Source of the DNA: a virus
DNA length: 47,143 nucleotides
Reading direction: 5' to 3' (one strand)
Virus record (IMG/VR): IMGVR_UViG_3300030389_002283
Span: 1-47,143 of that record
Shown: piece by piece, positions 1 to 47,143 of the stretch
How positions within the stretch are numbered: position 1 is the stretch's first letter
Layout of the letters: each line of letters begins with the position of its first letter
Notes under the pieces: generated by a model
The model's database searches: none
Told to the model about the DNA's origin: nothing
Seen by the model: only the letters and a program-made list of their open reading frames with translations
Made by a program: the position numbers and the translations under genes

Positions 1-1328
1 GCCTTAACATACGTAATACAACTGATGACGCAGATATTATTCTATCCTCTGATGATGGTAGTGGTGGTGTTACAGCTTATTTGACTCTTGATGGTAGTGC
101 TACAACTATCAACTTTGCAAAAAATGCCACATTTCCAGATGATGTAAAAATAGTATCTGGCACAGGTGGAGATTTAGAAATATTCCACAATGGTTCAAAT
201 AGCGTAATTAAAGACACAGGCACAGGCAATCTAAACTTAATATCAAATGGTGCAGAAATACAGCTTCTGGGAGCCTCTGGTGGTGATTACATGGGAAGAT
301 TTATCAGCAATGGCTCTGTTGAGCTTTATGAGGATAATGCCAAAAAATTTGAAACTACTAGCTCAGGCATACAAGTTACAGGCACAGTAAATGTTAATGG
401 TGCATACACTTTACCTACTTCTGATGGCTCAAATGGACAAGTCTTGCAAACAAATGGTAGTGGAACATTATCTTTTGCCTCTGCCTCAGGCACAACTATA
501 AACAACAACGCAAACAATAGGCTTATAACAGGGAGTGGCACAGCTAACACATTAGAAGGAGAGGCAAATGCTACATGGAATGGAAATACCCTAGCACTGA
601 CAGCAGGAACAGGAAATACTGGTATATCTTTAACTGATGGCTCAACAAACTATGGTTTTATCGGTGGTGGTAATGCACTCAAATCTGGTGGTAGTGCTAA
701 CGATTTTTCATTTAGAACAGATACTGGCTCTATAGACTTTTACACTAATGGTCAAAATTTGAGATTTGCTATTGAGTCGGATGGTGTAATTAACACAAGT
801 GAGTTAGTTCGCATTGGTAGTGGTAGCACATTTGAAAATGAAGCATTGAATGTCAAGAAAACAGGTAGTAATGATGATGCAGTTTTAGCCCTTGATAGCG
901 ATACTGGTGATGCTTCTTTTTACAGATTCATTAGATTTTATAAGAAAAACAATAATGAAAGTCTAGCTAAACTTGATTATGACAATTCTGCTGATACTGT
1001 TGGTCTTGCTGTTGAATCTGATGAAAGATACAAGGAGATTATTGGACCAGCAGTTGGTTTAGATTTAATTTCAAGATTAGAGCCAATTAAATATACAAGA
1101 AAAGATACAGGTGTAACTGATGGATGTGGTTTTGGCGCTCAGTCGTATAAAAAAGCATTTGATGATATTGGAGAATATGCTAGAGGTGTAACAGTTGGCT
1201 CAGATACAGTTAAGTGGGAATTAGATTATGCACCTTTAGTTCCTAATTTAGTCAAAGCTATACAAGAACAACAAGAGCAAATAGAAATGTTAAAAAACAA
1301 AATACAAGAACTAGAGGGAGAAAAGTAA
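1..1328 (+). CDS. Giant repeat fibre, C-terminal part with peptidase S74 chaperone domain (5'-partial)
   Basis: This is the 3' end of the gene beginning at 41967; the reading frame is open from base 3 with no stop, so an internal TTG near 81 is not a real start. It holds the last GDLEIFHNGSNS-type repeat, a Gly/Ser/Thr/Asn-rich beta region, and a C-terminal domain from codon 1017-1019 with SDERYKE followed by a short coiled coil rich in Q/E/K. SDxRxK is the hallmark of S74 intramolecular chaperones, which trimerise phage fibres and then cut themselves off just before that serine. The released piece would be about 103 residues. The stop overlaps the next gene's ATG. Fibre and S74 calls are firm; whether it is attached to tail or head is open. 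Confidence 0.9.
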   Translation, partial: LNIRNTTDDADIILSSDDGSGGVTAYLTLDGSATTINFAKNATFPDDVKIVSGTGGDLEIFHNGSNSVIKDTGTGNLNLISNGAEIQLLGASGGDYMGRFISNGSVELYEDNAKKFETTSSGIQVTGTVNVNGAYTLPTSDGSNGQVLQTNGSGTLSFASASGTTINNNANNRLITGSGTANTLEGEANATWNGNTLALTAGTGNTGISLTDGSTNYGFIGGGNALKSGGSANDFSFRTDTGSIDFYTNGQNLRFAIESDGVINTSELVRIGSGSTFENEALNVKKTGSNDDAVLALDSDTGDASFYRFIRFYKKNNNESLAKLDYDNSADTVGLAVESDERYKEIIGPAVGLDLISRLEPIKYTRKDTGVTDGCGFGAQSYKKAFDDIGEYARGVTVGSDTVKWELDYAPLVPNLVKAIQEQQEQIEMLKNKIQELEGEK

Positions 1329-1675
1329 TGGCAATAAATTTTCAGTGGGATGTTTCTAACTGTCATGTATATCCAAGTAAGAGTGGCAAATCAAATGTTG
1401 TTTACAAAGTAAATTACAAATTGAAGGCCACAGACGATACAAATGTTGATAGTGATGGTAAGAATTATTTTGCAGAGGATAATGGAAGGGTTTATTTAGA
1501 CACGTCTGATTTATCAAGTTTTATAAATTGGTCAAGCCTAAATGCCTCTGATGTGCAGGGTTGGGTAGAAAGTGCAATTGGCTCTAGTAATGTTACAGAT
1601 ATTAAAGCAAAACTTGAACAGGATATAGCAAAAAAAATAAATCCAAGTTCAGTAGCGAAACAATTAAGCTCATAG
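1328..1675 (+). CDS. Small phage protein, DUF7936-like
   Basis: A 115-residue protein whose start overlaps the fibre stop, so it is probably co-translated with it. It begins MAINFQWDVSN and has a mixed beta pattern, then a helical C-terminus with W-V-x-S and DIKAKLEQDI. This recalls small proteins following fibre genes in cyanophages and other marine phages (DUF7936: F-x-W-D-V near the start, a late G-W-V motif and an I-x-x-x-L-E/D-x-x-I segment). The family match is by eye. A role as virion accessory or fibre partner is inferred from position only. Confidence 0.6.
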   Translation: MAINFQWDVSNCHVYPSKSGKSNVVYKVNYKLKATDDTNVDSDGKNYFAEDNGRVYLDTSDLSSFINWSSLNASDVQGWVESAIGSSNVTDIKAKLEQDIAKKINPSSVAKQLSS

Positions 1676-1744
1676 TGGTAAAAAAAATAATGTGGACACA
1701 AATAAACAATGAATTTAAAATGTTTTTATTAGGAGATAAAAATT

Positions 1745-2032
1745 ATGGCAGATGCTAAAAAAACCAACGTAGATGAAAGAGTATTGACCATCACAAAAGA
1801 AGGTCAAGAAAATGTAGAGGTAAAATTTTCAGACTTAGATGATGAGGGTAAAGTTTTATTCAACAAGTTTTGGCTAATAAAAAAAGAAAAAGAAACTTTT
1901 ATTAGTGAGTCAAATTTTAAGGTTGAGCAGCTAAATATCTTAGAAAAATCTTATTTGAGTATTTTACAATCGTTTTTGGAAAAACCTGATGGCGAAGAAA
2001 AGAAAGATAATGAATCCAGTATCAAGACTTGA
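1745..2032 (+). CDS. Hypothetical acidic protein
   Basis: A 95-residue protein with a good TTAGGAGAT ribosome site before ATG 1745. It is charged, with an early beta segment (RVLTITKEGQENVEVKFSDL), a Phe/Lys-rich middle and a long helix that could form a coiled coil (EQLNILEKSYLSILQSFLEK). No signal peptide or membrane segment. I do not recognise the family. It lies between the fibre gene and the head-tail connector genes and overlaps the next gene, so it may be a small virion or assembly protein. Confidence 0.7.
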   Translation: MADAKKTNVDERVLTITKEGQENVEVKFSDLDDEGKVLFNKFWLIKKEKETFISESNFKVEQLNILEKSYLSILQSFLEKPDGEEKKDNESSIKT

Positions 2033-2180
2033 GCAATTTGAAGAAATTTGCTCAATAAGGCACGAAAGCATTGAAAAAAGATTAGATGCAGGGTCAAAAC
2101 GATTTGTAAGAATGGAACTACTAATTATGGGTTTATATGCAACTATAATTGGTACTTATGTTTTGGAGAAAGTTCTATAA
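2010..2180 (+). CDS. Small membrane protein with N-terminal coiled coil
   Basis: About 56 residues from ATG 2010; an in-frame ATG at 1989 would add seven residues and overlap the previous gene more. A charged helix (SRLEQFEEICSIRHESIEKR) is followed by one transmembrane helix near the C-terminus (MELLIMGLYATIIGTYVLEKVL region). This helix-plus-single-TM plan resembles XhlA-type and other small phage membrane proteins, but similarity is only architectural. A holin accessory is possible, though the recognisable holin lies at 17639. Confidence 0.6.
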   Translation: MNPVSRLEQFEEICSIRHESIEKRLDAGSKRFVRMELLIMGLYATIIGTYVLEKVL

Positions 2181-2195
2181 CTAATATTTATAATT

Positions 2196-2852
2196 ATGGC
2201 AGGCATACAGATAACGACAGCGCCAACAGTTGAGCCAATCACTTTACAAGAAGCTAAAGAGCATTTAAGACTTGACGATAGTGCCGACGAAAGAATTTTA
2301 CAACGCTATATTGAAACAGCAAGAAGATTCGCAGAAGAATATACAAAGCGCTCTCTTTCACAGCAAACAATATCTTTTTTTGCAGACGCTTACGATGAGT
2401 TGGCAGACCCATTATTTGAGGGTGTTAAGACTGGTCCATACTTAAATTATTACAAAAATTATATTGTTCTGCCTAGACCACCTGTAATCTCAGTCACAAG
2501 CGTTTCAACATTTGCAGACGATGATACTGAAACTACATTCGCAGCATCAAAGTACTTTGTTGATAATGTGCGTGAGCCTGCAAGAGTAGTGCTTAGACTT
2601 GGTGAAAGTTTCCCAACAGCTTTAAGAGTGGCGAATGCAATAAAGGTAGTTTACAGTGCAGGATATTCCTCTGTGTATGACATACCTGAGCCAATAAGGA
2701 TTGGAATTTTACAGCACGTTGCACATTTATACGAGCATAGAGGAGATATGTATGACGCCATTACGCCATTCCCTAAACAGCTAAAAAGTCTTTATGCGCC
2801 TTACGTTGTGCATGAGGGTTTAGGCTCGTCTTCAATTATGGCAATAGGTTAA
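2196..2852 (+). CDS. Head-tail connector (HK97 gp6-like)
   Basis: A 218-residue protein of the phage head-tail connector/gp6 family, which forms a ring beneath the portal. The N-terminus has the typical PITLQEAKEHLRLD signature, then helices (DERILQRYIETARRFAEEYT) and a TKRSLSQQT motif, followed by a beta domain with LPRPPVISV and the C-terminal helix PIRIGILQHVAHLYEHRGD. All of these are characteristic of the family. It ends in TAATGG overlapping the next gene, the start of the connector-to-tail-terminator block. Confidence 0.9.
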   Translation: MAGIQITTAPTVEPITLQEAKEHLRLDDSADERILQRYIETARRFAEEYTKRSLSQQTISFFADAYDELADPLFEGVKTGPYLNYYKNYIVLPRPPVISVTSVSTFADDDTETTFAASKYFVDNVREPARVVLRLGESFPTALRVANAIKVVYSAGYSSVYDIPEPIRIGILQHVAHLYEHRGDMYDAITPFPKQLKSLYAPYVVHEGLGSSSIMAIG

Positions 2853-3181
2853 TGGCAAATCACTTAGGAAGATTAAGACACAGAGTACAACTTCAACGCT
2901 CTACAAACACCACTGATACAGGTGGTGGTATGACAAAGTCTTATAGCATACTCAAAGACCTATTTGCTTTCGTAAGACCAGTGAATGGAAAAGAGTTATT
3001 TAGGCATGGCAAAGTAGAAGAAACTGTCACACATGAAATAACGATACGATACCGAGCAGATATTGGCACAAATGATAAAATTGTTTACGACTCAAGAGAA
3101 TTTAATATTCGTCACATAAGAAATATTGATGAAAGAAATAGATATATGCTCTTGGTCTGCACAGAGGGAGACGCAATATGA
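2852..3181 (+). CDS. Head-tail adaptor (SPP1 gp16-like stopper)
   Basis: A 109-residue protein of the phage head-tail adaptor family (SPP1 gp16, HK97 gp7 analogue) that closes the connector and accepts the tail. Diagnostic features are the opening GRLRHRVQLQR, the D-x-G-G-G-M loop, AFVRPVNGKELF, HEITIRYR and a late FNIRHIRNIDERNRYM strand pair. Length is normal. Its ATG overlaps the previous stop and it overlaps the next gene by four bases, so the morphogenesis block is translationally coupled. Confidence 0.9.
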   Translation: MANHLGRLRHRVQLQRSTNTTDTGGGMTKSYSILKDLFAFVRPVNGKELFRHGKVEETVTHEITIRYRADIGTNDKIVYDSREFNIRHIRNIDERNRYMLLVCTEGDAI

Positions 3182-3624
3182 GTTTTAAGATTACAGGCCT
3201 CAAAGAAGGTTTCCAAAAAATCGCAGACAAACGCCTGAAACAAAACCTTGAAAAAAATGTAAGAAGGGCATTGAACAGGAGTGGATTGGTAGTTGAAGGC
3301 AAAGCGAAAGAACGAATACAGCGTGGTCCACACACAGGAAAAATATACGAAAAATACAATCCAAGAAGAACGCATCGTGCTTCTGCTGCAGGTGAATCTC
3401 CTGCAACTGATACAGGTTTTTTGGTTAGTAACATATCACATAAGGAAGTAACACGTGAGGGCAAAGGATTAGAAATGGTAGTTGCTTCTAGCGCACCATA
3501 TTCAGAATTTTTAGAGTTTGGCACAAGATACATTCAAGAAAGGCCATTTTTACAACCTGCTTTAGAAGATAGCGCAGATGCTATTGAAAAAATATTCGCT
3601 TCGGAGAGCTTAATCAAAAAATGA
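3178..3624 (+). CDS. HK97 gp10-like tail completion protein
   Basis: A 148-residue protein of the HK97 gp10 family, involved in head-tail joining or tail completion. It begins SFKITGLKEGFQKIADK, has the helix NVRRALNRSGLVVEGKAKERI, a TGFLVSNISHK segment and the typical ending YSEFLEFGTRYIQERPFLQPALE. The EFGT...RPFLQPA pattern is the family signature. Start and stop overlap both neighbours by four bases. Confidence 0.9.
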   Translation: MSFKITGLKEGFQKIADKRLKQNLEKNVRRALNRSGLVVEGKAKERIQRGPHTGKIYEKYNPRRTHRASAAGESPATDTGFLVSNISHKEVTREGKGLEMVVASSAPYSEFLEFGTRYIQERPFLQPALEDSADAIEKIFASESLIKK

Positions 3625-4022
3625 GCATAGGACAATTTGCATTACAAGAAGCTGTTTACTCTCGCCTAAGTTCTGATTCAACGCTTACTTCTACTTTGGG
3701 TGCAAGTGTATTTGACGAAGTGCCAGAAGGACAAAGTGTGCCTTATGTTTCTTTAGGCTATGGCACAAGTGTTGATTACAGCACTAAAGACGAAGATGGT
3801 GGTGTTCATACTTTGACGTTTCATGTTTGGTCTGAATACAATGGAGCAAAAGAATGTAAACAAATCATGGACAGAATACATGATTTAATGCACAATCATA
3901 GTTTAAGTGTTTCAGGATTCAATCTGATAAATTTAAGGTTTGAATTTTCTGATATACTAAGAGACCCAGACGGAGTGACAAGACATGGGATTATGAGATT
4001 CCGTGCAGTGATGTTAGGATAA
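3621..4022 (+). CDS. Tail terminator/completion protein (DUF3168)
   Basis: A 133-residue DUF3168 protein, expected to cap the tail tube at the head side. Typical elements are the N-terminal helix FALQEAVYSRLSSDSTL, VFDEVPEGQSVPYVSLGYG, and the central LTFHVWSEYNGAKECKQIMDRI followed by a beta C-terminus ending in HGIMRFRAVMLG. Position directly before the tail tube protein fits the usual siphovirus order connector, adaptor, gp10, DUF3168, tube. Confidence 0.9.
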   Translation: MSIGQFALQEAVYSRLSSDSTLTSTLGASVFDEVPEGQSVPYVSLGYGTSVDYSTKDEDGGVHTLTFHVWSEYNGAKECKQIMDRIHDLMHNHSLSVSGFNLINLRFEFSDILRDPDGVTRHGIMRFRAVMLG

Positions 4023-4037
4023 TAATTAGGAGAAATT

Positions 4038-4481
4038 ATGGCAGCACAAAAAGGTAAAGATGTTTTAATTAAAATAAACACTACTGGCAGCACATACGTA
4101 ACACTTGGTGGTCTAAGGTCATCATCAATAACATTTTCTGATGAAGCAGTAGATGTTACCTCTAAAGATGATAATGGTCACAGACTGTTATTAGCAGGTG
4201 GTGGTGTTAATAGTGTGGCAATTAGTGGCTCAGGTGTATTTACTGATAGTTCAGCAGAACAAACATTAAGAACTGCATATTATGCACAGCAAAATACGTC
4301 AGATGGCTCATCTGCACAAACTGCAGCATTCAAGAATTTTCAATTTGTTGTACCAGATTTAGCAGTATTTACTGGTCCATTTATGATTGAATCTTTAGAG
4401 TATGCAGGAGAGCATAATGGTGAAGCTACATATTCTGTAAGTTTTCAATCTGCAGGTTATGTATCATTTGCAAGTAATTAA
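4038..4481 (+). CDS. Major tail tube protein
   Basis: A 147-residue protein matching the GTA/TP901-1-type tail tube family. It opens with GKDVLIKINTTGSTYVTLGGLRSS-type beta strands, then FSDEAVDVTSKDDNG, the conserved VDVTSKD-like motif of these tube proteins, and ends in an E-x-x-G-E-x-N-G-E-A-T-Y-S-V-S-F-Q-S-A-G strand. Good ribosome site (TTAGGAG) before ATG 4038. It should polymerise into the long tail around the tape measure at 5236. Confidence 0.88.
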   Translation: MAAQKGKDVLIKINTTGSTYVTLGGLRSSSITFSDEAVDVTSKDDNGHRLLLAGGGVNSVAISGSGVFTDSSAEQTLRTAYYAQQNTSDGSSAQTAAFKNFQFVVPDLAVFTGPFMIESLEYAGEHNGEATYSVSFQSAGYVSFASN

Positions 4482-4492
4482 TTAAAGACAAA

Positions 4493-4732
4493 ATGTTTAA
4501 AGAAGTAATTGTAAAAGTCAAAGATGATGAAATCATGGGAATGTTTGATGGTGTAAACCTTGAAATACCTAATGAAATTAAAGTCGGAGAATCTCTGAAT
4601 GTGGATGGGAAAGAGCTAAAAGTTTTATCCCATCTGCTTGATACGAGGGATAATATATTAAAAATAAAACTTGCAGGCGCAAGTCCAGAAAAAGGAGTCA
4701 AAAATGGCAAATCCTCAGAAGGGAGAGATTGA
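4493..4732 (+). CDS. Hypothetical small tail-module protein
   Basis: A 79-residue acidic, mainly beta-predicted protein (MFKEVIVKVKDDEIMG, then repeated I/V-K strands and LSHLLDTRDNILKIKL). The C-terminus SPEKGVKNGKSSEGRD overlaps the next gene by 29 bases and contains its ribosome site. No family recognised. Its position between tube protein and chaperone suggests a tail assembly role, but this rests on position only. Confidence 0.65.
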   Translation: MFKEVIVKVKDDEIMGMFDGVNLEIPNEIKVGESLNVDGKELKVLSHLLDTRDNILKIKLAGASPEKGVKNGKSSEGRD

Positions 4733-5054
4733 TTTAGATTTTGCAGGTAAAACTTATACCTGCAGATTAACGATAGATTCTATTATTCGCATAGAAGATG
4801 AGCTCAGTAAGTCAATTATTGAGTTAGCTTTGGATATTTCCAATGTCAAAGGTAAATTAAAAGATTTAGCTACTGTTTTATATTATGGTTTGCGTAATGG
4901 AGGCAATGATGTGGATAAAAAAGAAGTGCACAGACTCATTGAAGAAACAGGCCTAGTCAAAGTTTCAACCAACGTGGCAAATTTATTAAGTTTCTCTCTT
5001 ACAGACCCAAAGGAGAGAAGCGTGGGAAAGCCACAAAAGCAACCGAGCCAATAG
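4704..5054 (+). CDS. Tail assembly chaperone, short form (gpG-like)
   Basis: A 116-residue protein starting at ATG 4704 behind a clear AAAGGAG site. A beta start (DLDFAGKTYTCRLTIDSIIRIED) leads into helices (SIIELALDISNVKGKLKDLATVLYYGLR), typical of GTA/lambda-type chaperones located just before the tape measure. Near its 3' end is a GGGAAAG heptamer in slippery phase. A -1 shift there continues translation into a second chaperone domain (5030-5236) that has no start codon of its own. This form would be the abundant product. Confidence 0.8.
   Translation: MANPQKGEIDLDFAGKTYTCRLTIDSIIRIEDELSKSIIELALDISNVKGKLKDLATVLYYGLRNGGNDVDKKEVHRLIEETGLVKVSTNVANLLSFSLTDPKERSVGKPQKQPSQ
5024..5030 (+). promoter_or_regulatory. 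Programmed -1 frameshift slippery site GGGAAAG
   Basis: The zero-frame codons are GTG GGA AAG, so the heptamer reads G GGA AAG in X XXY YYZ phase. GGGAAAG is the heptamer used by the lambda G/T tail chaperone genes. Shifting -1 here leads into a frame that stays open to 5236. That frame is open back to a TGA at 4940-4942, and no ATG, GTG or TTG lies between that stop and the conserved domain. Confidence 0.8.
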
Positions 5055-5236
5055 ACTGGCAAAGCTATGTTGATGTTTGTCTTGGTACAATACAGGTAGC
5101 TCCAAATGACTTTTGGAATAGCAGTTTAAAAGAAATCTATGCTACGATAAGAGGATTCAAAAGTTTCCACACAACAAATGAGGAAGCTATGAAAAAAGAC
5201 GAATTAGAAAAGTTAATGGAGTTATACCCTGACTAA
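5030..5236 (+). CDS. Tail assembly chaperone extension, made by -1 frameshift (gpT-like)
   Basis: Read in the -1 frame after the slippery site, this adds about 68 residues to the upstream chaperone. The segment contains IDWQSYVDVCLGTIQVAP, then NDFWNSSLKEIYATIRG. A W-x-x-x-x-x-x-x-x-G-x-x-x-x-x-P-x-x-F-W-x-x-T/S-x-x-E motif is characteristic of the GTA-type phage tail assembly chaperone (Rcc01693-like). It stops in TAATGG overlapping the tape measure start. Standard ORF callers miss it because it has no start codon. The fusion is needed in small amounts to recruit the tape measure in lambda-like phages; that role here is inferred. Confidence 0.75.
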   Translation, partial: ATKATEPIDWQSYVDVCLGTIQVAPNDFWNSSLKEIYATIRGFKSFHTTNEEAMKKDELEKLMELYPD

Positions 5237-7116
5237 TGGCAAAAACAGTTGATGAACTAATAGTTAAAATTAGGGCTGACATGGGTCAGTTGAAAGCTCA
5301 GCTTCGTGATTTAGAAAGAAGCTCAGCAAAAACTGGTAAACAAGGTGGGCAAAATTTAGGTGCATTCGCAGCAGGTGGTGCATTAGCAGCAAACAGCACT
5401 TCTAAATTAATAGGTAGGATTGGTGCATTAGGTATTGCTTTAGCAGGAATACAAGGTGTAAGAGGTGTAGCAGCTGTTGGCTCTCGGTTTGAAGATTTAA
5501 AAGATAGTTTAGACACAGTATTCGGCTCGGTAGCTGCAGGTGACCAAGCATTCAATCGGATATTGAATTTCGCACAAACGACACCTTTCCAAATTGATAC
5601 TGCCACACAAGCATTTATTGCACTAAAATCAGCAGGAATAGAGCCGACCAATGACATGCTACAAACCTTTGCAGACACATCATCTGTAGCTGTTGACCAA
5701 TTAGGCACATTCAATGCATTGATACGTTTAGTGCAAAGGTCAGCAGGTGGTGGTCTTGGCTTAGAAGAATTAAACATGATTGCCGATAGAGGTATTGATG
5801 TTTTTGGTGGCTTAAAAGATGAATTAGGCCTTAGCAGAGATGAAATTTCAGAGTTTGGTAAATCTGCAGAAGGCGCAAAAACAATAGTTGATGCGCTCAT
5901 AAGGTCACTAAATAAACAGTTTGGTGGTGCAATGGCTACTAAAATGGATAATCTTTCAACAGTTTCCTCTAATATGGAAATCGCATTCAGAGAACTTGGA
6001 GACGAAATATTTAAAAGTGGGATAGGAGATATGATGAAAGGTCTTGCAGCCACAATGACAGACTTAGCAAACGCTACGTCAAGATTTTTTAGGGCTGTAA
6101 GAGGAGAAAGAACTCTGCAAGATTTAGGTATAACAACTGAAGACCCAGTTCAAAAGCTAAAAGAAATAGACGCTGAAATTAAAAGACTACAAAAACAATC
6201 AGAAGAAGTAAGTAGCAAAGATTTTATGATGTTGCACTCATCTGACGCAGAAGGCCTAATGATTGCAAAAATATTGATTGAGAATGAAAACCAAATTAAT
6301 ACATTACTCAAAGAAAGAAAAGCTCTAGTGGATGCAGAAAATAATGAAACAGAAAAAAATAATTCACTAACACAAGAACAAATCGGCCTTCGCACACAAT
6401 TTAAGAAAATATTAGAGGACTCAGTGCCAGAAGTAGAAAGGCTAAATAATTTGTTAAAAGAATTAAACCAATTTGAGGGTTTGACCGATAAAGAGGGTGT
6501 ATTAGTGTTTACGAAAGAGGAGATAACACAAATAGAAAATTATATAAATGCTTTAATAGACGCTGAAAACCAACAAGACAAAACTGTAAGCTCAGCACAA
6601 GCAATGGCCGATGCAATTGCAATTGCTACAAACAGCTTCGCCATGTCATTTGCTGATGCTTTACTAAACTCAGGCAATATGCTTGAGTCATTTAGAAATT
6701 TAGCTGCAGACATTGTCAAACAGATAATAGCGACTTTTATGCAGTTAGCTGTAATAAATCCTATTTTGAACTCAGTATTTAGTGGTGTTGAAGGTTATAC
6801 ACCTGCACCAACGATGGAACTCGCAGGAGGAGGACGCTACAGTGGTGGACAACCTTTGCTTGTTGGTGAGCGTGGTCCAGAGTTACTTATTCCAAACTCA
6901 GGTGGGACAGTTTTGAATAACATGAATACCAAAAATGCTTTAGGAGGTGGAGGCACAACTGTCGTGAATCAAAGTATTAATTTCGCAACAGGTATCAATG
7001 CAACTGTAAGAAACGAAGTATTACAGCTTCTACCTCAGATTGCTGATGTTACTGCTGCTGCTGTGCAAGAAAAAGCTGTAAGAAGCATAAGGTATAAAGG
7101 TGCTTTCAGTGCCTAG
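5236..7116 (+). CDS. Tail tape measure protein
   Basis: A 626-residue protein that sets tail length. The N-terminus VDELIVKIRADMGQLKAQLR is the typical tape measure opening, followed by a Gly/Ala-rich hydrophobic stretch, a conserved QTPFQIDTATQAF-like segment (here TTPFQIDTATQAF), a charged helical and coiled-coil middle (residues about 300-450), and the C-terminal signature LAGGGRYSGGQPLLVGERG then PELLIPNSGG. Using the usual ~0.15 nm per residue, the tail would be roughly 90-95 nm. Start overlaps the chaperone stop. Confidence 0.93.
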   Translation: MAKTVDELIVKIRADMGQLKAQLRDLERSSAKTGKQGGQNLGAFAAGGALAANSTSKLIGRIGALGIALAGIQGVRGVAAVGSRFEDLKDSLDTVFGSVAAGDQAFNRILNFAQTTPFQIDTATQAFIALKSAGIEPTNDMLQTFADTSSVAVDQLGTFNALIRLVQRSAGGGLGLEELNMIADRGIDVFGGLKDELGLSRDEISEFGKSAEGAKTIVDALIRSLNKQFGGAMATKMDNLSTVSSNMEIAFRELGDEIFKSGIGDMMKGLAATMTDLANATSRFFRAVRGERTLQDLGITTEDPVQKLKEIDAEIKRLQKQSEEVSSKDFMMLHSSDAEGLMIAKILIENENQINTLLKERKALVDAENNETEKNNSLTQEQIGLRTQFKKILEDSVPEVERLNNLLKELNQFEGLTDKEGVLVFTKEEITQIENYINALIDAENQQDKTVSSAQAMADAIAIATNSFAMSFADALLNSGNMLESFRNLAADIVKQIIATFMQLAVINPILNSVFSGVEGYTPAPTMELAGGGRYSGGQPLLVGERGPELLIPNSGGTVLNNMNTKNALGGGGTTVVNQSINFATGINATVRNEVLQLLPQIADVTAAAVQEKAVRSIRYKGAFSA

Positions 7117-7996
7117 AACAATTGCAATGCCCTCAACACCTAACTTTGTTAGTAGTAGTTTTAGCTTACAGAGGTCAATTGCTTCAACACAATCACCATT
7201 TACTGGCTCATACAAAACACAAGAATTTGATTTTGTGGGTTGGCAAGCAGACCTCACTCTACCAAAAATGAGGAGAGCAACAGCTGTAAATTGGCAGGCA
7301 TTTTTTATGCAATTACGTGGTCCAATCAACTATTTTAAATTTGCTGACCCAGATGCCCTTGCTAATACAGGCACTTATGATGCAGCACATTTGATTTCTG
7401 ACCCAAGAATTAATCAAACAAGCGTGACATTGTCATTTACTGCTTCAAATTCAAGAGTCACAGCAGGAAGCTCAGTATTTGGAGATTTAGTGACAGGTGA
7501 TTTTATACACATTACTGGACCAACAAAACCTGAAAATACAGGCACATTCAAAGTTACAAATGCAGTAAGTGGCACAGTTTTAGAGATTAGTGGTGATGCC
7601 GACATTCTGGATGAGTCAAGTGTTTCCTCTTGCAAAGTGCGACAAAATGTCAAAGGCGCATCAGCACTTTCACTAGAAGCAAGTTCAAACTCGGCCACAG
7701 GCACAATAGCAGTAGGTGATTATCTACAAATACAGGGCGCTGCTGATACCACAAGCAACCCTGCACAATTAGTGCAAGTAGTAGAGGCTGCTACAGAAAC
7801 AAGTCAAGGTGGTAGTGCTTTAAATCATTTTTCACTGAGAATAGAGCCTAATTTACGTGCAGATTTTGCAGATGGTAATTTTGCTGTATTTACTAATCCA
7901 AAAGGTTTATTCAGATTGGAAAACACCACAGTAACTTGGAGCGCAGACCGACTTTCTAATTACAACTTCGCATTTTCCTGTATTGAGGTGATTTAA
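7109..7996 (+). CDS. Distal/minor tail protein
   Basis: About 295 residues from GTG 7109, which has AAAGG eight bases upstream; ATG 7127 would give 289. The N-terminal part has FSLQRSIASTQSPFTGSYK and QADLTLPKMRRATAVNWQ, then FFMQLRGPINYFKFADPD. This is the pattern of a tail protein that commonly sits between the tape measure and DUF2163 genes in GTA-like siphophages. The rest is beta-rich. It probably forms part of the distal tail ring. The start is uncertain. Confidence 0.8.
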   Translation: MPRTIAMPSTPNFVSSSFSLQRSIASTQSPFTGSYKTQEFDFVGWQADLTLPKMRRATAVNWQAFFMQLRGPINYFKFADPDALANTGTYDAAHLISDPRINQTSVTLSFTASNSRVTAGSSVFGDLVTGDFIHITGPTKPENTGTFKVTNAVSGTVLEISGDADILDESSVSSCKVRQNVKGASALSLEASSNSATGTIAVGDYLQIQGAADTTSNPAQLVQVVEAATETSQGGSALNHFSLRIEPNLRADFADGNFAVFTNPKGLFRLENTTVTWSADRLSNYNFAFSCIEVI

Positions 7997-8655
7997 TGGC
8001 TACAAGATTTGATAGTCTTTCAGCAACACTCAAAACAACTTTACAGAATTTTTCTAAATCTGATGCTTTAAGTGGTTTTGTTGCCATTGAAGCAAAATTT
8101 GATTCAGGCACAATAAGGCTTTGGACTGGATTAGAAGATTTGACTATTGGTGGAAACACATATACAGGTGCAGGTGACTTAATATCTATTTCAGAAATAG
8201 AAGATACCAATGAATTATCTAGCACAGGCCTAACACTTAGTCTTTCTGGTATGAATGCAGATATTGTAAATTTAGCCTTGACTGAAAACTTTCAAAATAG
8301 GGTTGTAAATATTTTTCTAGGCTTTTTGACTGGTAAAAACGAAAGTGCAGGAGAGTTTCAGATTTATAGTGGCAGGATTACAGATATGAGTATATTTGAT
8401 GGTCCAAGAAATAACTCAATAAATATTGAACTAGAAAACAGGCTCATAGATTTTGAAAGGCCATCAAATTTAAGATATACAAAAGAGTCACAACAAGACT
8501 TATTCTCTGGTGATAAAGGTTTAGATTTTGTGACTGACATACAAGAGGCTGATTTGAATTGGGGTCCAACTAAACTTAGTGGACGTGGTGGCTCTGGACC
8601 ACGTGGGGATAATGATTTTGGTGATGATAACTTTAGAAGAACAATACAAGAATGA
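7996..8655 (+). CDS. Tail hub protein, DUF2163-like
   Basis: A 219-residue protein with the order and motifs of the DUF2163/phage baseplate hub family (GTA ORF13-like): FVAIEAKFDSGTIRLWTGL, DLTIGGNTYTGAGDLISIS, then ELSSTGLTLSLSGM and a C-terminal NRLIDFERPSNLRYT. The Gly/Asp-rich tail is low complexity. Its start overlaps the previous stop by one base. It probably belongs to the tail tip complex with the 9061 protein. Confidence 0.82.
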   Translation: MATRFDSLSATLKTTLQNFSKSDALSGFVAIEAKFDSGTIRLWTGLEDLTIGGNTYTGAGDLISISEIEDTNELSSTGLTLSLSGMNADIVNLALTENFQNRVVNIFLGFLTGKNESAGEFQIYSGRITDMSIFDGPRNNSINIELENRLIDFERPSNLRYTKESQQDLFSGDKGLDFVTDIQEADLNWGPTKLSGRGGSGPRGDNDFGDDNFRRTIQE

Positions 8656-9068
8656 GAAAAAAAAAGAATTGGGAACAAAAAACTTTTGACCATATTGCAA
8701 AATACAAAGATAAAGGTTTTGCATGGGGAAAATGGGACTGTGTACGCTTCTCAAACGAATACATTCGCTCTGTAACAGGTAAATCTGCCATACCTAAGGG
8801 TATTGACTGGAAAAATGAAAAAACTGCTCTAAGTGCAATTGCAGAGCTTGGTGACAATTTCCCACATACTATAAACAATGTGCTAAATAATTTACCTTTG
8901 CAAAAAATTGAAAAACAATATGTCCAAGTTGGTGACATTGTGCTTTTCAAAGAAGAAGAACACCTTTTGGGGATTTATGATGGAAATTTTATACAAGCTG
9001 TAACAGAAACAGGCTTACAAGCTAAACCGATTGATTTGGCAATAAACATTTGGAGAATAAATGGCTAA
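8652..9068 (+). CDS. Tail-tip NlpC/P60-like peptidase (DUF6950 type)
   Basis: A 138-residue protein with WGKWDCVRFSNEYI, the catalytic-Cys motif of GTA ORF14-like and DUF6950 cell-wall peptidases, and downstream VQVGDIVLFK with HLLGIYDGNFIQAV, where the His region of the fold is expected. It sits between DUF2163 and the tail-tip protein, exactly where such peptidases occur. It may help the tail tip breach peptidoglycan. Assignment of the second catalytic residue is by eye. Confidence 0.8.
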   Translation: MRKKKNWEQKTFDHIAKYKDKGFAWGKWDCVRFSNEYIRSVTGKSAIPKGIDWKNEKTALSAIAELGDNFPHTINNVLNNLPLQKIEKQYVQVGDIVLFKEEEHLLGIYDGNFIQAVTETGLQAKPIDLAINIWRING

Positions 9069-12000
9069 AGCATTAGAAAACGCAGTCAGAGCAGCTGTAG
9101 TTGCATTTGTAGTAGTGGGTGCAACATTTTTAATTTTGTCAGGTGGTACATACGCTTTTGCGTTCAGCCGAGTCGTGCAAGGCGCATTGCTTGCAGGTGT
9201 GGGAGCATTGGTAAACACATTAATTACAAAACCACCAAAAGGAGTAACTAATGGAAACTATGGCGCAAAACTAACAACTACTAACCCTGTAGCGCCTAGA
9301 CAGATAGTTTATGGAGAGTGTCGTGTAGGTGGCACAGTAATCTATATGAAAACGAGAGGCACACAAAATAGCATATTAGATATGATTGTAGCTATTGCAG
9401 GACATGAGATTCAGAGTATTGAAAAAATATTTATTAATAAACAAGAAATTACATCAACAACACAAACAGTAAATTCAACAACAGTTAGTGAGGTCACTAC
9501 GTCAGATTTTGTGAATACCGAAAATGAAAACAGTTTTACCAATGGCAGATTAATAAGATTTGTAACTGGTTTAGGCGCTGACAACCAAGAAATGAACACA
9601 CACACTATAAATACAACAGATTTCACAGGTGACCATGACCTAAAAGGCATTGCATTTATACATTTTGAAATGGTTTATGACAGAGAAAAATTAAATGCTG
9701 TACCAGAGATTTCATACAGGATAAAAGGGAAAAAAGTGGTTGACCCAAGAGTACACGCAACAAATACTGCTTTCTCTAATAATCCTGCATTGATAGTGCG
9801 TGATATTCTTAAAGATACAAGATATGGGCTGAGGGCAACTGATGATGAAATAAATGATAACACCTCTGCAGGTGGTAATTTTATTAGTGCTGCGAATGCA
9901 TGTGATGTGCAGGTTGCAGACAAAGATGGTACTAATCACAATAAATTTACAGCAAATGGCTTTTTTGATGGCACGACAGGGATAGGCGAGGCCATAGAGG
10001 GCATACTTTCATCTTGTGCAGGTCAGCTAACTTACACGAATGGAAAATTTAATATATTTACTGGTGTTGCACAAACACCAAGCGCAACTATTACTGATGA
10101 TGATTTATTAGAAGAAATAAATCTGCAAAACTCCTCTGGACTTGGCAATATTTATAATCATGTCAAACCAATTTACATTGATGAAGCTAATAATTTCACT
10201 GCAACAGATTCTTTTTTGAGAAAATCAGGAAATGCTGAGTCAGGTAATAGCGCAGTTGATTTTCTAGCGATTGACACTCCAAGTGGAGAAACTCAAAGCA
10301 ATTATAAAAAGATTTTGGAAATGCGATTACCTTTTACTACAAATGACTCACAAGCACAAAGATTGGGTAAATTAGCACTAAATTATCAAAGAAGAACACA
10401 GACTTTCAATGCCAAAGTAAATTTAGGTTTTCTTGAAGTTCAAGTTGGTGATTGGGTATATGTGACAAATGAAAGGTTAGGATTTACTAACAAAACTTTT
10501 CAAGTAATAAGCTCAGTTTTTTCAGATGTAGGCTCGGCAGAACAACCAGTTTTAGGACTTTCTTTAGGCTTAAAAGAGATAGACACTAATGTTTTTGCCT
10601 TTGACACTTCTGCTGATTATGGCGCAAATACCACAGGAACAGTAGGTGATGATGGCACTATCGCACTTTCTGCACCGACAAGCCTTGCAGGAACAGCAAC
10701 GACTTCCTTAAATGATGATGGCTCATCAAACTCAAAAATTGATGTTAGTTTTACAAATGCCACAGGGATAACACCTTTAGGAACAGAGGTAGAGATAAGG
10801 CAGACAAATACTTTTGGCACACCAAACAATATGAATTTTGTTTCTTACCCTAATTCAACAACAACTTTTCAGGGTTTACAAAGTGGACAAAGTTTTTTCC
10901 TTAGAGCAAGACATACATACGACAACAATAGAAAAAGTGATTACACGAGTGTTATACAGGTAAATACAGCAGGTGATACCTCTGCGCCTAGTGCACCTTC
11001 AAATCTAAGCGCTACTGACAATGTGGAAGGTGGTATTTTGATTACTTGGACTAATCCCTCAGAAGCAGACTTTCAAGCTACAAAAGTTTACAGACAAAGT
11101 GGCACAAGCACACCCACTAATGATGACAACTTAGTGGCAACAGTTTCAGGACAAGCAGGCAAAACCTCACAGCTTTTTGAAAATAATACGCATGGTGTTA
11201 GCCCTTCAACCACAGTTCAATACTTTGTAAGAGCAGTTGATTCTTCTGGCAATCATTCTTCTTTTGTTGGACCAGAGGCAGGAAGCTATATTTCTTTTCA
11301 AGATGGTGGTGATTTGCTAGGTGGCACAGGTGGTGGCATATTTACCTTTTCTGCGAGTGGCAATCTAAATGCTCCAAACGATTCTACATTTAATTCAACT
11401 TTCGGCAGACAACCAAGAAATAAAGACTTAGTAATTGTTACAAATACCGCAGCTACTCCAAAAACACAAAAGATATATGAGTATGGCAGTCAAACTGCAA
11501 ATAGCACAGGTGGTGGTGGCTCATTTACAGAAAAAACAAATTCAGACTTTATAACAGGAGATTTGATTGTTCAAAACTCTATTACAGCTACAGAGATTGC
11601 TGCACAGACAATAACAGCTTCACAAATAGCTTCAGATACAATCACAGGTGGACAGATAACAGGCACAACACTTTCTGGAATATTTGCTGATTTAGGTACA
11701 ATTACTGCAGGAACAATAAACGCTGACAATATTACAGTGCAAAATCTGGAAGCTGATAATATCAAAGATGATGGAGTAAATGAAACAAGAATATTTCAAG
11801 CAAATATTTTGGGAGATTATGGGATATCAGCAGCTACTTCTGGAAACACATTTCTCACTACGTCTTTTCAGACCTTAGAAAGTTTTACTTTGGCAGCTTC
11901 TAAAGAAGCAGGAACTCACGCAATTATCGCAGTTGGAGATGTTGGTGGCACGATAACATCAGGCTCTCAAGTAAGATTTGATATTTTACATGGTGGTACT

Positions 12001-12195
12001 TCTGTAGCTAATTATACGTCCTCAGTCGGCGCAGGAGCATCACAAGCATTTGTTTTAGCAGCACAGGTATCAGCAAGTACTACACAATCAAAACTATTTC
12101 AATTACAAGGAAAGCGTTTATCATCTGATACAGATTTAGTTTCTTTTAACACTGCAATTTTTGCCATAAAATTAACAGCAAGTACCCAATCATAA
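9061..12195 (+). CDS. Large tail-tip / host-specificity protein (gpJ-like)
   Basis: A 1044-residue protein. Residues ~1-60 are a hydrophobic Ala/Gly/Val stretch followed by PPKGVTNGNYG and NPVAPRQIVYGECRVGG, a typical beginning for GTA ORF15/lambda J-like tips. Residues ~330-500 form the hub-like part (LEINLQNSSGLGNIYNHVKP-like segment, QVGDWVYVTNERL). Fibronectin-III-like repeats follow (APSAPSNLSATDNVEGGILI, then TWTNPSEADF). The C-terminal ~300 residues are Thr/Ala/Ile-rich with pentapeptide-like I-T-A-x-x-I-A repeats. It probably contacts the receptor and channels DNA through the outer membrane. Confidence 0.88.
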   Translation: MAKALENAVRAAVVAFVVVGATFLILSGGTYAFAFSRVVQGALLAGVGALVNTLITKPPKGVTNGNYGAKLTTTNPVAPRQIVYGECRVGGTVIYMKTRGTQNSILDMIVAIAGHEIQSIEKIFINKQEITSTTQTVNSTTVSEVTTSDFVNTENENSFTNGRLIRFVTGLGADNQEMNTHTINTTDFTGDHDLKGIAFIHFEMVYDREKLNAVPEISYRIKGKKVVDPRVHATNTAFSNNPALIVRDILKDTRYGLRATDDEINDNTSAGGNFISAANACDVQVADKDGTNHNKFTANGFFDGTTGIGEAIEGILSSCAGQLTYTNGKFNIFTGVAQTPSATITDDDLLEEINLQNSSGLGNIYNHVKPIYIDEANNFTATDSFLRKSGNAESGNSAVDFLAIDTPSGETQSNYKKILEMRLPFTTNDSQAQRLGKLALNYQRRTQTFNAKVNLGFLEVQVGDWVYVTNERLGFTNKTFQVISSVFSDVGSAEQPVLGLSLGLKEIDTNVFAFDTSADYGANTTGTVGDDGTIALSAPTSLAGTATTSLNDDGSSNSKIDVSFTNATGITPLGTEVEIRQTNTFGTPNNMNFVSYPNSTTTFQGLQSGQSFFLRARHTYDNNRKSDYTSVIQVNTAGDTSAPSAPSNLSATDNVEGGILITWTNPSEADFQATKVYRQSGTSTPTNDDNLVATVSGQAGKTSQLFENNTHGVSPSTTVQYFVRAVDSSGNHSSFVGPEAGSYISFQDGGDLLGGTGGGIFTFSASGNLNAPNDSTFNSTFGRQPRNKDLVIVTNTAATPKTQKIYEYGSQTANSTGGGGSFTEKTNSDFITGDLIVQNSITATEIAAQTITASQIASDTITGGQITGTTLSGIFADLGTITAGTINADNITVQNLEADNIKDDGVNETRIFQANILGDYGISAATSGNTFLTTSFQTLESFTLAASKEAGTHAIIAVGDVGGTITSGSQVRFDILHGGTSVANYTSSVGAGASQAFVLAAQVSASTTQSKLFQLQGKRLSSDTDLVSFNTAIFAIKLTASTQS

Positions 12196-12428
12196 TGTTA
12201 TTTAAAAAAGCAACACTCGGAAATCCACTTAGCACACTAGACCATCTTCGCTTAATAAGAAAAACTTTATTGCAAGAAAGTGATTGGACACAGGCTAGTG
12301 ATTCACCATTAACAAATGCCAAGAAAACTGAGTGGGCTACTTATAGACAACAATTGAGAGATTTGCCTGCATCATACTCTAATGAGGACAGTATAAACGA
12401 TGTGGTATTTCCAAGTGAGCCAAGCTGA
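12195..12428 (+). CDS. Tail fibre assembly chaperone-like protein
   Basis: A 77-residue protein with SDWTQASDSPLTNAKKTEW and ATYRQQLRDLP, the signature of the phage tail assembly chaperone family found next to fibre genes (S-D-W-T-Q-x-x-D-S-P-L then W-x-x-Y-R-Q-x-L-R-D-L-P). Start and stop overlap both neighbours. It may assist folding of the 9061 tip protein or the S74 fibre. Confidence 0.85.
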   Translation: MLFKKATLGNPLSTLDHLRLIRKTLLQESDWTQASDSPLTNAKKTEWATYRQQLRDLPASYSNEDSINDVVFPSEPS

Positions 12429-12778
12429 TGAATGAAATAGTTACAGTAATACAACAAGTTGGTTTTCCTATAGCTGCTGCTCTGGGTTTAGGGTGGTTTA
12501 TTTACAAACTAATAATGAGGATTGTAGATGGCATGGAAACAAAGATAGATACTGTTGATGATAAAGTTCAGCAACAAATTGAGGCTATGGAAGAAAGGTT
12601 AGGCACTAAACTTGATTCACAACATGGTATTTTGGTAGCATTAATTGATAGGGTCAGAAGCCTTGATAATGAGATTATAAGACAAGATACATTAATCAAA
12701 ACTATATTAGGTGTGCCACAATTAATAGACAGCAATAAAATTGCAAAAGCAGATAGAGATGACCAAAGAAAAGATTAA
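12428..12778 (+). CDS. Membrane-anchored coiled-coil protein
   Basis: A 116-residue protein with one N-terminal transmembrane helix (VGFPIAAALGLGWFIYKLIM) and a long charged coiled coil (DTVDDKVQQQIEAMEERLG). A C-terminal I-L-G-V-P segment follows. Small TM plus coiled-coil proteins of this type are common near lysis or tail genes in marine phages. A holin-like or scaffold role is conceivable but not shown. It overlaps the next small ORF by 20 bases. Confidence 0.7.
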   Translation: MNEIVTVIQQVGFPIAAALGLGWFIYKLIMRIVDGMETKIDTVDDKVQQQIEAMEERLGTKLDSQHGILVALIDRVRSLDNEIIRQDTLIKTILGVPQLIDSNKIAKADRDDQRKD

Positions 12779-12863
12779 ATATAAAATTGACTGGTATAAG
12801 CTAACAGTTTGGATTTTGATACTGTCATTTTGTTTGATTTTTTGGTATAACATATTGATATGA
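12759..12863 (+). CDS. Tiny membrane protein upstream of csgF
   Basis: A 34-residue ORF not obvious in standard calls: a basic N-terminus (MTKEKIKYKIDWYK) then one hydrophobic helix (LTVWILILSFCLIFWYNILI). It begins inside the preceding gene and its TGA overlaps the csgF ATG (ATGA), which suggests translational coupling into the curli-like cassette. Function unknown; it could be a membrane peptide of the cassette or of lysis. Confidence 0.5.
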   Translation: MTKEKIKYKIDWYKLTVWILILSFCLIFWYNILI

Positions 12864-13345
12864 ACAACACAGAAAAAGATTATTACAAATCAAAAAAAGG
12901 ATGTAGTGTCTTGCTTTTATTATTGCCATTTTTAGCTTTACCAATTTTTGCTGATGAAATGGTACACACTTTCAAAAATCCAAGTTTCAGTGGAATAGGA
13001 ACGTCTGCTCATTACATGACCATTGAAAATCAAGAATTCAATAGAAAGAAAGCAATCAAAGAAGAAATGAAAGCATATCAAGAAGAACTCAAAAGAGAAG
13101 CCGAAAATACAACATTGGCGAGATTCATACGTAATCTTGAAAGCCGAATATATGCACAACTCTCTAGACAATTAGTTGATGCTTTGTTCGGAGAAAATCC
13201 AAGTACAAGTGGTATCTTGGAATTAATGGGAAATACTATTGAATACTATGTTGATGAAGCTCTGGGACTTATTACCCTCAAAATTACTGATAGTGAAGGC
13301 AATGTTACTGAAATTACGCTTCCTATCGGTGATTTCTCTTTCTAG
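12860..13345 (+). CDS. csgF: CsgF-like curli secretion accessory protein
   Basis: A 161-residue secreted protein. A basic start (YYKSKKG) and hydrophobic core (CSVLLLLLPFLALPIFA) form a signal peptide with cleavage near A-D-E. The mature start VHTFKNPSFSGIG parallels the F-R-N-P-N-F-G-G pore-binding N-terminus of bacterial CsgF. The C-terminal part (TIEYYVDEALGLITLKITDS then ITLPIGDF) matches the CsgF pattern Y-x-V-D ... G-x-L-x-L-x-V-T-D ... T-x-I-x-V. In bacteria CsgF plugs into CsgG from outside and couples secretion to fibre nucleation. Immediately followed by csgG, overlapping by 44 bases. No CsgE is seen. Confidence 0.88.
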   Translation: MNNTEKDYYKSKKGCSVLLLLLPFLALPIFADEMVHTFKNPSFSGIGTSAHYMTIENQEFNRKKAIKEEMKAYQEELKREAENTTLARFIRNLESRIYAQLSRQLVDALFGENPSTSGILELMGNTIEYYVDEALGLITLKITDSEGNVTEITLPIGDFSF

Positions 13346-14108
13346 TTGTGCTGCCTTTTTATTTGACCCACTAGAGAATAATATTGTTCCTTTTGCTAAT
13401 CCTGAGGGCGCAGAGATTTTACAAGATGTTTTGCCTGAACTTACTGAGGTAGAAACACCTGCAATAAAACCAACAGTCGCAATATATCCAACAAGTTTTA
13501 CTGACCAAACTGGACAGAGGCTATCAAATAGTCTGTATGCAAGTTTTTCAACAGCAATAACACAAGCGCCACACACATATTTAATCAGCGCTTTACACAA
13601 AGCAGGAAAGGACAACGATGGTTTTTTTACAGTTGTAGAGCGTGTCGGCCTTGATAACTTAACCAAAGAGCGACAGCTTATTAGAACAACAAGAACACAG
13701 TTTGAGGAAGATGATAGCCTTAGGCCTCTTTTATTTGCAGGTTTACTACTTGAAGGTGGTGTGGTAGGGTATGAAAGTAACACCAAATCTGGTGGACAGG
13801 GTGTGAGGTATCTTGGCATAGGATTCTCTAAGCAATACCGAATGGACACTGTGACAGTTTCCTTGCGTCTTGTATCAGTATCTACTGGACAAGTTTTGTT
13901 AGACATTTTGAGCGAGAAAACTCTTTATAGTGCTTCAATATCTCAAGATGTTTTTAGATTTAGAGCTAAAGGAACGAAACTCGTTGAAATTGAAAGTGGC
14001 AATGTTAGGAATGAACAAAAGCGTTTGGCCTTACAGTTGGCAATAGAAACAGCAGTTTTGGAACTTATCTCTAAGGGAAAAGAAAATGGATTTTGGAAAT
14101 ATGATTAA
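13302..14108 (+). CDS. csgG: CsgG-like outer-membrane curli secretion lipoprotein
   Basis: From ATG 13302 the protein is 268 residues (E. coli CsgG is 277). It begins with a short lipoprotein signal peptide and lipobox L-S-S-C (Cys16); the longer upstream frame lies inside csgF and would bury this. The core is unmistakable: KPTVAIYPTSFTDQTGQ, FSTAITQAPHTYLISAL, FTVVERVGLDNLTKERQLIR, GGVVGYESNTKSGGQGVRY then LGIG, and VSLRLVSVSTGQVLL. CsgG forms a nonameric outer-membrane channel for curli subunits. In the pore-constriction stretch aligned by eye with E. coli Y51/N55/F56, only the Phe (F82, S-F-S-T-A) is kept. A signal peptide plus CsgF suggests a working pore. Confidence 0.93.
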   Translation: MLLKLRFLSVISLSSCAAFLFDPLENNIVPFANPEGAEILQDVLPELTEVETPAIKPTVAIYPTSFTDQTGQRLSNSLYASFSTAITQAPHTYLISALHKAGKDNDGFFTVVERVGLDNLTKERQLIRTTRTQFEEDDSLRPLLFAGLLLEGGVVGYESNTKSGGQGVRYLGIGFSKQYRMDTVTVSLRLVSVSTGQVLLDILSEKTLYSASISQDVFRFRAKGTKLVEIESGNVRNEQKRLALQLAIETAVLELISKGKENGFWKYD

Positions 14109-14817
14109 AAAATATTTTATTTTATTCTCTCTACTTGCTTATTGTGGTAATTACCTACTAAGTGATAACGAGGTGTATATCAATCAAGTTGGCGCTACAT
14201 TGAATTTAGATGTAGAACAGCTAGGAAGCTCCAACATTATTGGTGGATTAGATGCTGTTTCTGGTACTATGACAGCATTTGATTTAAATGGCTCTACAAT
14301 GACTGTGGACATAAATCAAATCGGCTCTAGCAACCAGTTTCTAGGTGACATTTTTAGTGATGACTTCACAGGCTTTTTTGAGTTTACTGGTGATTCAAAT
14401 ATATTCAACATAGAGGTTGACCCAACTAACACTTATGGTGCAGACGATGGCAACTTCAATATACAAGTAACTGGTTCAAGCAATGAGTTTGATTTAGATG
14501 TCGCAAAAAATGATTTAGCATCTGGTCTTGACCTAGACTGGATTATTCAAGGAAGCAACAATGAATTTGATTTTGAGATTGATTACGACTTAGGCACAAA
14601 CTACGTTGATGTGGATGGAAGTGATAACACAGTAAACTTCAATGCTGATGGATATGCCGAAGGGTTTTTCTATTTAGACCATACAGGCAGTAGTAGAACA
14701 TTCAATATTACACAATCATCAACTTTAGCTAGTGATTGGCTCAAGATTTTATCTAGTGGCAATAGTGGTACTGTTTGCGTCATTCAAAATGATGGCGGAA
14801 CAAGTACAAGCTGTTGA
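14086..14817 (+). CDS. Secreted curlin-like repeat protein (candidate CsgG/F substrate)
   Basis: A 243-residue protein from ATG 14086 (AAGGGA upstream; ATG 14101 is an alternative). A signal peptide is evident (MIKKYFILFSLLAYCGNYLL). The mature part is acidic and holds seven or eight short repeats around G-S-S-N: NQVGATLN, EQLGSSNII, NQIGSSNQF, FTGDSNIF, VTGSSNEF, IQGSNNEF, VDGSDNTV, HTGSSRTF. These recall the Q-x-G-x-x-N turns of curlin (CsgA/CsgB) but with many Asp residues and fewer Gln ladders. It overlaps csgG by 23 bases. Likely the exported fibre or adhesin subunit; amyloid formation is inferred, not shown. Confidence 0.75.
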   Translation: MDFGNMIKKYFILFSLLAYCGNYLLSDNEVYINQVGATLNLDVEQLGSSNIIGGLDAVSGTMTAFDLNGSTMTVDINQIGSSNQFLGDIFSDDFTGFFEFTGDSNIFNIEVDPTNTYGADDGNFNIQVTGSSNEFDLDVAKNDLASGLDLDWIIQGSNNEFDFEIDYDLGTNYVDVDGSDNTVNFNADGYAEGFFYLDHTGSSRTFNITQSSTLASDWLKILSSGNSGTVCVIQNDGGTSTSC

Positions 14818-15850
14818 TATTGGAAAAGTATTTGAATTAAAAGGTTACGCAAAAGTAATCAGAGAAAAGGATTACAATGCCGAACTAGATTTCGGCATTC
14901 AGTCCTATGACGATGTTAGAACTAGCAATGGCAGGATTGCAATATCTTTTGAAGACCAAAGCACTGTAAAACTAACTGAACATTCAAAATTGGTTATAGA
15001 CGAGTATATCTATGACCCTAACCCATCTAAAAGTAAATTAGCATTAAATTTTGCAAGTGGAACAGTAAGGTTTATTACTGGTAATTTAACTAAAATTGAT
15101 AAAAAAAACATATTTATCAAAACACCTACTGCTGATATTTCTATACGAGGAACAGATTTCACGACGACAGTAAATGAAATAGGTGAGTCTTTAATCATAT
15201 TACTGCCTAATCCAGATGGCTCAGCTAGTGGGGAAATTGAAGTTTCTACAGCTGTTGGCTCAGTAATATTAAATAGACCTTTTGAAGCCACCACAGTTTC
15301 AGTCTATGAAACAATGCCATCTAAACCAGTTATTTTGGATTTAACTTTAGATATTATTGACAATATGCTCATTGTAAGTCCACCTGAGGAGAAAACAGAT
15401 GATGATTTGCAAGGAACACGTCAAGTCAATGGTAACAATCTTTTAGCTTTTGATGATTTAGATATTGACTATCTCGCAGAGGATTTTTTTGAAGATGCTG
15501 ATTTTGAGTTCACAGAGCTAGATATTGATTATTTAAACGTCAATTTTTTTGAAGATTTATTAGATATATTAGAAGAGATTGATGAGTTAGAGGATGAACA
15601 ATTAGACCAACAGGCAACAACGACTGCAATAAAAGGCACTAATGTCGGACAAGACACAACAACGCAAATTACAACAATAATTACTGGCAATCTTATTTCA
15701 TTAAGAAGAAATGTAAATCAATCTGTGCAGTTAGACCTTGATTCAGGCTCTGCTTATACAGTAATCTTTATACAAGATGGAGTATCAAATCAAATAATTA
15801 TTAATGGTGGTGGCTCATCAAAAATAAGAATTTTACAATCATCAGGCTGA
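14732..15850 (+). CDS. FecR-domain periplasmic protein with curlin-like C-terminus
   Basis: A 372-residue protein from GTG 14732, overlapping the curlin-like gene by 86 bases. This start gives a good signal peptide (YLVAIVVLFASFKMMAEQVQA); later starts are possible. Residues ~28-150 are a FecR domain (VFELKGYAKVIREKDYN, DVRTSNGRIAISFEDQSTVK, then IKTPTADISIRGTDFTTTV). Residues ~240-275 contain a near-duplicate acidic repeat (LDIDYLAEDFFED and LDIDYLNVNFFED). The last ~45 residues end in QDGVSNQIIINGGGSSKIRI, resembling the curlin-like repeats next door. It probably works with the cyclase encoded four bases downstream, perhaps as periplasmic sensor or surface protein. Confidence 0.85.
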   Translation: MIGSRFYLVAIVVLFASFKMMAEQVQAVDIGKVFELKGYAKVIREKDYNAELDFGIQSYDDVRTSNGRIAISFEDQSTVKLTEHSKLVIDEYIYDPNPSKSKLALNFASGTVRFITGNLTKIDKKNIFIKTPTADISIRGTDFTTTVNEIGESLIILLPNPDGSASGEIEVSTAVGSVILNRPFEATTVSVYETMPSKPVILDLTLDIIDNMLIVSPPEEKTDDDLQGTRQVNGNNLLAFDDLDIDYLAEDFFEDADFEFTELDIDYLNVNFFEDLLDILEEIDELEDEQLDQQATTTAIKGTNVGQDTTTQITTIITGNLISLRRNVNQSVQLDLDSGSAYTVIFIQDGVSNQIIINGGGSSKIRILQSSG

Positions 15851-15854
15851 GCAA

Positions 15855-17642
15855 ATGAAATTAAGAAAAGTTTTTTATGGCTTTTTGTTGGCTTTATTTT
15901 TTTGTGTGCCTCTTGCATATAACCTTAAACCATTAACAATCTTAAAACTAAAAACCTTTGACACTTTTGTTAAAGAGCAACAACCCTCTGGATATTTTAC
16001 AGTTATTGATATAACAGAGGAAGATGTGCAGAGTTTTGGTGGATATCCTTTTCCTAGAAAAATATTAGGAGAAAAAGCAGCTTTGATAATGGAGCGAGGC
16101 GCACTTGGAGTTGGTTTTGTAATTTCATTTGTGGACGCTGATGTTTTTGGTGGTGATGAACTGTTTAGGGAACAAATGAAAGCGATTCCCTCTGCGGTCA
16201 TTGCCACCTTTGAATATGATAATAAAATCTACCCAGAGCCGACAGGAGTTGTGGTGTTTGGCCAAGAGGCAGAAGGCATAAAACTTAAAGGACACATACC
16301 GACGATTGATGAGCTTTCAGGTCTGAGTCAGGGAATGGTTTCTGCACCTTTATCAGATGATGGATTAGTGCGTACGCTTCCACTCCTCTTTCAAACGCCA
16401 GATGGTTGGATTCCCACATTTGGCACACAAGTTCTAAAAACTTTGGCAGGTAGTGACACGTTTATAATTAAAACAAACGAAAGTGGTATAGAAGAAATTA
16501 CTGTCAAAGGCATACCACCAAGCAAAGTTGATAGATATGGAAGAAAGTGGATTAGTTGGGTGGAAACTCCTAAAACTACGTTACAAGAATTGGATGTTGC
16601 AGGGAAATTTGTTTTTGTTGGTATAACAGCTAAAGGTGTAATGCCACAACTTGCTACAGCGAAAGGTGAGCTTCTTTATCCTCATTACATACAAACTGCT
16701 TTAGCTGAGTCAATTTTGATTACTGATAGTCCAAATATTCCATATTGGCATTTATCATTAGAATTAGCTGTAGTTTTTTTGTCAGTGCTTTTTATTTGGC
16801 TTCTAACACAATTTTTAGGCATCACATGGGGTTTAGTATCAAGTAGTGCAATATTTTTAGGCACAGGCTATTTTGGATGGTCAATGATACAAAAAGGTCT
16901 GTTAATTGATGTAACATGGGCGCTTATAAGTAGTTTTGTGACTGGTAGTATTAGTTTTTACTTAAATTTCAGAACGCAGTATAAATTAAGACAACAAATC
17001 AAAAAACAATTTGAGCATTACTTAGACCCAAGACAAGTCAAAAGACTGCAACAAAATCCAGAGTCATTAAAACTCGGTGGAGAGAAGAAATACTGCACAT
17101 ATTTATTTACTGATGTAAGAGGTTTTACACCTTTGACAGAAAAACTTACTCCTGAGGATGTCACACTAATTATGAATAGAGTTTTAACTGTCCAAGCAAA
17201 TGCAGTTAAGAAAAATGGTGGCATGGTTGATAAATACATTGGAGATGCGATGATGGCAGTTTTCGGCGCTCCACTAAGTATTACAGAGCCAGAGGATAAA
17301 GCCATAGACACAATGATTGATATTCTTGATGGCGTAAATCTTTTGAATTATGAGTTGGAAAATGAAGGTCTGCCTACAATAAAAATTGGTGTTGGTATCA
17401 ATTCTGGAGAGTCTATTGTAGGAAATATGGGCTCAGATACTAGATTTGATTACACTTGTATTGGTGATGCTGTAAATGTTGCTGCACGTTTAGAGTCAAA
17501 TACAAAAGAGTTAGGCGTATCAAATCTTATTGGCGAAGCAACAGCAAAAAACACTACATACAAATTAGAAGAATTAGATGGTATTATGGTTAAAGGCAAA
17601 AGCCAAAAGCTGAATGTCTTTACATGGAGATTTAATTTATGA
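15855..17642 (+). CDS. CHASE2-domain class III adenylate cyclase
   Basis: A 595-residue membrane signalling enzyme, very unusual for a phage. Residues 1-22 are an N-terminal anchor, ~25-290 a periplasmic CHASE2 sensor (FTVIDITEEDVQSFGGYPFPR is typical; ends G-E-L-L-Y-P-H-Y-I-Q-T-A), ~300-375 three transmembrane helices, then a linker and the cyclase domain (~405-560). All catalytic positions are visible: metal-binding D420 (FTDVRGF) and D464 (KYIGDAMMAVFG), adenine-selecting K460 and D532 (FDYTCIGDAVN), and N541/R545 (NVAARLES). It should make cAMP from ATP. FecR genes often neighbour such cyclases in bacteria. The TGA overlaps the holin ATG, so lysis and signalling genes are coupled. Confidence 0.95.
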   Translation: MKLRKVFYGFLLALFFCVPLAYNLKPLTILKLKTFDTFVKEQQPSGYFTVIDITEEDVQSFGGYPFPRKILGEKAALIMERGALGVGFVISFVDADVFGGDELFREQMKAIPSAVIATFEYDNKIYPEPTGVVVFGQEAEGIKLKGHIPTIDELSGLSQGMVSAPLSDDGLVRTLPLLFQTPDGWIPTFGTQVLKTLAGSDTFIIKTNESGIEEITVKGIPPSKVDRYGRKWISWVETPKTTLQELDVAGKFVFVGITAKGVMPQLATAKGELLYPHYIQTALAESILITDSPNIPYWHLSLELAVVFLSVLFIWLLTQFLGITWGLVSSSAIFLGTGYFGWSMIQKGLLIDVTWALISSFVTGSISFYLNFRTQYKLRQQIKKQFEHYLDPRQVKRLQQNPESLKLGGEKKYCTYLFTDVRGFTPLTEKLTPEDVTLIMNRVLTVQANAVKKNGGMVDKYIGDAMMAVFGAPLSITEPEDKAIDTMIDILDGVNLLNYELENEGLPTIKIGVGINSGESIVGNMGSDTRFDYTCIGDAVNVAARLESNTKELGVSNLIGEATAKNTTYKLEELDGIMVKGKSQKLNVFTWRFNL

Positions 17643-18118
17643 AAAAATTATTACAAGGCGTATTAGGAGCAGTAGCGCCAACAATTGGGACTGCGCTTGG
17701 TGGTCCAATGGGTGGCATGGCTGCTAAAATGATTGCAGAGAAATTAGGCCTACCCAACTCAAATCCAAAAACTATTGAATCAGCAATGAGCAATATTTCA
17801 CGTGAGGATGCTATGAAGTTGAAAGAAGCTGAGTTGGAATTTGATGCACAAATGAAGCAAATGGACGTTGATATTTTTGCTTTAGAGGCACAAGAAAAAG
17901 AAAGTGCAAGAAAGTATTTTTCTAAGGATTGGACAGCGAGAGTAATTGGAGTTGCGACTATCGGTGGATTTTTGGGTTATATATTTTTGGTTACACTACA
18001 ACCACCAGAGCAAAACTCAGAAGCCTTAATCAATCTAGTTCTAGGTTATCTTGGTGGCTTAGCAAGTGCTATTATTTCTTTTTATTTTGGAGCATCACAA
18101 TCTAATAACAAAGATTGA
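17639..18118 (+). CDS. Holin, GTA three-TM type
   Basis: A 159-residue protein with a Gly/Ala-rich amphipathic or membrane N-terminus (GVLGAVAPTIGTALGGPMGG), a charged helix (KLKEAELEFDAQMKQMD) and two C-terminal transmembrane helices (ARVIGVATIGGFLGYIFLV and LINLVLGYLGGLASAIISFY). SARKYFSKDWTARVIG before the first helix is typical of the holin family found in gene transfer agents. It begins the lysis group: holin, small membrane protein, nuclease, endolysin. Confidence 0.85.
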   Translation: MKKLLQGVLGAVAPTIGTALGGPMGGMAAKMIAEKLGLPNSNPKTIESAMSNISREDAMKLKEAELEFDAQMKQMDVDIFALEAQEKESARKYFSKDWTARVIGVATIGGFLGYIFLVTLQPPEQNSEALINLVLGYLGGLASAIISFYFGASQSNNKD

Positions 18119-18136
18119 TTTTGTAATTTGTGTAGC

Positions 18137-18153
18137 GTAAACTCAGGTAAACT
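18137..18153 (+). repeat. Direct repeat GTAAACT x2 before small lysis gene
   Basis: GTAAACT occurs at 18137-18143 and 18147-18153, a ten-base (one helical turn) period, between the holin stop and the AAGGAG ribosome site of the next gene. It could be a binding site, or chance in AT-rich DNA. Confidence 0.35.
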
Positions 18154-18167
18154 ACATAAGGAGTAGC

Positions 18168-18314
18168 ATGGACTTTTTTATAGGATTTATTTTAATATCT
18201 ATTGCCATTGTTGCAATAATCTGGAAATACAAGCCTGAATGGTTAGATTTAGTGAAATCTTTTTTTATTGAAAAATTTAGTTTCTTGAAAAAAGAAAAGA
18301 AAAGTAAAAAATAA
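18168..18314 (+). CDS. Small single-TM protein in lysis module
   Basis: A 48-residue protein with an N-terminal membrane helix (FFIGFILISIAIVAIIW) and a very basic end rich in Lys (KKEKKSKK). A strong AAGGAG site precedes ATG 18168. Its TAA overlaps the nuclease start (TAATG). The N-in-membrane, C-basic plan and its place between holin and endolysin suggest a lysis accessory such as a pinholin-like or spanin-like peptide; no motif proves this. Confidence 0.65.
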   Translation: MDFFIGFILISIAIVAIIWKYKPEWLDLVKSFFIEKFSFLKKEKKSKK

Positions 18315-18679
18315 TGTCTAAGCCATTTTTTTATAACTGCAATTTAGTCAAAGTTGTAGATGGAGATACCATAGACGTTGATGTTGATTTAGGCTTTGAT
18401 TGTTGGCTTCGCAATAAAAGAGTACGTCTGATGGGTATAGATACACCTGAGTCAAGAACAAGAAATCTCAAAGAGAAAGCATTAGGTCTAGCTGCAAAGG
18501 ATAGACTGATTGAGCTTTGTGGCAAAAAACTTAGGCTTCAATCACAAGGTACAGACAAATATGGCAGGATTTTAGGAGTGCCATATACAATTGATGGCCT
18601 TGATATTTGCAATATCTTAGTTGAAGAATCTCATGCAGTTCCATATTATGGTGGCAAAAAAACACATATCTGGGGATAG
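18314..18679 (+). CDS. Thermonuclease (staphylococcal nuclease fold)
   Basis: A 121-residue SNase-like nuclease. Signature segments are VVDGDTIDVDVDLGF (Ca-binding Asp), RVRLMGIDTPESR (catalytic Arg and Glu region), and GTDKYGRILG with a final Arg. No signal peptide, so it acts in the cytoplasm or after lysis. It probably degrades host DNA or scavenges nucleotides. It lies between two lysis genes. Confidence 0.9.
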   Translation: MSKPFFYNCNLVKVVDGDTIDVDVDLGFDCWLRNKRVRLMGIDTPESRTRNLKEKALGLAAKDRLIELCGKKLRLQSQGTDKYGRILGVPYTIDGLDICNILVEESHAVPYYGGKKTHIWG

Positions 18680-18680
18680 A

Positions 18681-19139
18681 ATGAAAAAAACATATATGAA
18701 AATATCTGAGGAAGGTAAATCGTTAATAAAAAAATTTGAGGGCTGTGAGCTTAAGGCTTACAAATGCCCTGCAGGAAAATGGACAATTGGATTTGGCCAC
18801 GTAAAAAATGTTAAAGAGGGTGATGAGTGGTCACAATCTCATGCAGAGCATATGCTTGATGTTGAGCTTGAGGAATATGAGGGCTACATAAATGATATGG
18901 TAGATATGCAATTAAATCAAAATCAATTTGATGCACTCGTTGCATGGATATACAATCTTGGTCCATCAAACTTCCGAACGAGTACATTAAGAAAAAAACT
19001 GACACCTGAAACCATCTCAGAAGTGCCATATGAGATTAAAAGGTGGAACAAAGCAAATGGCAAAACATTAGATGGATTAATAAGGCGCAGAGAGGCCGAG
19101 TCACTTTTGTTTCAAAAAAAGGCTTGGGAACATATTTAA
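18681..19139 (+). CDS. Endolysin, GH24 lysozyme family
   Basis: From ATG 18681 (GGGGATAG upstream; the longer in-frame start lies inside the nuclease gene) the protein is 152 residues. It has ISEEGKSLIKKFEG, then Y-K-C-P-A-G-K-W-T-I-G-F-G-H, and later LNQNQFDALVAWIYNLGPSN and LIRRREAESLLF, all typical of GH24 endolysins that cut peptidoglycan glycan strands. The spacing E20, C29, T35 equals T4 lysozyme E11, D20, T26, so Cys replaces the usual Asp. The absence of a signal peptide means it depends on the holin at 17639. Confidence 0.92.
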   Translation: MKKTYMKISEEGKSLIKKFEGCELKAYKCPAGKWTIGFGHVKNVKEGDEWSQSHAEHMLDVELEEYEGYINDMVDMQLNQNQFDALVAWIYNLGPSNFRTSTLRKKLTPETISEVPYEIKRWNKANGKTLDGLIRRREAESLLFQKKAWEHI

Positions 19140-19369
19140 TGGCACTAAGCAAAGTTCAAACCAAAAGACTAGGTGTATTACTTGCTACTATGTTTAAAGA
19201 AGATATACCCAAAGAACAAATAGAGCAGAGTGTTAAAGAAGGCTATATTGAAGTTGATAATGATGAAATAAAACTTTCATCAAAAGGCATGGACGAAAAG
19301 AATAGACTTTGCACTCTTGCAGGTTTGAATATTAAGTATCAATCAGAAACAAAAAGTGGAAGGGAGTAA
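19139..19369 (+). CDS. Hypothetical small protein
   Basis: A 76-residue protein whose ATG overlaps the endolysin TAA. It looks like a small winged-helix or helical domain (KVQTKRLGVLLATMFKED, EQIEQSVKEGYIEVDNDEIK, LSSKGMDEKNRL), the layout resembling a short wHTH with a Gly turn. No family recognised. It is the last late gene; its end lies in an inverted repeat. Confidence 0.65.
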   Translation: MALSKVQTKRLGVLLATMFKEDIPKEQIEQSVKEGYIEVDNDEIKLSSKGMDEKNRLCTLAGLNIKYQSETKSGRE

Positions 19370-19419
19370 TGAAAGATATCTCATACTATCATCTATATTT
19401 AGGGAACTCTCCCTTCCAC
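19356..19419. terminator. Inverted repeat at the convergent late/early gene ends
   Basis: GTGGAAGGGAG (19356-19366) pairs perfectly with CTCCCTTCCAC (19409-19419) across a 42-base loop. It sits where the rightward late genes meet the leftward early genes (last gene ends 19445), so it may act as a two-way terminator or 3' end stabiliser. The long loop and lack of a strong U tract make it an unusual terminator. A 24-codon ORF at 19369-19443 within it is probably not real. Confidence 0.5.
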
Positions 19420-19444
19420 AAAAAGGTTAATAAATACAATTAAC

Positions 19445-19552
19445 TTATAACCCATTTTTTTCATTGTTGCAAATCTGCGCTTTAGTAGTTTTGGCAAATA
19501 GGCACTCTGCTAACAAAACAAAAAGCGCTAGAGGTAAAAAAATTTCAAACAT
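19445..19552 (-). CDS. Tiny membrane protein
   Basis: A 35-residue ORF on the minus strand: MFEIFLPLALFVLLAECLFA gives one hydrophobic helix or signal-like segment, followed by KTTKAQICNNEK. It starts five bases after the stop of the preceding tiny ORF and ends the leftward early block. Function unknown; support comes from gene-like spacing and hydrophobicity. Confidence 0.45.
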   Translation of the reverse strand: MFEIFLPLALFVLLAECLFAKTTKAQICNNEKNGL

Positions 19553-19556
19553 AAAT

Positions 19557-19652
19557 TCAATCCCACATACTTGGTGGTGGTGGCTCATTATCATCAAACA
19601 AAACTACCCACAAAAGATAGCTGCCAATAATAAACCAAACTATATCAGGCAT
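19557..19652 (-). CDS. Tiny membrane protein
   Basis: A 31-residue ORF whose ATG overlaps the TAA of the gene before it (TAATG), the same junction used throughout this genome. MPDIVWFIIGSYLLWVVLFD is a single membrane helix; the tail has four prolines in a row. Function unknown. Confidence 0.45.
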   Translation of the reverse strand: MPDIVWFIIGSYLLWVVLFDDNEPPPPSMWD

Positions 19653-19861
19653 TAAAATCCTTTAATTCTTTTGTGTCCATATTGCCTTTCAAACATTCTT
19701 TCTTTTTCAACTTGTGTGTATTTCACTACACCAAAGTTGCTATCAAGTTCGGCCTCAGCATCAGCTAACATAGACCAATTTACAAAATTTGTTTCATGGC
19801 TTGCAGTCATGTCGTAAACAAATCTTTTTCCCAGTATGCAGTTTTTATCAGCTACTAACAT
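19652..19861 (-). CDS. Hypothetical small protein
   Basis: A 69-residue soluble protein (MLVADKNCILGKRFVYDMTA, ending in FERQYGHKRIKGF) with GGAGGAG just upstream of its ATG. No recognised family. It is one of a string of small leftward genes that are probably early host-takeover factors. Confidence 0.65.
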   Translation of the reverse strand: MLVADKNCILGKRFVYDMTASHETNFVNWSMLADAEAELDSNFGVVKYTQVEKERMFERQYGHKRIKGF

Positions 19862-19870
19862 ATCTCCTCC

Positions 19871-20059
19871 TTAATCATATTTGTAATCCATCAGTATTCT
19901 AAAACCCTCACTAAGACTACATTTTTCTCTTTTTCTGATTATGCGTTCAGCTTCATCAAATAAAGAGTGTCCTCTTTTATTATACTTGACTGACTTTGTT
20001 TTGTGGTAGCGTTCCATACATTTATCAGCAAGTCTTATTAACCTTTCTAATCTGTCCAT
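19871..20059 (-). CDS. Hypothetical small basic protein
   Basis: A 62-residue, strongly helical and basic protein (LERLIRLADKCMERYHKTKS, DEAERIIRKREKCS). It starts two bases after the stop of the upstream membrane-protein ORF. Function unknown. Confidence 0.6.
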   Translation of the reverse strand: MDRLERLIRLADKCMERYHKTKSVKYNKRGHSLFDEAERIIRKREKCSLSEGFRILMDYKYD

Positions 20060-20061
20060 AA

Positions 20062-20220
20062 TTACAAACTAAACATAAAAATTATCATTACATAAAATCC
20101 AAATAGGATAAATATAGTAGTAATAATGTAATACATAAGCTCTAACACAAAGGCAATCTCATCAGAGTACCTTTCTATAAAATCCCTCGTTGGTGATTTT
20201 CTACGCTCATACCATCTCAT
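20062..20220 (-). CDS. Small membrane protein
   Basis: A 52-residue ORF in the space between two called genes, with a GGGAGATGAA ribosome site before ATG. A basic N-terminus (MRWYERRKSPTRDFIERY) is followed by a hydrophobic segment of about 30 residues (LMYYIITTIFILFGFYVMII and onward). Likely a membrane peptide acting on the host; function unknown. Confidence 0.55.
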   Translation of the reverse strand: MRWYERRKSPTRDFIERYSDEIAFVLELMYYIITTIFILFGFYVMIIFMFSL

Positions 20221-20229
20221 TTCATCTCC

Positions 20230-20529
20230 CTAATGTATTGTTTTTTTACCAAGCTCAATTTCAGCCAAATGATTTGTAAGTTGCATTTCTTTAAACCTAA
20301 GGTACTCTCTCAATAACTCAGGAGCATAATACTTAGGACATTTGTGGTCACTAAGATATTGCACAATACCGATTATTAAAGTTTTCCATTTTTGCGCTGC
20401 CTCTGGCCTACCTTCTTGACCTTCATTAACTCGCCATTTTTCATTAACAATCCACTCAACGTCTGCTTTATCAACGTAGTTTTCAAGATGTTTAAAATCT
20501 TCTTTTTTCATATCATCTAAATTTAACAT
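20230..20529 (-). CDS. Hypothetical protein
   Basis: A 99-residue helical protein (DDMKKEDFKHLENYVDKADV; AAQKWKTLIIGIVQYLSDHK; PELLREYLRFKEMQLTNHLA). No motif recognised. Separated by two bases from the DUF2958 gene upstream and by nine from the membrane-peptide gene downstream, so co-transcribed. Confidence 0.65.
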   Translation of the reverse strand: MLNLDDMKKEDFKHLENYVDKADVEWIVNEKWRVNEGQEGRPEAAQKWKTLIIGIVQYLSDHKCPKYYAPELLREYLRFKEMQLTNHLAEIELGKKTIH

Positions 20530-20531
20530 AA

Positions 20532-20885
20532 TTAAAACTCAATAGACCCTGCACAACGTGCTTTTTCGTAATACTGCATTAAAGTAAACTCAGGCTTCCA
20601 ATACATATCTCGCTCAATCATTGGTATGTGTCCAAGACGTAATTGACCTTCAAGCTCAGCAAGTGAAACATAACCTAGCTCTGGAAAGCCTTGTCCTAAA
20701 TCGCACAATCCAAACAGCACAATATCTTCACTTGAAACTTTGCTAGCTGCAGTATTTATTTCGGACAACAACCAAGTACCACTTCCATAGGCATTGAATA
20801 ACTTTAAATAAGGCACTCGTTTGTATTCAGGTTTAGCCATATTTGACCATAACTTTCTTTCAATTTCTTTAGTAATTAATTTCAT
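20532..20885 (-). CDS. DUF2958-family protein
   Basis: A 117-residue protein matching DUF2958: start MKLITKEIERKLWS, then YLKLFNAYGSGTWLLSEI, DIVLFGLCDLGQGFPELGYVS, and LPIERD-like HIPMIERDMYWKP. These proteins are common on phages and plasmids; function unknown. Its ATG overlaps the TAA of the upstream small gene, which has nearly the same first dozen codons, suggesting local duplication. Confidence 0.82.
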   Translation of the reverse strand: MKLITKEIERKLWSNMAKPEYKRVPYLKLFNAYGSGTWLLSEINTAASKVSSEDIVLFGLCDLGQGFPELGYVSLAELEGQLRLGHIPMIERDMYWKPEFTLMQYYEKARCAGSIEF

Positions 20886-21055
20886 TATGCGTATCTCTCG
20901 CTTAGTAATTTGTTTACAAAGATTAATTGATTTTCTCTTTCTTGGTCAGTCAACACTTTAGACTTTTTAGAAAGCACACATCTTTTGTAGCCTTCAAGAG
21001 CCTCAGTACTGGACTCTGATAATAACTTTCTTTCAATTTCAGTAATTAATTTCAT
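20885..21055 (-). CDS. Small protein with DUF2958-like N-terminus (duplicate)
   Basis: A 56-residue ORF lying between two called genes; its TAA overlaps the DUF2958 ATG. It begins MKLITEIERKLL, almost identical to the DUF2958 start MKLITKEIERKL, but continues with an unrelated helical sequence (GYKRCVLSKKSKVLTDQERE). Probably made by duplication of the 5' end of the neighbour or by recombination. Function unknown. Confidence 0.6.
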   Translation of the reverse strand: MKLITEIERKLLSESSTEALEGYKRCVLSKKSKVLTDQERENQLIFVNKLLSERYA

Positions 21056-21064
21056 AATACCACC

Positions 21065-21358
21065 TTAAAATATAACTTCCTCTTTAGTAATTTTGCCATA
21101 AGAGTACCAAGTACCGACAATAGCCTGACTACCTTCCCACTCCTGCAAAATAGGACAAGACGTTAATTCTTCAATAGTAGCTTTACCATCCGATATGGTG
21201 GAAATATTCTCATCAATAAGTTTATGGTAAAGGTCTGCAAAATTATCAATCAACTCATGTGCAGCATCCTCGGACTCTACAAAGCCAATCAATATCTTTT
21301 TATACTCTGCTGTTTCTAGCTCTAGTTTTAGCGTACGAACGGAATCAATATTTTTCAT
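21065..21358 (-). CDS. Hypothetical acidic early protein
   Basis: A 97-residue acidic helical protein (LKLELETAEYKKILIGFVES; HELIDNFADLYHKLIDEN). The ATG at 21358 is chosen because GGAGG lies seven bases before it; an upstream ATG would put that ribosome site inside the gene. It is the first gene of the lower part of the leftward block and lies behind a promoter region with an ATTCC-N5-GGAAT palindrome. Confidence 0.7.
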   Translation of the reverse strand: MKNIDSVRTLKLELETAEYKKILIGFVESEDAAHELIDNFADLYHKLIDENISTISDGKATIEELTSCPILQEWEGSQAIVGTWYSYGKITKEEVIF

Positions 21359-21421
21359 TTTACCTCCAGTCAATTTCATTAGTACTATCTTCTCTTTTTA
21401 TCCAACAAAAGACAAATTTTT
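21359..21421 (-). promoter_or_regulatory. Early leftward promoter and leader
   Basis: Read on the minus strand this has AAATTTGTCTT (-35-like), an A/T spacer, GATAGTACTAATG and TTGACTGGAGG leading to the ATG at 21358. The same elements recur in the same order before 21751 and 33194. The exact -10 cannot be fixed by eye. Confidence 0.55.
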
Positions 21422-21436
21422 ATTCCTTTAAGGAAT
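21422..21436. promoter_or_regulatory. Candidate operator ATTCC-TTTAA-GGAAT
   Basis: A perfect palindrome, extending to TTATTCC/GGAATAA, just upstream of the -35-like element of the promoter for 21358. An identical-arm palindrome lies at 24740-24754, and a degenerate one at 33265-33279. All three are in early promoter regions, as expected for a phage repressor site. Confidence 0.55.
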
Positions 21437-21445
21437 AACACAAAA

Positions 21446-21463
21446 GGGTAGCCGAAGCTACCC
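21446..21463 (-). terminator. Intrinsic terminator with UUCG tetraloop
   Basis: On the minus strand, GGGTAGC-TTCG-GCTACCC followed by TTTTGTG. The stem includes the TAG stop codon of the gene ending at 21458, so transcription stops right at the gene end before the next promoter. Confidence 0.85.
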
Positions 21464-21751
21464 TGCAACTGCCTCCCTTTTTTCTTTTCTAAGCCTATTG
21501 ACTTTGTTTATAAGAGGCTTGTTATCAGTCCACCATAGTTGGTAATCAGCAAGTTCAGTCCAATCTTCTTTGAAGATGCCTTGCAGCTGATTGTAAACCT
21601 TATGCATAAGGTCTAGCTCGTCAACAATGTCCTTCTCTTGAATAGAGAAGTGTTTTAAGTAGTCATCTAATTTCACCTTTTTTCCGATGGCCTTAGAATT
21701 ACGTATGTATTGTAGCTTGGCTACAAAGTCATTCAAATCGTCAATTTTCAT
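21458..21751 (-). CDS. Hypothetical early protein
   Basis: A 97-residue charged helical protein (NDFVAKLQYIRNSKAIGKK; DELDLMHKVYNQLQGIFKED). ATG 21751 has GGAGG seven bases upstream. It ends in an intrinsic terminator and has its own promoter-like leader, so it forms a single-gene transcription unit. Its leader resembles that of the gene at 21358, but the protein sequences do not obviously match. Function unknown. Confidence 0.7.
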   Translation of the reverse strand: MKIDDLNDFVAKLQYIRNSKAIGKKVKLDDYLKHFSIQEKDIVDELDLMHKVYNQLQGIFKEDWTELADYQLWWTDNKPLINKVNRLRKEKREAVAG

Positions 21752-21807
21752 TTTACCTCCAATCAACATTAGCTAGATTGTCTAACACTTAGCAAACTAA
21801 GACAAAT
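21752..21807 (-). promoter_or_regulatory. Early leftward promoter and leader
   Basis: Minus-strand AAATTTGTCTT, then GACAATCTAGCTAATG and TTGATTGGAGG before ATG 21751. It shares its -35-like box, C-T-A-A-T-G element and ribosome site with the leader at 21359-21421 but has no ATTCC palindrome. Confidence 0.5.
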
Positions 21808-22122
21808 TTAAAAAAGGCTCTCTGACCACGAGTCATTTATGCAATTGTTATACAAAGCAGATTGTTTTTGTCCTGCATATTTGTCACCTAAGTAATGTTC
21901 AAAAAATTTAAACTCATCTCCCCATTTAGTATGTAGCTCTGTGTGGTGTTTGAAACATAAAGGCACAACGTGTTCGTCACCTGACCTCATGCCAAGTCCT
22001 CTTTTCTTGTCTTTTGGTTTTAGTAAATGATGCACCTGTACTGGTCTGGTATTACATATCATGCAAGGGCGCTGCGCAATTAATTCCAAATACTCTCTAT
22101 TTTCATTTCTTTTTTTTGGCAT
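21808..22122 (-). CDS. HNH endonuclease
   Basis: A 104-residue protein from ATG 22122 (a TTG at 22137 would add five residues). It has paired Cys C-M-I-C-N, VQVHHLLKP, and HVVPLCFKHHTELH, the zinc-binding and catalytic pattern of HNH nucleases. Downstream it keeps a short helical tail. It may aid packaging, recombination or homing; it is not next to the terminase, so a recombination role is more likely. Confidence 0.88.
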   Translation of the reverse strand: MPKKRNENREYLELIAQRPCMICNTRPVQVHHLLKPKDKKRGLGMRSGDEHVVPLCFKHHTELHTKWGDEFKFFEHYLGDKYAGQKQSALYNNCINDSWSESLF

Positions 22123-22327
22123 TTTTTTCGCTTTCAAAAAACTGTTTCAAGATTTGATTAAATTTATGTTCTATATTTTTATTTATCTCTTGCAAGTCAT
22201 TATACTCAGACTTTGGTATGTGTTGCCATAAATTATATTTTTTAATCAAATATTGCTCATGTTGTCTTTTTTCATTACCTGCTAAATGGCAAATCCATAC
22301 ATACAAATCAGCTTTTTTTGGAGTCAT
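22103..22327 (-). CDS. Hypothetical small protein
   Basis: A 74-residue helical protein beginning MTPKKADLYVWICHLAGNEK and ending in a Lys-rich run. It overlaps the HNH gene by 20 bases. It may be a DNA-binding or recombination accessory, but nothing in the sequence proves it. Confidence 0.6.
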   Translation of the reverse strand: MTPKKADLYVWICHLAGNEKRQHEQYLIKKYNLWQHIPKSEYNDLQEINKNIEHKFNQILKQFFESEKNAKKKK

Positions 22328-22330
22328 AAA

Positions 22331-22579
22331 CTATTGCTGTAATTCACGAATAGTCTGCTCTAATATTTTGCGCATCCTTGCTTCTGTGCCTTCTAAATCC
22401 TGCGCTTTTTCATAAGCTATTGCAAATGCCCTGATTAAATGTGCGATATCCATATCCATAACATTTATCCACAAATCTTTAGATTTGGAGTAATAAACTA
22501 AATGCTCGTCAAACATATCTGATGGTATTGCACGTCCTGTAATAATTTCAGATATTTTTAATGCCTGTCTAACCTTCAC
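22331..22579 (-). CDS. Hypothetical protein
   Basis: An 82-residue helical protein with a GTG start two bases after the stop of the upstream SSB-like gene, suggesting translational coupling. MKVRQALKISEIITGRAIPS could be a small helix-turn-helix-like segment; the rest has AHLIRAFAIAYEKAQDLEG and an acidic-basic C-terminal helix. Family not recognised. Confidence 0.6.
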   Translation of the reverse strand: MKVRQALKISEIITGRAIPSDMFDEHLVYYSKSKDLWINVMDMDIAHLIRAFAIAYEKAQDLEGTEARMRKILEQTIRELQQ

Positions 22580-22581
22580 AA

Positions 22582-23010
22582 CTAAAAAGGAATATCTTCA
22601 TTATTTGAATCATGTATTGGCGCATCAGTTTCCAATACGTCGTGGTTTTCAGCATCAGCAACATTACCCTCTTTATCTTCTAATGGATAACAAGCTACTC
22701 CAGTAAAAGGCCTACCACTTTTGCCTACTTTTTTGTAGCCATTAAAATTATATTTTTTACCATCAACAGTAATATCACCAAATAAATCAGCTTGTGTTTC
22801 TTTGGTTTTGTTTTTGTTTATTGTCAATTTACCAACAGACATAGCTAACTCATATTTGACATAATCTTTTTCTGGGTCAGGGTCTTGATATTTTAAAATA
22901 GCAAAATATCTTTCCTCACCTCCAAATAAAATTTTACCTTTTCTTGGAACAGTCACGCAGTTTTCTTGGAACAAAGTTCCATCACCATCTTTTTTAACGT
23001 ACTCACTCAT
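22582..23010 (-). CDS. SSB-like protein with D-I-P-F tail
   Basis: A 142-residue protein, beta-rich in residues 1-110 (GKILFGGEERYFAILKYQD; VKYELAMSVGKLTINK; KYNFNGYKKVGKSGRPFTG), with an acidic linker ending SNNEDIPF. Bacterial and phage single-stranded DNA-binding proteins end in D-x-D-I-P-F, which recruits repair and replication enzymes. The core does not look like a classical OB-fold SSB, so this is a candidate ssDNA-binding or polymerase-associated protein. Its place beside the annealing protein and nuclease supports a recombination role. Confidence 0.55.
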   Translation of the reverse strand: MSEYVKKDGDGTLFQENCVTVPRKGKILFGGEERYFAILKYQDPDPEKDYVKYELAMSVGKLTINKNKTKETQADLFGDITVDGKKYNFNGYKKVGKSGRPFTGVACYPLEDKEGNVADAENHDVLETDAPIHDSNNEDIPF

Positions 23011-23294
23011 TTTTCTAATTTTCTCCTTAAATCATCTGTATCAACAGCAAGTTTATATTCATATCCTTTCCCACCTTCAATACGTCTTTTATCTATAACC
23101 TCACCAGTCATTGGTAAATTATATTTATTACGTTGTGGAATTTTTCTTATATCTCGTATGGCAGCCGATATGCTCGGCTCACCATACAACCTACCCACTT
23201 TCTCACGGATAGTTTTTTGCAAATCCCAAAATGTCCACCATTTGCCATTTAATAAACAAATGAAAACATAATCGTCTATGCTATTCGGCCTCAT
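23007..23294 (-). CDS. Winged-helix-like hypothetical protein
   Basis: A 95-residue basic protein (NGKWWTFWDLQKTIREKVGR; GEPSISAAIRDIRKIPQRN; GGKGYEYKLAVDTDDLRRKL). The helix-helix-strand layout with S-x-x-x-A-I-R-D-I-R as the recognition helix resembles a winged-helix DNA-binding domain. It overlaps both neighbours by four bases, between SSB-like and annealing genes. Confidence 0.6.
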   Translation of the reverse strand: MRPNSIDDYVFICLLNGKWWTFWDLQKTIREKVGRLYGEPSISAAIRDIRKIPQRNKYNLPMTGEVIDKRRIEGGKGYEYKLAVDTDDLRRKLEK

Positions 23295-23935
23295 ATAGTT
23301 TCGTAAGCATCAATAAGATTGCTAAACACCTCTATATTTTGGTCATTTTCTTCTAGCTCTCCTCTATGTTGCTTTATGCTTTTGGCATTAGCTTCATAGA
23401 ATTTCTGACAGTTAGCATCGTCTGGCTTCCCTGCTACTTTTCTAAGTGCATCAATGTATTTACCTATGTCATCATAAGCGCTCATTTTAGCGCCTTTGGT
23501 GTCAAGCAAAACATATTTCTTTTCTAAAGTAGGCGCTGCTGCTTTGTTATTAATGGCATTATCCATCTCAAAAGCAGAGGCAAACTCACCACCTGATAGG
23601 CCAAGATTAGCTAAAGCTCTACCAATGGCAGAAGTTTCACAATTTTCCAACGCAGAAGTTGTATTGACCATGCCCTTATTTCTAAATTCTTCGGCAAATC
23701 CATTAGCAACCTCACGCCAATTACCATCTTGATAAACAGAGATTGTTGCTTTTACAACCACTCTCTCTAAATCAGAAAACTCAACTTCGGTCTTAATTTG
23801 TGCATCAATACCGAAATGCTTACGAAACACATCTGTCCTTGTGGACACCTGTGTATAGAACTTCCCTTTAAGACTAATTTTGTCTTTTTGAGGAAGGTTA
23901 GATAGCTCAGCTATCGCATTATTCAATCTATTCAT
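23291..23935 (-). CDS. Candidate ssDNA-annealing recombinase (Erf/Sak-like)
   Basis: A 214-residue protein from ATG 23935, which has GGAG six bases before it. The N-terminal 130 residues hold a beta-beta pattern and the segment SALENCETSAIGRALANLGL, a motif frequent in phage single-strand annealing proteins of the Erf/Rad52-like group. The C-terminus is a charged helical region (DIGKYIDALRKVAGKP). It is encoded directly after a RecB-like exonuclease gene, the classical pairing for phage two-component recombination. Family assignment within the annealing proteins is uncertain. Confidence 0.6.
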   Translation of the reverse strand: MNRLNNAIAELSNLPQKDKISLKGKFYTQVSTRTDVFRKHFGIDAQIKTEVEFSDLERVVVKATISVYQDGNWREVANGFAEEFRNKGMVNTTSALENCETSAIGRALANLGLSGGEFASAFEMDNAINNKAAAPTLEKKYVLLDTKGAKMSAYDDIGKYIDALRKVAGKPDDANCQKFYEANAKSIKQHRGELEENDQNIEVFSNLIDAYETI

Positions 23936-24695
23936 TTTTACTCCATATAGATTTAGCAAATAACTTTTCTTTATCTGACCACATCCATGAATCAAGATTA
24001 GGAAAATACATATCTGCAATTTCATTTTTATCACCAATACTAAGCACACGCTCAATTGCTTTTGCGCCTCTCAGTAGGTCATCAAAGTTAGCTTCAACGT
24101 CATCAATAACTACTGATTTGACGTCTGCTTTAGTTTTGCTTACACATATGTAATCAACTATCGGCAAACAGTCTGTCGCAGTAGCATACAAACTCAGTTG
24201 TCGCTTTACAGTATTTGGCACTTCATTAGGCATACGACCAACTGTCTTAATATCCCTAACAATGCCCTCATAACGAAGGTCAATAAATCCAATCATAGGA
24301 ACAGATAAACCGACGTCCATTGTGATTTGTTCTTGGTAGCTTGTAGGCTTACCAAAGGTGTCATAAAACTCAGCAGCACAATTAAAAAAATGTGGTACTA
24401 AATGTCTTTCTTTAGAGTTTTTTTCTTCATGTGGGTCAAGTCCTGCATTTTCTGATAATGCTCTATATCTTTTCATAGCTACATTAGTGCAGTTCTTTTT
24501 GCTTGGTTTTTCACTAGATAGGTAAACACCAATGGCTTCATCAACCACAGTACCTCTAAAAGCAGCTGGACTTGCATCACTTTGCATACCAAATAAATAT
24601 TTAGCACACCATTTTGCAGGCTCAGTTATAAAAGTATTTACATGGCTTACAGATAAATGCTCAATACCATGCTTTGCGAAAACGTCATTACTCAT
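23928..24695 (-). CDS. PD-(D/E)XK nuclease, RecB/Cas4-like
   Basis: A 255-residue nuclease. Visible motifs are LSVSHVNTFITEPAKWCAKY at the N-terminus, FRGTVVDEAI, the active-site strands MIGFIDLRYEGIVRDIKT (D ... D-x-K) and the C-terminal QLSLYA (Q-x-x-x-Y). These match the RecB-family exonuclease group. It overlaps the annealing gene by 8 bases and is the first gene of the leftward early block, behind the shared operator. Likely a 5'-3' exonuclease for recombination. Confidence 0.88.
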   Translation of the reverse strand: MSNDVFAKHGIEHLSVSHVNTFITEPAKWCAKYLFGMQSDASPAAFRGTVVDEAIGVYLSSEKPSKKNCTNVAMKRYRALSENAGLDPHEEKNSKERHLVPHFFNCAAEFYDTFGKPTSYQEQITMDVGLSVPMIGFIDLRYEGIVRDIKTVGRMPNEVPNTVKRQLSLYATATDCLPIVDYICVSKTKADVKSVVIDDVEANFDDLLRGAKAIERVLSIGDKNEIADMYFPNLDSWMWSDKEKLFAKSIWSKNE

Positions 24696-24713
24696 TTCAA
24701 TTACTCCATTTCA

Positions 24714-24741
24714 TTGCAATTTCAAACACATTAATTATAAT
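24714..24741 (+). promoter_or_regulatory. Sigma70-like promoter for the Cro/ParB/TET operon
   Basis: TTGCAA (24714-24719), a 16-base spacer and TATAAT (24736-24741) point rightward to the Cro-like gene. The last bases of the -10 overlap the palindrome at 24740, so a protein bound there would block initiation. Confidence 0.6.
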
Positions 24742-24754
24742 TCCAGAAAGGAAT
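24740..24754. promoter_or_regulatory. Candidate operator ATTCC-AGAAA-GGAAT
   Basis: A perfect 15-bp interrupted palindrome between the divergent nuclease (-) and Cro-like (+) genes. It has the same arms and spacing as 21422-21436. It abuts the rightward -10 and lies upstream of the leftward gene, so it could control both directions. Confidence 0.65.
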
Positions 24755-24795
24755 AAAAAAAAGTCTCAGGGCATGACAGCCCTTTGGTGTTTTCC

Positions 24796-25005
24796 ATGAA
24801 GTTAAAAGCATACCTCAAAAAAGAAAAACTGACACAACATGAGTTTATTGATATTGTTGATATGGCGACTGGAAAAAAAATACCACAAGGAACTTTAGCA
24901 AAATGGATTTTAGAGGTAAGAATACCAAGAAAAAGTGAGATGGAATTATTACACTCTATTACCTCTGGCGAGGTTCAGCCTAACGACTTTTATAATTTGG
25001 AGTAA
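24796..25005 (+). CDS. Cro/CI-like helix-turn-helix regulator
   Basis: A 69-residue protein from ATG 24796 (TTG and GTG codons upstream are less likely). It has KLKAYLKKEKLTQHEFIDIV, then KKIPQGTLAKWILEVRIPR and a final E-M-E-L-L-H-S-I-T, the layout of an HTH_3 Cro-like fold. Expected to dimerise on short palindromes. It is the first rightward early gene, 40 bases from an ATTCC-N5-GGAAT site, and is the likely reader of that site, though that is inferred. The remaining operon genes follow it closely. Confidence 0.78.
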   Translation: MKLKAYLKKEKLTQHEFIDIVDMATGKKIPQGTLAKWILEVRIPRKSEMELLHSITSGEVQPNDFYNLE

Positions 25006-25008
25006 AAA

Positions 25009-25635
25009 ATGTCATTTACAGTAAAACTTATATCTATTGATGATTTAATAGAATACGAAGATAACCCAAGAAATAATGATGAGGCTGTAGCAAAAGTAGC
25101 AGACAGTATCAAAGAGTTTGGTTTCAAAGTGCCAATTGTCGTTGATGAGGACATGATTATTTTGGCAGGTCATACAAGGTTAAAAGCAGCACGTTTATTA
25201 GGTTTAAAAAAAGTGCCTGTGCATCAAGCAAATGATTTAACAGAAGAACAGCGCAACGCATTCAGGATTATGGACAACAAATCTGGTGAAGCAGCTGATT
25301 GGGATAATGAATTGTTATCAAAAGAGTTTCAAAAATTAGCTGAAACTGATTTTGATATGCTTATGACAGGTTTTGATGATAAAGAAATTGCAAAGCTGAC
25401 GTCAGATATTTTAGAGTTTAAACCCTCAGATGATGTGAAATTTGAAGAAGGTTTTGCTAAACTTGATGATATACAGCCAAGTAATGTAAAAATGGTCAAT
25501 TTGTTTTTGAATCAAGACAATGAGCCGATTTTTCAAGAGATGATAGGAGTGCTTAAAGAAACTTGGGGACTTGAAAATTTGACTGATGCTGTTTATGAGG
25601 CTGTAAAAAAATGTTATGAAAACCCTGAAACTTAA
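25009..25635 (+). CDS. ParB N-terminal-domain protein
   Basis: A 208-residue protein. Residues ~1-110 are a ParB/Sulfiredoxin-fold domain: LISIDDLIEYEDNPRNNDE, VAKVADSIKEFGFKVPIVVD, and the P-loop-like motif ILAGHTRLKAARLLGLKKVP. The C-terminal half is helical and lacks a ParB DNA-binding domain. Phage proteins of this type often travel with DNA modification genes and could choose the target or work as a nucleotide-driven switch. Immediately follows the Cro-like gene and overlaps the TET/JBP gene by 20 bases. Confidence 0.9.
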   Translation: MSFTVKLISIDDLIEYEDNPRNNDEAVAKVADSIKEFGFKVPIVVDEDMIILAGHTRLKAARLLGLKKVPVHQANDLTEEQRNAFRIMDNKSGEAADWDNELLSKEFQKLAETDFDMLMTGFDDKEIAKLTSDILEFKPSDDVKFEEGFAKLDDIQPSNVKMVNLFLNQDNEPIFQEMIGVLKETWGLENLTDAVYEAVKKCYENPET

Positions 25636-26533
25636 ACCACATTACTCTTTAGAGGAAGCAAAAAAAAGAGCAGGTGAATTCGTCACCGAAGATGATTTTG
25701 ATTTACTGATTGAGGACGATTGTGATGCATACGATGAAAATGGTGAGCCACTATTTTTTTTCAGGAAAAATGCAATACCAACCAATTTATGTCGTGATGC
25801 GTATTACGTTCTAAGACACGCAGCAACACCAACAAATAATAGAGGCATGGCAGGTGGTATTATATCTGAGGAAACAAAGGCAGAGTGGGATATTGGTGAT
25901 GTGAGTAAAGTGCAAGTAAGACTAAGAAAGAAAGATGGTACGCTTTCAAACACAAGGAGAGCTAATACAGTAAACTCTGGTATTGTTGGATTTTTTGATA
26001 GAAATGCTAGATTTCCATATTGCAGACAGACAGCTTGGTATGAGAAAAACTTTATGCAGTTTAAAGACGCTTATCCATATATAAAATATATTGATAAACT
26101 TTTTGCAGAGGCCTGTCCTGAAAGATATAAGGCACAAAAAGATATGGCAAATAAAACCAATAAAGACTTTGTCATACAAGATACTGCCTTCACAACAGTG
26201 ACTGTAAACAAAAATTTCAGAACTGCTTTGCATACAGATGCAGGTGATTATGAAAAAGGTTTAGGAAATTTAGCAGTTTTAGAGGCAGGGCAATACAAAG
26301 GTGGTTATACTGTTATACCTAGATACAGAGTCGGCTTCAATGTCAGGTCAGGTGATGTGTGTTTCTTCAATGTGCATGAGTATCATGGCAATACTGAGCT
26401 AAAGAGCAAATTGGCATATGAAAGAATAAGTATTGTGTGTTATTACAGAGAAAATATGTTTCAATGCTTAAATGCTGAAAAAGAATTACAAAGAGCTAAA
26501 GCAAGACAAAGAGGCGATAGTCTTAGTGCCTAA
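25616..26533 (+). CDS. TET/JBP-family 2-oxoglutarate/Fe(II) DNA oxygenase
   Basis: A 305-residue protein. The catalytic jelly-roll is at ~190-280: NKNFRTALHTDAGDYEKGLG gives H206-x-D208, then LAVLEAGQYKGGYTVIPRYR and VGFNVRSGDVCFFNVHEYHG with the second His (H254 or H257), and ERISIVCYYREN with the 2-oxoglutarate Arg (R270 or R278). This is the pattern of phage TET/JBP enzymes, which hydroxylate the methyl of 5-methylcytosine or thymine. The N-terminal ~180 residues are less conserved. It lies in a ParB-TET-amidotransferase-GNAT-transferase-kinase operon. Whether the substrate is T or 5mC is unknown; no methyltransferase gene is seen. Confidence 0.85.
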   Translation: MKTLKLKPHYSLEEAKKRAGEFVTEDDFDLLIEDDCDAYDENGEPLFFFRKNAIPTNLCRDAYYVLRHAATPTNNRGMAGGIISEETKAEWDIGDVSKVQVRLRKKDGTLSNTRRANTVNSGIVGFFDRNARFPYCRQTAWYEKNFMQFKDAYPYIKYIDKLFAEACPERYKAQKDMANKTNKDFVIQDTAFTTVTVNKNFRTALHTDAGDYEKGLGNLAVLEAGQYKGGYTVIPRYRVGFNVRSGDVCFFNVHEYHGNTELKSKLAYERISIVCYYRENMFQCLNAEKELQRAKARQRGDSLSA

Positions 26534-27180
26534 TGTGTGCGGTTTTGGGATTACATAGCCAAGATTACATAGACCTTAATCTATTAAAAAAAATATTGGT
26601 GCAGTCAATGATTAGAGGCAAACACGCTACTGGTATTGCATATTTAGAAAATGATGAAATTAAATACAAAATTATTCCTAGCCATGCAGAGAGTTTTGAT
26701 ATACCTGATATTGCAACAAAATATCTTATTGCACATTGTCGTTATAGCACAAGCGATTTGGAGTATAATCAACCAATAGTAAGTGATAAATGGGCTGTTG
26801 TTCATAATGGCGTTATCACACAGGCACACCCAAGCACATGGCCTGATTTATATGGTTATGAGTTCCAAACAAAATGCGATAGCGAAATAGTCCTTCGTTC
26901 TTTGGAAGATGATAAACACCCACTTAATCTTAATGGCTCTATGGCTTGTGCAGTTTTAGAAAATTCTGACTCAGGCGCTTTACATTTTTTTAGAAACGAA
27001 CAAAGACCTTTATATTTTACTGAGCTAGGCACAACAACGATTGTAGCTTCAACTCGTGATATTTTGGCTCGTTCTGGCATAAATCAAGCTACGAAAACAC
27101 AAGCATGTTACACTTATAAAACTCAAAACAATCAGACGATGAAACACAAGGTACGTGATGTTATTGAAGATTTACAATGA
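26533..27180 (+). CDS. Class II glutamine amidotransferase (Ntn hydrolase)
   Basis: A 215-residue stand-alone glutaminase domain. MCAVLGLHS places the catalytic Cys at position 2, RGKHATGIAYL is the R-G-x-x-x-x-G motif, HCRYSTSDLEYNQPIV and WAVVHNGVI (H-N-G) and KCDSEIVL (D-S-E) are the other family motifs. It would release ammonia from glutamine or act as an amide-bond enzyme. In this operon it might transfer nitrogen onto a modified base. TAATG junction with the oxygenase gene, and it overlaps the GNAT gene by 23 bases. Confidence 0.9.
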   Translation: MCAVLGLHSQDYIDLNLLKKILVQSMIRGKHATGIAYLENDEIKYKIIPSHAESFDIPDIATKYLIAHCRYSTSDLEYNQPIVSDKWAVVHNGVITQAHPSTWPDLYGYEFQTKCDSEIVLRSLEDDKHPLNLNGSMACAVLENSDSGALHFFRNEQRPLYFTELGTTTIVASTRDILARSGINQATKTQACYTYKTQNNQTMKHKVRDVIEDLQ

Positions 27181-27775
27181 AGCTGAAACAGTAAAAGTAT
27201 TAGCACAACAAAGCGAAGGCAGATACACTAAATTTTTCAGAGCTGCTCATAGCCTCTGGAAAAGATTCAAAAACTATGAAAGACACCCACCTTATGTTTT
27301 GCTAAATGAAGAAAATGTAGAAGTTGCGATGATTTACTCTACTTTTAGTGATAAAACCAAATATACCAATCTTTATGAAATCTTTGCATTTGAGGGTCAT
27401 TCAGGAAAAGGTTATGGAAAAAAGGCTTGGGAGTTATGGCTTCAAGCTATGTATGTACGTGGCGCACACCGATTAAAACTATCATGCACACCTGACTCAA
27501 TAGGCTTTCACATGAAAAATGGTCTTGTGTTTTGGTCAGTAGATAGGTCAGGCTCATTGAGGTCAGACCAACCAATTATGCCTTCCATACAAGAACAAAA
27601 AGAGCTAAGAGAACGTGCAATTATTACACCTGATTTAGTTTTGCCTAATCAACAGGTCAGAAAAAGGCTCAAAGGTGAGGAACTAGAAAACTTAGATTTA
27701 TCACAAAACAAATTATTGCAAACTTACGAGGCCATACAAAAAGTAGGAGATTTTTGGCTGCGCAAACATTTATAA
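27158..27775 (+). CDS. GNAT-family N-acyltransferase
   Basis: About 205 residues from ATG 27158; GTG 27155 is also possible. The core motif A EGHSGKGYGKKAWELWL and the following HRLKLSCTPDSIGFHMKNGL are typical of GNAT acetyl-CoA-binding folds. N-terminal ~70 residues include RFKNYERHPPYVLLNEENVE; the C-terminal ~60 residues are helical. It may acylate an amine introduced on a hypermodified base, or modify protein. Sits between amidotransferase and transferase-like genes. Confidence 0.85.
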   Translation: MLLKIYNEAETVKVLAQQSEGRYTKFFRAAHSLWKRFKNYERHPPYVLLNEENVEVAMIYSTFSDKTKYTNLYEIFAFEGHSGKGYGKKAWELWLQAMYVRGAHRLKLSCTPDSIGFHMKNGLVFWSVDRSGSLRSDQPIMPSIQEQKELRERAIITPDLVLPNQQVRKRLKGEELENLDLSQNKLLQTYEAIQKVGDFWLRKHL

Positions 27776-28729
27776 ATGGATTTGAGGTTAGAACAAAATA
27801 GACAAAAGGCTTTTATAGACTGGTCTGTTTGGTCTTTAAATTACAAAGATTGTGACCCTGCATTGTGGATGCTTAATTATTTATTTGACAGATATGAGCA
27901 TAATATAGAGCAAAAATACTGGATTGCTTGGATATATGGCACTACTTATCATCTACCGACTGCTTGGATTATTTGGAATGAGTTTCCAGATTTTGAGTTA
28001 GTTGATTATGACAGATTGAAAGACTGGAATGACAAAAACTATAAAAGATTGCGCTATCAAACAGACACAAAATGGAATAAAGGACACCTACCAGAGCAAT
28101 TTGCCTCTTATCAAAAGTGGGTAGCACATTCAAACGCTTTAGGCACACAAAGGTCTAAGTTTAAAAATCTTGGACATAATTTTTCTATGTTATGGAACAG
28201 TATTAACCAATTACATAAGTTTGGACGTTACAGCACATGGTTTTATATGCAAACATTAAATGATTGTGTCGGTCATCGTGTTGTGCCTACTAATTTGAAA
28301 TTAGATGATTACTCAGGCTCTAGGAGTCATAGGAATGGTCTTTGCTATGCGTTAGCACGTGATGATTTGATAGATAAAAAACTAACAAATACACAGTTGC
28401 ATGAGTTACAACAAGGCGCACAGTTTTTGCAAGACCAAATAAACGCTAAAGGTTTTGATATGGATTTCTACGAGATGGAAACGCTTTTATGTAGTTTCAA
28501 AAAAATATTCAGAACTTCAAGAGGTAGATACTTAGGCTATTACTTAGATAGACAAGCAGAGGAAATAAAAAAAGTAGAGGCTGATGGTTGGCATGGTATT
28601 GATTGGCAAGTTTTCTGGGATGGTAGGAAAGAGTGTTTGCATAAAAAATTGTCAGCATCAAGGAGCATTAGAGAAGATTTATACAAAGTTTTTCTCAATA
28701 CAGGGACTTTGGAATATGGCACAGTTTAA
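27776..28729 (+). CDS. Candidate DNA-base transferase (alpha-GPT pyrophosphorylase/HMUDK-helical-like)
   Basis: A 317-residue, mostly helical protein rich in Trp and Tyr (FIDWSVWSLNYKDCDPALWM; YWIAWIYGTTYHLPTAWIIW; FGRYSTWFYMQTLNDCVG; GSRSHRNGLCYALARDD). The G-R-Y/F-x-x-x-x-Y-x-x-Q-x-L and R-N-G-L-x-x-A-L-x-R-D patterns resemble, by eye, the glycosylase-like helical domain of thymine-hypermodification enzymes (alpha-glutamyl/putrescinyl thymine pyrophosphorylases, also the helical part of 5-hmdU DNA kinases). It would replace a pyrophosphate on 5-hydroxymethyl-U with an amine. It is followed by a kinase gene, overlapping by 14 bases. Family call is moderate. Confidence 0.55.
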   Translation: MDLRLEQNRQKAFIDWSVWSLNYKDCDPALWMLNYLFDRYEHNIEQKYWIAWIYGTTYHLPTAWIIWNEFPDFELVDYDRLKDWNDKNYKRLRYQTDTKWNKGHLPEQFASYQKWVAHSNALGTQRSKFKNLGHNFSMLWNSINQLHKFGRYSTWFYMQTLNDCVGHRVVPTNLKLDDYSGSRSHRNGLCYALARDDLIDKKLTNTQLHELQQGAQFLQDQINAKGFDMDFYEMETLLCSFKKIFRTSRGRYLGYYLDRQAEEIKKVEADGWHGIDWQVFWDGRKECLHKKLSASRSIREDLYKVFLNTGTLEYGTV

Positions 28730-29264
28730 AGCAGTAGCAATTGGTGGTGTTCCTGCAACTGGGAAATCAACACTAATGAAAGCCATAATTGAGAAACTTA
28801 AAAAAACTTCATCTCCTACCACTTGGAAATTTGGTCTTTTGAATGGCCTTATGTTTGACAATATCTGTATAATCGGTACGTATCCTGCTGAACAGACTTT
28901 TGGTGGCACAGATAGACTATCTATGGCTGCGCCTAAAGATATGCAAAAATTTATTGATTGGGGTGAAAGAAGTATTTTATTTGAAGGTGATAGATTGTTT
29001 ACCAAAAATATTCTAGAAAATTTAATACAGAAATATGATACGAAAATAATTGTGTTGGATTGCGATGAGCAGACTTTAGACGAAAGACACAAAGCAAGAG
29101 GTGATAGTCAAACAGAAAAATTTCTTAAAGGGAGAGCTACTAAAATACAAAACATATTAAAGAGCGAGGCCATCAAGATAAGAACAGAGATATATACACT
29201 GTCAAGACTGAAATTGACCGACGACCTCGCAGACCAAGTTATTTCATTTTTTCGCCAAAGTTAA
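28716..29264 (+). CDS. P-loop kinase, candidate 5-hydroxymethyl base DNA kinase
   Basis: A 182-residue kinase from ATG 28716. The Walker A motif GGVPATGKSTLMKAI is at the start, D-R-L-S near the middle, SILFEGDRLFTK as a Walker-B-like strand, KIIVLDCDEQTLDERHKARGD, and KGRATKIQNIL as a lid-like helix. Nucleoside/DNA kinase fold. Next to the transferase-like gene and TET/JBP oxygenase it fits a 5-hmU (or 5-hmC) DNA kinase that activates the hydroxymethyl group. Its last 26 bases overlap the end of the convergent primase-helicase gene. Substrate not shown. Confidence 0.7.
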   Translation: MAQFKAVAIGGVPATGKSTLMKAIIEKLKKTSSPTTWKFGLLNGLMFDNICIIGTYPAEQTFGGTDRLSMAAPKDMQKFIDWGERSILFEGDRLFTKNILENLIQKYDTKIIVLDCDEQTLDERHKARGDSQTEKFLKGRATKIQNILKSEAIKIRTEIYTLSRLKLTDDLADQVISFFRQS

Positions 29265-30945
29265 TATTATCCCAATAATCAGCTGCTGTCATTGGCTCGT
29301 AAGTCCTCGTTCTAAAATTATAAATAAATTTAGCTTCACCAATTTTGCCATACAAGTCTTGTTCTCTTATTTTTCTTGTTATAACTTTCGTTGTATTTTC
29401 TTCAAAATCTCGGTGAACTGTTAATACTGCATCAGCTTGATTATGCCAATGCGCTGCGCCTGATATGTCGTATGCCGAAGGTGGCAGATATCCACCTTTA
29501 TCTGTTTTTGGTAATTTTGTAGGGTGTGCAACTACCCAAAAGATTATGTCGTGTAATTTAGTAAATTTTTTACAAGTAGAAATAAAATCTCTTATGTGTT
29601 CATCTTCTCTGGCATTACCACTTCGTTTTGCATCAACCTCATTGTAAGGGTCAATAATCACACCATCTATCCCATATTTGAAACATGCAGATTTAGCAAC
29701 TTTAAGTATGTAATCAATATTAGGCACAGACTCTTTTGCCTCAATGAAATAAAAATGCTCATGCACGAATTTCAAACCATCTTTCAAATCTTCTTTGGTC
29801 ATTCGGTCATCTAAATTTTCATCAAAAGGTTTTTTACAAAACATTTGCAATAGTCTGCGGATATGCATCTGTGTTGAATGTTCTGGTGAGAATACAGCGA
29901 ATTTCCATTTATAGTTTTGTGCGAGGTTTATTAATATTTGGTCTAGGAAAAGTGATTTACCATGATTTGGAATACCAGTCACAACATGGAATGTGCCTTT
30001 TAATATTTTATAAATATCATCTAAACCTGTTAGGCCTACTTCGTATGGCTTTTCATATTTACCATCATAAAGTTCTTGTATTTGTGACCAATAATCATTA
30101 GCTGTATAAAGACCTTCTACTGGATAAGGCTCAGCATTTTCAATAATTTCTTTTAGCAGCGCATGGCCTTCTTTCACTAAAATATCATTTGCATCTTTAC
30201 AGCCCTCTGGCATTCTTACATACCAACATTTGTCCTTGCCAAATCTGTGCAAAAGTTCTTTATGCAAAGCTCTACCACTACTGTCATTGTCTGTGAATAA
30301 AATAATTTTCTTAGCACTTAAAGGGCAAAACTCTAGTGGCTTAAATCTAGCGTCTTTTTCATTGAACTTTGCCTCTTTGGGTGCGCCATTAGGTAGTGTA
30401 GTAGCATATGGGAAACCACATTCATACAAAGACAAAACGTCAATTTCTCCTTCAACAAAAATTACTGTTTCAGCATTTTCAACCCTTTCGTAGTTATAGA
30501 GTGTTGGCTTAGTATCTTTTTCTTGTTTGAATTTTTTATCAGCAGTCCGATATTTTATATTAGCTATGCCCTCTTTGTCGTAATATGGAAAAGCATACCA
30601 ACCACTGTCAAAAGAAATTTTGAAATCTTTACAAGTTTGTTCAGATATGCCTCGTTTACGAAAATACGTGCTTTGCTGAATATAATTTCTGTTCACATTT
30701 TCTGGTCTTTTATATTCAACTTTCTTTTTGTATGGCCTAAACACATTATAACTTTCTGTCCAATTGCCTTTGTAATCACAATGGTGGCACAACCATACTG
30801 CCGAATCATTTTTTATGGTTAGTGATAAAGGATTGTCAGACATTTTATGTGGTGGCTGACATTTTGGACATTTTAATTTCTGATTACCTATTTGCGTATT
30901 GAAGTTTTTGATACCTTCTTCTAAAAGTTTAGTTTGTAAATCCAT
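29239..30945 (-). CDS. Primase-helicase (T7 gp4-like, TOPRIM plus DnaB-type)
   Basis: A 568-residue protein. Residues ~20-60 hold a zinc ribbon (L-K-C-P-K-C and WLCHHCDYKGN). Residues ~130-230 hold a TOPRIM domain (VIFVEGEIDVLSLYECGF with the Glu, then KKIILFTDNDSSGRALHKEL with D-x-D). The C-terminal half is a DnaB/T7-type helicase: Walker A FHVVTGIPNHGKSLFLDQIL, GIDGVIIDPYNEVD as Walker B, and DISGAAHWHNQADAVLTVHR near the end. It would unwind DNA and prime lagging-strand synthesis. No phage DNA polymerase is seen, so it must serve host polymerase. Confidence 0.93.
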   Translation of the reverse strand: MDLQTKLLEEGIKNFNTQIGNQKLKCPKCQPPHKMSDNPLSLTIKNDSAVWLCHHCDYKGNWTESYNVFRPYKKKVEYKRPENVNRNYIQQSTYFRKRGISEQTCKDFKISFDSGWYAFPYYDKEGIANIKYRTADKKFKQEKDTKPTLYNYERVENAETVIFVEGEIDVLSLYECGFPYATTLPNGAPKEAKFNEKDARFKPLEFCPLSAKKIILFTDNDSSGRALHKELLHRFGKDKCWYVRMPEGCKDANDILVKEGHALLKEIIENAEPYPVEGLYTANDYWSQIQELYDGKYEKPYEVGLTGLDDIYKILKGTFHVVTGIPNHGKSLFLDQILINLAQNYKWKFAVFSPEHSTQMHIRRLLQMFCKKPFDENLDDRMTKEDLKDGLKFVHEHFYFIEAKESVPNIDYILKVAKSACFKYGIDGVIIDPYNEVDAKRSGNAREDEHIRDFISTCKKFTKLHDIIFWVVAHPTKLPKTDKGGYLPPSAYDISGAAHWHNQADAVLTVHRDFEENTTKVITRKIREQDLYGKIGEAKFIYNFRTRTYEPMTAADYWDNINFGEKMK

Positions 30946-30947
30946 AA

Positions 30948-31577
30948 TTATCCTGCAAGTGTGTTTAAATTATTTTTATTTTTAGATACTTTTATTTCTA
31001 AATAATCCAAATAACGTCTTTGATTTAACCATGTAGAAGCATGAGGAATGAAATATTCCTCAGTATTTTCTTTTTCACAAATCAATGCAAAATTACGACA
31101 AGCTGACCACAATTTAATAAATTCTTCCACTTTCAAAGATTTTTTAAAACTTAATGCAGCTTTATATTTTCCAATTTTTCTTGGATAGCTTTCCCAAAAT
31201 TTATTGAAATCATCACTATATAAAGTTTTAGTATCTTCTTTAGTATTAACAGGCTCTTTGACCCTCTCACTCAGGTCTTTTGCAACCCTAGTGGTGTCAG
31301 AGCTTGTTGGAAGTAAAAGCGTATATTTATTAGACGTGTAAGAGCCACGTGAGTCTTTTCTATGTTCAATTGACAGAAATCCTTTTTCATGGAATTCTTT
31401 AATTGTTCTCTGGACACCTTTTGTGTCTTTCAGTCCTACTTTATCTGCTATGTGTCTGTGTGATGGATAACATTGTTTGTTTTCATCAGCATAATTGCAC
31501 AATAACAGCAATATCAGTTTTTTCGTTGGTGTCAGGCCTTCTGTATTCCAACCTGCATTTAACATTTCAATACTCAT
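30948..31577 (-). CDS. Replication protein O-like (winged-helix DNA-binding)
   Basis: A 209-residue protein from ATG 31577, which has AGGAGG six bases before it; a longer start at 31643 would put this site inside the gene. The N-terminal ~90 residues are a winged helix: TPTKKLILLLLCNYADENKQ, CYPSHRHIADKVGLKDTKGV, QRTIKEFHEKGFLSIEHRKD. The C-terminus has FNKFWESYPRKIGKYKAALS, typical of phage replication O-like or helicase-loader proteins, and YFIPHASTWLNQRRYLDYLE. It probably recognises the origin and loads the helicase encoded next. A hairpin lies in its leader and a palindrome in its coding sequence. Confidence 0.85.
   Translation of the reverse strand: MSIEMLNAGWNTEGLTPTKKLILLLLCNYADENKQCYPSHRHIADKVGLKDTKGVQRTIKEFHEKGFLSIEHRKDSRGSYTSNKYTLLLPTSSDTTRVAKDLSERVKEPVNTKEDTKTLYSDDFNKFWESYPRKIGKYKAALSFKKSLKVEEFIKLWSACRNFALICEKENTEEYFIPHASTWLNQRRYLDYLEIKVSKNKNNLNTLAG
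31043..31061. repeat. Palindrome GAGGAAT-N5-ATTCCTC inside the O-like gene
   Basis: Perfect seven-base arms around a five-base centre. The spacing matches the candidate operators but the arms are in the opposite order (GGAAT then ATTCC). In lambda the origin lies inside the O gene, so an origin or regulator role is possible; coding coincidence is not excluded. Confidence 0.35.
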
Positions 31578-31592
31578 TTGAGTCCTCCTAGA

Positions 31593-31623
31593 TGGTAGTT
31601 TTTTAATCCCGAAGTAACTACCA
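31593..31623 (-). promoter_or_regulatory. Leader hairpin before O-like gene
   Basis: TGGTAGTT and AACTACCA (31593-31600 and 31616-31623) form an 8-bp perfect stem with a 15-base loop, just upstream of the AGGAGG site of the O-like gene. It could regulate translation or form part of an origin. Confidence 0.5.
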
Positions 31624-31730
31624 AACTCCTCCAACAGCAACATGATTATCGGTTTTTATAGTGTCTGTCAGCACTAATACTTACGCTTTTAGAGTCGTCC
31701 AACAGTCAGTATCAATACAGTTGGGAAGAC

Positions 31731-32366
31731 TTAGTCGTTTGTGAATCTCTTAGAATCATACCTCTTTTTGTAAATGTTTATTTTTTTATCTACTTCTTTT
31801 AAAGAAGTCCTAATTCTTTTAAGATTAGTAATATATTTTTTCTCTTTAACTAGCAGACTTTCTTTTCTTTTGGTCAGCTTTTTAAAGTTAGCAGCGACAA
31901 TATCTTTTTTAGGCTTTTCTCTCTCAATGGCATCTTCAAGTCTTGATTTAGCAATATAGCCACCTTCAAAAATCATCTTTGTAATACGCCACTCTATTGT
32001 TGCATGGTTTGCATTGTGAGGTTGTTCTCCTGTGGAACACCTACATTTGTAATAGTGAATACAATGACCTAAATCATGAGCTAAATCAGACCAACCCTTT
32101 GAAGTATTAATCCAAACATTTATGTCGTTATACGCTTTAGAGTAAACTGTGTATCTGTTGCCAGAAGTTTCTTTTTCAAAAATTAATTTGCCTTTAAATT
32201 TTGGGTACTCTTGCCTAAATGCTTTTCGCCAAACTTGTTTAGCAATTTTGTAGTTTACTTTCTCTGCAACCTCTCTACGACTTGCAAACCTTATGGGAAA
32301 CCCTTCGGATTCCCATAAAGTATTAATCTTGTTATACCAATTAAGAGATTCTCTACTACTACGCAT
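31731..32366 (-). CDS. Hypothetical protein with H-D-L-G-H-x-x-H motif
   Basis: A 211-residue basic protein. The middle has GWSDLAHDLGHCIHYYKC with three spaced His, reminiscent of metal-binding HxxxH motifs of zinc peptidases, and HATIEWRITKMIFEGGYI shortly after. The C-terminal ~65 residues are a Lys-rich coiled coil (KKLTKRKESLLVKEKKYI). Most of the N-terminal part is unrecognised. Possibly an early metalloprotease-like factor, not proven. Overlaps the zinc-ribbon gene by eight bases. Confidence 0.65.
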   Translation of the reverse strand: MRSSRESLNWYNKINTLWESEGFPIRFASRREVAEKVNYKIAKQVWRKAFRQEYPKFKGKLIFEKETSGNRYTVYSKAYNDINVWINTSKGWSDLAHDLGHCIHYYKCRCSTGEQPHNANHATIEWRITKMIFEGGYIAKSRLEDAIEREKPKKDIVAANFKKLTKRKESLLVKEKKYITNLKRIRTSLKEVDKKINIYKKRYDSKRFTND

Positions 32367-32634
32367 CAGCTTCTCTCCTTGCTAAAATCCTATCATCTGC
32401 ATCTGCGTCACGATTGTTTTGTATGTAGTCAATCCAATCTTTGACCTCTTGTAATTCGCACATTGTCAAGCCACGACATTTTTTCATTACAAGGTTTTTG
32501 CCATCAAGCACCCAATCAGAGTCGTAACCACATTTTTCGCACGTTGTCCTGATGCCTTCGCTGCTATCCCAGTAATAGTCAGCTTTCATGTTTCCACACA
32601 TAGGACAAGTAGTTGCTTCGTGATAACCAGACAT
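32359..32634 (-). CDS. Zinc-ribbon protein
   Basis: A 91-residue protein with two CxxC knuckles, TTCPMCGNMKADYYW and RTTCEKCGYDSDWV, about 20 residues apart: a rubredoxin-like zinc ribbon. The rest is acidic (LQEVKDWIDYIQNNRDADAD). Such small phage proteins resemble zinc-ribbon transcription or replication accessories; the exact role is unknown. It abuts its upstream neighbour in TAATG. Confidence 0.75.
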   Translation of the reverse strand: MSGYHEATTCPMCGNMKADYYWDSSEGIRTTCEKCGYDSDWVLDGKNLVMKKCRGLTMCELQEVKDWIDYIQNNRDADADDRILARREADA

Positions 32635-33194
32635 TACTCACCTCCCTTTATTTGCACATAGTTAGGCAGAGGAACAACATTGTCGTCTTTTTCTCTCTTA
32701 TCCCAGTAAGCCTTGTAATGCTCAACAGTACCATCTTTTCTGTATATGGTCTTGTAGTGAACACGCTTTTTATAACATGAACTTCTGACTTCTTTTACAA
32801 CAGGCGACTTTTTAAGGTCAGCAGCAGTAGTAATTTTTCCATCATCATACCAACCACCAATGTAGCTTTTGACTTCTTGCTTCGTAGCAAACTCACAAAA
32901 TGGAGCAACCAAATTTTCAAAAACATGGTCTGCTGTCATACTGCCTTGCCAGTCAGAATTGAAACCAACATAAATTGAATATTGGTCATCTTCTTTTAGG
33001 AACTCAATCTGAAAGTCTTTTTGCGCTCTCATATAATTGTTGTCACTTTGAAACCAATATATATCAGCGTAATACGAGTTACGAACAGCAGCGCCAAGAT
33101 TGTTATTATTCTTTAACAACTGCTTCACGTCATTAAGGGTCAAATCAGCATTAGTTCTGATTCTTACGATATTTTTTCTTTTTATACTTGTCAT
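32634..33194 (-). CDS. Hypothetical early protein
   Basis: A 186-residue protein from ATG 33194 with GGAG about six bases upstream; an in-frame longer start lies in the leader. The N-terminus is basic (SIKRKNIVRIRTNADLTLND), with VKQLLKNNNNLGAAVRNSYY, then WFQSDNNYMRAQKDFQIEFL and a W-x-G-S segment, and a C-terminus with DGTVEHYKAYWDKREKDDN. No family recognised. First gene of the upper leftward early block, so expressed early. Confidence 0.7.
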   Translation of the reverse strand: MTSIKRKNIVRIRTNADLTLNDVKQLLKNNNNLGAAVRNSYYADIYWFQSDNNYMRAQKDFQIEFLKEDDQYSIYVGFNSDWQGSMTADHVFENLVAPFCEFATKQEVKSYIGGWYDDGKITTAADLKKSPVVKEVRSSCYKKRVHYKTIYRKDGTVEHYKAYWDKREKDDNVVPLPNYVQIKGGE

Positions 33195-33260
33195 TTTTTC
33201 TCCAATCAAAAAAGTCAATTTCATTAGTATCTTCTTATAAAAATAATAAAAAGGCAAATA
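33195..33260 (-). promoter_or_regulatory. Early leftward promoter and leader
   Basis: On the minus strand: TTTGCCTTTTT (-35-like), an A/T-rich spacer, GAAGATACTAATGAAATTGA, then GATTGGAG before ATG 33194. It matches the leader at 21359-21421 nearly base for base in the TACTAATGAAATTGAC element. Confidence 0.55.
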
Positions 33261-33264
33261 AATA

Positions 33265-33279
33265 AACCCTAAAAGGAAT
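33265..33279. promoter_or_regulatory. Degenerate operator AACCC-TAAAA-GGAAT
   Basis: The right arm is exact; the left arm matches three of five bases of ATTCC. It occupies the same position upstream of the leftward promoter as the perfect palindrome at 21422. It lies between divergent leftward early and rightward late genes. Confidence 0.4.
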
Positions 33280-33296
33280 AATATGTGCTAACATTC

Positions 33297-33324
33297 TTGA
33301 AAGGCCTGTTGTTTACAATATTTT
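33297..33324 (+). promoter_or_regulatory. Sigma70-like promoter for the terminase/late genes
   Basis: TTGAAA (33297-33302), 16 bases, TATTTT (33319-33324) point to the terminase gene, whose leader has GGGAATAA before the ATG. It could start the long rightward late transcript. Confidence 0.45.
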
Positions 33325-33358
33325 ATGCTTAAAATAAATGGACAAAAAGTGGGAATAA

Positions 33359-33922
33359 ATGAACAAAAAAACACACTTAGTAAAAAAAATTACAGCAAAG
33401 ACTAAAAACCAGATACGTGAAAATTTTATTTATGGCATAGAAAATGATGGAGTGCGTGAGTTCCCTACGCTTGATGCATTAATAAAAAAACACAAAGTAG
33501 CCAAATCTACACTTTACAGATTAGCGCAGTCAGAAAATTGGAAGTTTCAAAGGGAACAACACCAAGTCAAATTTGAAAAAGAAATTGAGAAAAAAAGATT
33601 AGAGCGTAGAGTTGAGGAGTCAATAAACTTTGACAATAGCTCAATAAATTTAGCAAAAGGTATTTACAGCACAATAGCAAAAATGCTTTCAGAAAATACC
33701 AATAGAATAAATCAGGGCAAACTAGGAATGCCCTCAAACCAGTTGCGTTCTTTAGTAAGTGCTGCTGCGACTGCACAAAGAATTGCAAAATTAGCATTAG
33801 GTGAATCTACGGAGAATATAAATGCCAACGTCAAAGACGACGATGCCTTCAGAGAAGCTATGGACATATTGGACGAATATGCAAGAGCGAAGTCAAGAGG
33901 CAACGACAATACTCTACAGTAA
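33359..33922 (+). CDS. Terminase small subunit
   Basis: A 187-residue protein with an N-terminal helix-turn-helix (FPTLDALIKKHKVAKSTLYR followed by LAQSENWKFQREQ), then a charged coiled-coil helix (EKEIEKKRLERRVEESIN), a central LRSLVSAAATAQRIAKLALG and an acidic C-terminus. It should recognise the packaging site and regulate the large subunit. Its 3' end overlaps terL by 101 bases, unusual but common in terminase pairs. Confidence 0.85.
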   Translation: MNKKTHLVKKITAKTKNQIRENFIYGIENDGVREFPTLDALIKKHKVAKSTLYRLAQSENWKFQREQHQVKFEKEIEKKRLERRVEESINFDNSSINLAKGIYSTIAKMLSENTNRINQGKLGMPSNQLRSLVSAAATAQRIAKLALGESTENINANVKDDDAFREAMDILDEYARAKSRGNDNTLQ

Positions 33923-35129
33923 ATGGTTAGGCCAAGCTCGGCAAAAACAGTTAGCGCCAACAGAAGATTTTTTTATATGGCTTATCCTTGCAGGCAGAGG
34001 TTGGGGAAAAACAAGAACTGGCGCACAAGATATTGCGCTGTATGCACTAAGAAATTCTAATGTTAATTGTGCAGTAGTTGCACCAACACATGGAGATTTA
34101 AGGAGAGTTTGTTTCGGTGGACCAAGTGGCCTTATGTCTATAATCCCACAAGAATGTTTAGATACGAAACAGCAGAAAGGTTACTCAAGCTCTTTGAATG
34201 AAATAAGATTATACAATGGGTCAAAGATAATCGGTTTTGCAGCACAAGAGCCAGATAGATTGCGTGGACCACAGTTCCATAGGGCTTGGTGTGACGAGTT
34301 AGCTGTTTGGCGTTATCCTGAGGCATTTGACCAACTAATGTTTGGATTAAGATTAGGTAACAAACCACAATGCATAATTACAACAACACCAAAACCAACC
34401 AAAATAATAAAAGAGCTAATTGAAAGAAAAGACTGTATAACATACAAAGGCTCAACATTTGAGAACGAAGGTAATCTTGCTGACTCAGCACTAAGTATGC
34501 TCAAAGAAAAATACGAAGGCACAAGTTTAGGACGTCAGGAACTTTTTGCTGAAATTGTAGATGATATTGAGGGTGCATTGTGGAATGTTTCTATGATTGA
34601 CGAGCAACGCTTGAAGAAAGATACTGACATTGAATTAATACAAATAATTGTTGCCATTGACCCTGCTGTGACAGCAAATGAGAATAGTGACGAAACAGGC
34701 ATAATTGTAGTAGGCAAAGATGCTAGTGGCCATTTTTATGTGCTTGAAGATTTATCAGGCAGACATTCTGCAGATAAATGGTGTAGAATTGCAATAAAGG
34801 CGTTTTATGAATGGAACGCTGATAGAATTGTTGCAGAGGTCAATAATGGTGGTGACTTGGTAGAAAGATTACTAAGAAATGTAGAAGCCAATATTCCCTA
34901 TCGCTCAGTTAGAGCAACAAGAGGAAAGCTGACGAGGGCAGAGCCAATATCAGCATTGTATGAGCAGAAGCGTGTGCATCATATCGGTTATTACGAAGAA
35001 TTAGAGGCGCAGATGTGCAGTTATACAGGTTTATCAAGTCAAGCAAGTCCAGATAGGTTGGACGCTTTAGTTTGGGGTTTATTTGAATTATCTAAATCTC
35101 ATGGTAATGTTAATTGGAGAATAAGCTAA
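33822..35129 (+). CDS. terL: Terminase large subunit
   Basis: A 435-residue packaging motor. The ATPase has Walker A ILAGRGWGKTRTGAQD and Walker B AWCDELAVW, the C-motif TTTPKPTK, and the RNase-H-like nuclease with IVAIDPAVTANENSDETGII, RIVAEVNNGGDLVERLL and DRLDALVWGLFEL carrying the acidic residues. This is the terminase_6/GTA-like group. ATG 33822 has GGAG upstream; later ATGs at 33846 and 33882 are possible but have poor ribosome sites. The TAA overlaps the portal ATG. Confidence 0.95.
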   Translation: MPTSKTTMPSEKLWTYWTNMQERSQEATTILYSKWLGQARQKQLAPTEDFFIWLILAGRGWGKTRTGAQDIALYALRNSNVNCAVVAPTHGDLRRVCFGGPSGLMSIIPQECLDTKQQKGYSSSLNEIRLYNGSKIIGFAAQEPDRLRGPQFHRAWCDELAVWRYPEAFDQLMFGLRLGNKPQCIITTTPKPTKIIKELIERKDCITYKGSTFENEGNLADSALSMLKEKYEGTSLGRQELFAEIVDDIEGALWNVSMIDEQRLKKDTDIELIQIIVAIDPAVTANENSDETGIIVVGKDASGHFYVLEDLSGRHSADKWCRIAIKAFYEWNADRIVAEVNNGGDLVERLLRNVEANIPYRSVRATRGKLTRAEPISALYEQKRVHHIGYYEELEAQMCSYTGLSSQASPDRLDALVWGLFELSKSHGNVNWRIS

Positions 35130-37366
35130 TGGCAGAGAAAAAAAATTTCTTTCAACGACTGTTTAACTTTGGCGCAAAAGAAAATAAACAGGCTAGTAAC
35201 ATGATGGGTTATTTTGGCGTAAAACCCATGAATAGACAGTATAAATATCAAGACGTAGCTAAAGAAGGTTACATGGAAAATGCAATTGTTTATAGATGTG
35301 TAAACGAAATTGCAAAAGGTGCATCAGCAGTTCCATATATGATAAAAGTGGGTGATGAAATTGTTGAAGAAACAGCTGTTCATACATTATTAGATAGACC
35401 AAACCCTTTACAATCTTACTCAGAGTTTTTTAATTCTTTGTTTAGTTATTTACTGCTCTCAGGAAATGCTTACATTTTAAGAGTTGGACCAGAAAATCAA
35501 CCACCACAAGAATTACACTTATTGAGGCCAGACAGAATAGTTATCAAAGGTGGCGATAAATACATACCAGAGCGTTATGAATATATGATTAATGGTAGAG
35601 TTCAAGAAGTTTATGAGGTTGACCAAGAAAATGGTGCAAGTGAGTTGAAACACATAAAACTTTGGAATCCATTAGACGATTATTATGGATGCTCACCGAT
35701 TGGCGCAGCTGCAGTAGAAATAGACCAACACAACCTCGCTAGTAAACACAATGTAAATCTTTTAAATAATGGTGCAAGACCAAGTGGCGCTGTAGTATTT
35801 AAACCAAAAGATGATGCAGGATATTCTGTAAATCTTACAGAGTCACAAAGACAACAACTACTTACAGATTTAAATAATAGGTTTTCAGGAACCAGTAATG
35901 CAGGTCGGCCTCTACTCTTAGAAGGTGACTTTGACTGGAAAGAGATGGGACTGAGTCCCAAAGACATGGATTTTATAAATTTAAAACACATGAGCGCAAC
36001 AGATATTGCTTTATGTTTCGGTGTTCCGTCCCAACTTGTTGGCGTTCCAGATAGTCAAACTTACTCAAATGTAGCAGAAGCAAGACTCGCACTTTATGAA
36101 GAAACAATAATTCCACATTTAAGAAAGATACAATCTGATTTGAATGAGTGGTTGTTACCAATGTTTGCAGACAATCTTAAATTTGAATACAACATTGATG
36201 AAATACCTGCAATAACAGAAAGAAGAAGAATGATATATGAGAATGTCACATCAGCAGTACGTGAAGGCATAATAACTCGGAATGAGGCTAGAGAAAGATT
36301 AGGCCTATCTCCAATGGATGGTGGAAATGAACTATACATATCAGCAAACCTTTTTCCATTGGGTGGTGGCGAAGTTCCTGCACCAACAACAAATGAAGAA
36401 GATGGCAAAGAGTATGAGGATGCGCTAGAGCATTTGCTTGATGACGAAGGTAAATCTATAAAAAAAAGAATTGAAAAACTTGAAGAAGTAGCACACACAC
36501 CAAAAGGCTTGAAGGATATGGAAGGTTATGCTGAATTGGTAGATAAACTAGAGCAAAAAAAAACTAACTTTCCAAAAAGAGGAGAGGACAAAAAAATATC
36601 ACTAAGAAATAGCAATTATCCACAGTTTGATTACACCTTCGCCAAAAATGTCAAGGAAGTAGGAGTCGGCAAACAAATATGGAAAGCAGGAGGCAACATT
36701 AGAGGTAATGAGGCGTTTATGTTATGGGGTAGAGCAAAAAGAGGTGATGAAACACCTGCAATATTAGACTGGATAAAAGAAAGAGAGGCTTGGGCTGCAA
36801 GGCATAGTGTTAATGATGGCAACCAATTTGTAAGTGGTAAAACTGAGCCAAACTTATCAAATGTAGGTGGTGTTGTTGCTTTAATGAAGTGGGGTGTTAT
36901 AAACCCAAAACTTGGTATTCAAGGCATGAAAGATGTAATCCTTGAACTAATTAAAAAATTAGAGGGCAGAAAAGACCCTGATGACAAAGACTTTGCAGAC
37001 GAATATTGGAAACTAATGATTGATGAGTCAGACGTGATTGAAACAGATTTATCATTACAGGAAGAAAAACAAGTTTCCGAAAAAGTCAAAAAAGCACTAA
37101 AGAAAAAGGTTGATGACCACAATGAAAAGTATGGTGACAATCCAAAAAAAAGGGCAACACTAAGAATGCTGACAGCAGTTTTCAGACGTGGAGTGGGTGC
37201 ATTCAATACCAATCCTAGCTCAGTAAGGCCAAGAGTGACTGGCGCTGACCAGTGGGCATATGCCAGAACGAATTCTTTTTTGAGTGCATTGAGAACAGGC
37301 AGATTTCAAGGTGGCAGACATGACACAGATTTATTCCCAAAAGGACACCCACTATCATCTAAATAG
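35129..37366 (+). CDS. Portal protein with long C-terminal extension
   Basis: A 745-residue protein from ATG 35129, overlapping the terL stop. Residues ~1-410 are an HK97-type portal: ENAIVYRCVNEIAKGASAVP, DRPNPLQSYSEFFNSLFSYL, LLNNGARPSGAV, FGVPSQLVGVPDSQTYSNVAE, and ERLGLSPMDGGNELYI. Residues ~420-745 are extra: a module around NYPQFDYTFAKNVKEVG and GGNIRGNEAFMLWGRAKRGD, then NLSNVGGVVALMKWGV, and a C-terminal module KVDDHNEKYGDNPKKRATLR with SVRPRVTGADQWAYARTNSF and a GxHDTDLFPKGHP-like end. These two modules look like separate phage domains I know from other structural proteins, so this is probably a fusion. Portal proteins are usually 400-500 residues. Confidence 0.9.
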   Translation: MAEKKNFFQRLFNFGAKENKQASNMMGYFGVKPMNRQYKYQDVAKEGYMENAIVYRCVNEIAKGASAVPYMIKVGDEIVEETAVHTLLDRPNPLQSYSEFFNSLFSYLLLSGNAYILRVGPENQPPQELHLLRPDRIVIKGGDKYIPERYEYMINGRVQEVYEVDQENGASELKHIKLWNPLDDYYGCSPIGAAAVEIDQHNLASKHNVNLLNNGARPSGAVVFKPKDDAGYSVNLTESQRQQLLTDLNNRFSGTSNAGRPLLLEGDFDWKEMGLSPKDMDFINLKHMSATDIALCFGVPSQLVGVPDSQTYSNVAEARLALYEETIIPHLRKIQSDLNEWLLPMFADNLKFEYNIDEIPAITERRRMIYENVTSAVREGIITRNEARERLGLSPMDGGNELYISANLFPLGGGEVPAPTTNEEDGKEYEDALEHLLDDEGKSIKKRIEKLEEVAHTPKGLKDMEGYAELVDKLEQKKTNFPKRGEDKKISLRNSNYPQFDYTFAKNVKEVGVGKQIWKAGGNIRGNEAFMLWGRAKRGDETPAILDWIKEREAWAARHSVNDGNQFVSGKTEPNLSNVGGVVALMKWGVINPKLGIQGMKDVILELIKKLEGRKDPDDKDFADEYWKLMIDESDVIETDLSLQEEKQVSEKVKKALKKKVDDHNEKYGDNPKKRATLRMLTAVFRRGVGAFNTNPSSVRPRVTGADQWAYARTNSFLSALRTGRFQGGRHDTDLFPKGHPLSSK

Positions 37367-38171
37367 AAAAAGATATCGGCAGCGTAGATTTAATGCTCGG
37401 TATGAGATACGACACCAATTAAGACTGCGTAATAATTTGGAAAAAATGTTTTATAGAGATTTGTTGAGAGTCTTTAACAAAAACGCAGACAAAGTAGCAG
37501 TTGAGATGGGTATGGGTTTGGATTACTCGCCTGATGCGAATGCAAGACTACTTGGCTTCCAATTACTTGAGATTATTGATAAAAACTTAAGAAGGATTTT
37601 TGAAAACATAATCAAATACAACATAACACTTTATGACCCAGATAAAAAAGATTTAGAGTTTACAAGTCATGGTAGCGAAATCACGTTTGAAATTCTTTAC
37701 AGAGAATATTTAGCAGACCGAACTTTTATTTTTGAAACACTAACATTAAACCAATCAAATGCAATACTGAAAATAATCAGGCAGTTGAGAGGGCAAAACC
37801 TAGCTTTACAAGATATTGAAAAAGGAATAAAACAGGCTATAAAGGGTTTTAGTCCAATGAGGGCAGCACGTATTGCAAGGACAGAAACACATAGCGCTGC
37901 TTCACATGCATCACATTTTTATAACAAAAAGATTAGCGACCAATTAGGGCAAAGACTATTAAAAAGGTGGGTATCAGTGGGAGATGCAAGAACTAGGGAT
38001 AGTCATGCAAGAGCAAATGGACAAGTAAGACCTATGGACGAAGATTTTCAAATTAATGGCACACCAATGTCTTTTCCAAGTGACCCAAAGGGTGGAGCAA
38101 GAAATGTAATAAATTGTAGGTGTGTAGTTGTTTATGTTGATGAGGAAGATTTAGGTTTGATTAAGCAGTGA
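37320..38171 (+). CDS. MuF/SPP1 gp7-like minor head protein
   Basis: From ATG 37320 (AAGGTGG six bases before; GTG 37311 possible) the protein is 283 residues and overlaps the portal by 47 bases. The C-terminal half has the MuF signature: AARIARTETHSAASHASHFY, KRWVSVGDARTRDSHARANG, and GGARNVINCRCVVVYV. N-terminal ~150 residues are helical and basic. These proteins are packaged with the portal and enter the head early. Order portal-MuF-protease-capsid is standard. Confidence 0.9.
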   Translation: MTQIYSQKDTHYHLNRKRYRQRRFNARYEIRHQLRLRNNLEKMFYRDLLRVFNKNADKVAVEMGMGLDYSPDANARLLGFQLLEIIDKNLRRIFENIIKYNITLYDPDKKDLEFTSHGSEITFEILYREYLADRTFIFETLTLNQSNAILKIIRQLRGQNLALQDIEKGIKQAIKGFSPMRAARIARTETHSAASHASHFYNKKISDQLGQRLLKRWVSVGDARTRDSHARANGQVRPMDEDFQINGTPMSFPSDPKGGARNVINCRCVVVYVDEEDLGLIKQ

Positions 38172-38198
38172 TTATTGTGCTAGGATACAAACTGGAAT

Positions 38199-38210
38199 AC
38201 TATATATAGT
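38199..38210. repeat. Palindrome ACTATATATAGT before protease gene
   Basis: A perfect 12-bp palindrome in the 42-base gap between the MuF and protease genes, four bases before the ATG at 38214. It may be a -10 region or small hairpin affecting translation of the protease-capsid block. Confidence 0.35.
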
Positions 38211-38213
38211 TAA

Positions 38214-39245
38214 ATGCCTATACCGAAACCTAAACCAAGCGAAAGTAGGCAACAGTTTATGTCAAGGTGTATGGGAGATAAAACGATGACAGACGAATAT
38301 AAACCAAACCAAAGAATGGCAATCTGTTCTAGTCAGTACAAATCAAAAGAGGAAGAATCCTCAGAATCCAAACGAGAATTACGAAAGGATGTCTTTACTA
38401 CGCAGAGAGAAGCTGAAGCAAGGGCAGAAGAAATAGGTTGTGTGGGTTTTCACTCACATGACGAAAATGGCAGAAAAATATATATGCCATGTGAAACTCA
38501 CACTGATTATGTCAGATTAATAGGAGAAGATGTTAAAGATGATGAAAAATCAAACCTTGATAATGTAGAGGAACTTTTTGACATTGAGCCTTTCATTGTT
38601 AAAACAGAAATTAAAACAATCAAAGAAGATGAAGAAAATGAGGAAGGAACTTTTGAAGGATATGCGTCTGTCTTTAACAAGGCGGATTTAGGAAATGATG
38701 TAGTTGTTTCTGGAGCATTTAGAAAGTCCTTAAGAAAAAAAGGCGCAAAAGCTGTAAAACTTTTATATCAACACAAATCAGATATGCCAGTAGGTGTATT
38801 TGAATCAATTAAAGAAGATGAACACGGATTATTTGTCAAAGGGCGTTTAGCTTTAAAAACAGGAGCAGGAAGAGATGCTTTTGAACTTTTAAAAATGGGC
38901 GCATTAGATGGTCTTAGTATTGGATTCAAACCGAATCCGAAAGCAACTTACTACGACAAGCGTACAAAAAAACGTATGCTTGAAGAAGTAGAACTTATGG
39001 AAATATCGCTTGTAACATTTCCTATGAATCCTGATGCGAGGATTAGGCAAGTGAAAGGAGAAGATGTTTCAATAAGGGAATGGGAAAATGGAATGCGAGA
39101 TGCTTTCAATCTTTCACGTTCTGAATCAAAAATTGCTGCAAAAGCAGTGCATGACGCTTTTACTCAACGAGAGGTTGAGCAAGATGCTGAATTAGTACAA
39201 GCTGTACAAAATTTAGGAAAAATTTTTAACTCTTGGAGAAATTAA
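38214..39245 (+). CDS. HK97-type prohead protease
   Basis: A 343-residue maturation protease. The catalytic domain (~residues 140-285) has GTFEGYASVFNKADLGNDVV, VKLLYQHKSDMPVGVFESI with the catalytic His, KMGALDGLSIGFKPNPKA with the catalytic Ser, and EELMEISLVTFPMNPDA. The first ~60 residues (ESRQQFMSRCMGD, EYKPNQRMAICSSQYK) form the small Cys-containing N-terminal module seen in many marine phage proteases. It removes scaffold-like parts of the capsid protein at 39249. Confidence 0.95.
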   Translation: MPIPKPKPSESRQQFMSRCMGDKTMTDEYKPNQRMAICSSQYKSKEEESSESKRELRKDVFTTQREAEARAEEIGCVGFHSHDENGRKIYMPCETHTDYVRLIGEDVKDDEKSNLDNVEELFDIEPFIVKTEIKTIKEDEENEEGTFEGYASVFNKADLGNDVVVSGAFRKSLRKKGAKAVKLLYQHKSDMPVGVFESIKEDEHGLFVKGRLALKTGAGRDAFELLKMGALDGLSIGFKPNPKATYYDKRTKKRMLEEVELMEISLVTFPMNPDARIRQVKGEDVSIREWENGMRDAFNLSRSESKIAAKAVHDAFTQREVEQDAELVQAVQNLGKIFNSWRN

Positions 39246-39248
39246 CTC

Positions 39249-40466
39249 ATGGATAATGAAGTAAAGAGTGCAATTGAGGATATCGGCTACGCTTTTGAGG
39301 AATTCAAAAAAGCTAATGACGAGAAACTTGAAGCACTAGAAAAAGGTAAGAGTTATGATGGTTTACTTGACGAAAAACTTGCGAAAATTGAAGAAAAGAT
39401 GGACGCATTTGAGCCAATAAACCAGAAAATAACTCAAGCCGAAGCGAATCAAGAGAATATCAAGGAGCAGATTTCTAACTTAGAAACTCTCATAAAGCGT
39501 CCAAACTCAGGAATGGAAGCGAAGCAAATTGATGAAACTCTTATGGCTTTTGACAGCTACTGCAGAAAAGGTCTTGAAGGTCTTACTGAAGTAGAGAAAA
39601 AAGCATTAACTGTATCTAACGACTCCACAGGTGGCTATTTAGCTCCACCAGAGTACGTTAGGGAATTACTTAAAACTGTAACTGAAATAAGCCCTATAAG
39701 GTCTATTGCCAGAGTCAGACAGACTGCACAAAGAAGCATTCAGATTCCAAAAAGAACTGGACAATTCGCAGCGCAGTGGGTTGCTGAAAGTGGCACAAGG
39801 TCAGAAACAGAAGGCTATTTAGTAGGTCTTGAAGAAATACCTGCACACGAGTATTACGCTATGGTGGATATTTCTGAGCAAGACTTAGAAGACTCAGTAT
39901 TTAACTTAGAAGCTGAAATGCAATCAGAATTTTCTGAGCAGTTTGCGAAAGCAGAAGGCACAGCATTTGTTTCAGGTAATGCTGTAGGAAAGCCAGAAGG
40001 ATTTATGACAAATTCAAATGTTTCAGAAGTAAACAGTGGAGCAGCTTCTGCATTGACAGGAGATGGTCTTATTTCATTAGTACACAGCATCAAATCAGAA
40101 TACAGCAGAAATGCAAGTTTTGTTTTCAACAGAAGCACATTAGCTGAAATTAGAAAACTAAAAGACACAGCAGGACAGTATGTATTCCAAGCAGGAATGA
40201 TGCTAACAAGTGGAGTGCCTAATTCAATATTAGGATTCCCATATATCCAAGCTACTGATATGCCAAGTGTGGGAGCAAACAATTTCCCAATAGCATTTGG
40301 TGACTTCAATCGTGGGTATATGATTGTAGATAGAATCGCAATGGCAGTATTACGTGACCCATTCACACAAGCTACATCAGGTAACATTAGATATGTTGCA
40401 AGAAGAAGGGTTGGTGGACAAGTTATTCAATCAGAAGCCATTGTTAAACAAAAAGTTGCAAGTTAA
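39249..40466 (+). CDS. Major capsid protein, HK97 fold
   Basis: A 405-residue protein. The first ~105 residues form an acidic coiled-coil delta domain (EEKMDAFEPINQKITQAEAN) cleaved by the protease. The fold begins near VSNDSTGGYLAPPEYVRELL, with VTEISPIRSIARVRQT, HEYYAMVDISEQDLEDSVFN, SEQFAKAEGTAFVSGNAVGK (typical), and ends in YVARRRVGGQVIQSEAIVKQ. These are the standard HK97 motifs. GGAG lies before ATG 39249. Confidence 0.97.
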   Translation: MDNEVKSAIEDIGYAFEEFKKANDEKLEALEKGKSYDGLLDEKLAKIEEKMDAFEPINQKITQAEANQENIKEQISNLETLIKRPNSGMEAKQIDETLMAFDSYCRKGLEGLTEVEKKALTVSNDSTGGYLAPPEYVRELLKTVTEISPIRSIARVRQTAQRSIQIPKRTGQFAAQWVAESGTRSETEGYLVGLEEIPAHEYYAMVDISEQDLEDSVFNLEAEMQSEFSEQFAKAEGTAFVSGNAVGKPEGFMTNSNVSEVNSGAASALTGDGLISLVHSIKSEYSRNASFVFNRSTLAEIRKLKDTAGQYVFQAGMMLTSGVPNSILGFPYIQATDMPSVGANNFPIAFGDFNRGYMIVDRIAMAVLRDPFTQATSGNIRYVARRRVGGQVIQSEAIVKQKVAS

Positions 40467-40479
40467 GGAGAAATAGCAC

Positions 40480-40944
40480 ATGAAAGATTTAAGTAATAAT
40501 ATCGTACCTGTTGTTTCTTTAGCAGCAGCAGTTAGAACAGCAGCAGCTAATGGTACTGGCGTTGATTTACAAGGTTATGAATCAGCAACTGTATTAGTAG
40601 ATGTGGGCGCAGAAGGAGATACCCTATCAGGTTCTGTATTTTTTGAAGTTTCATTAGAGCATTCTGATGACAATTCATCATTTTCAGACGTTGTACAGGC
40701 TGACATTATTGATGGTACTATTGCCTCAGGTGGAATATTCTTGAAGTTAGATGGTACTACTGGTGGTGACCCAGACTCTGCAGGTGGTATTTTCAGAGTT
40801 GGTTATGTTGGTGGTAAGAGATATCTAAGGGTTGTATTAGCAAAAACTGGTACACACTCAAATGGAACACCTCTTGGCGCAATGATTATAAAAGGTCATG
40901 CAAGACATTCCGACGACAATGCATTTACTGCACACAACGCATAG
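40480..40944 (+). CDS. Probable capsid decoration or structural protein
   Basis: A 154-residue beta-rich protein just after the capsid gene, with AAGGAG before ATG. It has NNIVPVVSLAAAVRTAAANG, DLQGYESATVLVDVGAEGD, VFFEVSLEHSDDNSSFSDV and KRYLRVVLAKTGTHSNGTPL. The pattern V-x-x-E-x-S-D-D-N-S-S-F followed by G-K-R-Y-L-R-V is common in small phage proteins following the capsid gene. It may decorate the head. A strong terminator follows. Confidence 0.65.
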   Translation: MKDLSNNIVPVVSLAAAVRTAAANGTGVDLQGYESATVLVDVGAEGDTLSGSVFFEVSLEHSDDNSSFSDVVQADIIDGTIASGGIFLKLDGTTGGDPDSAGGIFRVGYVGGKRYLRVVLAKTGTHSNGTPLGAMIIKGHARHSDDNAFTAHNA

Positions 40945-40958
40945 TAATTGTGTAATTT

Positions 40959-40976
40959 GGGAGGCTTCGGCCTCCC
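40959..40976 (+). terminator. Intrinsic terminator, GGGAGGC-TTCG-GCCTCCC
   Basis: A 7-bp GC stem with a UUCG tetraloop, followed by ACTTTT. It lies just after the 40944 stop and before the small genes leading to the fibre, so it should reduce their expression relative to the capsid. Confidence 0.85.
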
Positions 40977-40995
40977 ACTTTTAAGGAGAAATAAA

Positions 40996-41154
40996 ATGCC
41001 ATACCATTACGACATGGATAAAGATAAAAGAAAAAAGAAACCGAAAAGAAAAGAAGATATGACCAAAAAGCCAAAAAAACCTATGCAAATGGGTAAAGGA
41101 AATAAACCAAAAAAACCCATGAAAACTTTAGGAGATTATTTAAGAGGTAAATAA
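40996..41154 (+). CDS. Very basic small protein
   Basis: A 52-residue protein from ATG 40996 (AAGGAG before it). It is extremely Lys-rich: DMDKDKRKKKPKRKEDMTKK, then repeated K-x-P-K-K-P blocks, ending TLGDYLRGK. No folded domain is expected. It could neutralise packaged DNA or be a nucleic-acid-binding peptide; I cannot assign a family. Confidence 0.65.
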   Translation: MPYHYDMDKDKRKKKPKRKEDMTKKPKKPMQMGKGNKPKKPMKTLGDYLRGK

Positions 41155-41156
41155 AA

Positions 41157-41492
41157 ATGTCTAAAAAATTTAAAATAATTGTTCCAAAAGCAGGTAGCAA
41201 TGACGAGCTAGGACTAACACAAAAATTGTATGTGTTAGATGAAAAAGTTGAAGCAAAAGAATCATGGCAACAAGATTTAATGCAAACTTTCGTCAGCAAT
41301 GGTTGGGCTATAGAGATTAAAGAAGAAGAACTTTCAGAGGTTGAGGAAGCAGAGCCAGTCAGAGCAAGAAATGACAAAGGACATTATATTGCTGATGACC
41401 CAAACACACCTGATGTCAATGAGGCCTATGTTAGTGGCAAAGCTCCAAAAAAATCAGGACAAACTAAAAAATCCACTAAGAAAAAAAGTTAG
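41157..41492 (+). CDS. Hypothetical virion-region protein
   Basis: A 111-residue protein with a beta start (SKKFKIIVPKAGSNDELG), a helix (EAKESWQQDLMQTFVSNGWA), an acidic patch (KEEELSEVEEAE) and a Lys/Ser-rich tail (SGQTKKSTKKKS). Close behind the basic protein (2-base gap). Function unknown. Confidence 0.65.
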   Translation: MSKKFKIIVPKAGSNDELGLTQKLYVLDEKVEAKESWQQDLMQTFVSNGWAIEIKEEELSEVEEAEPVRARNDKGHYIADDPNTPDVNEAYVSGKAPKKSGQTKKSTKKKS

Positions 41493-41550
41493 TGTGGGAG
41501 CTTCCCCTCCTTAGAAAGAATTTCATATCTCTAGTTCCCACACACTTTTT
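41492..41550 (+). terminator. Long-loop hairpin terminator
   Basis: GTGTGGGA (41492-41499) pairs with TCCCACAC (41536-41543) across a 36-base loop, followed by ACTTTTTG. The stem begins at the stop codon of the preceding gene. Confidence 0.6.
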
Positions 41551-41570
41551 GTTGATGTAAACTAGAGAAA

Positions 41571-41594
41571 GCAGATGCTGAAATGGTAGATACC
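41571..41594 (+). other. tRNA-Leu-like 5' fragment
   Basis: GCAGATGCTGAAATGGTAGA followed by TACC looks like the acceptor 5' strand, D-stem and D-loop of a bacterial tRNA-Leu (consensus ...TGAAATTGGTAGACAC). No matching anticodon arm, variable arm or 3' end follows, so it is not a working tRNA. It may be a relic of an attachment site or tRNA capture, or a chance match. Confidence 0.35.
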
Positions 41595-41616
41595 ATATTT
41601 TATAAGGACAAATATG
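41594..41616 (+). promoter_or_regulatory. Hairpin covering start codon, ribosome site in loop
   Basis: CATATTT (41594-41600) pairs with AAATATG (41610-41616), where the ATG is the start codon at 41614. The nine-base loop TATAAGGAC carries AAGGA. A stem holding the start codon would make translation of this gene and the fibre downstream temperature- or factor-sensitive; this is inference. Confidence 0.45.
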
Positions 41617-41967
41617 AGTGCAGGTTTTCATCATTTCACAATAGAACAAGGTGCTACCTTTAGCAAAGTTTTAACGCTTAAAGATAGTTCCAACACAGTA
41701 ATAAATCTTACAGGCTACGCTAGTGCAGAGATGGACTTACGTGCCGAACAAGACTCATCATCAGAAATATTAACACTAACAACAGCTAATGGCAGGATAG
41801 CATTAGGTGGCTCTGCAGGAACTGTTACTTTAACTATATCGGCTTCTGACACTGCAAACCTGAGTGTGCAAGATGGCGTATATGATTTAGAGATTGTTGA
41901 TGGCTCTAGCAATATTTTTAGGATTTTAGAAGGAACTTTTAGCGTAAGAGGTAATGTAAGCAGATAA
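41614..41967 (+). CDS. Small beta-rich structural protein
   Basis: A 117-residue protein with FHHFTIEQGATFSKVLTLKD, DLRAEQDSSSEILTLTTANG, and GVYDLEIVDGSSNIFRILEG. The pattern F-x-x-x-x-G-A-T-F plus a late G-x-Y-D-L-E resembles small baseplate or fibre-anchor proteins (BppU N-terminal-like) in marine phages. Its TAA overlaps the fibre ATG, so it may attach the fibre to the virion. Confidence 0.65.
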   Translation: MSAGFHHFTIEQGATFSKVLTLKDSSNTVINLTGYASAEMDLRAEQDSSSEILTLTTANGRIALGGSAGTVTLTISASDTANLSVQDGVYDLEIVDGSSNIFRILEGTFSVRGNVSR

Positions 41968-44900
41968 TGGCCATAAGTAGAGTCACAGTATCAGACACCT
42001 CAACAATCAATTCTGTCACTATTACAGATACCAATGCAATATCTGTAGTCACAGTTGGAACACAAGGTCTTAGTGGTCCAAACGCTATACTCGGCAGAAG
42101 TGTGGTGGACTCTACTGCAAGTACCTCAGGCTCACTTTTAATATACGACCATGACAATACACGATGGGAAGATAGTCAAAGCACAAGGTCACAGTCGCTG
42201 ACAGCTAAGTTATTCAATTTACAATTTACTACTGGTGGCGCAACTGTTACTCAAATTTTTGATGAGGATGACATGTCATCAAATAGTGCAACAGGCCTTG
42301 TCACACAACAATCAATCAAAGCCTATGTGGATGCGCAATTAACAGCACAGGATTTGGACTTTCAAGGCGACTCAGGTGGCGCTTTATCCATTGATTTAGA
42401 TAGTGAAACGCTTGATATTGCAGGTGGCACAGGTATTGATACAAGTGGCTCTGGTAATACAATTACAGTTGCCATAGACGCAACTGTTGCCACACTCTCT
42501 GGCGCACAGACTTTGACCAATAAAACAATTGATGCTGACAATAATACCCTTTCAAACATTGAAGTAGATAATTTAAAGTCAGGTGTGTTAGATACTGATA
42601 TATCTTCAGTAGCAGGCACAGATACAACTTTAGCTTCAGCAAAAGCAATCAAAACATATGTGGATGCACAGCTTACTGCACAAGACCTAGATTTTCAGGG
42701 TGATTCAGGAGGTGCATTGTCAATAGACTTAGACTCGGAAACATTAGACATAGCAGGTGGTACTGGTATAGATACTGCAGGCTCAGGTAATGTCCTAACT
42801 GTTAGCATTGATTCCACAGTCGTAACTTTATCAGGCACACAAACACTAACTAACAAAACTTTAACAAGTCCAAAAATAAATGATTCAAATGCAATAACTG
42901 CAACAGGTGCAGAGATAAACATAATTGATGGTGATACTTCTGAATCAGCAGTAGTTATAGTTGATGCTGACCGATTTATTGTCAATGATAGTGGCACAAT
43001 GAAGCAATTAGCAGCTTCAAGAATATCAACATATGTCGCAGGCACAACAGAAACACTAACAAACAAAACAATTAATGCCGACAACAACACAGTTTCAAAT
43101 ATAGAGGTAGATAACTTCAAAGCCTCTGCCATAATCTTGGAATCAGAGGGTATAGGCAGTAATGATAATGACACCACAATTCCAACCTCAGCTGCAGTTA
43201 AAGATTATGTAGATACACAGATTACAGCAGAGGATTTAGATTTAACGTCTGATAGTGGCACAATTGCAATAGACCTTGATAGCGAAACGCTCACAATTGC
43301 AGGTGGCGAAGGAATAGACACATCAGCCACAGGAAACACTCTTACAATAGCTGCCGAAGATGCAACAGCCTCAAATAAGGGTGTGGCCTCTTTTGATTCA
43401 ACAGATTTTACAGTTTCATCAGGTGCAGTCACAGTCAATGCTGAAAGAGTTCAAGATATCGTTGGTGCAATGGTATCTAGCAACACGGAAAATGGTATAT
43501 CAGTTACTTATGAAGATAGTGATGGCACATTAGATTTTGATGTTGCAGACCCAACACTAACTTTTACAGGTGATGTTACTGGCTCTGGCACAATTACAAA
43601 TCTTGCAGATACTTCTTTTGCCCTAACAATTGCAGCAAACTCAGTTGCACTCGGCACAGATACAACAGGAAACTTTGTTCAGGCAATTTCAGGCACTTCA
43701 AATGAGATTGAAGTTAGTGGAAGTGGCTCAGAAGGAGCAACAGTAACAATTGGTCTGCCTGATGATGTGACTATCGGAAACGACTTAATTGTTACAGGTA
43801 ATCTTACTGTTCAAGGAAGCACAACCACATTAAATACTGCGACATTGGATGTGGAAGATAAAAATATTACGCTAAATAAAGGCTCAGGTGATACTAGTGG
43901 CTCTGCTGATGGTGCAGGTATCACTATACAAGATGCGGTAGATGCATCTACTGACGCTACCATTTTGTGGGACGCAAGTGCTGATATATTCAAAACTTCA
44001 CATGGCTTAAGAATAAATGGAGATACCAAAACATTTTCTGTTGGCGCAGGTGGTGATTTCTCACTTGTTCATAATGGCACTGATACTTTTATGGCTAACT
44101 CTACTGGTCATTTTTACATAACCACTACCTCAGATGATAAAGACATAATTTTTAGAACAGATGATGGCTCTGGTGGTGTCGCTGAATACATAACAGTTGA
44201 TGGTAGTCAAGAACGAACTGTTTTTCATAAACCTATAAGAATTGATGATAATGTTGGTTTTAATGTCGGCACAGGAAGTGACTTCCAAATAAGCCATAAT
44301 GGTACAAATAGCATTATTGCAAACCACACAGGAACATTATTCATAACACAAAATGTTGATGATGGTGATTTACAGCTTAGAAGTGACGATGGCTCTGGTG
44401 GAACTACGTCCTATATAACTTTAGATGGTAGTGCAGTTCGTACTGAGTTCCCTAAAGACACAAAACACTCAGATGATGTTAAGGCTTTATTCGGTGGTGG
44501 TAATGACTTAGAAATTTTCCACAGTTCATCTAACAATCATTCAGTAATAAAAGAATCTGGTAGTGGTAATTTAAGAATAAATGCAGATGATTTGATAATT
44601 TATAATACTGCTGTAAATGAAACTAAAGCATCATTTTTAACAGATGGTAGTGTCAGGTTGTTTCATAATGATATTAAAAAGTTTGAAACAACCTCAACAG
44701 GTATAGATGTTACTGGAGCAGTTGTTGCCACAAGCCTAGATATTAGTGGAGACGTTGATGTAGATGGCACTCTTGAAGCAGATGCGATAACTGTCAATGG
44801 CGAAACACTTGCCGAAGTAATAGCTGACACAGTGGGAGCAATGGTCGGCTCAAACACCGAAACAGGAATAACAGTAACATTCAATGATAGTGACAACACT

Positions 44901-47143
44901 TTGGATTTTGTTGTTGGCACATTAAACCAAGATACGACTGGAACTGCTGCTCTTGCAACACAGGTCACAGTTTCGGCAAATAATTCTACAGACGAAACAA
45001 TATTCCCAGTCTTTGTAGATGGTGCAACAGGCTCACAGGGTTTAGAAACAGACACAGGCTTCACTTACAATCCCTCAACTGGTTTAATCTCCTCTGCAGG
45101 CCTTACAGCGTCTGGAACAATAACATTTGGCAGTATATCTGATGGCAGTATAACAATTACTGCTTTTGTTGATGAGGATAACATGGCCTCTAACTCAGCT
45201 TCCTTAGTACCAACACAACAATCTGTAAAAGCCTACGTTGATGCCGAAGTATCAGCTGCAGGTGGTATGTCAAGTTTCATTATGGAAGATGATGATGGCA
45301 CAGAAGTAACAATCAATAACAATAAAGAAGTTAAATTTATTGGCTCAGGCATAACAACAAACTTTACTGATACAAGCACAGGCTCTGATAGTGACCCATT
45401 TGATTTGACCTTTACAATTGACGCTGCACAAACAGGTATAACCTCTATCCTTGCTACAGATTTAAAGATTGGAGAGGACGACCAAACAAAAATAGATTTT
45501 GAAACAGCAGACGAAATACATTTCTATGCTGCAAATGCAGAACAAGTTTTTGTATCTGATGGCGTTTTTGGACCACAAACAGACAGTGACGTAGATTTAG
45601 GAACAAGCTCAGTAAGATTCAAAGACGCTTACTTTGATACCTTGAATACAAGTGGAACTATTACATCAGGAGCAAATAGTGGAGTTATAAAAGAAATAGG
45701 AAGTGACTTATCATTAGTACAAGGAGCAGTTGGTTTAAGAATTAATGATGCAGCTTCAGCAATCTCACCAACCACAGCTAGTGCTAATAATGATGATGCT
45801 GTTGATTTGGGTGTCAGTAATATTAGATTCAAGGATATTTATATATCAGGAAAACTCACTAATGACGGGAGCGGAGGCGTATCGTTAGACGCTGCAGGAG
45901 ATATTACTCTTGATGCTGATGGTCAAGATGTTCTTTTCAAAGATGGTGGCACACAATTCGGCTCTATCAGAAAAAATGGAAACAATATTCAACTCATGGC
46001 CTCCATACAAGATGGTGATATTACATTTCATGGTGATGATGGTGGCTCAGCTATCACTGCCCTTACACTTGATATGTCAGATGCAGGTACAGCAACTTTT
46101 AACCACGATATAAAATTAGCTGATAATGGGAAAGCTGTATTTGGTGATGGCAGCGATTTAAATATATTCCATGATGCAACTGATGGCAAAATAGAAAATG
46201 AAACTGGTGACTTAAGATTTTTACAAAAAGCAAATGATGGTGACATTATATTTTCAAGTGATGATGGCTCTGGTGGCACTATTCAATATTTCAGAGTTGA
46301 TGGTGGTAATGAAATTGTAGAATTTAACAGAGATGTAAAACTTGGTGATAACGTAGATTTGAAGGTTGGAACTGGTAACGATTTACAGTTATTGCATGAT
46401 GGAACAAATTCAATTATTAAAAATACTTCTACAGGAAATCTAATTATCAGAAATACAGTTGATGATGGAGATTTGATATTGCAGTCAGATGATGATTCTG
46501 GTGGTGTTACAAACTATATAACTTTAGATGGTAGTGGAGCACAAACAATATTTGGACAAGATGCAAAATTTGGTGATAGTGTCCTATTAAAATTTGGAGC
46601 TAGCAATGACCTGCAGATAAAACATGACGGCTCAAATTCATTTATAGACCAAGTTGGTGTTGGTAGCCTTAACATACGTAATACAACTGATGACGCAGAT
46701 ATTATTCTATCCTCTGATGATGGTAGTGGTGGTGTTACAGCTTATTTATCACTTGATGGCTCTGAAGGTAATATTTTTTCTAGTGTCAATTTCAGAGCAG
46801 TTGATAACAAATTGATTGGTGTTGGTAATGCACATGACCTAAGACTAAAACATGATGGCACAGATTCTATAATTCAAAATGAAACAGGTAGCCTAAGTAT
46901 TATAAATAATACTGATGACGGAGATATTATTTTTAAAACAGATGATGGCTCAGGCAGTAATACAGCTTATTTAACTCTTGATGGTAGTGCTACAACTATC
47001 AACTTTGCAAAAAATGCCACATTTCCAGATGATGTAAAAATAGTATCAGGCACAGGTGGAGATTTAGAAATATTCCACAATGGTTCAAATAGCGTAATTA
47101 AAGACACAGGCACAGGCAATCTAAACTTAATATCAAATGGTGC
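41967..47143 (+). CDS. Giant repeat fibre, N-terminal part (3'-partial; continues at base 254)
   Basis: Starts at ATG 41967 (MAISRVTVSDTSTINSV) and stays open for 5177 bases to the window end. Joining 47143 to base 254 gives about 2083 residues. Residues ~115-520 contain long Asp/Ser-rich repeats (YVDAQLTAQDLDFQGDSGG twice, 111 residues apart, then a variant). The second half holds many beta repeats of 75-76 residues with the core GNDLQLLHDGTNSIIKNxTGN plus DDGDxxLxSDDGSGG. The S74 domain at the far end makes this an autoprocessed trimeric fibre. It lies between capsid and connector genes rather than after the tail tip. Confidence 0.9.
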   Translation, partial: MAISRVTVSDTSTINSVTITDTNAISVVTVGTQGLSGPNAILGRSVVDSTASTSGSLLIYDHDNTRWEDSQSTRSQSLTAKLFNLQFTTGGATVTQIFDEDDMSSNSATGLVTQQSIKAYVDAQLTAQDLDFQGDSGGALSIDLDSETLDIAGGTGIDTSGSGNTITVAIDATVATLSGAQTLTNKTIDADNNTLSNIEVDNLKSGVLDTDISSVAGTDTTLASAKAIKTYVDAQLTAQDLDFQGDSGGALSIDLDSETLDIAGGTGIDTAGSGNVLTVSIDSTVVTLSGTQTLTNKTLTSPKINDSNAITATGAEINIIDGDTSESAVVIVDADRFIVNDSGTMKQLAASRISTYVAGTTETLTNKTINADNNTVSNIEVDNFKASAIILESEGIGSNDNDTTIPTSAAVKDYVDTQITAEDLDLTSDSGTIAIDLDSETLTIAGGEGIDTSATGNTLTIAAEDATASNKGVASFDSTDFTVSSGAVTVNAERVQDIVGAMVSSNTENGISVTYEDSDGTLDFDVADPTLTFTGDVTGSGTITNLADTSFALTIAANSVALGTDTTGNFVQAISGTSNEIEVSGSGSEGATVTIGLPDDVTIGNDLIVTGNLTVQGSTTTLNTATLDVEDKNITLNKGSGDTSGSADGAGITIQDAVDASTDATILWDASADIFKTSHGLRINGDTKTFSVGAGGDFSLVHNGTDTFMANSTGHFYITTTSDDKDIIFRTDDGSGGVAEYITVDGSQERTVFHKPIRIDDNVGFNVGTGSDFQISHNGTNSIIANHTGTLFITQNVDDGDLQLRSDDGSGGTTSYITLDGSAVRTEFPKDTKHSDDVKALFGGGNDLEIFHSSSNNHSVIKESGSGNLRINADDLIIYNTAVNETKASFLTDGSVRLFHNDIKKFETTSTGIDVTGAVVATSLDISGDVDVDGTLEADAITVNGETLAEVIADTVGAMVGSNTETGITVTFNDSDNTLDFVVGTLNQDTTGTAALATQVTVSANNSTDETIFPVFVDGATGSQGLETDTGFTYNPSTGLISSAGLTASGTITFGSISDGSITITAFVDEDNMASNSASLVPTQQSVKAYVDAEVSAAGGMSSFIMEDDDGTEVTINNNKEVKFIGSGITTNFTDTSTGSDSDPFDLTFTIDAAQTGITSILATDLKIGEDDQTKIDFETADEIHFYAANAEQVFVSDGVFGPQTDSDVDLGTSSVRFKDAYFDTLNTSGTITSGANSGVIKEIGSDLSLVQGAVGLRINDAASAISPTTASANNDDAVDLGVSNIRFKDIYISGKLTNDGSGGVSLDAAGDITLDADGQDVLFKDGGTQFGSIRKNGNNIQLMASIQDGDITFHGDDGGSAITALTLDMSDAGTATFNHDIKLADNGKAVFGDGSDLNIFHDATDGKIENETGDLRFLQKANDGDIIFSSDDGSGGTIQYFRVDGGNEIVEFNRDVKLGDNVDLKVGTGNDLQLLHDGTNSIIKNTSTGNLIIRNTVDDGDLILQSDDDSGGVTNYITLDGSGAQTIFGQDAKFGDSVLLKFGASNDLQIKHDGSNSFIDQVGVGSLNIRNTTDDADIILSSDDGSGGVTAYLSLDGSEGNIFSSVNFRAVDNKLIGVGNAHDLRLKHDGTDSIIQNETGSLSIINNTDDGDIIFKTDDGSGSNTAYLTLDGSATTINFAKNATFPDDVKIVSGTGGDLEIFHNGSNSVIKDTGTGNLNLISNG
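46368..47143 (+). repeat. Tandem 225-228 bp repeats in the fibre gene
   Basis: Repeat cores begin near 46368, 46596, 46824 and 47049, one every 225-228 bases (75-76 codons), with older copies at about 44041, 44262, 44490 and 46140. Each encodes G-x-x-D-L-x-x-x-H-D/N-G-T/S-N/D-S, then T-G-x-L, then D-D-x-D-I-I-x-x-S/T-D-D-G-S-G. The window start matches this array with one unit missing. Confidence 0.85.

Follow-up and report, generated by a model that had tools for sequence, protein, structure and literature searches.

Changes in the repeat content of phage fibres have been described in several systems. In phage T4, duplications are known in gene 37, which encodes the long-tail-fibre adhesin (Tetart et al. 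1996, J Mol Biol 258:726, cited in PMC5221442). As far as that citation conveys, the T4 variants likewise gain or lose a small tail-fibre domain in frame, but they were selected in the laboratory and linked to host range, whereas the 75-codon array repeat described here is known from sequence alone. Mixed repeat lengths also occur in a plaque-purified stock of the Campylobacter phage CP220. There, as we propose here, repeat number varies within one population, and slippage or recombination was suggested; however, the CP220 repeats are about 75 bp long and lie nearly all outside genes, whereas the present units are 225 bp long, about half identical and part of a fibre gene (PMC2853527). Finally, tail-fibre genes are among the most variable regions between concurrent marine phages, in so-called metaviromic islands; that work concerns under-recruiting regions, and unit loss at base resolution is not described in it (PMC3909814). 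The event that we report thus belongs to a known class, that of fibre or repeat-number change. In the literature searched, a limited collection, we found no report of variation of this exact 225-bp unit, nor of its base-resolved junctions.

The DNA analysed is a stretch of 47,143 nucleotides (hereafter the window; positions 1 to 47,143 of IMGVR_UViG_3300030389_002283), a near-complete phage genome whose contig is cut inside a tail-fibre repeat array (Table 1). A pattern search found one other contig across the junction of its two ends, IMGVR_UViG_3300030450_002525 (29,606 bp). Bases 1-2899 of this contig correspond to 44245-47143 of the window and then run on, unbroken, into position 254. Thus, the ends are contiguous, in agreement with the circle junction assumed in the original prediction, and the full array is real. 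The genome can therefore be corrected: positions 1-253 are redundant, giving a second version of a place already covered by the tail; the ends are to be joined; and the open frame at 41967-47141 and the frame at 3-1328, which look like two fibre genes, belong to one tail-fibre gene of 2083 codons. The two contigs differ at a single base (12482) over 44245-47131 plus 254-20057, and IMGVR_UViG_3300030450_002525 carries the 225-bp unit, that is, the long form. Elsewhere in the viral collection the last repeat unit was found only in this contig, and a nucleotide search among cultured phages gave no match.

Near the junction, the two contigs also differ at 47132, 47141 and 47142 (equivalent to 242, 251 and 252 in the head), where both window ends agree with each other. 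Three of the four substitutions that precede the N gap of the second contig therefore fall within 11 bases beside the junction; local conversion would be our guess.

Table 1. Positions in the window of the fibre gene, the two versions of its array junction and the candidate recombination genes.
Feature	Position	Strand	Remark
Head copy before the jump	1..82	+	identical to 46666-46747
12-bp stretch TACAGCTTATTT containing the jump	71..82	+	common to both units
Head copy after the jump	83..253	+	= 46973-47143 except 83 (G/A) and 158 (T/A), both synonymous
Short junction in the head	spans TTACAGCTTATTTGACTCTTG		G at 83, T at 158
Tail-fibre gene, 3' part	254..1328	+	
Peptidase_S74 (chaperone of endosialidase) domain near the fibre C terminus	1017..1172	+	
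Predicted Rad52-like single-strand annealing protein, 254 residues	23291..24055	-	candidate recombination agent (putative role)
PD-(D/E)XK exonuclease-like protein beside the Rad52-like one	23928..24695	-	
Tail-fibre gene, 5' part	41967..47143	+	continues at 254
First fibre repeat block, two full and one partial unit	44019..44603	+	
Second fibre repeat block, spacing 225-228 bp	45918..47143	+	runs into the junction
Tail copy of 1-82	46666..46747	+	
225-bp (75-codon) repeat length absent from the head	46748..46972	+	boundaries ambiguous by 12 bp
Tail copy of 83-253	46973..47143	+	

The gene product is predicted to be a tail fibre with a C-terminal S74 intramolecular chaperone. Both gene parts match PHROG tail-fibre families, and the Peptidase_S74 family (PF13884) matches marginally, at 22.1 bits for a curated cut-off of 22. 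The array profile matches the gp28 fibre of cyanophage P-SCSP1u (PDB 8i4m, PMC10575957; E 2.9e-10), and stretches related to the array occur in P-SSP6, S-CAM9 and CRP phages. Identity to the fibres of cultured phages is mostly 25-33%, with a best value of 47% over a short stretch, and unit spacing in those fibres is less regular. The array units are predicted to be all-beta, with about seven strands each, at modest confidence (pLDDT 67); PDB fold matches of the array model were set aside as not meaningful. The other genes encode a major head protein, a central-tail-fibre-J-like protein and, as a difference from P-SCSP1u and the related cyanophages, a terminase, portal, head protease, tape-measure and distal-tail set of the long-tailed type.

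How do the two versions of the junction differ? When coordinates were recomputed, head positions 1-82 matched their tail copy with 0 mismatches, and positions 71-253 matched 46961-47143 except at 83 (G versus A) and 158 (T versus A). The original prediction had placed the second match at 84-253 (46974-47143, with the exception of 158), and its coordinates, its two mismatches and its in-frame skip of one fibre repeat all hold: the offset from head to tail shifts from 46665 to 46890, exactly 225. With BLAST E values of 6e-41 and 8e-97 for the two matching pieces, chance is excluded. The 12 bp at 71-82 match both tail positions, so the jump may be placed anywhere within them. The two neighbouring units are only 53% identical at offset 225, and this stretch sits within their longest identity run, a common word of 13 bp. 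The jump, just after a conserved DDGSGG motif, joins equivalent sites of two units with reading frame and repeat register kept; the unit in the head is therefore a hybrid, whose beginning is that of one unit and whose end is that of the unit after it. At base 83, the head has G where both tail units have A, so this base derives from neither parent as these were assembled. The two differences fall at third codon positions and are both synonymous (TTG/TTA, Leu; TCT/TCA, Ser), for which the expected fraction among random changes is 0.24 per site. IMGVR_UViG_3300030450_002525 agrees with the tail at both positions, so that only the short version has G at 83 and T at 158.

We compared the array with the fetched loci that carry the same repeat family. 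Among these relatives, fibres hold 2-17 units, and the spacing seen most frequently between units is 225 bp (82 of the 169 spacings under 300 bp in related phages). One pair, L101 (3300025138_000476) and L111 (3300001589_000093), is 99.95% identical over 6077 bp, and yet L111 has two gaps, the first of exactly 225 bp and a later one of 444 bp (two units). As at the window's junction, whole units are missing in frame, the gaps lie in the DDGSGG region, and substitutions are found near the junctions. L112 and L118 form a second pair. Downstream of a conserved unit motif their identity is 99.5%, but upstream they carry different arrays, the switch falling near position 4860, in the motif DLEIYHDGSNSYIKD-GTGNLRI; whole parts of the array have thus been exchanged. 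What relatives at 87-88% protein identity have in common is the C-terminal module and not the array. Unit number did not differ among near-identical cultured isolates with related fibres, nor in most other near-identical contig pairs. The window and L101/L111 provide two candidates for unit loss, resolved to the base, within one fibre-repeat family.

Two array lengths are present within one contig, and the long form recurs in an independent one, all of this at the level of contigs. We think that the sample probably held at least two versions of the array and that the head is a haplotype that lost one unit through recombination at a 12-13 bp identity. The short form would then be a real virus genome, and the contig may have broken at the array because the two versions coexisted. 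This reading is favoured by the position of the jump at the longest identity and the exact in-frame unit that it skips, by private synonymous substitutions in a genome that elsewhere hardly differs from IMGVR_UViG_3300030450_002525, and by the long form and contiguous ends of that contig. It is further favoured by the L101/L111 pair, which differs by 225 and 444 bp at the same motif, by the L112/L118 exchange together with the range of unit numbers among relatives, and by a candidate annealing module in the genome (see below). It is weakened because the evidence for the short version comes from the first 82 bases of a contig, and that of L111 is also close to a contig end; because neither short junction recurs in the other viral contigs searched (a search of the collection with the L111 junction returned only L111 itself); and because cultured isolates and most near-identical pairs keep their unit number.

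A different origin has a small but real chance of being right: the short version could be a chimeric molecule, formed by template switching at 12-13 bp during amplification or library preparation and assembled onto the contig end. A jump exactly at the longest shared word is what template switching would give, and it also fits that the short form sits no more than 82 bases from the contig end and occurs in no other contig searched. However, the substitutions at 83 and 158 are absent from both the tail and IMGVR_UViG_3300030450_002525, and both are synonymous, unlike random errors, at an expected 0.24 each. Another rival is an artefact of assembly or scaffolding, in which a short piece was joined through a short overlap or a repeat was collapsed; here the private substitutions call for a template other than the long form. 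The site, a contig end within a repeat array, is a plausible one for such an error, and the second contig contains a gap of 10 N, a sign of scaffolding in such assemblies. Common short-read assemblers, however, use k-mers longer than 13 bases, and units whose longest shared word is 13 bp could not be merged through a common k-mer. Moreover, longer repeats in the fibre gene stayed uncollapsed, among them an exact repeat of 23 bp, and we consider an assembly origin distinctly unlikely. Of the two options offered by the original prediction, assembler collapse is therefore disfavoured, given units of 53% identity and two private substitutions, and a population with mixed repeat numbers gains indirect support from the long form in the second contig and from L101/L111, which differ by one and then two units. 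The original interpretation is thereby supported in part; its further proposal, that such recombination would change fibre length in the virion or host range, is a hypothesis. It is very improbable that the source of the head is another, related virus whose fibre is shorter, and that no repeat was lost within the population. Private substitutions and the mosaic nature of fibre arrays among relatives would be in keeping with such a source, but the identity of 1-82 to the long form and the exactness of the hybrid unit imply very low divergence.

If the head is indeed a shorter haplotype, then an inexact overlap of contig ends can signal population variation and not error. Exact end overlaps were found in none of 20 related contigs, and inexact ones in three (G005, G009 and G012). 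IMGVR_UViG_3300030102_003297 has an inexact end overlap of 220 bp at 97.7% identity outside the fibre array (L157, positions 1-220; L158, the last 220 bases), which suggests that such imperfect overlaps are a general feature of contig ends. In IMGVR_UViG_3300030430_000907 (58357 bp; L028, L031), positions 454-1035 and 57776-58357 both correspond to the fibre C-terminal region, at 89% nucleotide identity; the contig may carry two fibre genes, or its ends may be a further case of divergent overlap. An enrichment of breakage in the array was also considered and dropped, since about 13 of 35 array-bearing contigs end in the fibre gene and about 15-16 would be expected at random, by an approximate hand tally.

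To explain the loss of a unit in the preferred reading, that of a shorter haplotype, we propose that two neighbouring, half-identical units would recombine at their longest shared stretch (12-13 bp), leaving a clean hybrid unit with frame and register preserved. The deletion could proceed by replication slippage or by single-strand annealing, either of which would give a deletion of this kind between directly repeated units with 12-13 bp of identity, and a Rad52-like protein and an exonuclease of the phage may assist it. The protein encoded at 23291-24055 belongs to a PHROG family of unknown function and has no curated Pfam or NCBIfam match. Its predicted structure has a beta-beta-beta-alpha core (pLDDT 64.5), and the best 15 PDB matches of the model in Foldseek are all RAD52 (E 1.3e-3 to 2.5e-2), with low TM-scores (0.2-0.4). 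The model is thus only suggestive of a Rad52-like annealing protein, which might be the one that makes the deletions. We also note a likely recombination module at 22582-24695 on the minus strand, comprising a weak SSB-like protein, the predicted Rad52-like fold and the PD-(D/E)XK exonuclease. More broadly, one could envision the fibre arrays of these marine phages as built-in diversifiers, in which units are kept only half identical save for a short conserved DNA core. There, the phage's own Rad52-like protein would remove or swap entire units, in frame and time after time, so that several fibre lengths persist in one population; we consider this generalization quite unlikely.

On the plus strand, the region 25009-28729 contains a cassette resembling those for DNA base hypermodification. 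Its genes encode a ParB-like/methyltransferase-family protein, a Tet_JBP oxygenase (PF12851, 6e-25), a glutamine amidotransferase, a GNAT acetyltransferase and an amino acid:DNA transferase, ADDT (PF18724, 4e-21).

Follow-up and report, generated by a model that had tools for sequence, protein, structure and literature searches.

Positions 12860-17642 of IMGVR_UViG_3300030389_002283, a 47 kb record of a marine virus analysed here over its whole length of 47,143 nucleotides (the window), hold five tightly packed, partly overlapping plus-strand genes in the order CsgF, CsgG, curlin-repeat protein, FecR-domain protein and CHASE2 cyclase (Table 1). All five genes lie at the places and on the strand given in a preliminary description of this DNA, and each of the Pfam profiles it had named (CsgF, CsgG, FecR, CHASE2 and Guanylate_cyc) found its match. 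Tail genes lie 5′ and lysis genes 3′ of the cassette, and these neighbours, with the tail J and tail-fibre-assembly genes upstream and the endolysin gene downstream, bear out the late-operon seat that had been described. Since the record carries a full siphovirus head and tail gene set, a prophage or a bacterial contig can be ruled out.

CsgF overlaps CsgG (ATG 13302) by 44 nt, CsgG overlaps the curlin gene (ATG 14101) by 8 nt, and the curlin and FecR genes share 86 nt. A gap of 4 nt separates the FecR gene from the cyclase gene, which in turn overlaps the downstream gene by 4 nt. The GC3 of the cassette equals that of the phage. No tRNA was found in the phage genome, and the nearest relatives of its TerL are below 50% identity, so that neither points to a host. 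A search with the podovirus portal profile (PF12236) gave no match anywhere, not even in the controls, and therefore carries no information.

Table 1. Genes of the cassette and its surroundings, with supporting matches.
Product	Position	Strand	Matches
Tail J-type central fibre protein, siphovirus tail tip	9061..12195	+	phrog_5616 5e-62; phrog_31 'central tail fiber J' 1e-52; PF13550
Tail-fibre-assembly-like protein	12195..12428	+	phrog_4912 3e-17
Short protein, N-terminal transmembrane segment and coiled coil, weakly holin-like	12428..12778	+	phrog_18771 6e-17; phrog_4898 'holin' 1e-3
Curli assembly protein CsgF, partner of the pore; N-terminal motif FKNPSFSG after a signal peptide	12860..13345	+	PF10614 5e-16
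Lipoprotein CsgG, pore of the outer membrane; frame open from TTG 13239	13302..14108	+	PF03783 1.7e-43; PDB CsgG 1.5e-37
Curlin-repeat protein, secreted, a candidate subunit of the fibre; frame open from ATG 14086	14101..14817	+	I-x-Q-x-G-x-x-N repeats; PF07012 in relatives
FecR-domain protein	14732..15850	+	PF04773 1.6e-11; PupR-like model
CHASE2-class III adenylate cyclase	15855..17642	+	PF05226 (CHASE2) 1.5e-21; PF00211 (Guanylate_cyc) 1e-17
Membrane protein, two C-terminal transmembrane segments	17639..18118	+	phrog_1544 3e-17
48-aa single-transmembrane peptide	18168..18314	+	
SNase-like nuclease, recurrent flank	18314..18679	+	PF00565 3e-11
Endolysin (phage lysozyme)	18681..19139	+	PF00959 6e-45; phrog_7 4e-51

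Components of the cassette

The N-terminal motif of CsgF (F-K-s-P-S-F-s-G) is kept across 36 sequences. In the E. coli CsgG:CsgF structures, it is this N-terminal part that lines the CsgG pore. A single-sequence search of the PDB with CsgF gave no real match; CsgG matched the solved E. coli CsgG (Table 1). Read from ATG 13302, CsgG begins with a lipobox signal peptide, the Cys of which is invariant in 14 aligned sequences. The curlin protein, which has a signal peptide, scores E 0.23-0.28 against PF07012, under the Pfam cut-off. Of its aligned relatives, however, 13/18 match this family (best 5e-17), and the curlin motif repeats are present in all 50 homologues. Its predicted structure is a beta-solenoid (pLDDT 79), for which viral models labelled 'Curlin associated' are a match (E 7e-6), and a Foldseek search of the PDB returned no match at E 0.001. 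Structural alignment of this model yielded generic beta-helix hits (SufB-like chains, Z 17.7) and the E. coli CsgA fibril (Z 8.2, rmsd 9.1), neither of them specific enough to be counted. A Pfam scan of the cassette proteins, their neighbours and a subset of the small frames of the window revealed no CsgE, CsgC or CsgD. Judged by its proteins' sequences, the cassette appears to encode a type VIII (curli) secretion set, comprising a CsgG pore, a CsgF with the predicted pore-binding N-terminal peptide and a curlin-repeat substrate.

The FecR protein is composed of a signal anchor (residues 1-25), the FecR domain, an acidic disordered linker and a small C-terminal beta segment that ends in a curlin-like motif. 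Its model resembles the PupR cell-surface signalling domain (Z 15.4 to 6ovk and 13.6 to 4m0n). No cytoplasmic anti-sigma domain precedes the membrane segment. Because the protein opens with a membrane anchor, we refer to it as a FecR-domain protein and not as an iron sigma regulator. The motif h-x-Q-x-G-x-x-N occurs in 60% of the FecR C-termini versus 4% of shuffles, the sequences being related to each other. When curlin repeats were made into a profile, it could not separate FecR from shuffled FecR. The model is weak in this part (pLDDT about 55 over residues 300-360), and we regard a curlin-type tail on FecR as a lead only. FecR-domain proteins are reported to adjoin CHASE2 cyclases in Campylobacterota (PMC9239204), and to occur near CyaD1 in Sinorhizobium (PMC5498481). 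Among 30 alphaproteobacterial loci, four have FecR beside a CHASE2 cyclase, the flanks of about 1.4 kb being too short to judge.

In the cyclase, a membrane segment is followed by a periplasmic CHASE2 domain, C-terminal membrane segments and the cytoplasmic cyclase domain, and the catalytic residues are intact in the window. Both metal Asp residues, the adenine Lys and the catalytic Arg are found in 83/83 aligned cyclases and the Asn in 82/83; one further position is occupied by Thr, Ser or Asp (76, 6 and 1 of 83). Domains and catalytic residues together argue for a class III adenylate cyclase with a CHASE2 sensor. The cyclase is missing from five loci (L084, L216, L217, L247 and L249) and is therefore not obligatory. 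The preliminary description had suggested that the cassette acts under, or together with, cAMP control. The CHASE2 cyclase was confirmed; control is doubtful, as neither this phage nor any of three related siphophages whose capsid is of the HK97 type has a cNMP-binding domain (PF00027). In the SAR11 family, this CRP-type cAMP receptor domain is found in 2/60 genomes and lacking in 58/60, a count that is relevant only if the host belongs to SAR11.

Conservation and seat in the lysis block

An independent contig (L204) is 99.88% identical over 20 kb spanning the cassette, another (L206) is 80.8% identical, and the cassette occupies the same site in 30/32 related tail contigs with room downstream. 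These contigs rule out an assembly chimera. Dozens of contigs show the same order of genes, so that it is neither confined to this one nor the product of a join to bacterial DNA. Wherever there was room, FecR precedes the cyclase (39/39 loci), and so does CsgG (26/26). Over eight pairs, dN/dS of the five genes was 0.04-0.22 (curlin was saturated in one pair, and CsgF was missing in another), which points to purifying selection acting on all five. The cassette is nearly fixed in one siphophage group, a third type of carrier phage.

The holin-like gene lies 5′ of CsgF in 28/28 loci with room. It is present as a single copy in the window and as two copies in many relatives, and its product, 83-117 aa long, has a single membrane segment followed up by no domain other than a coiled coil. 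In the pelagiphage module, the gene before CsgF was read as a histidine kinase (PMC9599517). Pfam showed no kinase domain in the seven copies scanned here, and by its sequence the short gene encodes a membrane coiled-coil protein, not a histidine kinase; it is probably the gene that those authors had in mind, an equation made here without their sequences. On the other side, relatives have Rz/Rz1-type spanins between cyclase and endolysin (phrog_739 1e-14, phrog_812 3e-13). In the window, the gene for the membrane protein with two C-terminal segments occupies the site of the spanin pair, and in none of 53 loci does a gene of this type occur together with a lipoprotein of the spanin type. The endolysin gene follows within 3 kb 3′ of the cyclase in 28/44 loci. 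The cassette is thus consistently seated among the lysis genes, in the order holin-like gene, cassette, spanins or their replacement, then endolysin.

Published phage modules and bacterial counterparts

The preliminary description had considered the five-gene set with its cyclase to be the notable part, yet a 2022 paper had already described CsgF-CsgG-CsgA/B-FecR-cyclase modules in podo- and myophages of SAR11 (PMC9599517). HTVC023P-type podophages and the myophages (PMC9599517, PMC7029224), including HTVC008M (gp014-gp019; CsgG 42% identical to that of the window), have the order CsgF, CsgG, curlin, FecR, (second curlin), cyclase, as in the window. The window differs in that its carrier is a siphovirus and its module sits in the lysis block; the second curlin is absent here and present in L255, L257 and L266. 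The Methylophilales phage Melnitz (PMC9004378) has CsgF, CsgG (43% identity), curlin repeat, FecR, second curlin repeat and cyclase in order. Unlike the window phage, it is a T4-like myophage, and its module adjoins replication genes and tmRNA. Its paper states that csgA/csgB are absent (PMC9004378), whereas its GenBank record names two curlin-repeat proteins. What is added here to the known module are siphovirus carriers, the lysis-block seat, three alphaproteobacterial chromosomal cassettes, the membrane coiled-coil gene and the scarcity of the standard cAMP receptor domain in the SAR11 family.

The E. coli curli system (CsgBAC/DEFG) shares with the window the CsgG pore, the CsgF partner and the I-x-Q-x-G-x-x-N curlin repeats. 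In contrast, the window has no recognised CsgD, CsgE or CsgC, which published phage modules lack as well (PMC9599517), and FecR and the CHASE2 cyclase are added. An inner-membrane cyclase, a periplasmic CHASE2 domain and a FecR-domain or outer-membrane partner are also found in NsrA-CyaK of S. meliloti, where NsrA, a protein of the outer membrane, provides the input to cyclases of the inner membrane (PMC7529298), and in the CHASE2-FecR clusters of Campylobacterota (PMC9239204). In these systems, receptors of the CRP type or phosphodiesterases are available, whereas the window phage has no cNMP-binding domain.

The same cassette is located on three bacterial chromosome contigs, from Hyphomonas sp. 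TMED17 (L086) and two Caulobacteraceae MAGs (L087 and L089), with CsgF, CsgG, one or two curlins, FecR and CHASE2 cyclase in order. They differ from the phage by cellular flanks, the lack of a holin-like gene before CsgF and a longer cyclase C-terminus. In the CsgG tree, these three sequences form one clade with all phage CsgGs (support 100/98), outside of which the 19 other bacterial CsgGs fall. The module may have been acquired whole from an alphaproteobacterial lineage and then placed in the lysis block.

Possible roles of the module

We favour, with a little better than even confidence, a phage-borne type VIII module of alphaproteobacterial descent that exports a curlin fibre late through the CsgG:CsgF pore, while the envelope is sensed by FecR together with the cyclase. 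The cassette genes would be expressed together late in infection, and a CsgG nonamer, capped by CsgF, would form the outer-membrane pore. Through it, the curlin-repeat protein would leave and cover the infected cell, and the debris of that cell, with a fibre or coat. Periplasmic FecR, presumably in contact with the inner-membrane CHASE2 cyclase, could form an envelope-sensing pair that signals the state of pore, curlin or envelope to the cytoplasm as cAMP. The phage may benefit from cells or virions being held together, or from rivals being kept out. That infected cells export a fibre, as initially suggested, remains the best-fitting reading in view of the joint conservation of curlin, CsgG and CsgF. 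The cellular cassettes with their CsgG in the phage clade, the PupR-like FecR model and the reported FecR-CHASE2 neighbours in other bacteria speak for the favoured reading as well; the lack of a recognised CsgE gate, the loci without a cyclase, the missing CRP-type receptor and the small number of alphaproteobacterial loci with FecR beside CHASE2 speak against it. Moreover, since curlin is under purifying selection as strong as that on the pore, a secreted substrate is favoured over a bare pore. Earlier papers have proposed clumping, superinfection exclusion, nutrient entry and lysis timing as roles. No fibre has been observed so far, and Melnitz, although equipped with the same module, gave no clumping (PMC9004378).

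The lysis-block seat, with the holin-like, spanin and endolysin genes around it, also fits a release device, in which the pore of CsgG and CsgF would make the envelope permeable or set the time of lysis in a pinholin-like or secretin-like manner, as proposed for Melnitz (PMC9004378). We consider this unlikely: the CsgG pore belongs to the outer membrane, whereas a pinholin must act on the inner one, the relatives' neighbouring genes already provide holin-like, spanin and endolysin functions, and the selected curlin substrate would be left unexplained. In addition, the modules of the myophages HTVC008M and Melnitz lie away from lysis genes. Just as doubtful is superinfection exclusion, named among possible roles in PMC9599517, in which pore and fibre alter the surface against rival phages and cAMP is incidental. 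The near-fixed presence (30/32) would suit a constantly contested trait, but the late operon seat, as deduced from position, would shield only a cell about to lyse.

A bolder version of fibre export, to which we give a small chance, is that hosts lacking any second-messenger circuit of this kind receive a complete one from the phage: FecR-CHASE2-cyclase would sense curlin export or envelope stress, and the cyclic nucleotide, read by a so far unrecognised receptor, would serve as a checkpoint that separates fibre export from lysis. If true, the seat between holin-like and spanin genes would be functional rather than accidental. It is improbable that an open CsgG pore admits nutrients or cofactors for phage growth (PMC7029224, PMC9599517), with FecR hinting at iron; the lack of a recognised CsgE gate would agree with it, but this FecR has no cytoplasmic anti-sigma domain of true FecR regulators, and curlin and CsgF would be left with no role. 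That curlin belongs to the virion or its tail, with the pore as a by-product, as the upstream tail genes might suggest, is very improbable, for curlin and FecR both have signal peptides and both accompany CsgG/CsgF in bacterial chromosomes.

Curli modules occur widely among marine phages, and metatranscriptomes show their expression (PMC9599517). The near-fixed, single-site module within the lysis genes is not sporadic cargo in this siphophage group, and the cassettes of Caulobacteraceae and Hyphomonas kin offer a cellular comparison for it. With few SAR11-family genomes having a standard cAMP receptor, the purpose of the cyclase becomes a sharp, testable puzzle, and the question is narrowed to why a phage near host lysis would export a fibre.

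Gene content of the cassette and its phage

The preliminary description of a curli-secretion, FecR and cAMP-signalling set is confirmed, and Pfam profile searches recover four of its five genes as proposed (see table). From tail J to the endolysin all genes lie on the + strand, overlapping or separated by a few bases. A 34-aa frame with a single membrane segment (12759-12863) overlaps the CsgF start codon with its end. By itself, the curlin-like protein stays under the Pfam cut-off. Its assignment as a repeat protein is backed by 13 of 18 aligned relatives that match Curlin_rpt, by the motif h-x-Q-x-G-x-x-N, which is found in 50/50 homologues at about two copies per protein versus 0.05 in shuffles, and by an AlphaFold model (pLDDT 79, all-beta repeat) resembling viral models named 'Curlin associated'.

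Features of the window
Feature	Position	Strand	Remarks
Tail J	9061-12195	+	upstream end of region
Short membrane protein	from 12428	+	
CsgF	from 12860	+	Pfam, far over cut-off
CsgG	from 13302	+	Pfam, far over cut-off
Curlin-like protein	from 14101	+	below Pfam cut-off alone
FecR-domain protein	from 14732	+	Pfam, far over cut-off
CHASE2 cyclase	from 15855	+	CHASE2 and cyclase domains by Pfam, far over cut-off
Membrane protein, two membrane segments	17639-18118	+	
48-aa membrane peptide, then SNase	between 17639 protein and endolysin	+	
Endolysin	18681-19139	+	downstream end of region
Probable hypermodification cluster	25009-29264		ParB-like nuclease, glutamine-amidotransferase-like, acetyltransferase-like, P-loop protein
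TET/JBP dioxygenase	within 25009-29264		PF12851 6e-25
Amino acid:DNA transferase	within 25009-29264		PF18724 4e-21

The window's proteins are an HK97-fold siphovirus set, comprising TerL, portal, MuF, S78 protease and HK97 capsid, as well as head-tail adaptor, head closure, tail completion, tail terminator, major tail protein, tape measure, distal tail protein and tail J; neither a sheath nor a baseplate protein turned up. The independent contig L204 is 99.88% identical to the window across 20 kb and runs from the final 1.2 kb of the window on into its first bases, so that the virus record of 47,143 bases represents a near whole genome of ~47 kb. At the joined ends L204 carries partial repeats of the window's first bases, and a long repetitive fibre gene is split across the record ends (41967-47143 and 1-1328). 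A stretch elsewhere in the genome probably encodes DNA base hypermodification.

Distribution and seat in the lysis block

A scan with tail J gave 64 matching contigs, 32 of which continue beyond J for 2.0 kb or more. The cassette follows in 30 of these 32; L212 ends too early, and L236 is without it. The gene order thus recurs and, as L204 also attests, is not confined to the window. A cyclase scan found relatives in at least 599 viral contigs. Among the best 80, all loci with room have FecR (39/39) and CsgG (26/26) upstream of the cyclase and a short membrane gene upstream of CsgF (28/28), and an endolysin lies within 3 kb after the cyclase in 28/44 loci. Five contigs (L084, L216, L217, L247, L249) lack the cyclase and keep the other four genes.

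An endolysin occurs within 5 kb downstream of the cassette in 53 loci, a set that excludes loci without an endolysin match. Several relatives have a spanin pair of the Rz/Rz1 type (phrog_739 to 1e-14, phrog_812 to 7e-15) between cassette and endolysin. Across the 53 loci this slot holds a two-membrane-segment protein 14 times, a spanin-type lipoprotein 21 times and never both; the chance of this is 2e-4 under independence of the loci, an assumption that does not hold. In the window it is occupied by the 17639 protein, and the mutual exclusion suggests that this protein replaces the spanins. The myophages HTVC008M and Melnitz carry the module away from their lysis genes; the lysis seat is therefore a trait of siphoviruses and other short-genome phages.

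Upstream of CsgF, the short gene bears a weak resemblance to holins (phrog_4898, E ~1e-3 to 2e-4). PMC9599517 describes one or two histidine kinases, always upstream of CsgF. Here, the upstream genes are single or paired and encode proteins of 83-117 aa, each combining a coiled coil with one membrane segment. By position and number, we infer that these are the same genes. Seven copies gave no Pfam match to a kinase domain, and the proteins are too short for one.

Cellular counterparts and history of CsgG

When genome contigs were scanned with CsgG, the same cassette turned up amid cellular flanking sequence in three bacterial genomes, Hyphomonas sp. TMED17 (on a contig of 705 kb) and two MAGs of Caulobacteraceae. 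None of the three has the holin-like gene. A tree of 62 CsgGs groups their sequences with all phage ones in one clade (support 100/98), outside which 19 other bacterial CsgGs fall. Siphovirus CsgGs are scattered, requiring at least five changes in a tree with many contigs of undefined phage type and the window on a long branch, so either the module has changed phage backbones or tail genes have done so. PMC9599517 had earlier proposed that the module came from Alphaproteobacteria and passed from one phage family to another, and its figure 4 may already contain the bacterial order with FecR and cyclase.

Phage-like contigs with the cassette (L084, L085, L091, L272) sit inside Maricaulis, Pelagibacter, Planctomycetaceae and SAR11-family bins, where they would falsely suggest cellular curli. 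OR851715.1, a 1.5-kb unannotated 'Salmonella phage' record whose CsgG is 39% identical to the window's, is probably host DNA. In the Melnitz record (MZ577097) the module's annotation includes two curlin-repeat proteins as well as a FecR protein and a cyclase, although csgA and csgB are said to be absent in the phage's own paper (PMC9004378).

Maintenance and possible function

The CsgG lipobox Cys is invariant across 14 aligned sequences. In 83/83 cyclase homologues the two metal Asp, the adenine Lys and the Arg are kept, as is the catalytic Asn in 82/83; Thr, the mark of class IIIb, is present in 76/83. Together with a dN/dS of 0.04-0.22 in eight contig pairs (curlin synonymous sites are saturated in one, CsgF is absent from another), these are signs of a working cassette. 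Its GC3 is the same as in the head and tail genes, hence its arrival was not recent.

Among 60 SAR11-family genomes drawn around MAG G005, the cNMP-binding domain PF00027, class III cyclases and CsgG each occur in two. Cyclase and CsgG belong to G005 and G314, in both on cassette-bearing contigs; that of G314, L272, also has an endolysin and frames resembling, by eye, terminase and portal. If the host is SAR11, the cassette's cAMP would thus lack a standard receiver.

The preliminary description held the five-gene set with cyclase to be notable, but this kind has been known since 2020-2022. As far as our literature search shows, the siphovirus carriers, near-fixation, the lysis-block seat with spanins, the cellular cassettes, the doubt over the 'histidine kinase' and SAR11-family genomes mostly without the standard cAMP receptor are new.

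The FecR domain is modelled with confidence (residues 30-200) and matches both PupR (Z 15.4) and an anti-sigma protein from Parabacteroides (Z 13.6). A disordered, acidic linker follows, and the C-terminal beta segment after it is weakly predicted. The protein lacks the cytoplasmic anti-sigma domain, which rules out an iron sigma regulator. FecR-domain proteins adjoin CHASE2 cyclases in Campylobacterota (PMC9239204) and Sinorhizobium (PMC5498481), where the outer-membrane protein NsrA acts upstream of cyclases (PMC7529298). By analogy, we propose for the cassette that FecR would be a periplasmic link from the CsgG pore or its substrate to the CHASE2 sensor.

Follow-up and report, generated by a model that had tools for sequence, protein, structure and literature searches.

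The gene that directly follows csgG in this phage DNA encodes a very acidic protein that is the curlin-type subunit ("CsgA/B") of a viral type VIII secretion module, and as the only such subunit of its module it is probably exported from the infected cell and stacked into a fibre or coat on that cell's surface. It is a conserved feature, and earlier work on viral curli modules largely explains it already, as their fibre gene. What is new is that the module occurs in a siphovirus-type genome with one curlin only, that glutamines are absent from the protein in a patterned way, that the predicted signal peptide of the neighbouring FecR protein lies inside the curlin gene, and that FecR ends in a beta module that appears to be found only in phages.

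Curli modules carried by viruses abound in the sea, and fibre production by them is undemonstrated in the literature that we found; in one paper the viral module was argued to lack a fibre gene (PMC9004378, available text). In the marine phage described here, a very acidic curlin version appears to be the sole fibre subunit. Terminal Gln, an acidic Gln-free core, one subunit and a FecR tail together make the fibre question testable with one small protein, and the conserved pattern suggests what, concretely, the fecR and cyclase genes might do. Should fibres form, infected cells would gain a new surface during infection, which bears on cell clumping and on phage competition.

Gene context and distribution of the module

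The window, by which we mean the whole stretch of 47,143 bases of an IMG/VR virus record that we analysed, is the genome of a tailed phage, complete or in part. It encodes HK97-type head, tape measure, distal-tail and J-like tail-tip proteins; the head, tape measure and tail tip make it siphovirus-type by gene content. Relatives of its terminase and capsid are less than 50% identical. A packed run of plus-strand genes leads from the tail-tip gene to nuclease and endolysin genes and comprises holin-like, csgF, csgG, curlin-type, fecR and CHASE2-cyclase genes (Table 1).

Table 1. Features of the curli module, in window coordinates.
Feature	Position	Strand	Evidence
Holin-like small membrane/coiled-coil gene	12428..12778	+	PHROG holin 9.6e-4; unknown-function PHROGs match better
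CsgF, curli assembly factor	12860..13345	+	PF10614 E=5e-16
CsgG, outer-membrane curli channel	13302..14108	+	PF03783 E=1.6e-43; NCBIfam CsgG 5.9e-40
Curlin-type protein	14101..14817 (alternative start 14086)	+	ORF list, start codons, relatives' starts, AF2 model
Repeat 1: R1a NEVYINQ, R1b LNLDVEQ	14167..14220	+	Canonical curlin motif, invariant Gln
R2b MTVDINQ	14299..14319	+	Gln in 55/59
Interior coils R3-R6	14371..14646	+	Gln ladder absent; motif-b position 1 always Asn (59/59)
C-terminal coils R7-R8	14662..14787	+	Gln invariant in R7b, R8b
Putative dual-coding overlap, 86 nt: curlin C-terminus and FecR signal peptide, different frames	14732..14817	+	Start-site and recoding tests
Exported (predicted) FecR-domain protein, GTG start	14732..15850	+	PF04773 E=1.6e-11
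C-terminal beta module of FecR; its last strands are curlin-like and carry Gln	15626..15847	+	AF2 strands 306-369
Fusion of a CHASE2 sensor and a class III nucleotide cyclase	15855..17642	+	PF05226 1.5e-21, PF00211 1e-17

The position directly after csgG, noted in the original prediction, is confirmed: CsgG is a strong Pfam match, and its stop codon (14106-14108) lies within the curlin gene, the two overlapping by 8 nt, or by 23 nt if the curlin starts at 14086. Near the start of CsgG is the motif LSSC, which we take to be lipobox-like. The holin-like gene had no Pfam match at 0.01; it is upstream of csgF in most loci long enough to include its site, and it occupies the site of the 'histidine kinase' reported in PMC9599517. 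Rfam and tRNA scans of the window gave no match, so the riboswitch/tmRNA context reported for the phage Melnitz was not found there, and promoter and terminator scans gave no more than shuffle level.

Elsewhere in the window, positions 25616-29264 encode a Tet/JBP 2OG-Fe oxygenase (PF12851, 6e-25), a glutamine amidotransferase, a GNAT protein, an ADDT (amino acid:DNA transferase; PF18724, 4e-21) and a P-loop kinase, which is probably a DNA hypermodification set. A very long, repetitive tail-fibre frame (41967-47143) runs off the right end; a Peptidase_S74 domain closes the frame at 81-1328. Over 82 nt, the sequence at 46666 is identical to the window's first bases; a reading of the window ends as mutual repeats was wrong, since the match is only about 82 nt long and lies inside the tail-fibre gene.

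Scanning IMG/VR with the window protein gave at least 590 relatives, and we retained 80 of these; scanning with its HTVC008M homologue gave 270. In counts not cleared of duplicate contigs (L081-L083, L085 and L169 at least), csgG is directly upstream in 150/151 window-type and 72/74 HTVC008M-type loci with enough flank, and csgF further upstream in 132/132 and 68/68. FecR is directly downstream of the curlin gene in all 152 window-type and all 70 HTVC008M-type loci, with the cyclase further downstream in 96/104 and 24/27. The curlin-type gene thus sits where the viral CsgA/B is expected, directly between csgG and fecR. When one genome per bacterial species was scanned, five loci were found, each with the module, and all five have phage holin/lysis genes beside the module or on the same contig; the window-type family therefore appears confined to phages at that sensitivity. 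The expectation that the protein is phage-specific held, the family being solely on phage contigs in the collections scanned, the five loci from bacterial assemblies among them. A CsgG relative (39% identity) was also seen on L088 (OR851715.1), a 1.5-kb unannotated 'Salmonella phage' contig with 2x coverage that is possibly host or contaminant DNA.

The number of curlins differs between the two types of locus. The gap between fecR and the cyclase gene is below 60 nt in 100/129 window-type loci, and where it reaches at least 300 nt (22 loci) the longest frame there has at most one searched turn motif; the gap is at least 300 nt in 38/38 HTVC008M-type loci, three examples of which carry 6-7 motifs. 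Neither the family profile nor Pfam found a second curlin (nucleator) in the window, and together with the short gaps this points to a one-subunit version of the module. In L031, L042, L052 and similar loci, a cytidylyltransferase-like frame (GAFDLLHAGHVVMF) is inserted between fecR and the cyclase gene.

Repeats, predicted fold and family of the curlin-type protein

The ORF at 14086-14817 encodes 238 aa from 14101 or 243 aa from 14086, with a net charge of -32. The start at 14101 (second Met) is used by many relatives; the one at 14086 is preceded by a better Shine-Dalgarno-like stretch. Counting from 14101, the N-terminus is hydrophobic and forms a helix in the model (residues 3-18), and relatives too have a hydrophobic N-terminus. 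Their mature part begins DNE[IV]Y, following an A, and is 217 aa long in most of them. The window's mature protein, taken from DNEV, likewise has 217 aa, with 35 Asp/Glu versus 3 Lys/Arg.

The AlphaFold2 model, made from 59 phage sequences including the window's, is a beta-solenoid of 16 strands (pLDDT 86.9, pTM 0.80) in which we saw no capping domain. The stacked repeats expected of the fold are therefore present in a confident model. Curlin models from AlphaFold can, however, have the wrong handedness if few sequences are aligned (Sleutel et al., PMC10192328). A BFVD structure search returned 'Curlin associated' phage proteins as all of its top three matches (E 9.5e-7 to 8.5e-5, TMq 0.65-0.70). 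Against the PDB, a sequence profile search gave no credible match and Foldseek no E below 0.5; the PDB matches found with VIA-align were generic beta-helices, and the model aligns well with the unrelated SufBD (Z about 17).

The original prediction had counted seven or eight G-S-S-N turns spaced 20-35 residues apart. Exact GSSN occurs only three times, and it is when GDSN, GSNN, GSDN, GSSR and SGNSG are counted too that eight turns, 22-33 residues apart, are obtained. A strand-turn-strand pattern occurs seven times (two overlapping doubles, so five distinct sites), whereas 5000 composition shuffles had it 0.09 times on average and at most four times, and the stricter published-type pattern G-x-x-N-x-hydrophobic-x-hydrophobic occurs four times versus a mean of 0.32, a count reached in 2/10,000 shuffles.

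The usual Gln ladders had also been described as mostly replaced, which is true of the interior coils but not of R1a, R1b, R2b, R7b and R8b. We scored the pattern over 59 phage proteins including the window's; identity to the window protein is as low as about 30% in 11 of them. R1a, R1b, R7b and R8b all have an invariant Gln at the last core position, R2b has it nearly always, and in R3-R6 Gln is not conserved while Asn holds motif-b position 1 throughout (R3b, R4b, R5b, R6b; Table 1). On this alignment the loss of Gln is a positional pattern, in which the ends appear to retain the curlin stacking residues and the middle does not. It fits a protein whose terminal Gln would be an interface kept for end-to-end stacking and whose acidic interior would be a 'gatekeeper' core. 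Asp gatekeepers suppress CsgA nucleation, not seeded growth (PMC11414021, available text), which together with the positional pattern suggests a fibre subunit needing nucleation. Two Cys are present in 58/58 relatives, the second at the C-terminus after R8, and the C-terminus is predicted to be disulfide-capable.

The protein had been thought to fit no known family, and this was wrong. It is homologous to the HTVC008M protein AGE60350, which carries the annotation 'curlin minor subunit CsgB' (31% over 224 aa; in a search of 2.3 Gb, E=1e-5 with 88% of the query covered), and to Melnitz QZI95051, annotated 'curlin associated repeat protein' (E=4e-4); its closest BFVD matches carry the same kind of name, and a viral curli module has been published (PMC9599517). 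A search with the curlin repeat HMM, suggested as a check, fell short: the window protein scores 11.9 bits versus the 20.7 of the Pfam Curlin_rpt (PF07012) cut-off, and 24/59 relatives match Curlin_rpt at E<=1, the best at 1e-5. Repeat 1 (NEVYINQ-VGAT-LNLDVEQ) aligns with repeat 1 of 11 alphaproteobacterial curlins with an hhalign score of 42.1 (probability 82%); the best of 60 column-shuffled controls scored 18.6. Beyond this repeat, no profile similarity to bacterial curlins is significant; the later repeats retain strand-XGXX-strand yet diverge from the consensus.

Curlin repeats have been defined as two motifs, a and b, joined by XGXX, with core positions held by Asn and Gln (PMC10192328). 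By this definition R1 is full, R2, R7 and R8 are half, and the interior is without Gln, and the Gln/Asn positions would fit the 'degenerate' class of the same study (Sleutel 2023). An N22-like targeting segment is absent, only D preceding R1a in the mature protein cut at DNEV; the N22 segment of E. coli is an outlier, not the rule, among curlins (PMC10192328). The description of the protein as an exported curlin-like beta-solenoid, and likely fibre subunit, is supported by the model, the BFVD matches, the repeat-1 profile and the Gln/Asn pattern, from which we infer export and fibre formation.

The fecR overlap and the FecR-cyclase pair

ATG or GTG is present at the same fecR start site in 132/154 window-type loci, and measured from this site the overlap with the curlin gene is 86 nt in 141/154. 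Where the curlin protein has Asn or Ser (AAY/AGY) just before Asp-Trp, the third base of this codon is T 132 times and C 11 times, versus 2453 and 1650 elsewhere in the gene, counts that come from related sequences and hence are not independent. Among 48 representatives, the fecR frame is open across the overlap in 47, the 48th having been measured from a misplaced Asp-Trp, whereas random synonymous recodings leave it open in 5.2% of cases and combine the open frame with a start codon and hydrophobicity in 0.2%. A start codon is present at the conserved site in 37/48 representatives, and the 11/48 without it must start elsewhere. Given the conserved start and the frame that is open far more often than in recodings, we conclude that the predicted FecR signal peptide lies within the last 86 nt of the curlin gene, in another frame.

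In the AlphaFold2 model of FecR, a signal helix is followed by the FecR domain (about 14909-15181), a disordered acidic linker (214-270), a helix and the C-terminal beta module (306-369). The FecR domain aligns with the PupR signalling domain (Z 16.0, rmsd 2.4, 139 aligned). Strands 306-369 have block pLDDT values mostly of 74-86, with 55 in the last block; the terminal strands read, for example, YTVIFIQDGVSN-IIING-SSKIRILQ, and Gln348 and Gln369 are invariant in 49 aligned proteins. The likeness of this tail to curlin is by motif and predicted strands only, and we do not claim homology. We rejected the idea that the tail is a genuine curlin repeat: the profile built from FecR C-termini misses curlins, its best matches being shuffles and unrelated frames, and hhalign gave E=0.047 and a probability of 1.1% with the phage curlins (score 16.3, only narrowly above the 15.2 of the best of 60 shuffles) and, with bacterial curlins, a score reached by 2/60 shuffles. 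FecR matches at 1e-20 are found in 83/385 alphaproteobacterial genomes. Among the matches listed, only two, on G001 phage contigs, extend past FecR profile position 231, and since the bacterial ones stop by that position the tail looks phage-specific.

Eight bacterial curlin regions that we examined, four of them with csgG, contained no FecR or cyclase match, and a defence reading was dropped because PADLOC matches only the cyclase domain (PycC). FecR/CHASE2-cyclase clusters are reported in Campylobacterota (PMC9239204), which makes a working FecR/cyclase pair plausible; a Sinorhizobium CHASE2 cyclase and FecR-domain protein (PMC5498481, available text) added no curli link. We hypothesize a sensing role for the pair, the most speculative part of our explanation. 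In its fullest form, which we regard as decidedly doubtful, the five genes would make a self-monitoring fibre machine. The FecR tail would nucleate or dock the curlin, replacing CsgB, and report build-up or fibre completion to the CHASE2 cyclase; cAMP would tell the infected cell, perhaps its lysis clock, that the coat is in place, and the overlap would couple translation of FecR and curlin.

Proposed fibre formation, alternatives and known systems

Our case for a fibre subunit is built on homology, gene order, predicted folds, the conservation pattern and the linkage to csgF, csgG, fecR and the cyclase gene. From these we infer CsgG export, stacking, their timing and their benefit. Late in infection, the overlapping genes for CsgF, CsgG and the curlin would be expressed by the host; the curlin would reach the periplasm via its predicted signal peptide and leave through the phage CsgG channel, with CsgF outside. 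It would then fold as a beta-solenoid of about eight coils, and end-to-end stacking via the Gln-bearing coils at both ends of each subunit would give a fibre or coat on the surface, the Asp-rich, Gln-free interior acting like CsgA gatekeepers so that no assembly occurs before the nucleation site. The benefit could be that sibling cells are held nearby or that competing phages are blocked; sibling capture has been proposed for viral curli (Zaragoza-Solas et al. 2020, PMC7029224).

Several points count against a fibre. The mature length is fixed at 217 in most relatives, unlike that of amyloids with variable repeat number, the protein is below the Curlin_rpt cut-off with significant similarity confined to repeat 1, no second curlin was found in the window, and the model also aligns with unrelated beta-helices (SufBD). 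Many beta-solenoids do not polymerise (PMC10192328), and no clumping was seen in Melnitz-infected cells (Buchholz et al., PMC9004378). The protein could instead be a non-polymerising beta-solenoid secreted via CsgG, serving as a monomeric surface adhesin or as a receptor block (superinfection exclusion). We think this unlikely: the fixed length, strong charge, interior without a Gln ladder and putatively disulfide-capable C-terminus would suit it, as would the mean identity of 0.671 for the curlin versus 0.609 for CsgG (741 shared pairs), a difference that is biased because the loci were collected by curlin similarity, but both terminal coils retain the curlin stacking Gln and the model has no cap.

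A lysis-timing or pore device, with CsgG as a pinholin- or secretin-like pore that the curlin-like protein plugs or gates, seems quite improbable to us. Such a role would suit the location of the module between the holin-like gene and the nuclease and endolysin genes, and a pinholin-like role was proposed in print for Melnitz CsgG, csgA and csgB being held absent (PMC9004378). However, the proposal rested on that absence, and in nearly all loci, including that of Melnitz, the gene after csgG is curlin-type. In Melnitz-3 (L087:6740-9534), two genes are annotated curlin associated repeat protein, contrary to PMC9004378. That the protein belongs to the virion, as a tail fibre or decoration protein, is highly improbable: its gene is 1.9 kb downstream of the tail-tip J gene and beta-solenoids are common in phage tails, but it has a predicted signal peptide, and the csgF/csgG/fecR linkage is near-invariable across phages with quite different virions, including HTVC008M.

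Taken as a fibre subunit, the window protein can be compared with those of known modules. The module of pelagiphage podo- and myoviruses consists of CsgF, CsgG, CsgA/B, FecR, a second CsgA/B and adenylate cyclase, and lacks CsgE (Wittmers et al. 2022, PMC9599517). The window has the same genes in the same order (PMC9599517, PMC7029224), its protein corresponding to the first CsgA/B, but its genome is siphovirus-type and its curlin single. The available text of PMC9599517 mentions siphoviruses for other genes and not for the curli module, and for the pelagiphage module the available text of both papers mentions neither the fecR overlap nor the Gln pattern nor the FecR tail. HTVC008M AGE60350 and Melnitz QZI95051 resemble the window protein in position, length and colinear homology, and HTVC-type relatives share the Gln at R1, R2b, R7b and R8b; HTVC008M and Melnitz differ in having a second, larger curlin and a fecR overlap that is nil or 23 nt. 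The second curlin of HTVC008M is AGE60352 (L086:8576-9901), annotated 'hypothetical protein', in which a PA14 domain precedes curlin repeats; it is possibly an adhesin-tipped curlin.

The Campylobacterota clusters resemble the module in that an exported FecR-domain protein is encoded beside a CHASE2 adenylate cyclase, but the partners mentioned in the available text are phosphodiesterase and TPR genes, not curli (PMC9239204). Compared to bacterial CsgA and CsgB, the window protein is without interior Gln, far more acidic and below the Pfam cut-off, yet it shares with them the first repeat, the strand-arc-strand architecture and the csgG neighbour.

Follow-up and report, generated by a model that had tools for sequence, protein, structure and literature searches.

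A curli gene cluster ending in an adenylate cyclase

The adenylate cyclase gene at 15855-17642 of the marine phage in IMG/VR virus record IMGVR_UViG_3300030389_002283 (positions throughout are those of the window, the whole stretch of 47,143 nucleotides analysed) is the last gene of a curli/type VIII secretion system (T8SS) cluster comprising csgF, csgG, a curlin-like gene, a gene for a FecR-domain protein and the cyclase, all on the plus strand. The four genes immediately 5' of the cyclase had been overlooked in the original prediction. The csgF product (12860-13345, 161 aa; Pfam CsgF, 5e-16) is a homologue of the curli secretion pore accessory, and the adjoining csgG (13302-14108; Pfam CsgG, 1.7e-43) encodes a homologue of the outer-membrane curli pore that is 42-44% identical to CsgG of the pelagiphage HTVC008M and of the Methylophilales phage Melnitz. 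We set the csgG start at ATG 13302, which gives a lipoprotein-like start; the longer listed open reading frame (ORF) begins at TTG 13239. Upstream lies a gene for a small membrane-anchored protein (12428-12778, plus strand) that recurs before csgF in other phages, including relatives of the window, and is nearly without amino-acid change among genus relatives (dN/dS 0-0.015). The curlin-like gene (14086-14817) encodes a secreted protein of 243 aa with six QxGxxN/xGSxN-type repeats; its match to Pfam Curlin_rpt is below threshold (E 0.28, 11.6 bits against a cut-off of 20.7), and it is homologous in both place and sequence to curlin-associated genes of HTVC008M and Melnitz. The FecR-domain protein (14732-15850, 372 aa; Pfam FecR, 1.6e-11) and the cyclase form the 3' end of the module, with a gap of four bases between the two genes.

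Downstream on the same strand follow a small membrane protein and possible holin (17639-18118), a staphylococcal-nuclease-like protein (18314-18679; Pfam SNase, 3e-11) that is a recurrent neighbour, and an endolysin of the phage lysozyme type (18621-19139; Pfam Phage_lysozyme, 6.1e-45). The cyclase TGA had been said to overlap a holin start. The overlap is real, the ATG of the downstream gene sharing an ATGA with the cyclase stop at 17639-17642, but the evidence for a holin is weak, as the gene belongs to phrog_1544, a family of unknown function, and a single homologue of the gene matches GTA_holin_3TM at E 0.008, below the cut-off. Promoter and terminator signals between 11.9 and 19.7 kb are no more frequent than in shuffled sequence, so that no transcription unit can be drawn, and the window contains no tRNA or Rfam element.

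The window carries genes for a tail terminator, major tail protein, tape measure, distal tail and J-like protein, an HK97-type capsid and a portal, and no sheath or baseplate genes among the ORFs scanned; the virus is classed by its gene content as a lambda-type siphophage. Its last ORF, which is tail-fibre-like, runs off the end of the record, which may therefore be incomplete. Positions 1-253 and 46666-47143, within tail-fibre-like ORF sequence, are imperfect repeats (92-97%) representing either repeat modules or an assembly join.

Domain structure and catalytic site of the cyclase

The prediction of a complete class III adenylate cyclase at 15855-17642 is confirmed, with coordinates, frame and stop exact and both domains far above their Pfam cut-offs: CHASE2 at residues 16-313 (E 1.5e-21) and Guanylate_cyc at residues 412-585 (E 1e-17). 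Pfam, alignments and an AlphaFold model (mean pLDDT 90.8) together describe a protein of 595 aa with the layout of a CHASE2 sensor protein, that is, an N-terminal transmembrane helix (2-21 in the model), a periplasmic CHASE2 domain, three transmembrane helices and an output domain, here a class III catalytic domain with Lys460 and Thr534. The CHASE2 sensor and its three helices (modelled at 299-320, 322-346 and 354-386) are intact, as originally proposed. In fold comparison the modelled catalytic part matches CyaC, CyaB and photoactivated cyclases with Z scores of 24-27, the superposition on CyaC with bound ATP analogue reaching Z 27.2 (rmsd 1.6 A over 186 residues). The model is a monomer and cannot show the dimeric active site, and the question of which residues face adenine is addressed by alignment and fold.

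Five of the catalytic residues first listed, D420, K460, D464, N541 and R545, were correctly numbered, and across 83 aligned phage cyclases all are invariant except N541, which is kept in 82; D420 and D464 form the metal-binding Asp pair. The sixth, D532, had been paired with K460 as the residue that selects adenine. We reject this pairing, as the base-selecting Thr of P. aeruginosa CyaB and of photoactivated cyclase aligns with T534 (Thr in 76/83 phage cyclases and Ser in six), and D532 is a conserved neighbour (81/83). This makes the adenine-selecting pair Lys/Thr, as in class IIIb, the subclass for which base selection by Lys/Thr is the rule. S. platensis CyaC (1wc1), P. aeruginosa CyaB (3r5g) and photoactivated cyclases share with the window protein the catalytic fold, metal Asp pair, Lys/Thr and Asn/Arg, but they lack a CHASE2 sensor and do not come from phages. 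At the level of sequence, the catalytic site is shown to be intact and of the ATP-using, class IIIb Lys/Thr type, and the gene is predicted to encode a conserved class III adenylate cyclase that is embedded in the inner membrane, carries its CHASE2 sensor in the periplasm and is very probably active.

Selection was estimated against two genus-level relatives (L173 and L174); a third record (L172) is a near-identical copy (99.99% over 13.8 kb). By the Nei-Gojobori method, dN/dS is 0.04-0.08 for the linker plus cyclase domain, 0.12-0.16 for CHASE2 and 0.33-0.45 for the region of the three helices, figures that are approximate as synonymous sites are close to saturation. Every gene of the curli cluster is constrained among these relatives, the curlin-like and FecR genes strongly so (dN/dS 0.03-0.09). 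Of ten relatives with apparent internal stops in the cyclase, nine proved to be BLAST extensions beyond the true stop, and one (L049) has a real, in-frame premature stop at codon 66. Judged from these comparisons, purifying selection on the cyclase gene is strong, and almost every relative has kept it intact.

Conservation of the neighbouring genes

Relatives of the window cyclase are encoded on at least 599 viral contigs. We compared 82 related viral loci, picked as the closest to the window cyclase. Wherever the flank was long enough, FecR (54/54), CsgG (28/28) and CsgF (28/28) were found upstream. Downstream, a holin-like gene lies within 1.2 kb of the cyclase in 18/76 loci, a lysozyme gene within 3.5 kb in 29/45 siphophage-type relatives and an ATGA at the cyclase stop in 11/82, the holin and lysozyme counts being lower bounds since their profiles were built from the same loci. 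Set against the constant FecR and CsgG, these counts lead us to reject coupling to a holin as the conserved context, and they do not support the holin link as the one that matters. The same five- or six-gene order is present in HTVC008M and Melnitz with no lysis gene after the cluster. The constant unit is therefore FecR plus the curli genes, and lysis genes are usual but not constant surroundings of the cluster in siphophage-type contigs. As lysozyme is near the cluster in many of the latter, some tie to the end of infection is possible.

HTVC008M (KC465899) carries a T8SS module with the gene order csgF, csgG, curlin-like, FecR and CHASE2-cyclase in common with the window, differing in a second curlin-like gene between FecR and the cyclase where the window has a single curlin-like gene; its cyclase is 34% identical to that of the window over 94% of the length. 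Melnitz, a T4-like myophage (PMC9004378), has csgF, csgG, curlin-type genes, FecR and CHASE2-cyclase in the order of the window. Its cyclase (L003, 7911-9959), which is not discussed in that report, is 30% identical to the window's and carries Asp in place of T534 and Ser in place of N541, changes that might lower or modify its activity, so that some lineages may not have retained an active enzyme. A T8SS module that includes FecR and adenylate cyclase genes was described by Wittmers et al. 2022 (PMC9599517) from Myoviridae and from Podoviridae of the HTVC023P type (about 59 kb), whereas the module of the window accompanies lambda-type siphophage tail genes and stands in a lysis cassette. Curli clusters in ocean phages are thus already published, and clusters of curli, FecR and cyclase genes are widespread in them; the place in a siphophage lysis cassette appears to be new, no description of it having been found in the literature searched. 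The window cyclase is genuine and conserved, is probably active, and belongs to this published phage module. The original prediction was right about the enzyme, and weak in its choice of base-selecting residue and in its reading by way of lysis and CRP.

The FecR-domain protein as a candidate partner of CHASE2

In the model, the FecR-domain protein has an N-terminal signal-like helix, a FecR fold at residues 29-189 that resembles the cell-surface signalling domain of PupR, then an acidic, disordered linker and, at 300-372, a beta domain at the C-terminus; Pfam adds a sub-threshold SepF match to the FecR domain. The C-terminal domain ends in a curlin-like pattern, which is one of sequence only: Foldseek returned no curli match, and we do not assign it a curlin fold. 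The phage FecR protein was read as an iron-citrate regulator by Wittmers et al. (PMC9599517) and is read here as a partner of CHASE2. We rejected a FecI/FecR-type regulator because the N-terminal helix is of the secretion type and there is no cytoplasmic anti-sigma N-domain.

FecR genes also accompany CHASE2 proteins in bacteria. A FecR gene lies within 2 kb in 59/75 bacterial loci with the closest cyclase relatives, mostly rhizobia, and a further bacterial locus (L157) has FecR beside a CHASE2 cyclase relative; most non-rhizobial bacterial relatives have no detectable FecR neighbour. Campylobacterota CHASE2 cyclases are clustered with a FecR-domain outer-membrane protein (PMC9239204), an operon of FecR and a CHASE2 kinase is required for biofilm in Burkholderia (PMC5192318), and CHASE2 cyclases of S. 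meliloti are driven by the outer-membrane protein NsrA (PMC7529298). S. meliloti CyaD1/D2/K and the Campylobacterota clusters (PMC7529298, PMC9239204) resemble the window in domain order and adjoining FecR gene, but curli genes are missing from the bacterial loci, and the cyclases encoded there lie outside the phage clade and are only 25-34% identical. On the basis of the bacterial FecR-CHASE2 linkage and these three reports, we infer that the phage FecR protein is the periplasmic partner of CHASE2; the constancy of this linkage, common to phages and bacteria, names it as the likely sensor partner.

We therefore propose a FecR-to-CHASE2-to-cAMP envelope relay in which the cyclase is the signalling output of the phage-borne curli cluster, a reading of the sequence that we think has an even chance of being correct. 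The secreted FecR-domain protein with its curlin-like C-terminal domain would sit in the periplasm and, as gene linkage suggests, partner CHASE2; the cyclase would thereby turn the condition of the envelope, or of curli secretion through CsgG, into cytoplasmic cAMP. The timing is probably late, because in the window siphophage the cluster is flanked by tail genes and lysis genes that share its strand. Against the relay, the count of bacterial FecR neighbours is dominated by one clade, the rhizobia, and no cAMP receptor is visible in phage or SAR11-type genomes.

The alternative that survives best is that the CsgG-CsgF pore has been repurposed to control lysis or release, with the cyclase modulating timing. 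Buchholz et al. (PMC9004378) proposed a pinholin-like or secretin-like role for the CsgG-CsgF pore of Melnitz, and the position of the cluster within the lysis cassette of the window, with holin-like genes flanking it on either side and lysozyme often close downstream in relatives, is consistent with such a role. However, the clusters of HTVC008M and Melnitz adjoin no lysis gene, and a bare pore would have no need of the constraint seen on the curlin-like and FecR genes. We consider this explanation unlikely.

cAMP output and SAR11-type hosts

The original prediction was that cAMP made by the phage acts via a host CRP-like protein, retuning carbon and energy metabolism or timing lysis. cAMP-CRP is used by many bacteria, the enzyme looks active, and there is the ATGA overlap with the possible holin gene; but the holin linkage is not conserved, and no cNMP-binding protein is encoded in ten phage records (the window, HTVC008M, Melnitz and seven related viral records). 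Neither did any protein pass the cut-off for a Crp-type HTH in 147 SAR11-order genomes, which were taken from the order to which a MAG titled Candidatus Pelagibacter belongs and come without completeness values. Matches to cNMP_binding occur in 11 of the 147, all in long ORFs. As these genomes need not include the host of the window phage, the results are counter-evidence and no refutation; we regard action through CRP as improbable, more so than control of lysis by the pore. Naming the host from capsid, terminase and tail proteins was abandoned, the nearest isolates being 28-49% identical and in disagreement (Rhizobium, Microcystis and Roseobacter phages).

Two of the cNMP_binding ORFs were inspected (L168 and L166); in one the domain is fused with an acyltransferase and in the other with an ABC exporter that has a C39 domain, and both are possible unusual cAMP receptors. 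The search of the 147 genomes for cyclases covered class III and found one on a phage-like contig and nowhere else, and phage-type CsgG was confined to that same contig apart from two weaker matches elsewhere. Because HTVC008M infects a member of the SAR11 order, such a cyclase has at least one carrier whose type of host lacks the usual cAMP receptor. As these SAR11-order genomes show no CRP and no class III cyclase of their own, the usual account of cAMP cannot be assumed there.

Phages in general interfere with cyclic-nucleotide defences, and SAR11-type hosts seem to lack an ordinary cAMP circuit, which would suit a cyclase that manipulates such a defence as decoy, competitor or ATP drain with no envelope signalling; a decoy would nevertheless be poorly served by a membrane enzyme that is under sensor control and has fixed curli and FecR neighbours, SAR11-type hosts have streamlined genomes, and we think this very improbable. 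That the cyclase is an inactive passenger of curli-cluster acquisition, as the premature stop in L049 and the loss of the catalytic Asn in Melnitz might suggest, is scarcely credible given the near-invariance of the catalytic residues and the low dN/dS of the catalytic part.

The envelope relay can be taken a step further. A secreted FecR/curlin-type protein might report the state of the pore built by the phage to the CHASE2 cyclase, with a novel type of cAMP receptor, in hosts that have neither a cyclase nor CRP of their own. We put this trans-envelope version forward as a speculation that is more likely wrong than right by a wide measure; if the relay exists, streamlined hosts without such a signalling circuit would be receiving one from phages.

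Origin of the cluster

Phage cyclases and those of five phage-like contigs binned in MAGs group in one clade (support 100/99) that excludes all 20 bacterial cyclases sampled, and within it a long branch (100/100) separates the clade of the window cyclase from the HTVC008M/Melnitz group, in a tree built without the podophage sequences of Wittmers et al. This topology fits a single old acquisition of the cyclase that later spread among phages, as was proposed for podo- and myophages (PMC9599517). Curli genes were joined to a cyclase relative in no sampled true bacterial locus. A bacterial source of the whole module, for which six contigs from bacterial MAGs (among them L084, L085, L086, L088 and L089) and close relatives with curli genes were considered, was rejected as these contigs look phage-like, five of them carrying curli genes or flanks homologous to phage. 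The MAGs concerned are labelled Pelagibacter, Neomarinimicrobiota, Rhodobacteraceae and Flavobacteriaceae, which probably reflects binning of phage contigs, or else hints at hosts.

Elsewhere in the window, positions 25009-29264 (plus strand) encode in a row a ParB_N protein, a Tet_JBP 2OG-Fe(II) oxygenase, a glutamine amidotransferase, a GNAT protein, an ADDT amino acid:DNA transferase and a P-loop kinase-like protein, which looks like a thymine DNA-hypermodification cluster.

Follow-up and report, generated by a model that had tools for sequence, protein, structure and literature searches.

Gene content of the operon and its upstream elements

The window, by which we mean the whole stretch of DNA analysed, comprises positions 1 to 47,143 (47,143 nucleotides) of the marine phage record IMGVR_UViG_3300030389_002283, and since both of its ends fall inside one repetitive gene, little of the phage genome should be missing. 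Seven open reading frames were found on its + strand at 24796 to 29264, with short overlaps or gaps of 0 to 30 nt between neighbours, and two putative control elements precede them.

24714 to 24741, + strand: candidate sigma-70-like promoter, TTGCAA-16-TATAAT, 10/12 matches, directly upstream of the operon
24768 to 24783, unstranded: inverted repeat AGGGCATGACAGCCCT, between the promoter and the first gene
24796 to 25005, + strand: small HTH protein, 69 aa (HTH_3 E 0.1, below cut-off)
25009 to 25635, + strand: ParB-like protein, 208 aa (ParB_N 4.7e-8; phrog_620 2.3e-53)
25616 to 26533, + strand: TET/JBP Fe(II)/2OG dioxygenase, 305 aa (Tet_JBP 6e-25; H206-x-D208, H257, R270)
26533 to 27180, + strand: class II (Ntn) glutamine amidotransferase, 215 aa (GATase_6 3.5e-12; Cys2 nucleophile)
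27164 to 27775, + strand: GNAT acyltransferase, 203 aa (Acetyltransf_1 7.6e-6; possible alternative start GTG 27155)
27776 to 28729, + strand: ADDT (amino acid:DNA transferase) with HhH-glycosylase-like fold, 317 aa (ADDT 4e-21)
28716 to 29264, + strand: small P-loop kinase, predicted 5-hydroxymethyl-pyrimidine DNA kinase, 182 aa (AAA_18 3e-6; Ploopntkinase3 2e-5)

The original prediction had read these genes as a DNA hypermodification operon centred on the TET/JBP enzyme, a reading for which the support is strong, and all seven were located where it had placed them, with their families assigned from Pfam profiles and AlphaFold folds. The first gene, which it had called Cro-like, does encode an HTH protein, but with a profile match this far below the cut-off a likeness to Cro is at best suggested. 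Many related loci have a homologue of this small protein at the corresponding position, and it is a candidate autoregulator of the operon, while the inverted repeat is a candidate operator or attenuator. Promoter-like sites were no commoner in the region than in shuffles, so that the promoter call leans mainly on its position. Dozens of further viral contigs repeat this order of genes, with approximately 30 to 85% protein identity, which puts the operon far beyond chance; a DNA-level search of phages gave no match.

Families and folds of the encoded enzymes

The oxygenase scored 87.8 bits against the Tet_JBP profile of Pfam, where the cut-off is 34.9. Profiles of the TET and of the ADDT gave no significant match against the sequences of solved structures, and both proteins were therefore compared by fold. 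The AlphaFold model of the oxygenase matched TET2 (Z 21.4) and NgTET1 (Z 19.6), and its best 16 structure entries were all TET2, NgTET1, CMD1 or CcTet (Z 21.4 to 17.5), whereas AlkB and FTO did not exceed 13.8, a ranking which disfavours a prolyl hydroxylase or AlkB identity. The profile search which the original prediction had proposed as a check on the oxygenase family thus agrees with the fold. H206, D208 and H257, the HxD...H triad for Fe(II), and R270, the 2OG-binding arginine, are invariant among the TETs of the window, pelagiphages, Cr30, Melnitz-type phages and actinophages. No J-binding domain was seen in the window protein.

The transferase matched the ADDT profile of Pfam with 76.2 bits (cut-off 26.2), and its AlphaFold model (pLDDT 96.1) compared best with PUGT, the 5-phosphomethyl-dU glycinyltransferase of phage PaMx11 (8z2m; Z 18.2, rmsd 3.1 over 240 residues), followed at a distance by a queuine salvage enzyme (Z 10.2) and Ogg-type glycosylases (Z 9.3 or less). 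W49, G150-R151, G188, E235, C239 and R284 are invariant in 10 diverse ADDTs, including those of ViI and of actinophages. A search of a genome collection with the ADDT returned only two fragmentary matches, in MAG contigs and with no prophage context. These folds also bear on the possibility that the oxygenase is of AlkB or prolyl hydroxylase type and that the operon acts on RNA, proteins or free nucleotides instead of DNA. The GNAT, GATase and P-loop kinase superfamilies do have other roles as well, but with TET enzymes alone in the top structure ranks, and with the oxygenase consistently linked to an ADDT whose match is a DNA 5-PmdU transferase, we consider such a target very improbable.

The kinase carries the Walker A P-loop GGVPATGKST, and the conserved motifs of its family are GGxPAxGK[ST]T, GTDxLS, FEGDRLF and RH..R.DNQ. 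Both of its Pfam matches fall slightly under the cut-off, and members of the family reach 1e-72. HMUD2 (PF18747), a characterised HMUDK family, was touched by 1 of 31 family members only (E 0.0015). The same kinase family adjoins pairs of C5-methyltransferase and TET in 26 of 73 loci, and its presence is therefore not specific evidence for thymine. Used as the query for viral loci, the kinase confirmed no relatives, the query being too narrow, since a kinase is present wherever the sequence of a related locus extends far enough.

The amidotransferase consists of a glutaminase domain only, its nearest named models being AsnB and PurF, and its invariant residues are M1-C2, R28-G29, H68-x-R70-Y-S-T, N92-G93 and D116-x-E118. 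Amidoligase_2 was identified in 11 of 12 variant proteins.

Partner genes and the substrate of the oxygenase

D211 of the oxygenase, three residues after the metal-binding aspartate, occupies what we take to be the position of the base-contacting residue, matching D234 of NgTET1 and N1387 of TET2. In the alignment this residue is Asp in the window TET clade and likewise in cytosine-type phage TETs, so that it is uninformative as a discriminator, and the TET sequence alone does not decide between thymine and cytosine. Direct oxidation of thymine, which the original prediction took as the simplest reading, is therefore unproven by the enzyme itself; it is nevertheless the best-supported reading when the partner genes are considered, and from this indirect support we infer that the window TET oxidises thymine in DNA.

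Among 31 related ADDT loci, which were all recovered through similarity to one protein and are hence not independent, a TET lay upstream in every one (31 of 31 with enough upstream sequence) and a C5-cytosine methyltransferase in none, while the glutaminase was kept in 30 and the ParB-like protein in 29 of the 31 testable loci. The kinase was present in all 52 testable ADDT loci. The second phage TET clade, the Melnitz-type cytosine systems, shares with the window the TET/JBP family, the catalytic residues and the tailoring genes alongside, but differs in that a C5-methyltransferase always adjoins the TET (61 of 61 loci) and an ADDT never does (0 loci), and its TETs form a branch separate from the ADDT-linked ones with 100/100 support.

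Whole-record HMM searches extended this observation beyond the operon. The C5-cytosine methyltransferase profile PF00145 found nothing in the window or in 39 related TET/ADDT records, among them the complete HTVC112P, P12024L, Cr30, DLP6, S-CBWM1 and C48C1, while it was found in Melnitz-3, the positive control; Mycobacterium phages Fortunato and Prince also gave no C5-methyltransferase. Thymidylate-synthase-type dUMP hydroxymethylases (PF00303 and PF02511) were likewise absent from the near-complete window. The original prediction, which saw neither a cytosine methyltransferase nor a hydroxymethylpyrimidine synthase, thus holds for the record as a whole, and for this genome we rejected both a cytosine route by way of a phage-encoded methyltransferase and a pre-replicative supply of 5hmU by a ThyA or ThyX homologue. 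The ViI-type phages Vi01, phiEa2809, Vibrio D510 and Serratia 3M show the reverse arrangement, an ADDT with a divergent thymidylate-synthase homologue (PF00303) and without TET. The exchange of TET for thymidylate synthase is not absolute, as in Cr30 a strong thymidylate synthase accompanies both TET and ADDT. Thymine is thus favoured because no C5-methyltransferase accompanies the operon or its relatives, because the ADDT/PUGT-type transferase is elsewhere an enzyme of 5hmdU pathways, and because the TET takes the place that a thymidylate-synthase homologue has in other ADDT phages.

It could be argued that the TET acts on 5mC which stems from the host or from a methyltransferase that escaped detection, and that kinase and ADDT then work on 5-hydroxymethylcytosine. 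The pairing of Melnitz-clade TETs with C5-methyltransferases, the same kinase family in some of those loci and the Asp common to both clades are consistent with this, and the phage TETs characterised by Burke et al. in 2021 reportedly act on 5mC. However, ADDT and C5-methyltransferase never occurred together in the loci examined, none of the 39 other TET/ADDT records, several of them complete, supplied the methyltransferase any more than the window did, the closest solved ADDT fold is that of a 5-phosphomethyl-dU enzyme, and host 5mC, presumably sparse, would be a poor return on a six-enzyme pathway. We therefore regard cytosine as the unlikely main substrate; host-made 5mC may be a minor one.

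Proposed pathway and relation to known systems

On the strength of the gene families and their partners, it is likely that the operon, taken whole from TET through kinase to ADDT, carries out a post-replicative hypermodification of thymine. The TET/JBP enzyme would act on phage DNA and oxidise selected thymines at their methyl group, giving 5-hydroxymethyluracil, the P-loop kinase would phosphorylate its hydroxyl to produce a leaving group, and the ADDT, with its PUGT-like fold, would allow a nitrogen nucleophile to displace the phosphate. Our guess for this nucleophile is ammonia, which the stand-alone class II glutaminase would release from glutamine in a PurF-like logic, so that 5-aminomethyl-dU results; the alternative is a free amino acid. 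Taken alone, the use of ammonia by the ADDT is close to an even call. The GNAT would then acylate the new amine, the Amidoligase_2 enzyme of relatives would add further amide bonds, and ParB could direct the enzymes to their sites or recognise the modified base. Such a modification would likely serve to shield the DNA from host nucleases.

If the ADDT instead attached a free amino acid, as PUGT does glycine, the glutaminase and GNAT (and the amidoligase where present) would amidate or acylate it into a larger peptide-like base, and to this we give a little less than an even chance. The name of the ADDT family and the PUGT precedent argue for it, as do an actinophage run of ParB, TET, ADDT and kinase without glutaminase, and the loci, a subset, in which Amidoligase_2 adjoins the glutaminase. 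Against it, the window operon has the glutaminase and no amidoligase, hence no evident ATP-dependent ligase for putting ammonia on a carboxylate, and the near-constant glutaminase of the ADDT loci suggests that ammonia is coupled directly to the ADDT. Should ammonia be the nucleophile, marine phages might hold a new family of bases, acyl-aminomethyl-uracils, produced by TET thymine oxidation, phosphorylation, glutamine-ammonia amination and GNAT N-acylation and extended by amidoligase in relatives, a proposal which we advance tentatively and with more doubt than confidence.

In phages M6, ViI and phi W-14, 5hmdU is acted upon by a DNA kinase and then by amine transfer (PMC6449724). The predicted route resembles the pathways of M6/PaMx11, ViI, phi W-14 and SP10 in using a DNA kinase and, after it, an ADDT/PUGT-type transferase, in tailoring after replication and in the common intermediate 5hmU (PMC6449724). 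These phages, however, are presumed to produce 5hmdUTP ahead of replication, whereas the window cassette would act on finished DNA. The Vi01 kinase is HMUD2, while that of the window is a small Ploopntkinase3-like protein, and glutaminase and GNAT stand in place of the radical SAM or PLP enzyme of thymidine hypermodification phages, neither of which was seen in the operon. With kinetoplastid base J, made by the thymidine hydroxylases JBP1/JBP2 and a glucosyltransferase, the window shares an oxygenase of the TET/JBP family whose predicted reaction is the hydroxylation of thymine in DNA (PMC10276184); base J synthesis is a glucosylation, in contrast to the amination and acylation predicted here. 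Mycobacterium phages Fortunato and Prince and Gordonia phage LittleMunchkin have the same core of ParB, TET, ADDT and kinase in the same order as the window, but lack glutaminase and GNAT, and their proteins are approximately 20 to 26% identical to those of the window.

The description of this route as undescribed in the original prediction was overstated. Iyer et al. reportedly predicted in 2013 that hydroxymethyl-pyrimidines generated by TET/JBP enzymes are starting points of phage hypermodification, and Prince gp2, the TET homologue of that Mycobacterium phage, is already annotated 'thymidine hydroxylase'. The mutual exclusion of methyltransferase and ADDT and the fold matches found here go beyond that concept. 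In a literature search of incomplete coverage, no paper described a phage TET that oxidises thymine, which is weak evidence of novelty.

Hypermodified phages with a known 5hmU route build the base at the nucleotide level before replication. The cassette points to a second route to 5hmU, one which starts on finished DNA and which small phages (30 to 50 kb) can afford, as no dedicated pool of nucleotides is required. The many marine viral contigs in which the cassette turns up suggest that ocean phages commonly have modified thymine in their DNA, and a thymine disguise started by TET, predicted so far from genomes, may be widespread there. Since the core genes are present in cultured phages of Mycobacterium and Gordonia, thymine oxidation by a phage TET is directly testable, and the TET, kinase and transferase would be of practical use for introducing functional groups into DNA. 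Some relatives of the window also carry TET-associated glycosyltransferases.

Genome context and gene families of the operon

The window, a 47,143-base IMG/VR virus record, carries a tailed-phage genome with terminase, portal, prohead protease and capsid genes on the right side. The left side holds the tape measure gene and other tail genes, and the middle leftward recombination/replication genes. A single long repetitive ORF spans both ends (1-1328 and 41954-47143), and the final ~240 bases are ~92% identical to the start. The probable explanation is circular permutation of a genome that lacks only part of this repetitive end gene, so gene absences from the record are meaningful; the broken ORF is consistent with a repeat-rich tail gene in which the permuted genome was cut. 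On the tail side, at 12860-17642, CsgF (5e-16), CsgG (1.7e-43) and FecR (1.6e-11) genes are grouped with CHASE2 and adenylate/guanylate cyclase matches (1.5e-21, 1e-17), apparently a phage-borne island of curli-secretion-like and signalling genes.

At 24796-29264, seven rightward genes with overlapping or almost touching ends are flanked by two leftward blocks. The sequence upstream of the first gene holds a candidate promoter and an inverted repeat of candidate regulatory function. HMM matches were obtained for the genes that follow the regulator, which was only weakly HTH-like; the protein originally described as transferase/pyrophosphorylase-like and helical is an amino acid:DNA transferase (ADDT).

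Genes of the operon (24796-29264, + strand), in order, with HMM matches
First gene, +: weakly HTH-like, E 0.1
ParB-like protein, +: ParB_N, 4.7e-8
TET/JBP oxygenase, +: Tet_JBP, 6e-25, 87.8 bits (cut-off 34.9)
Glutaminase, +: GATase_6, 3.5e-12
GNAT, +: Acetyltransf_1, 7.6e-6
ADDT, +: ADDT 'amino acid:DNA transferase', 4e-21, 76.2 bits (cut-off 26.2)
P-loop kinase, +: AAA_18, 3e-6; Ploopntkinase3, 2e-5

Folds and conserved residues

A TET structure model built from a 32-sequence alignment (mean pLDDT 93.0) matched TET2 (Z 21.4), Naegleria TET1 (19.6), CMD1 (19.0) and CcTet (17.8) best, with AlkB and FTO enzymes lower (Z 13.8 or less), which places the oxygenase in the TET/JBP family rather than among prolyl hydroxylases, the assignment that would have counted against the original proposal. 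Its Fe/2OG ligands H206, D208, H257 and R270 were invariant in the window, pelagiphage, T4-like and actinophage members. The ADDT model (pLDDT 96.1) matched gp46/PUGT, the solved 5-phosphomethyl-2'-deoxyuridine glycinyltransferase of phage PaMx11, with Z 18.2 over 240 residues, well clear of the next entries, a queuine salvage enzyme (10.2) and 8-oxoguanine glycosylases (9.3). Across 29 aligned members, the glutaminase retains Cys2 at its N terminus together with the remaining Ntn-amidotransferase motifs; AsnB and PurF were its closest named models, and it lacks a synthase domain.

The base predicted to be oxidised

Three lines of evidence favour thymine as the oxidised base. As originally noted, the window lacks a C5-cytosine methyltransferase; none was found in 39 further TET/ADDT records either, several complete genomes included, while the positive control, Melnitz-3, was detected. 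The enzyme is likewise absent from the Mycobacterium phages Fortunato and Prince. TETs related to Melnitz, the cytosine-type clade, form a single branch (100/100 support), and a C5-methyltransferase lies near TET in 61/61 such loci with enough sequence and ADDT in 0; the C5-methyltransferase is in turn missing from all ADDT loci. The originally noted lack of a hydroxymethylpyrimidine synthase also held, the window having no thymidylate-synthase homologue. A divergent homologue of that enzyme, the expected maker of 5hmU, is encoded by each of four ADDT phages (Vi01, phiEa2809, Vibrio D510 and Serratia 3M), and TET searches of them were empty; TET thus occupies the hydroxymethylase's place in the known 5hmU pathway. 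Caulobacter phage Cr30 is mixed, with TET, ADDT and a strong, canonical-looking thymidylate synthase.

Direct thymine oxidation is favoured indirectly by partner genes; two other features weaken the case. The position three residues after the TET metal Asp, which we take to be the base-contacting site of solved TETs, is Asn in actinophages and Asp in both the window and cytosine-type clades, and is therefore uninformative on thymine versus cytosine. The kinase family also occurs beside C5-methyltransferase/TET pairs in 26/73 cytosine-type loci (e.g. L083, L085, L087, L105, L111, L138), so its chemistry is not thymine-specific; the phages concerned may phosphorylate 5-hydroxymethylcytosine.

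The component genes of the cassette, like the concept of hypermodification begun by a TET, are already known or predicted, the concept reportedly by Iyer et al. in 2013, and a recent GenBank entry labels one Mycobacterium phage homologue 'thymidine hydroxylase'. This analysis adds the structural match of the ADDT to PUGT, the finding that loci have either C5-methyltransferase or ADDT but never both, the swap between TET and a thymidylate-synthase-type enzyme, a tailoring set of glutaminase, amidoligase and GNAT, and phages that share this core and can be cultured.

Cassette conservation, proposed pathway and related phages

Viral-contig searches returned 56 loci with the ADDT query and ten with the TET query, the former all retrieved by similarity to one protein and thus not independent observations. 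Upstream sequence of 3.6 kb or more was available for 31 ADDT loci: all had TET upstream of ADDT on the same strand, 30 the glutaminase and 29 ParB; the kinase was present in 52/52 loci with at least 600 bases downstream. An Amidoligase_2-like gene was detected between glutaminase and GNAT in 11/31, and 11 of 12 aligned inserted proteins matched Pfam Amidoligase_2 (best E 2.1e-8). Three cassette loci have an LMWPc-type phosphatase, two of them also a TET-associated glycosyltransferase. Gene order was kept down to 30-50% protein identity.

We propose that TET would convert T to 5hmU, the kinase would phosphorylate its hydroxyl, ADDT would swap the phosphate for nitrogen and GNAT would acylate the resulting amine. 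In M6, ViI and phi W-14, the scheme in the literature likewise puts the kinase step before amine transfer (PMC6449724). For the nitrogen source we lean, at close to even odds, towards glutaminase-derived ammonia, since a glutaminase is present in the window but no ATP-dependent ligase is evident, and 30/31 relatives keep the glutaminase near ADDT. The alternative, nearly as probable, is that ADDT uses a free amino acid in the manner of PUGT; actinophage cassettes that lack a glutaminase favour it.

In the complete 32 kb genome of Pelagibacter phage HTVC112P, which has no C5-methyltransferase, an FkbM-family methyltransferase gene comes after ParB and TET (L012:7501-9097), and O-methylated hydroxymethyl-uracil is a possible product. 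In Nonlabens phage P12024L (L013:8001-10266), also without C5-methyltransferase, TET precedes two genes, one annotated beta-glucosyl-HMC-alpha-glucosyltransferase and one for an N6_N4-type methyltransferase; the modified base could conceivably be a glucosylated thymine resembling base J. Cr30 (L014:11794-18267) adds to TET and ADDT a TET-associated glycosyltransferase (weak, below cut-off), and nearby cysteine dioxygenase and inositol-1-phosphate synthase genes could supply unusual groups for base modification. Divergent ThyX matches (~35 bits) in TET phages, at 45500-45946 of G033 (the genome record of locus L068) and 49878-50366 of Stenotrophomonas phage DLP6, could be altered flavin-dependent pyrimidine-modifying enzymes. 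Several annotations need correction: in L076:1258-3462 and related actinophage records, TET homologues are called 'queuine tRNA-ribosyltransferase' and the kinase is labelled either 'adenylate kinase' or 'terminase small subunit', and in Fortunato the TET gene is unannotated, with the ADDT start extended across it.
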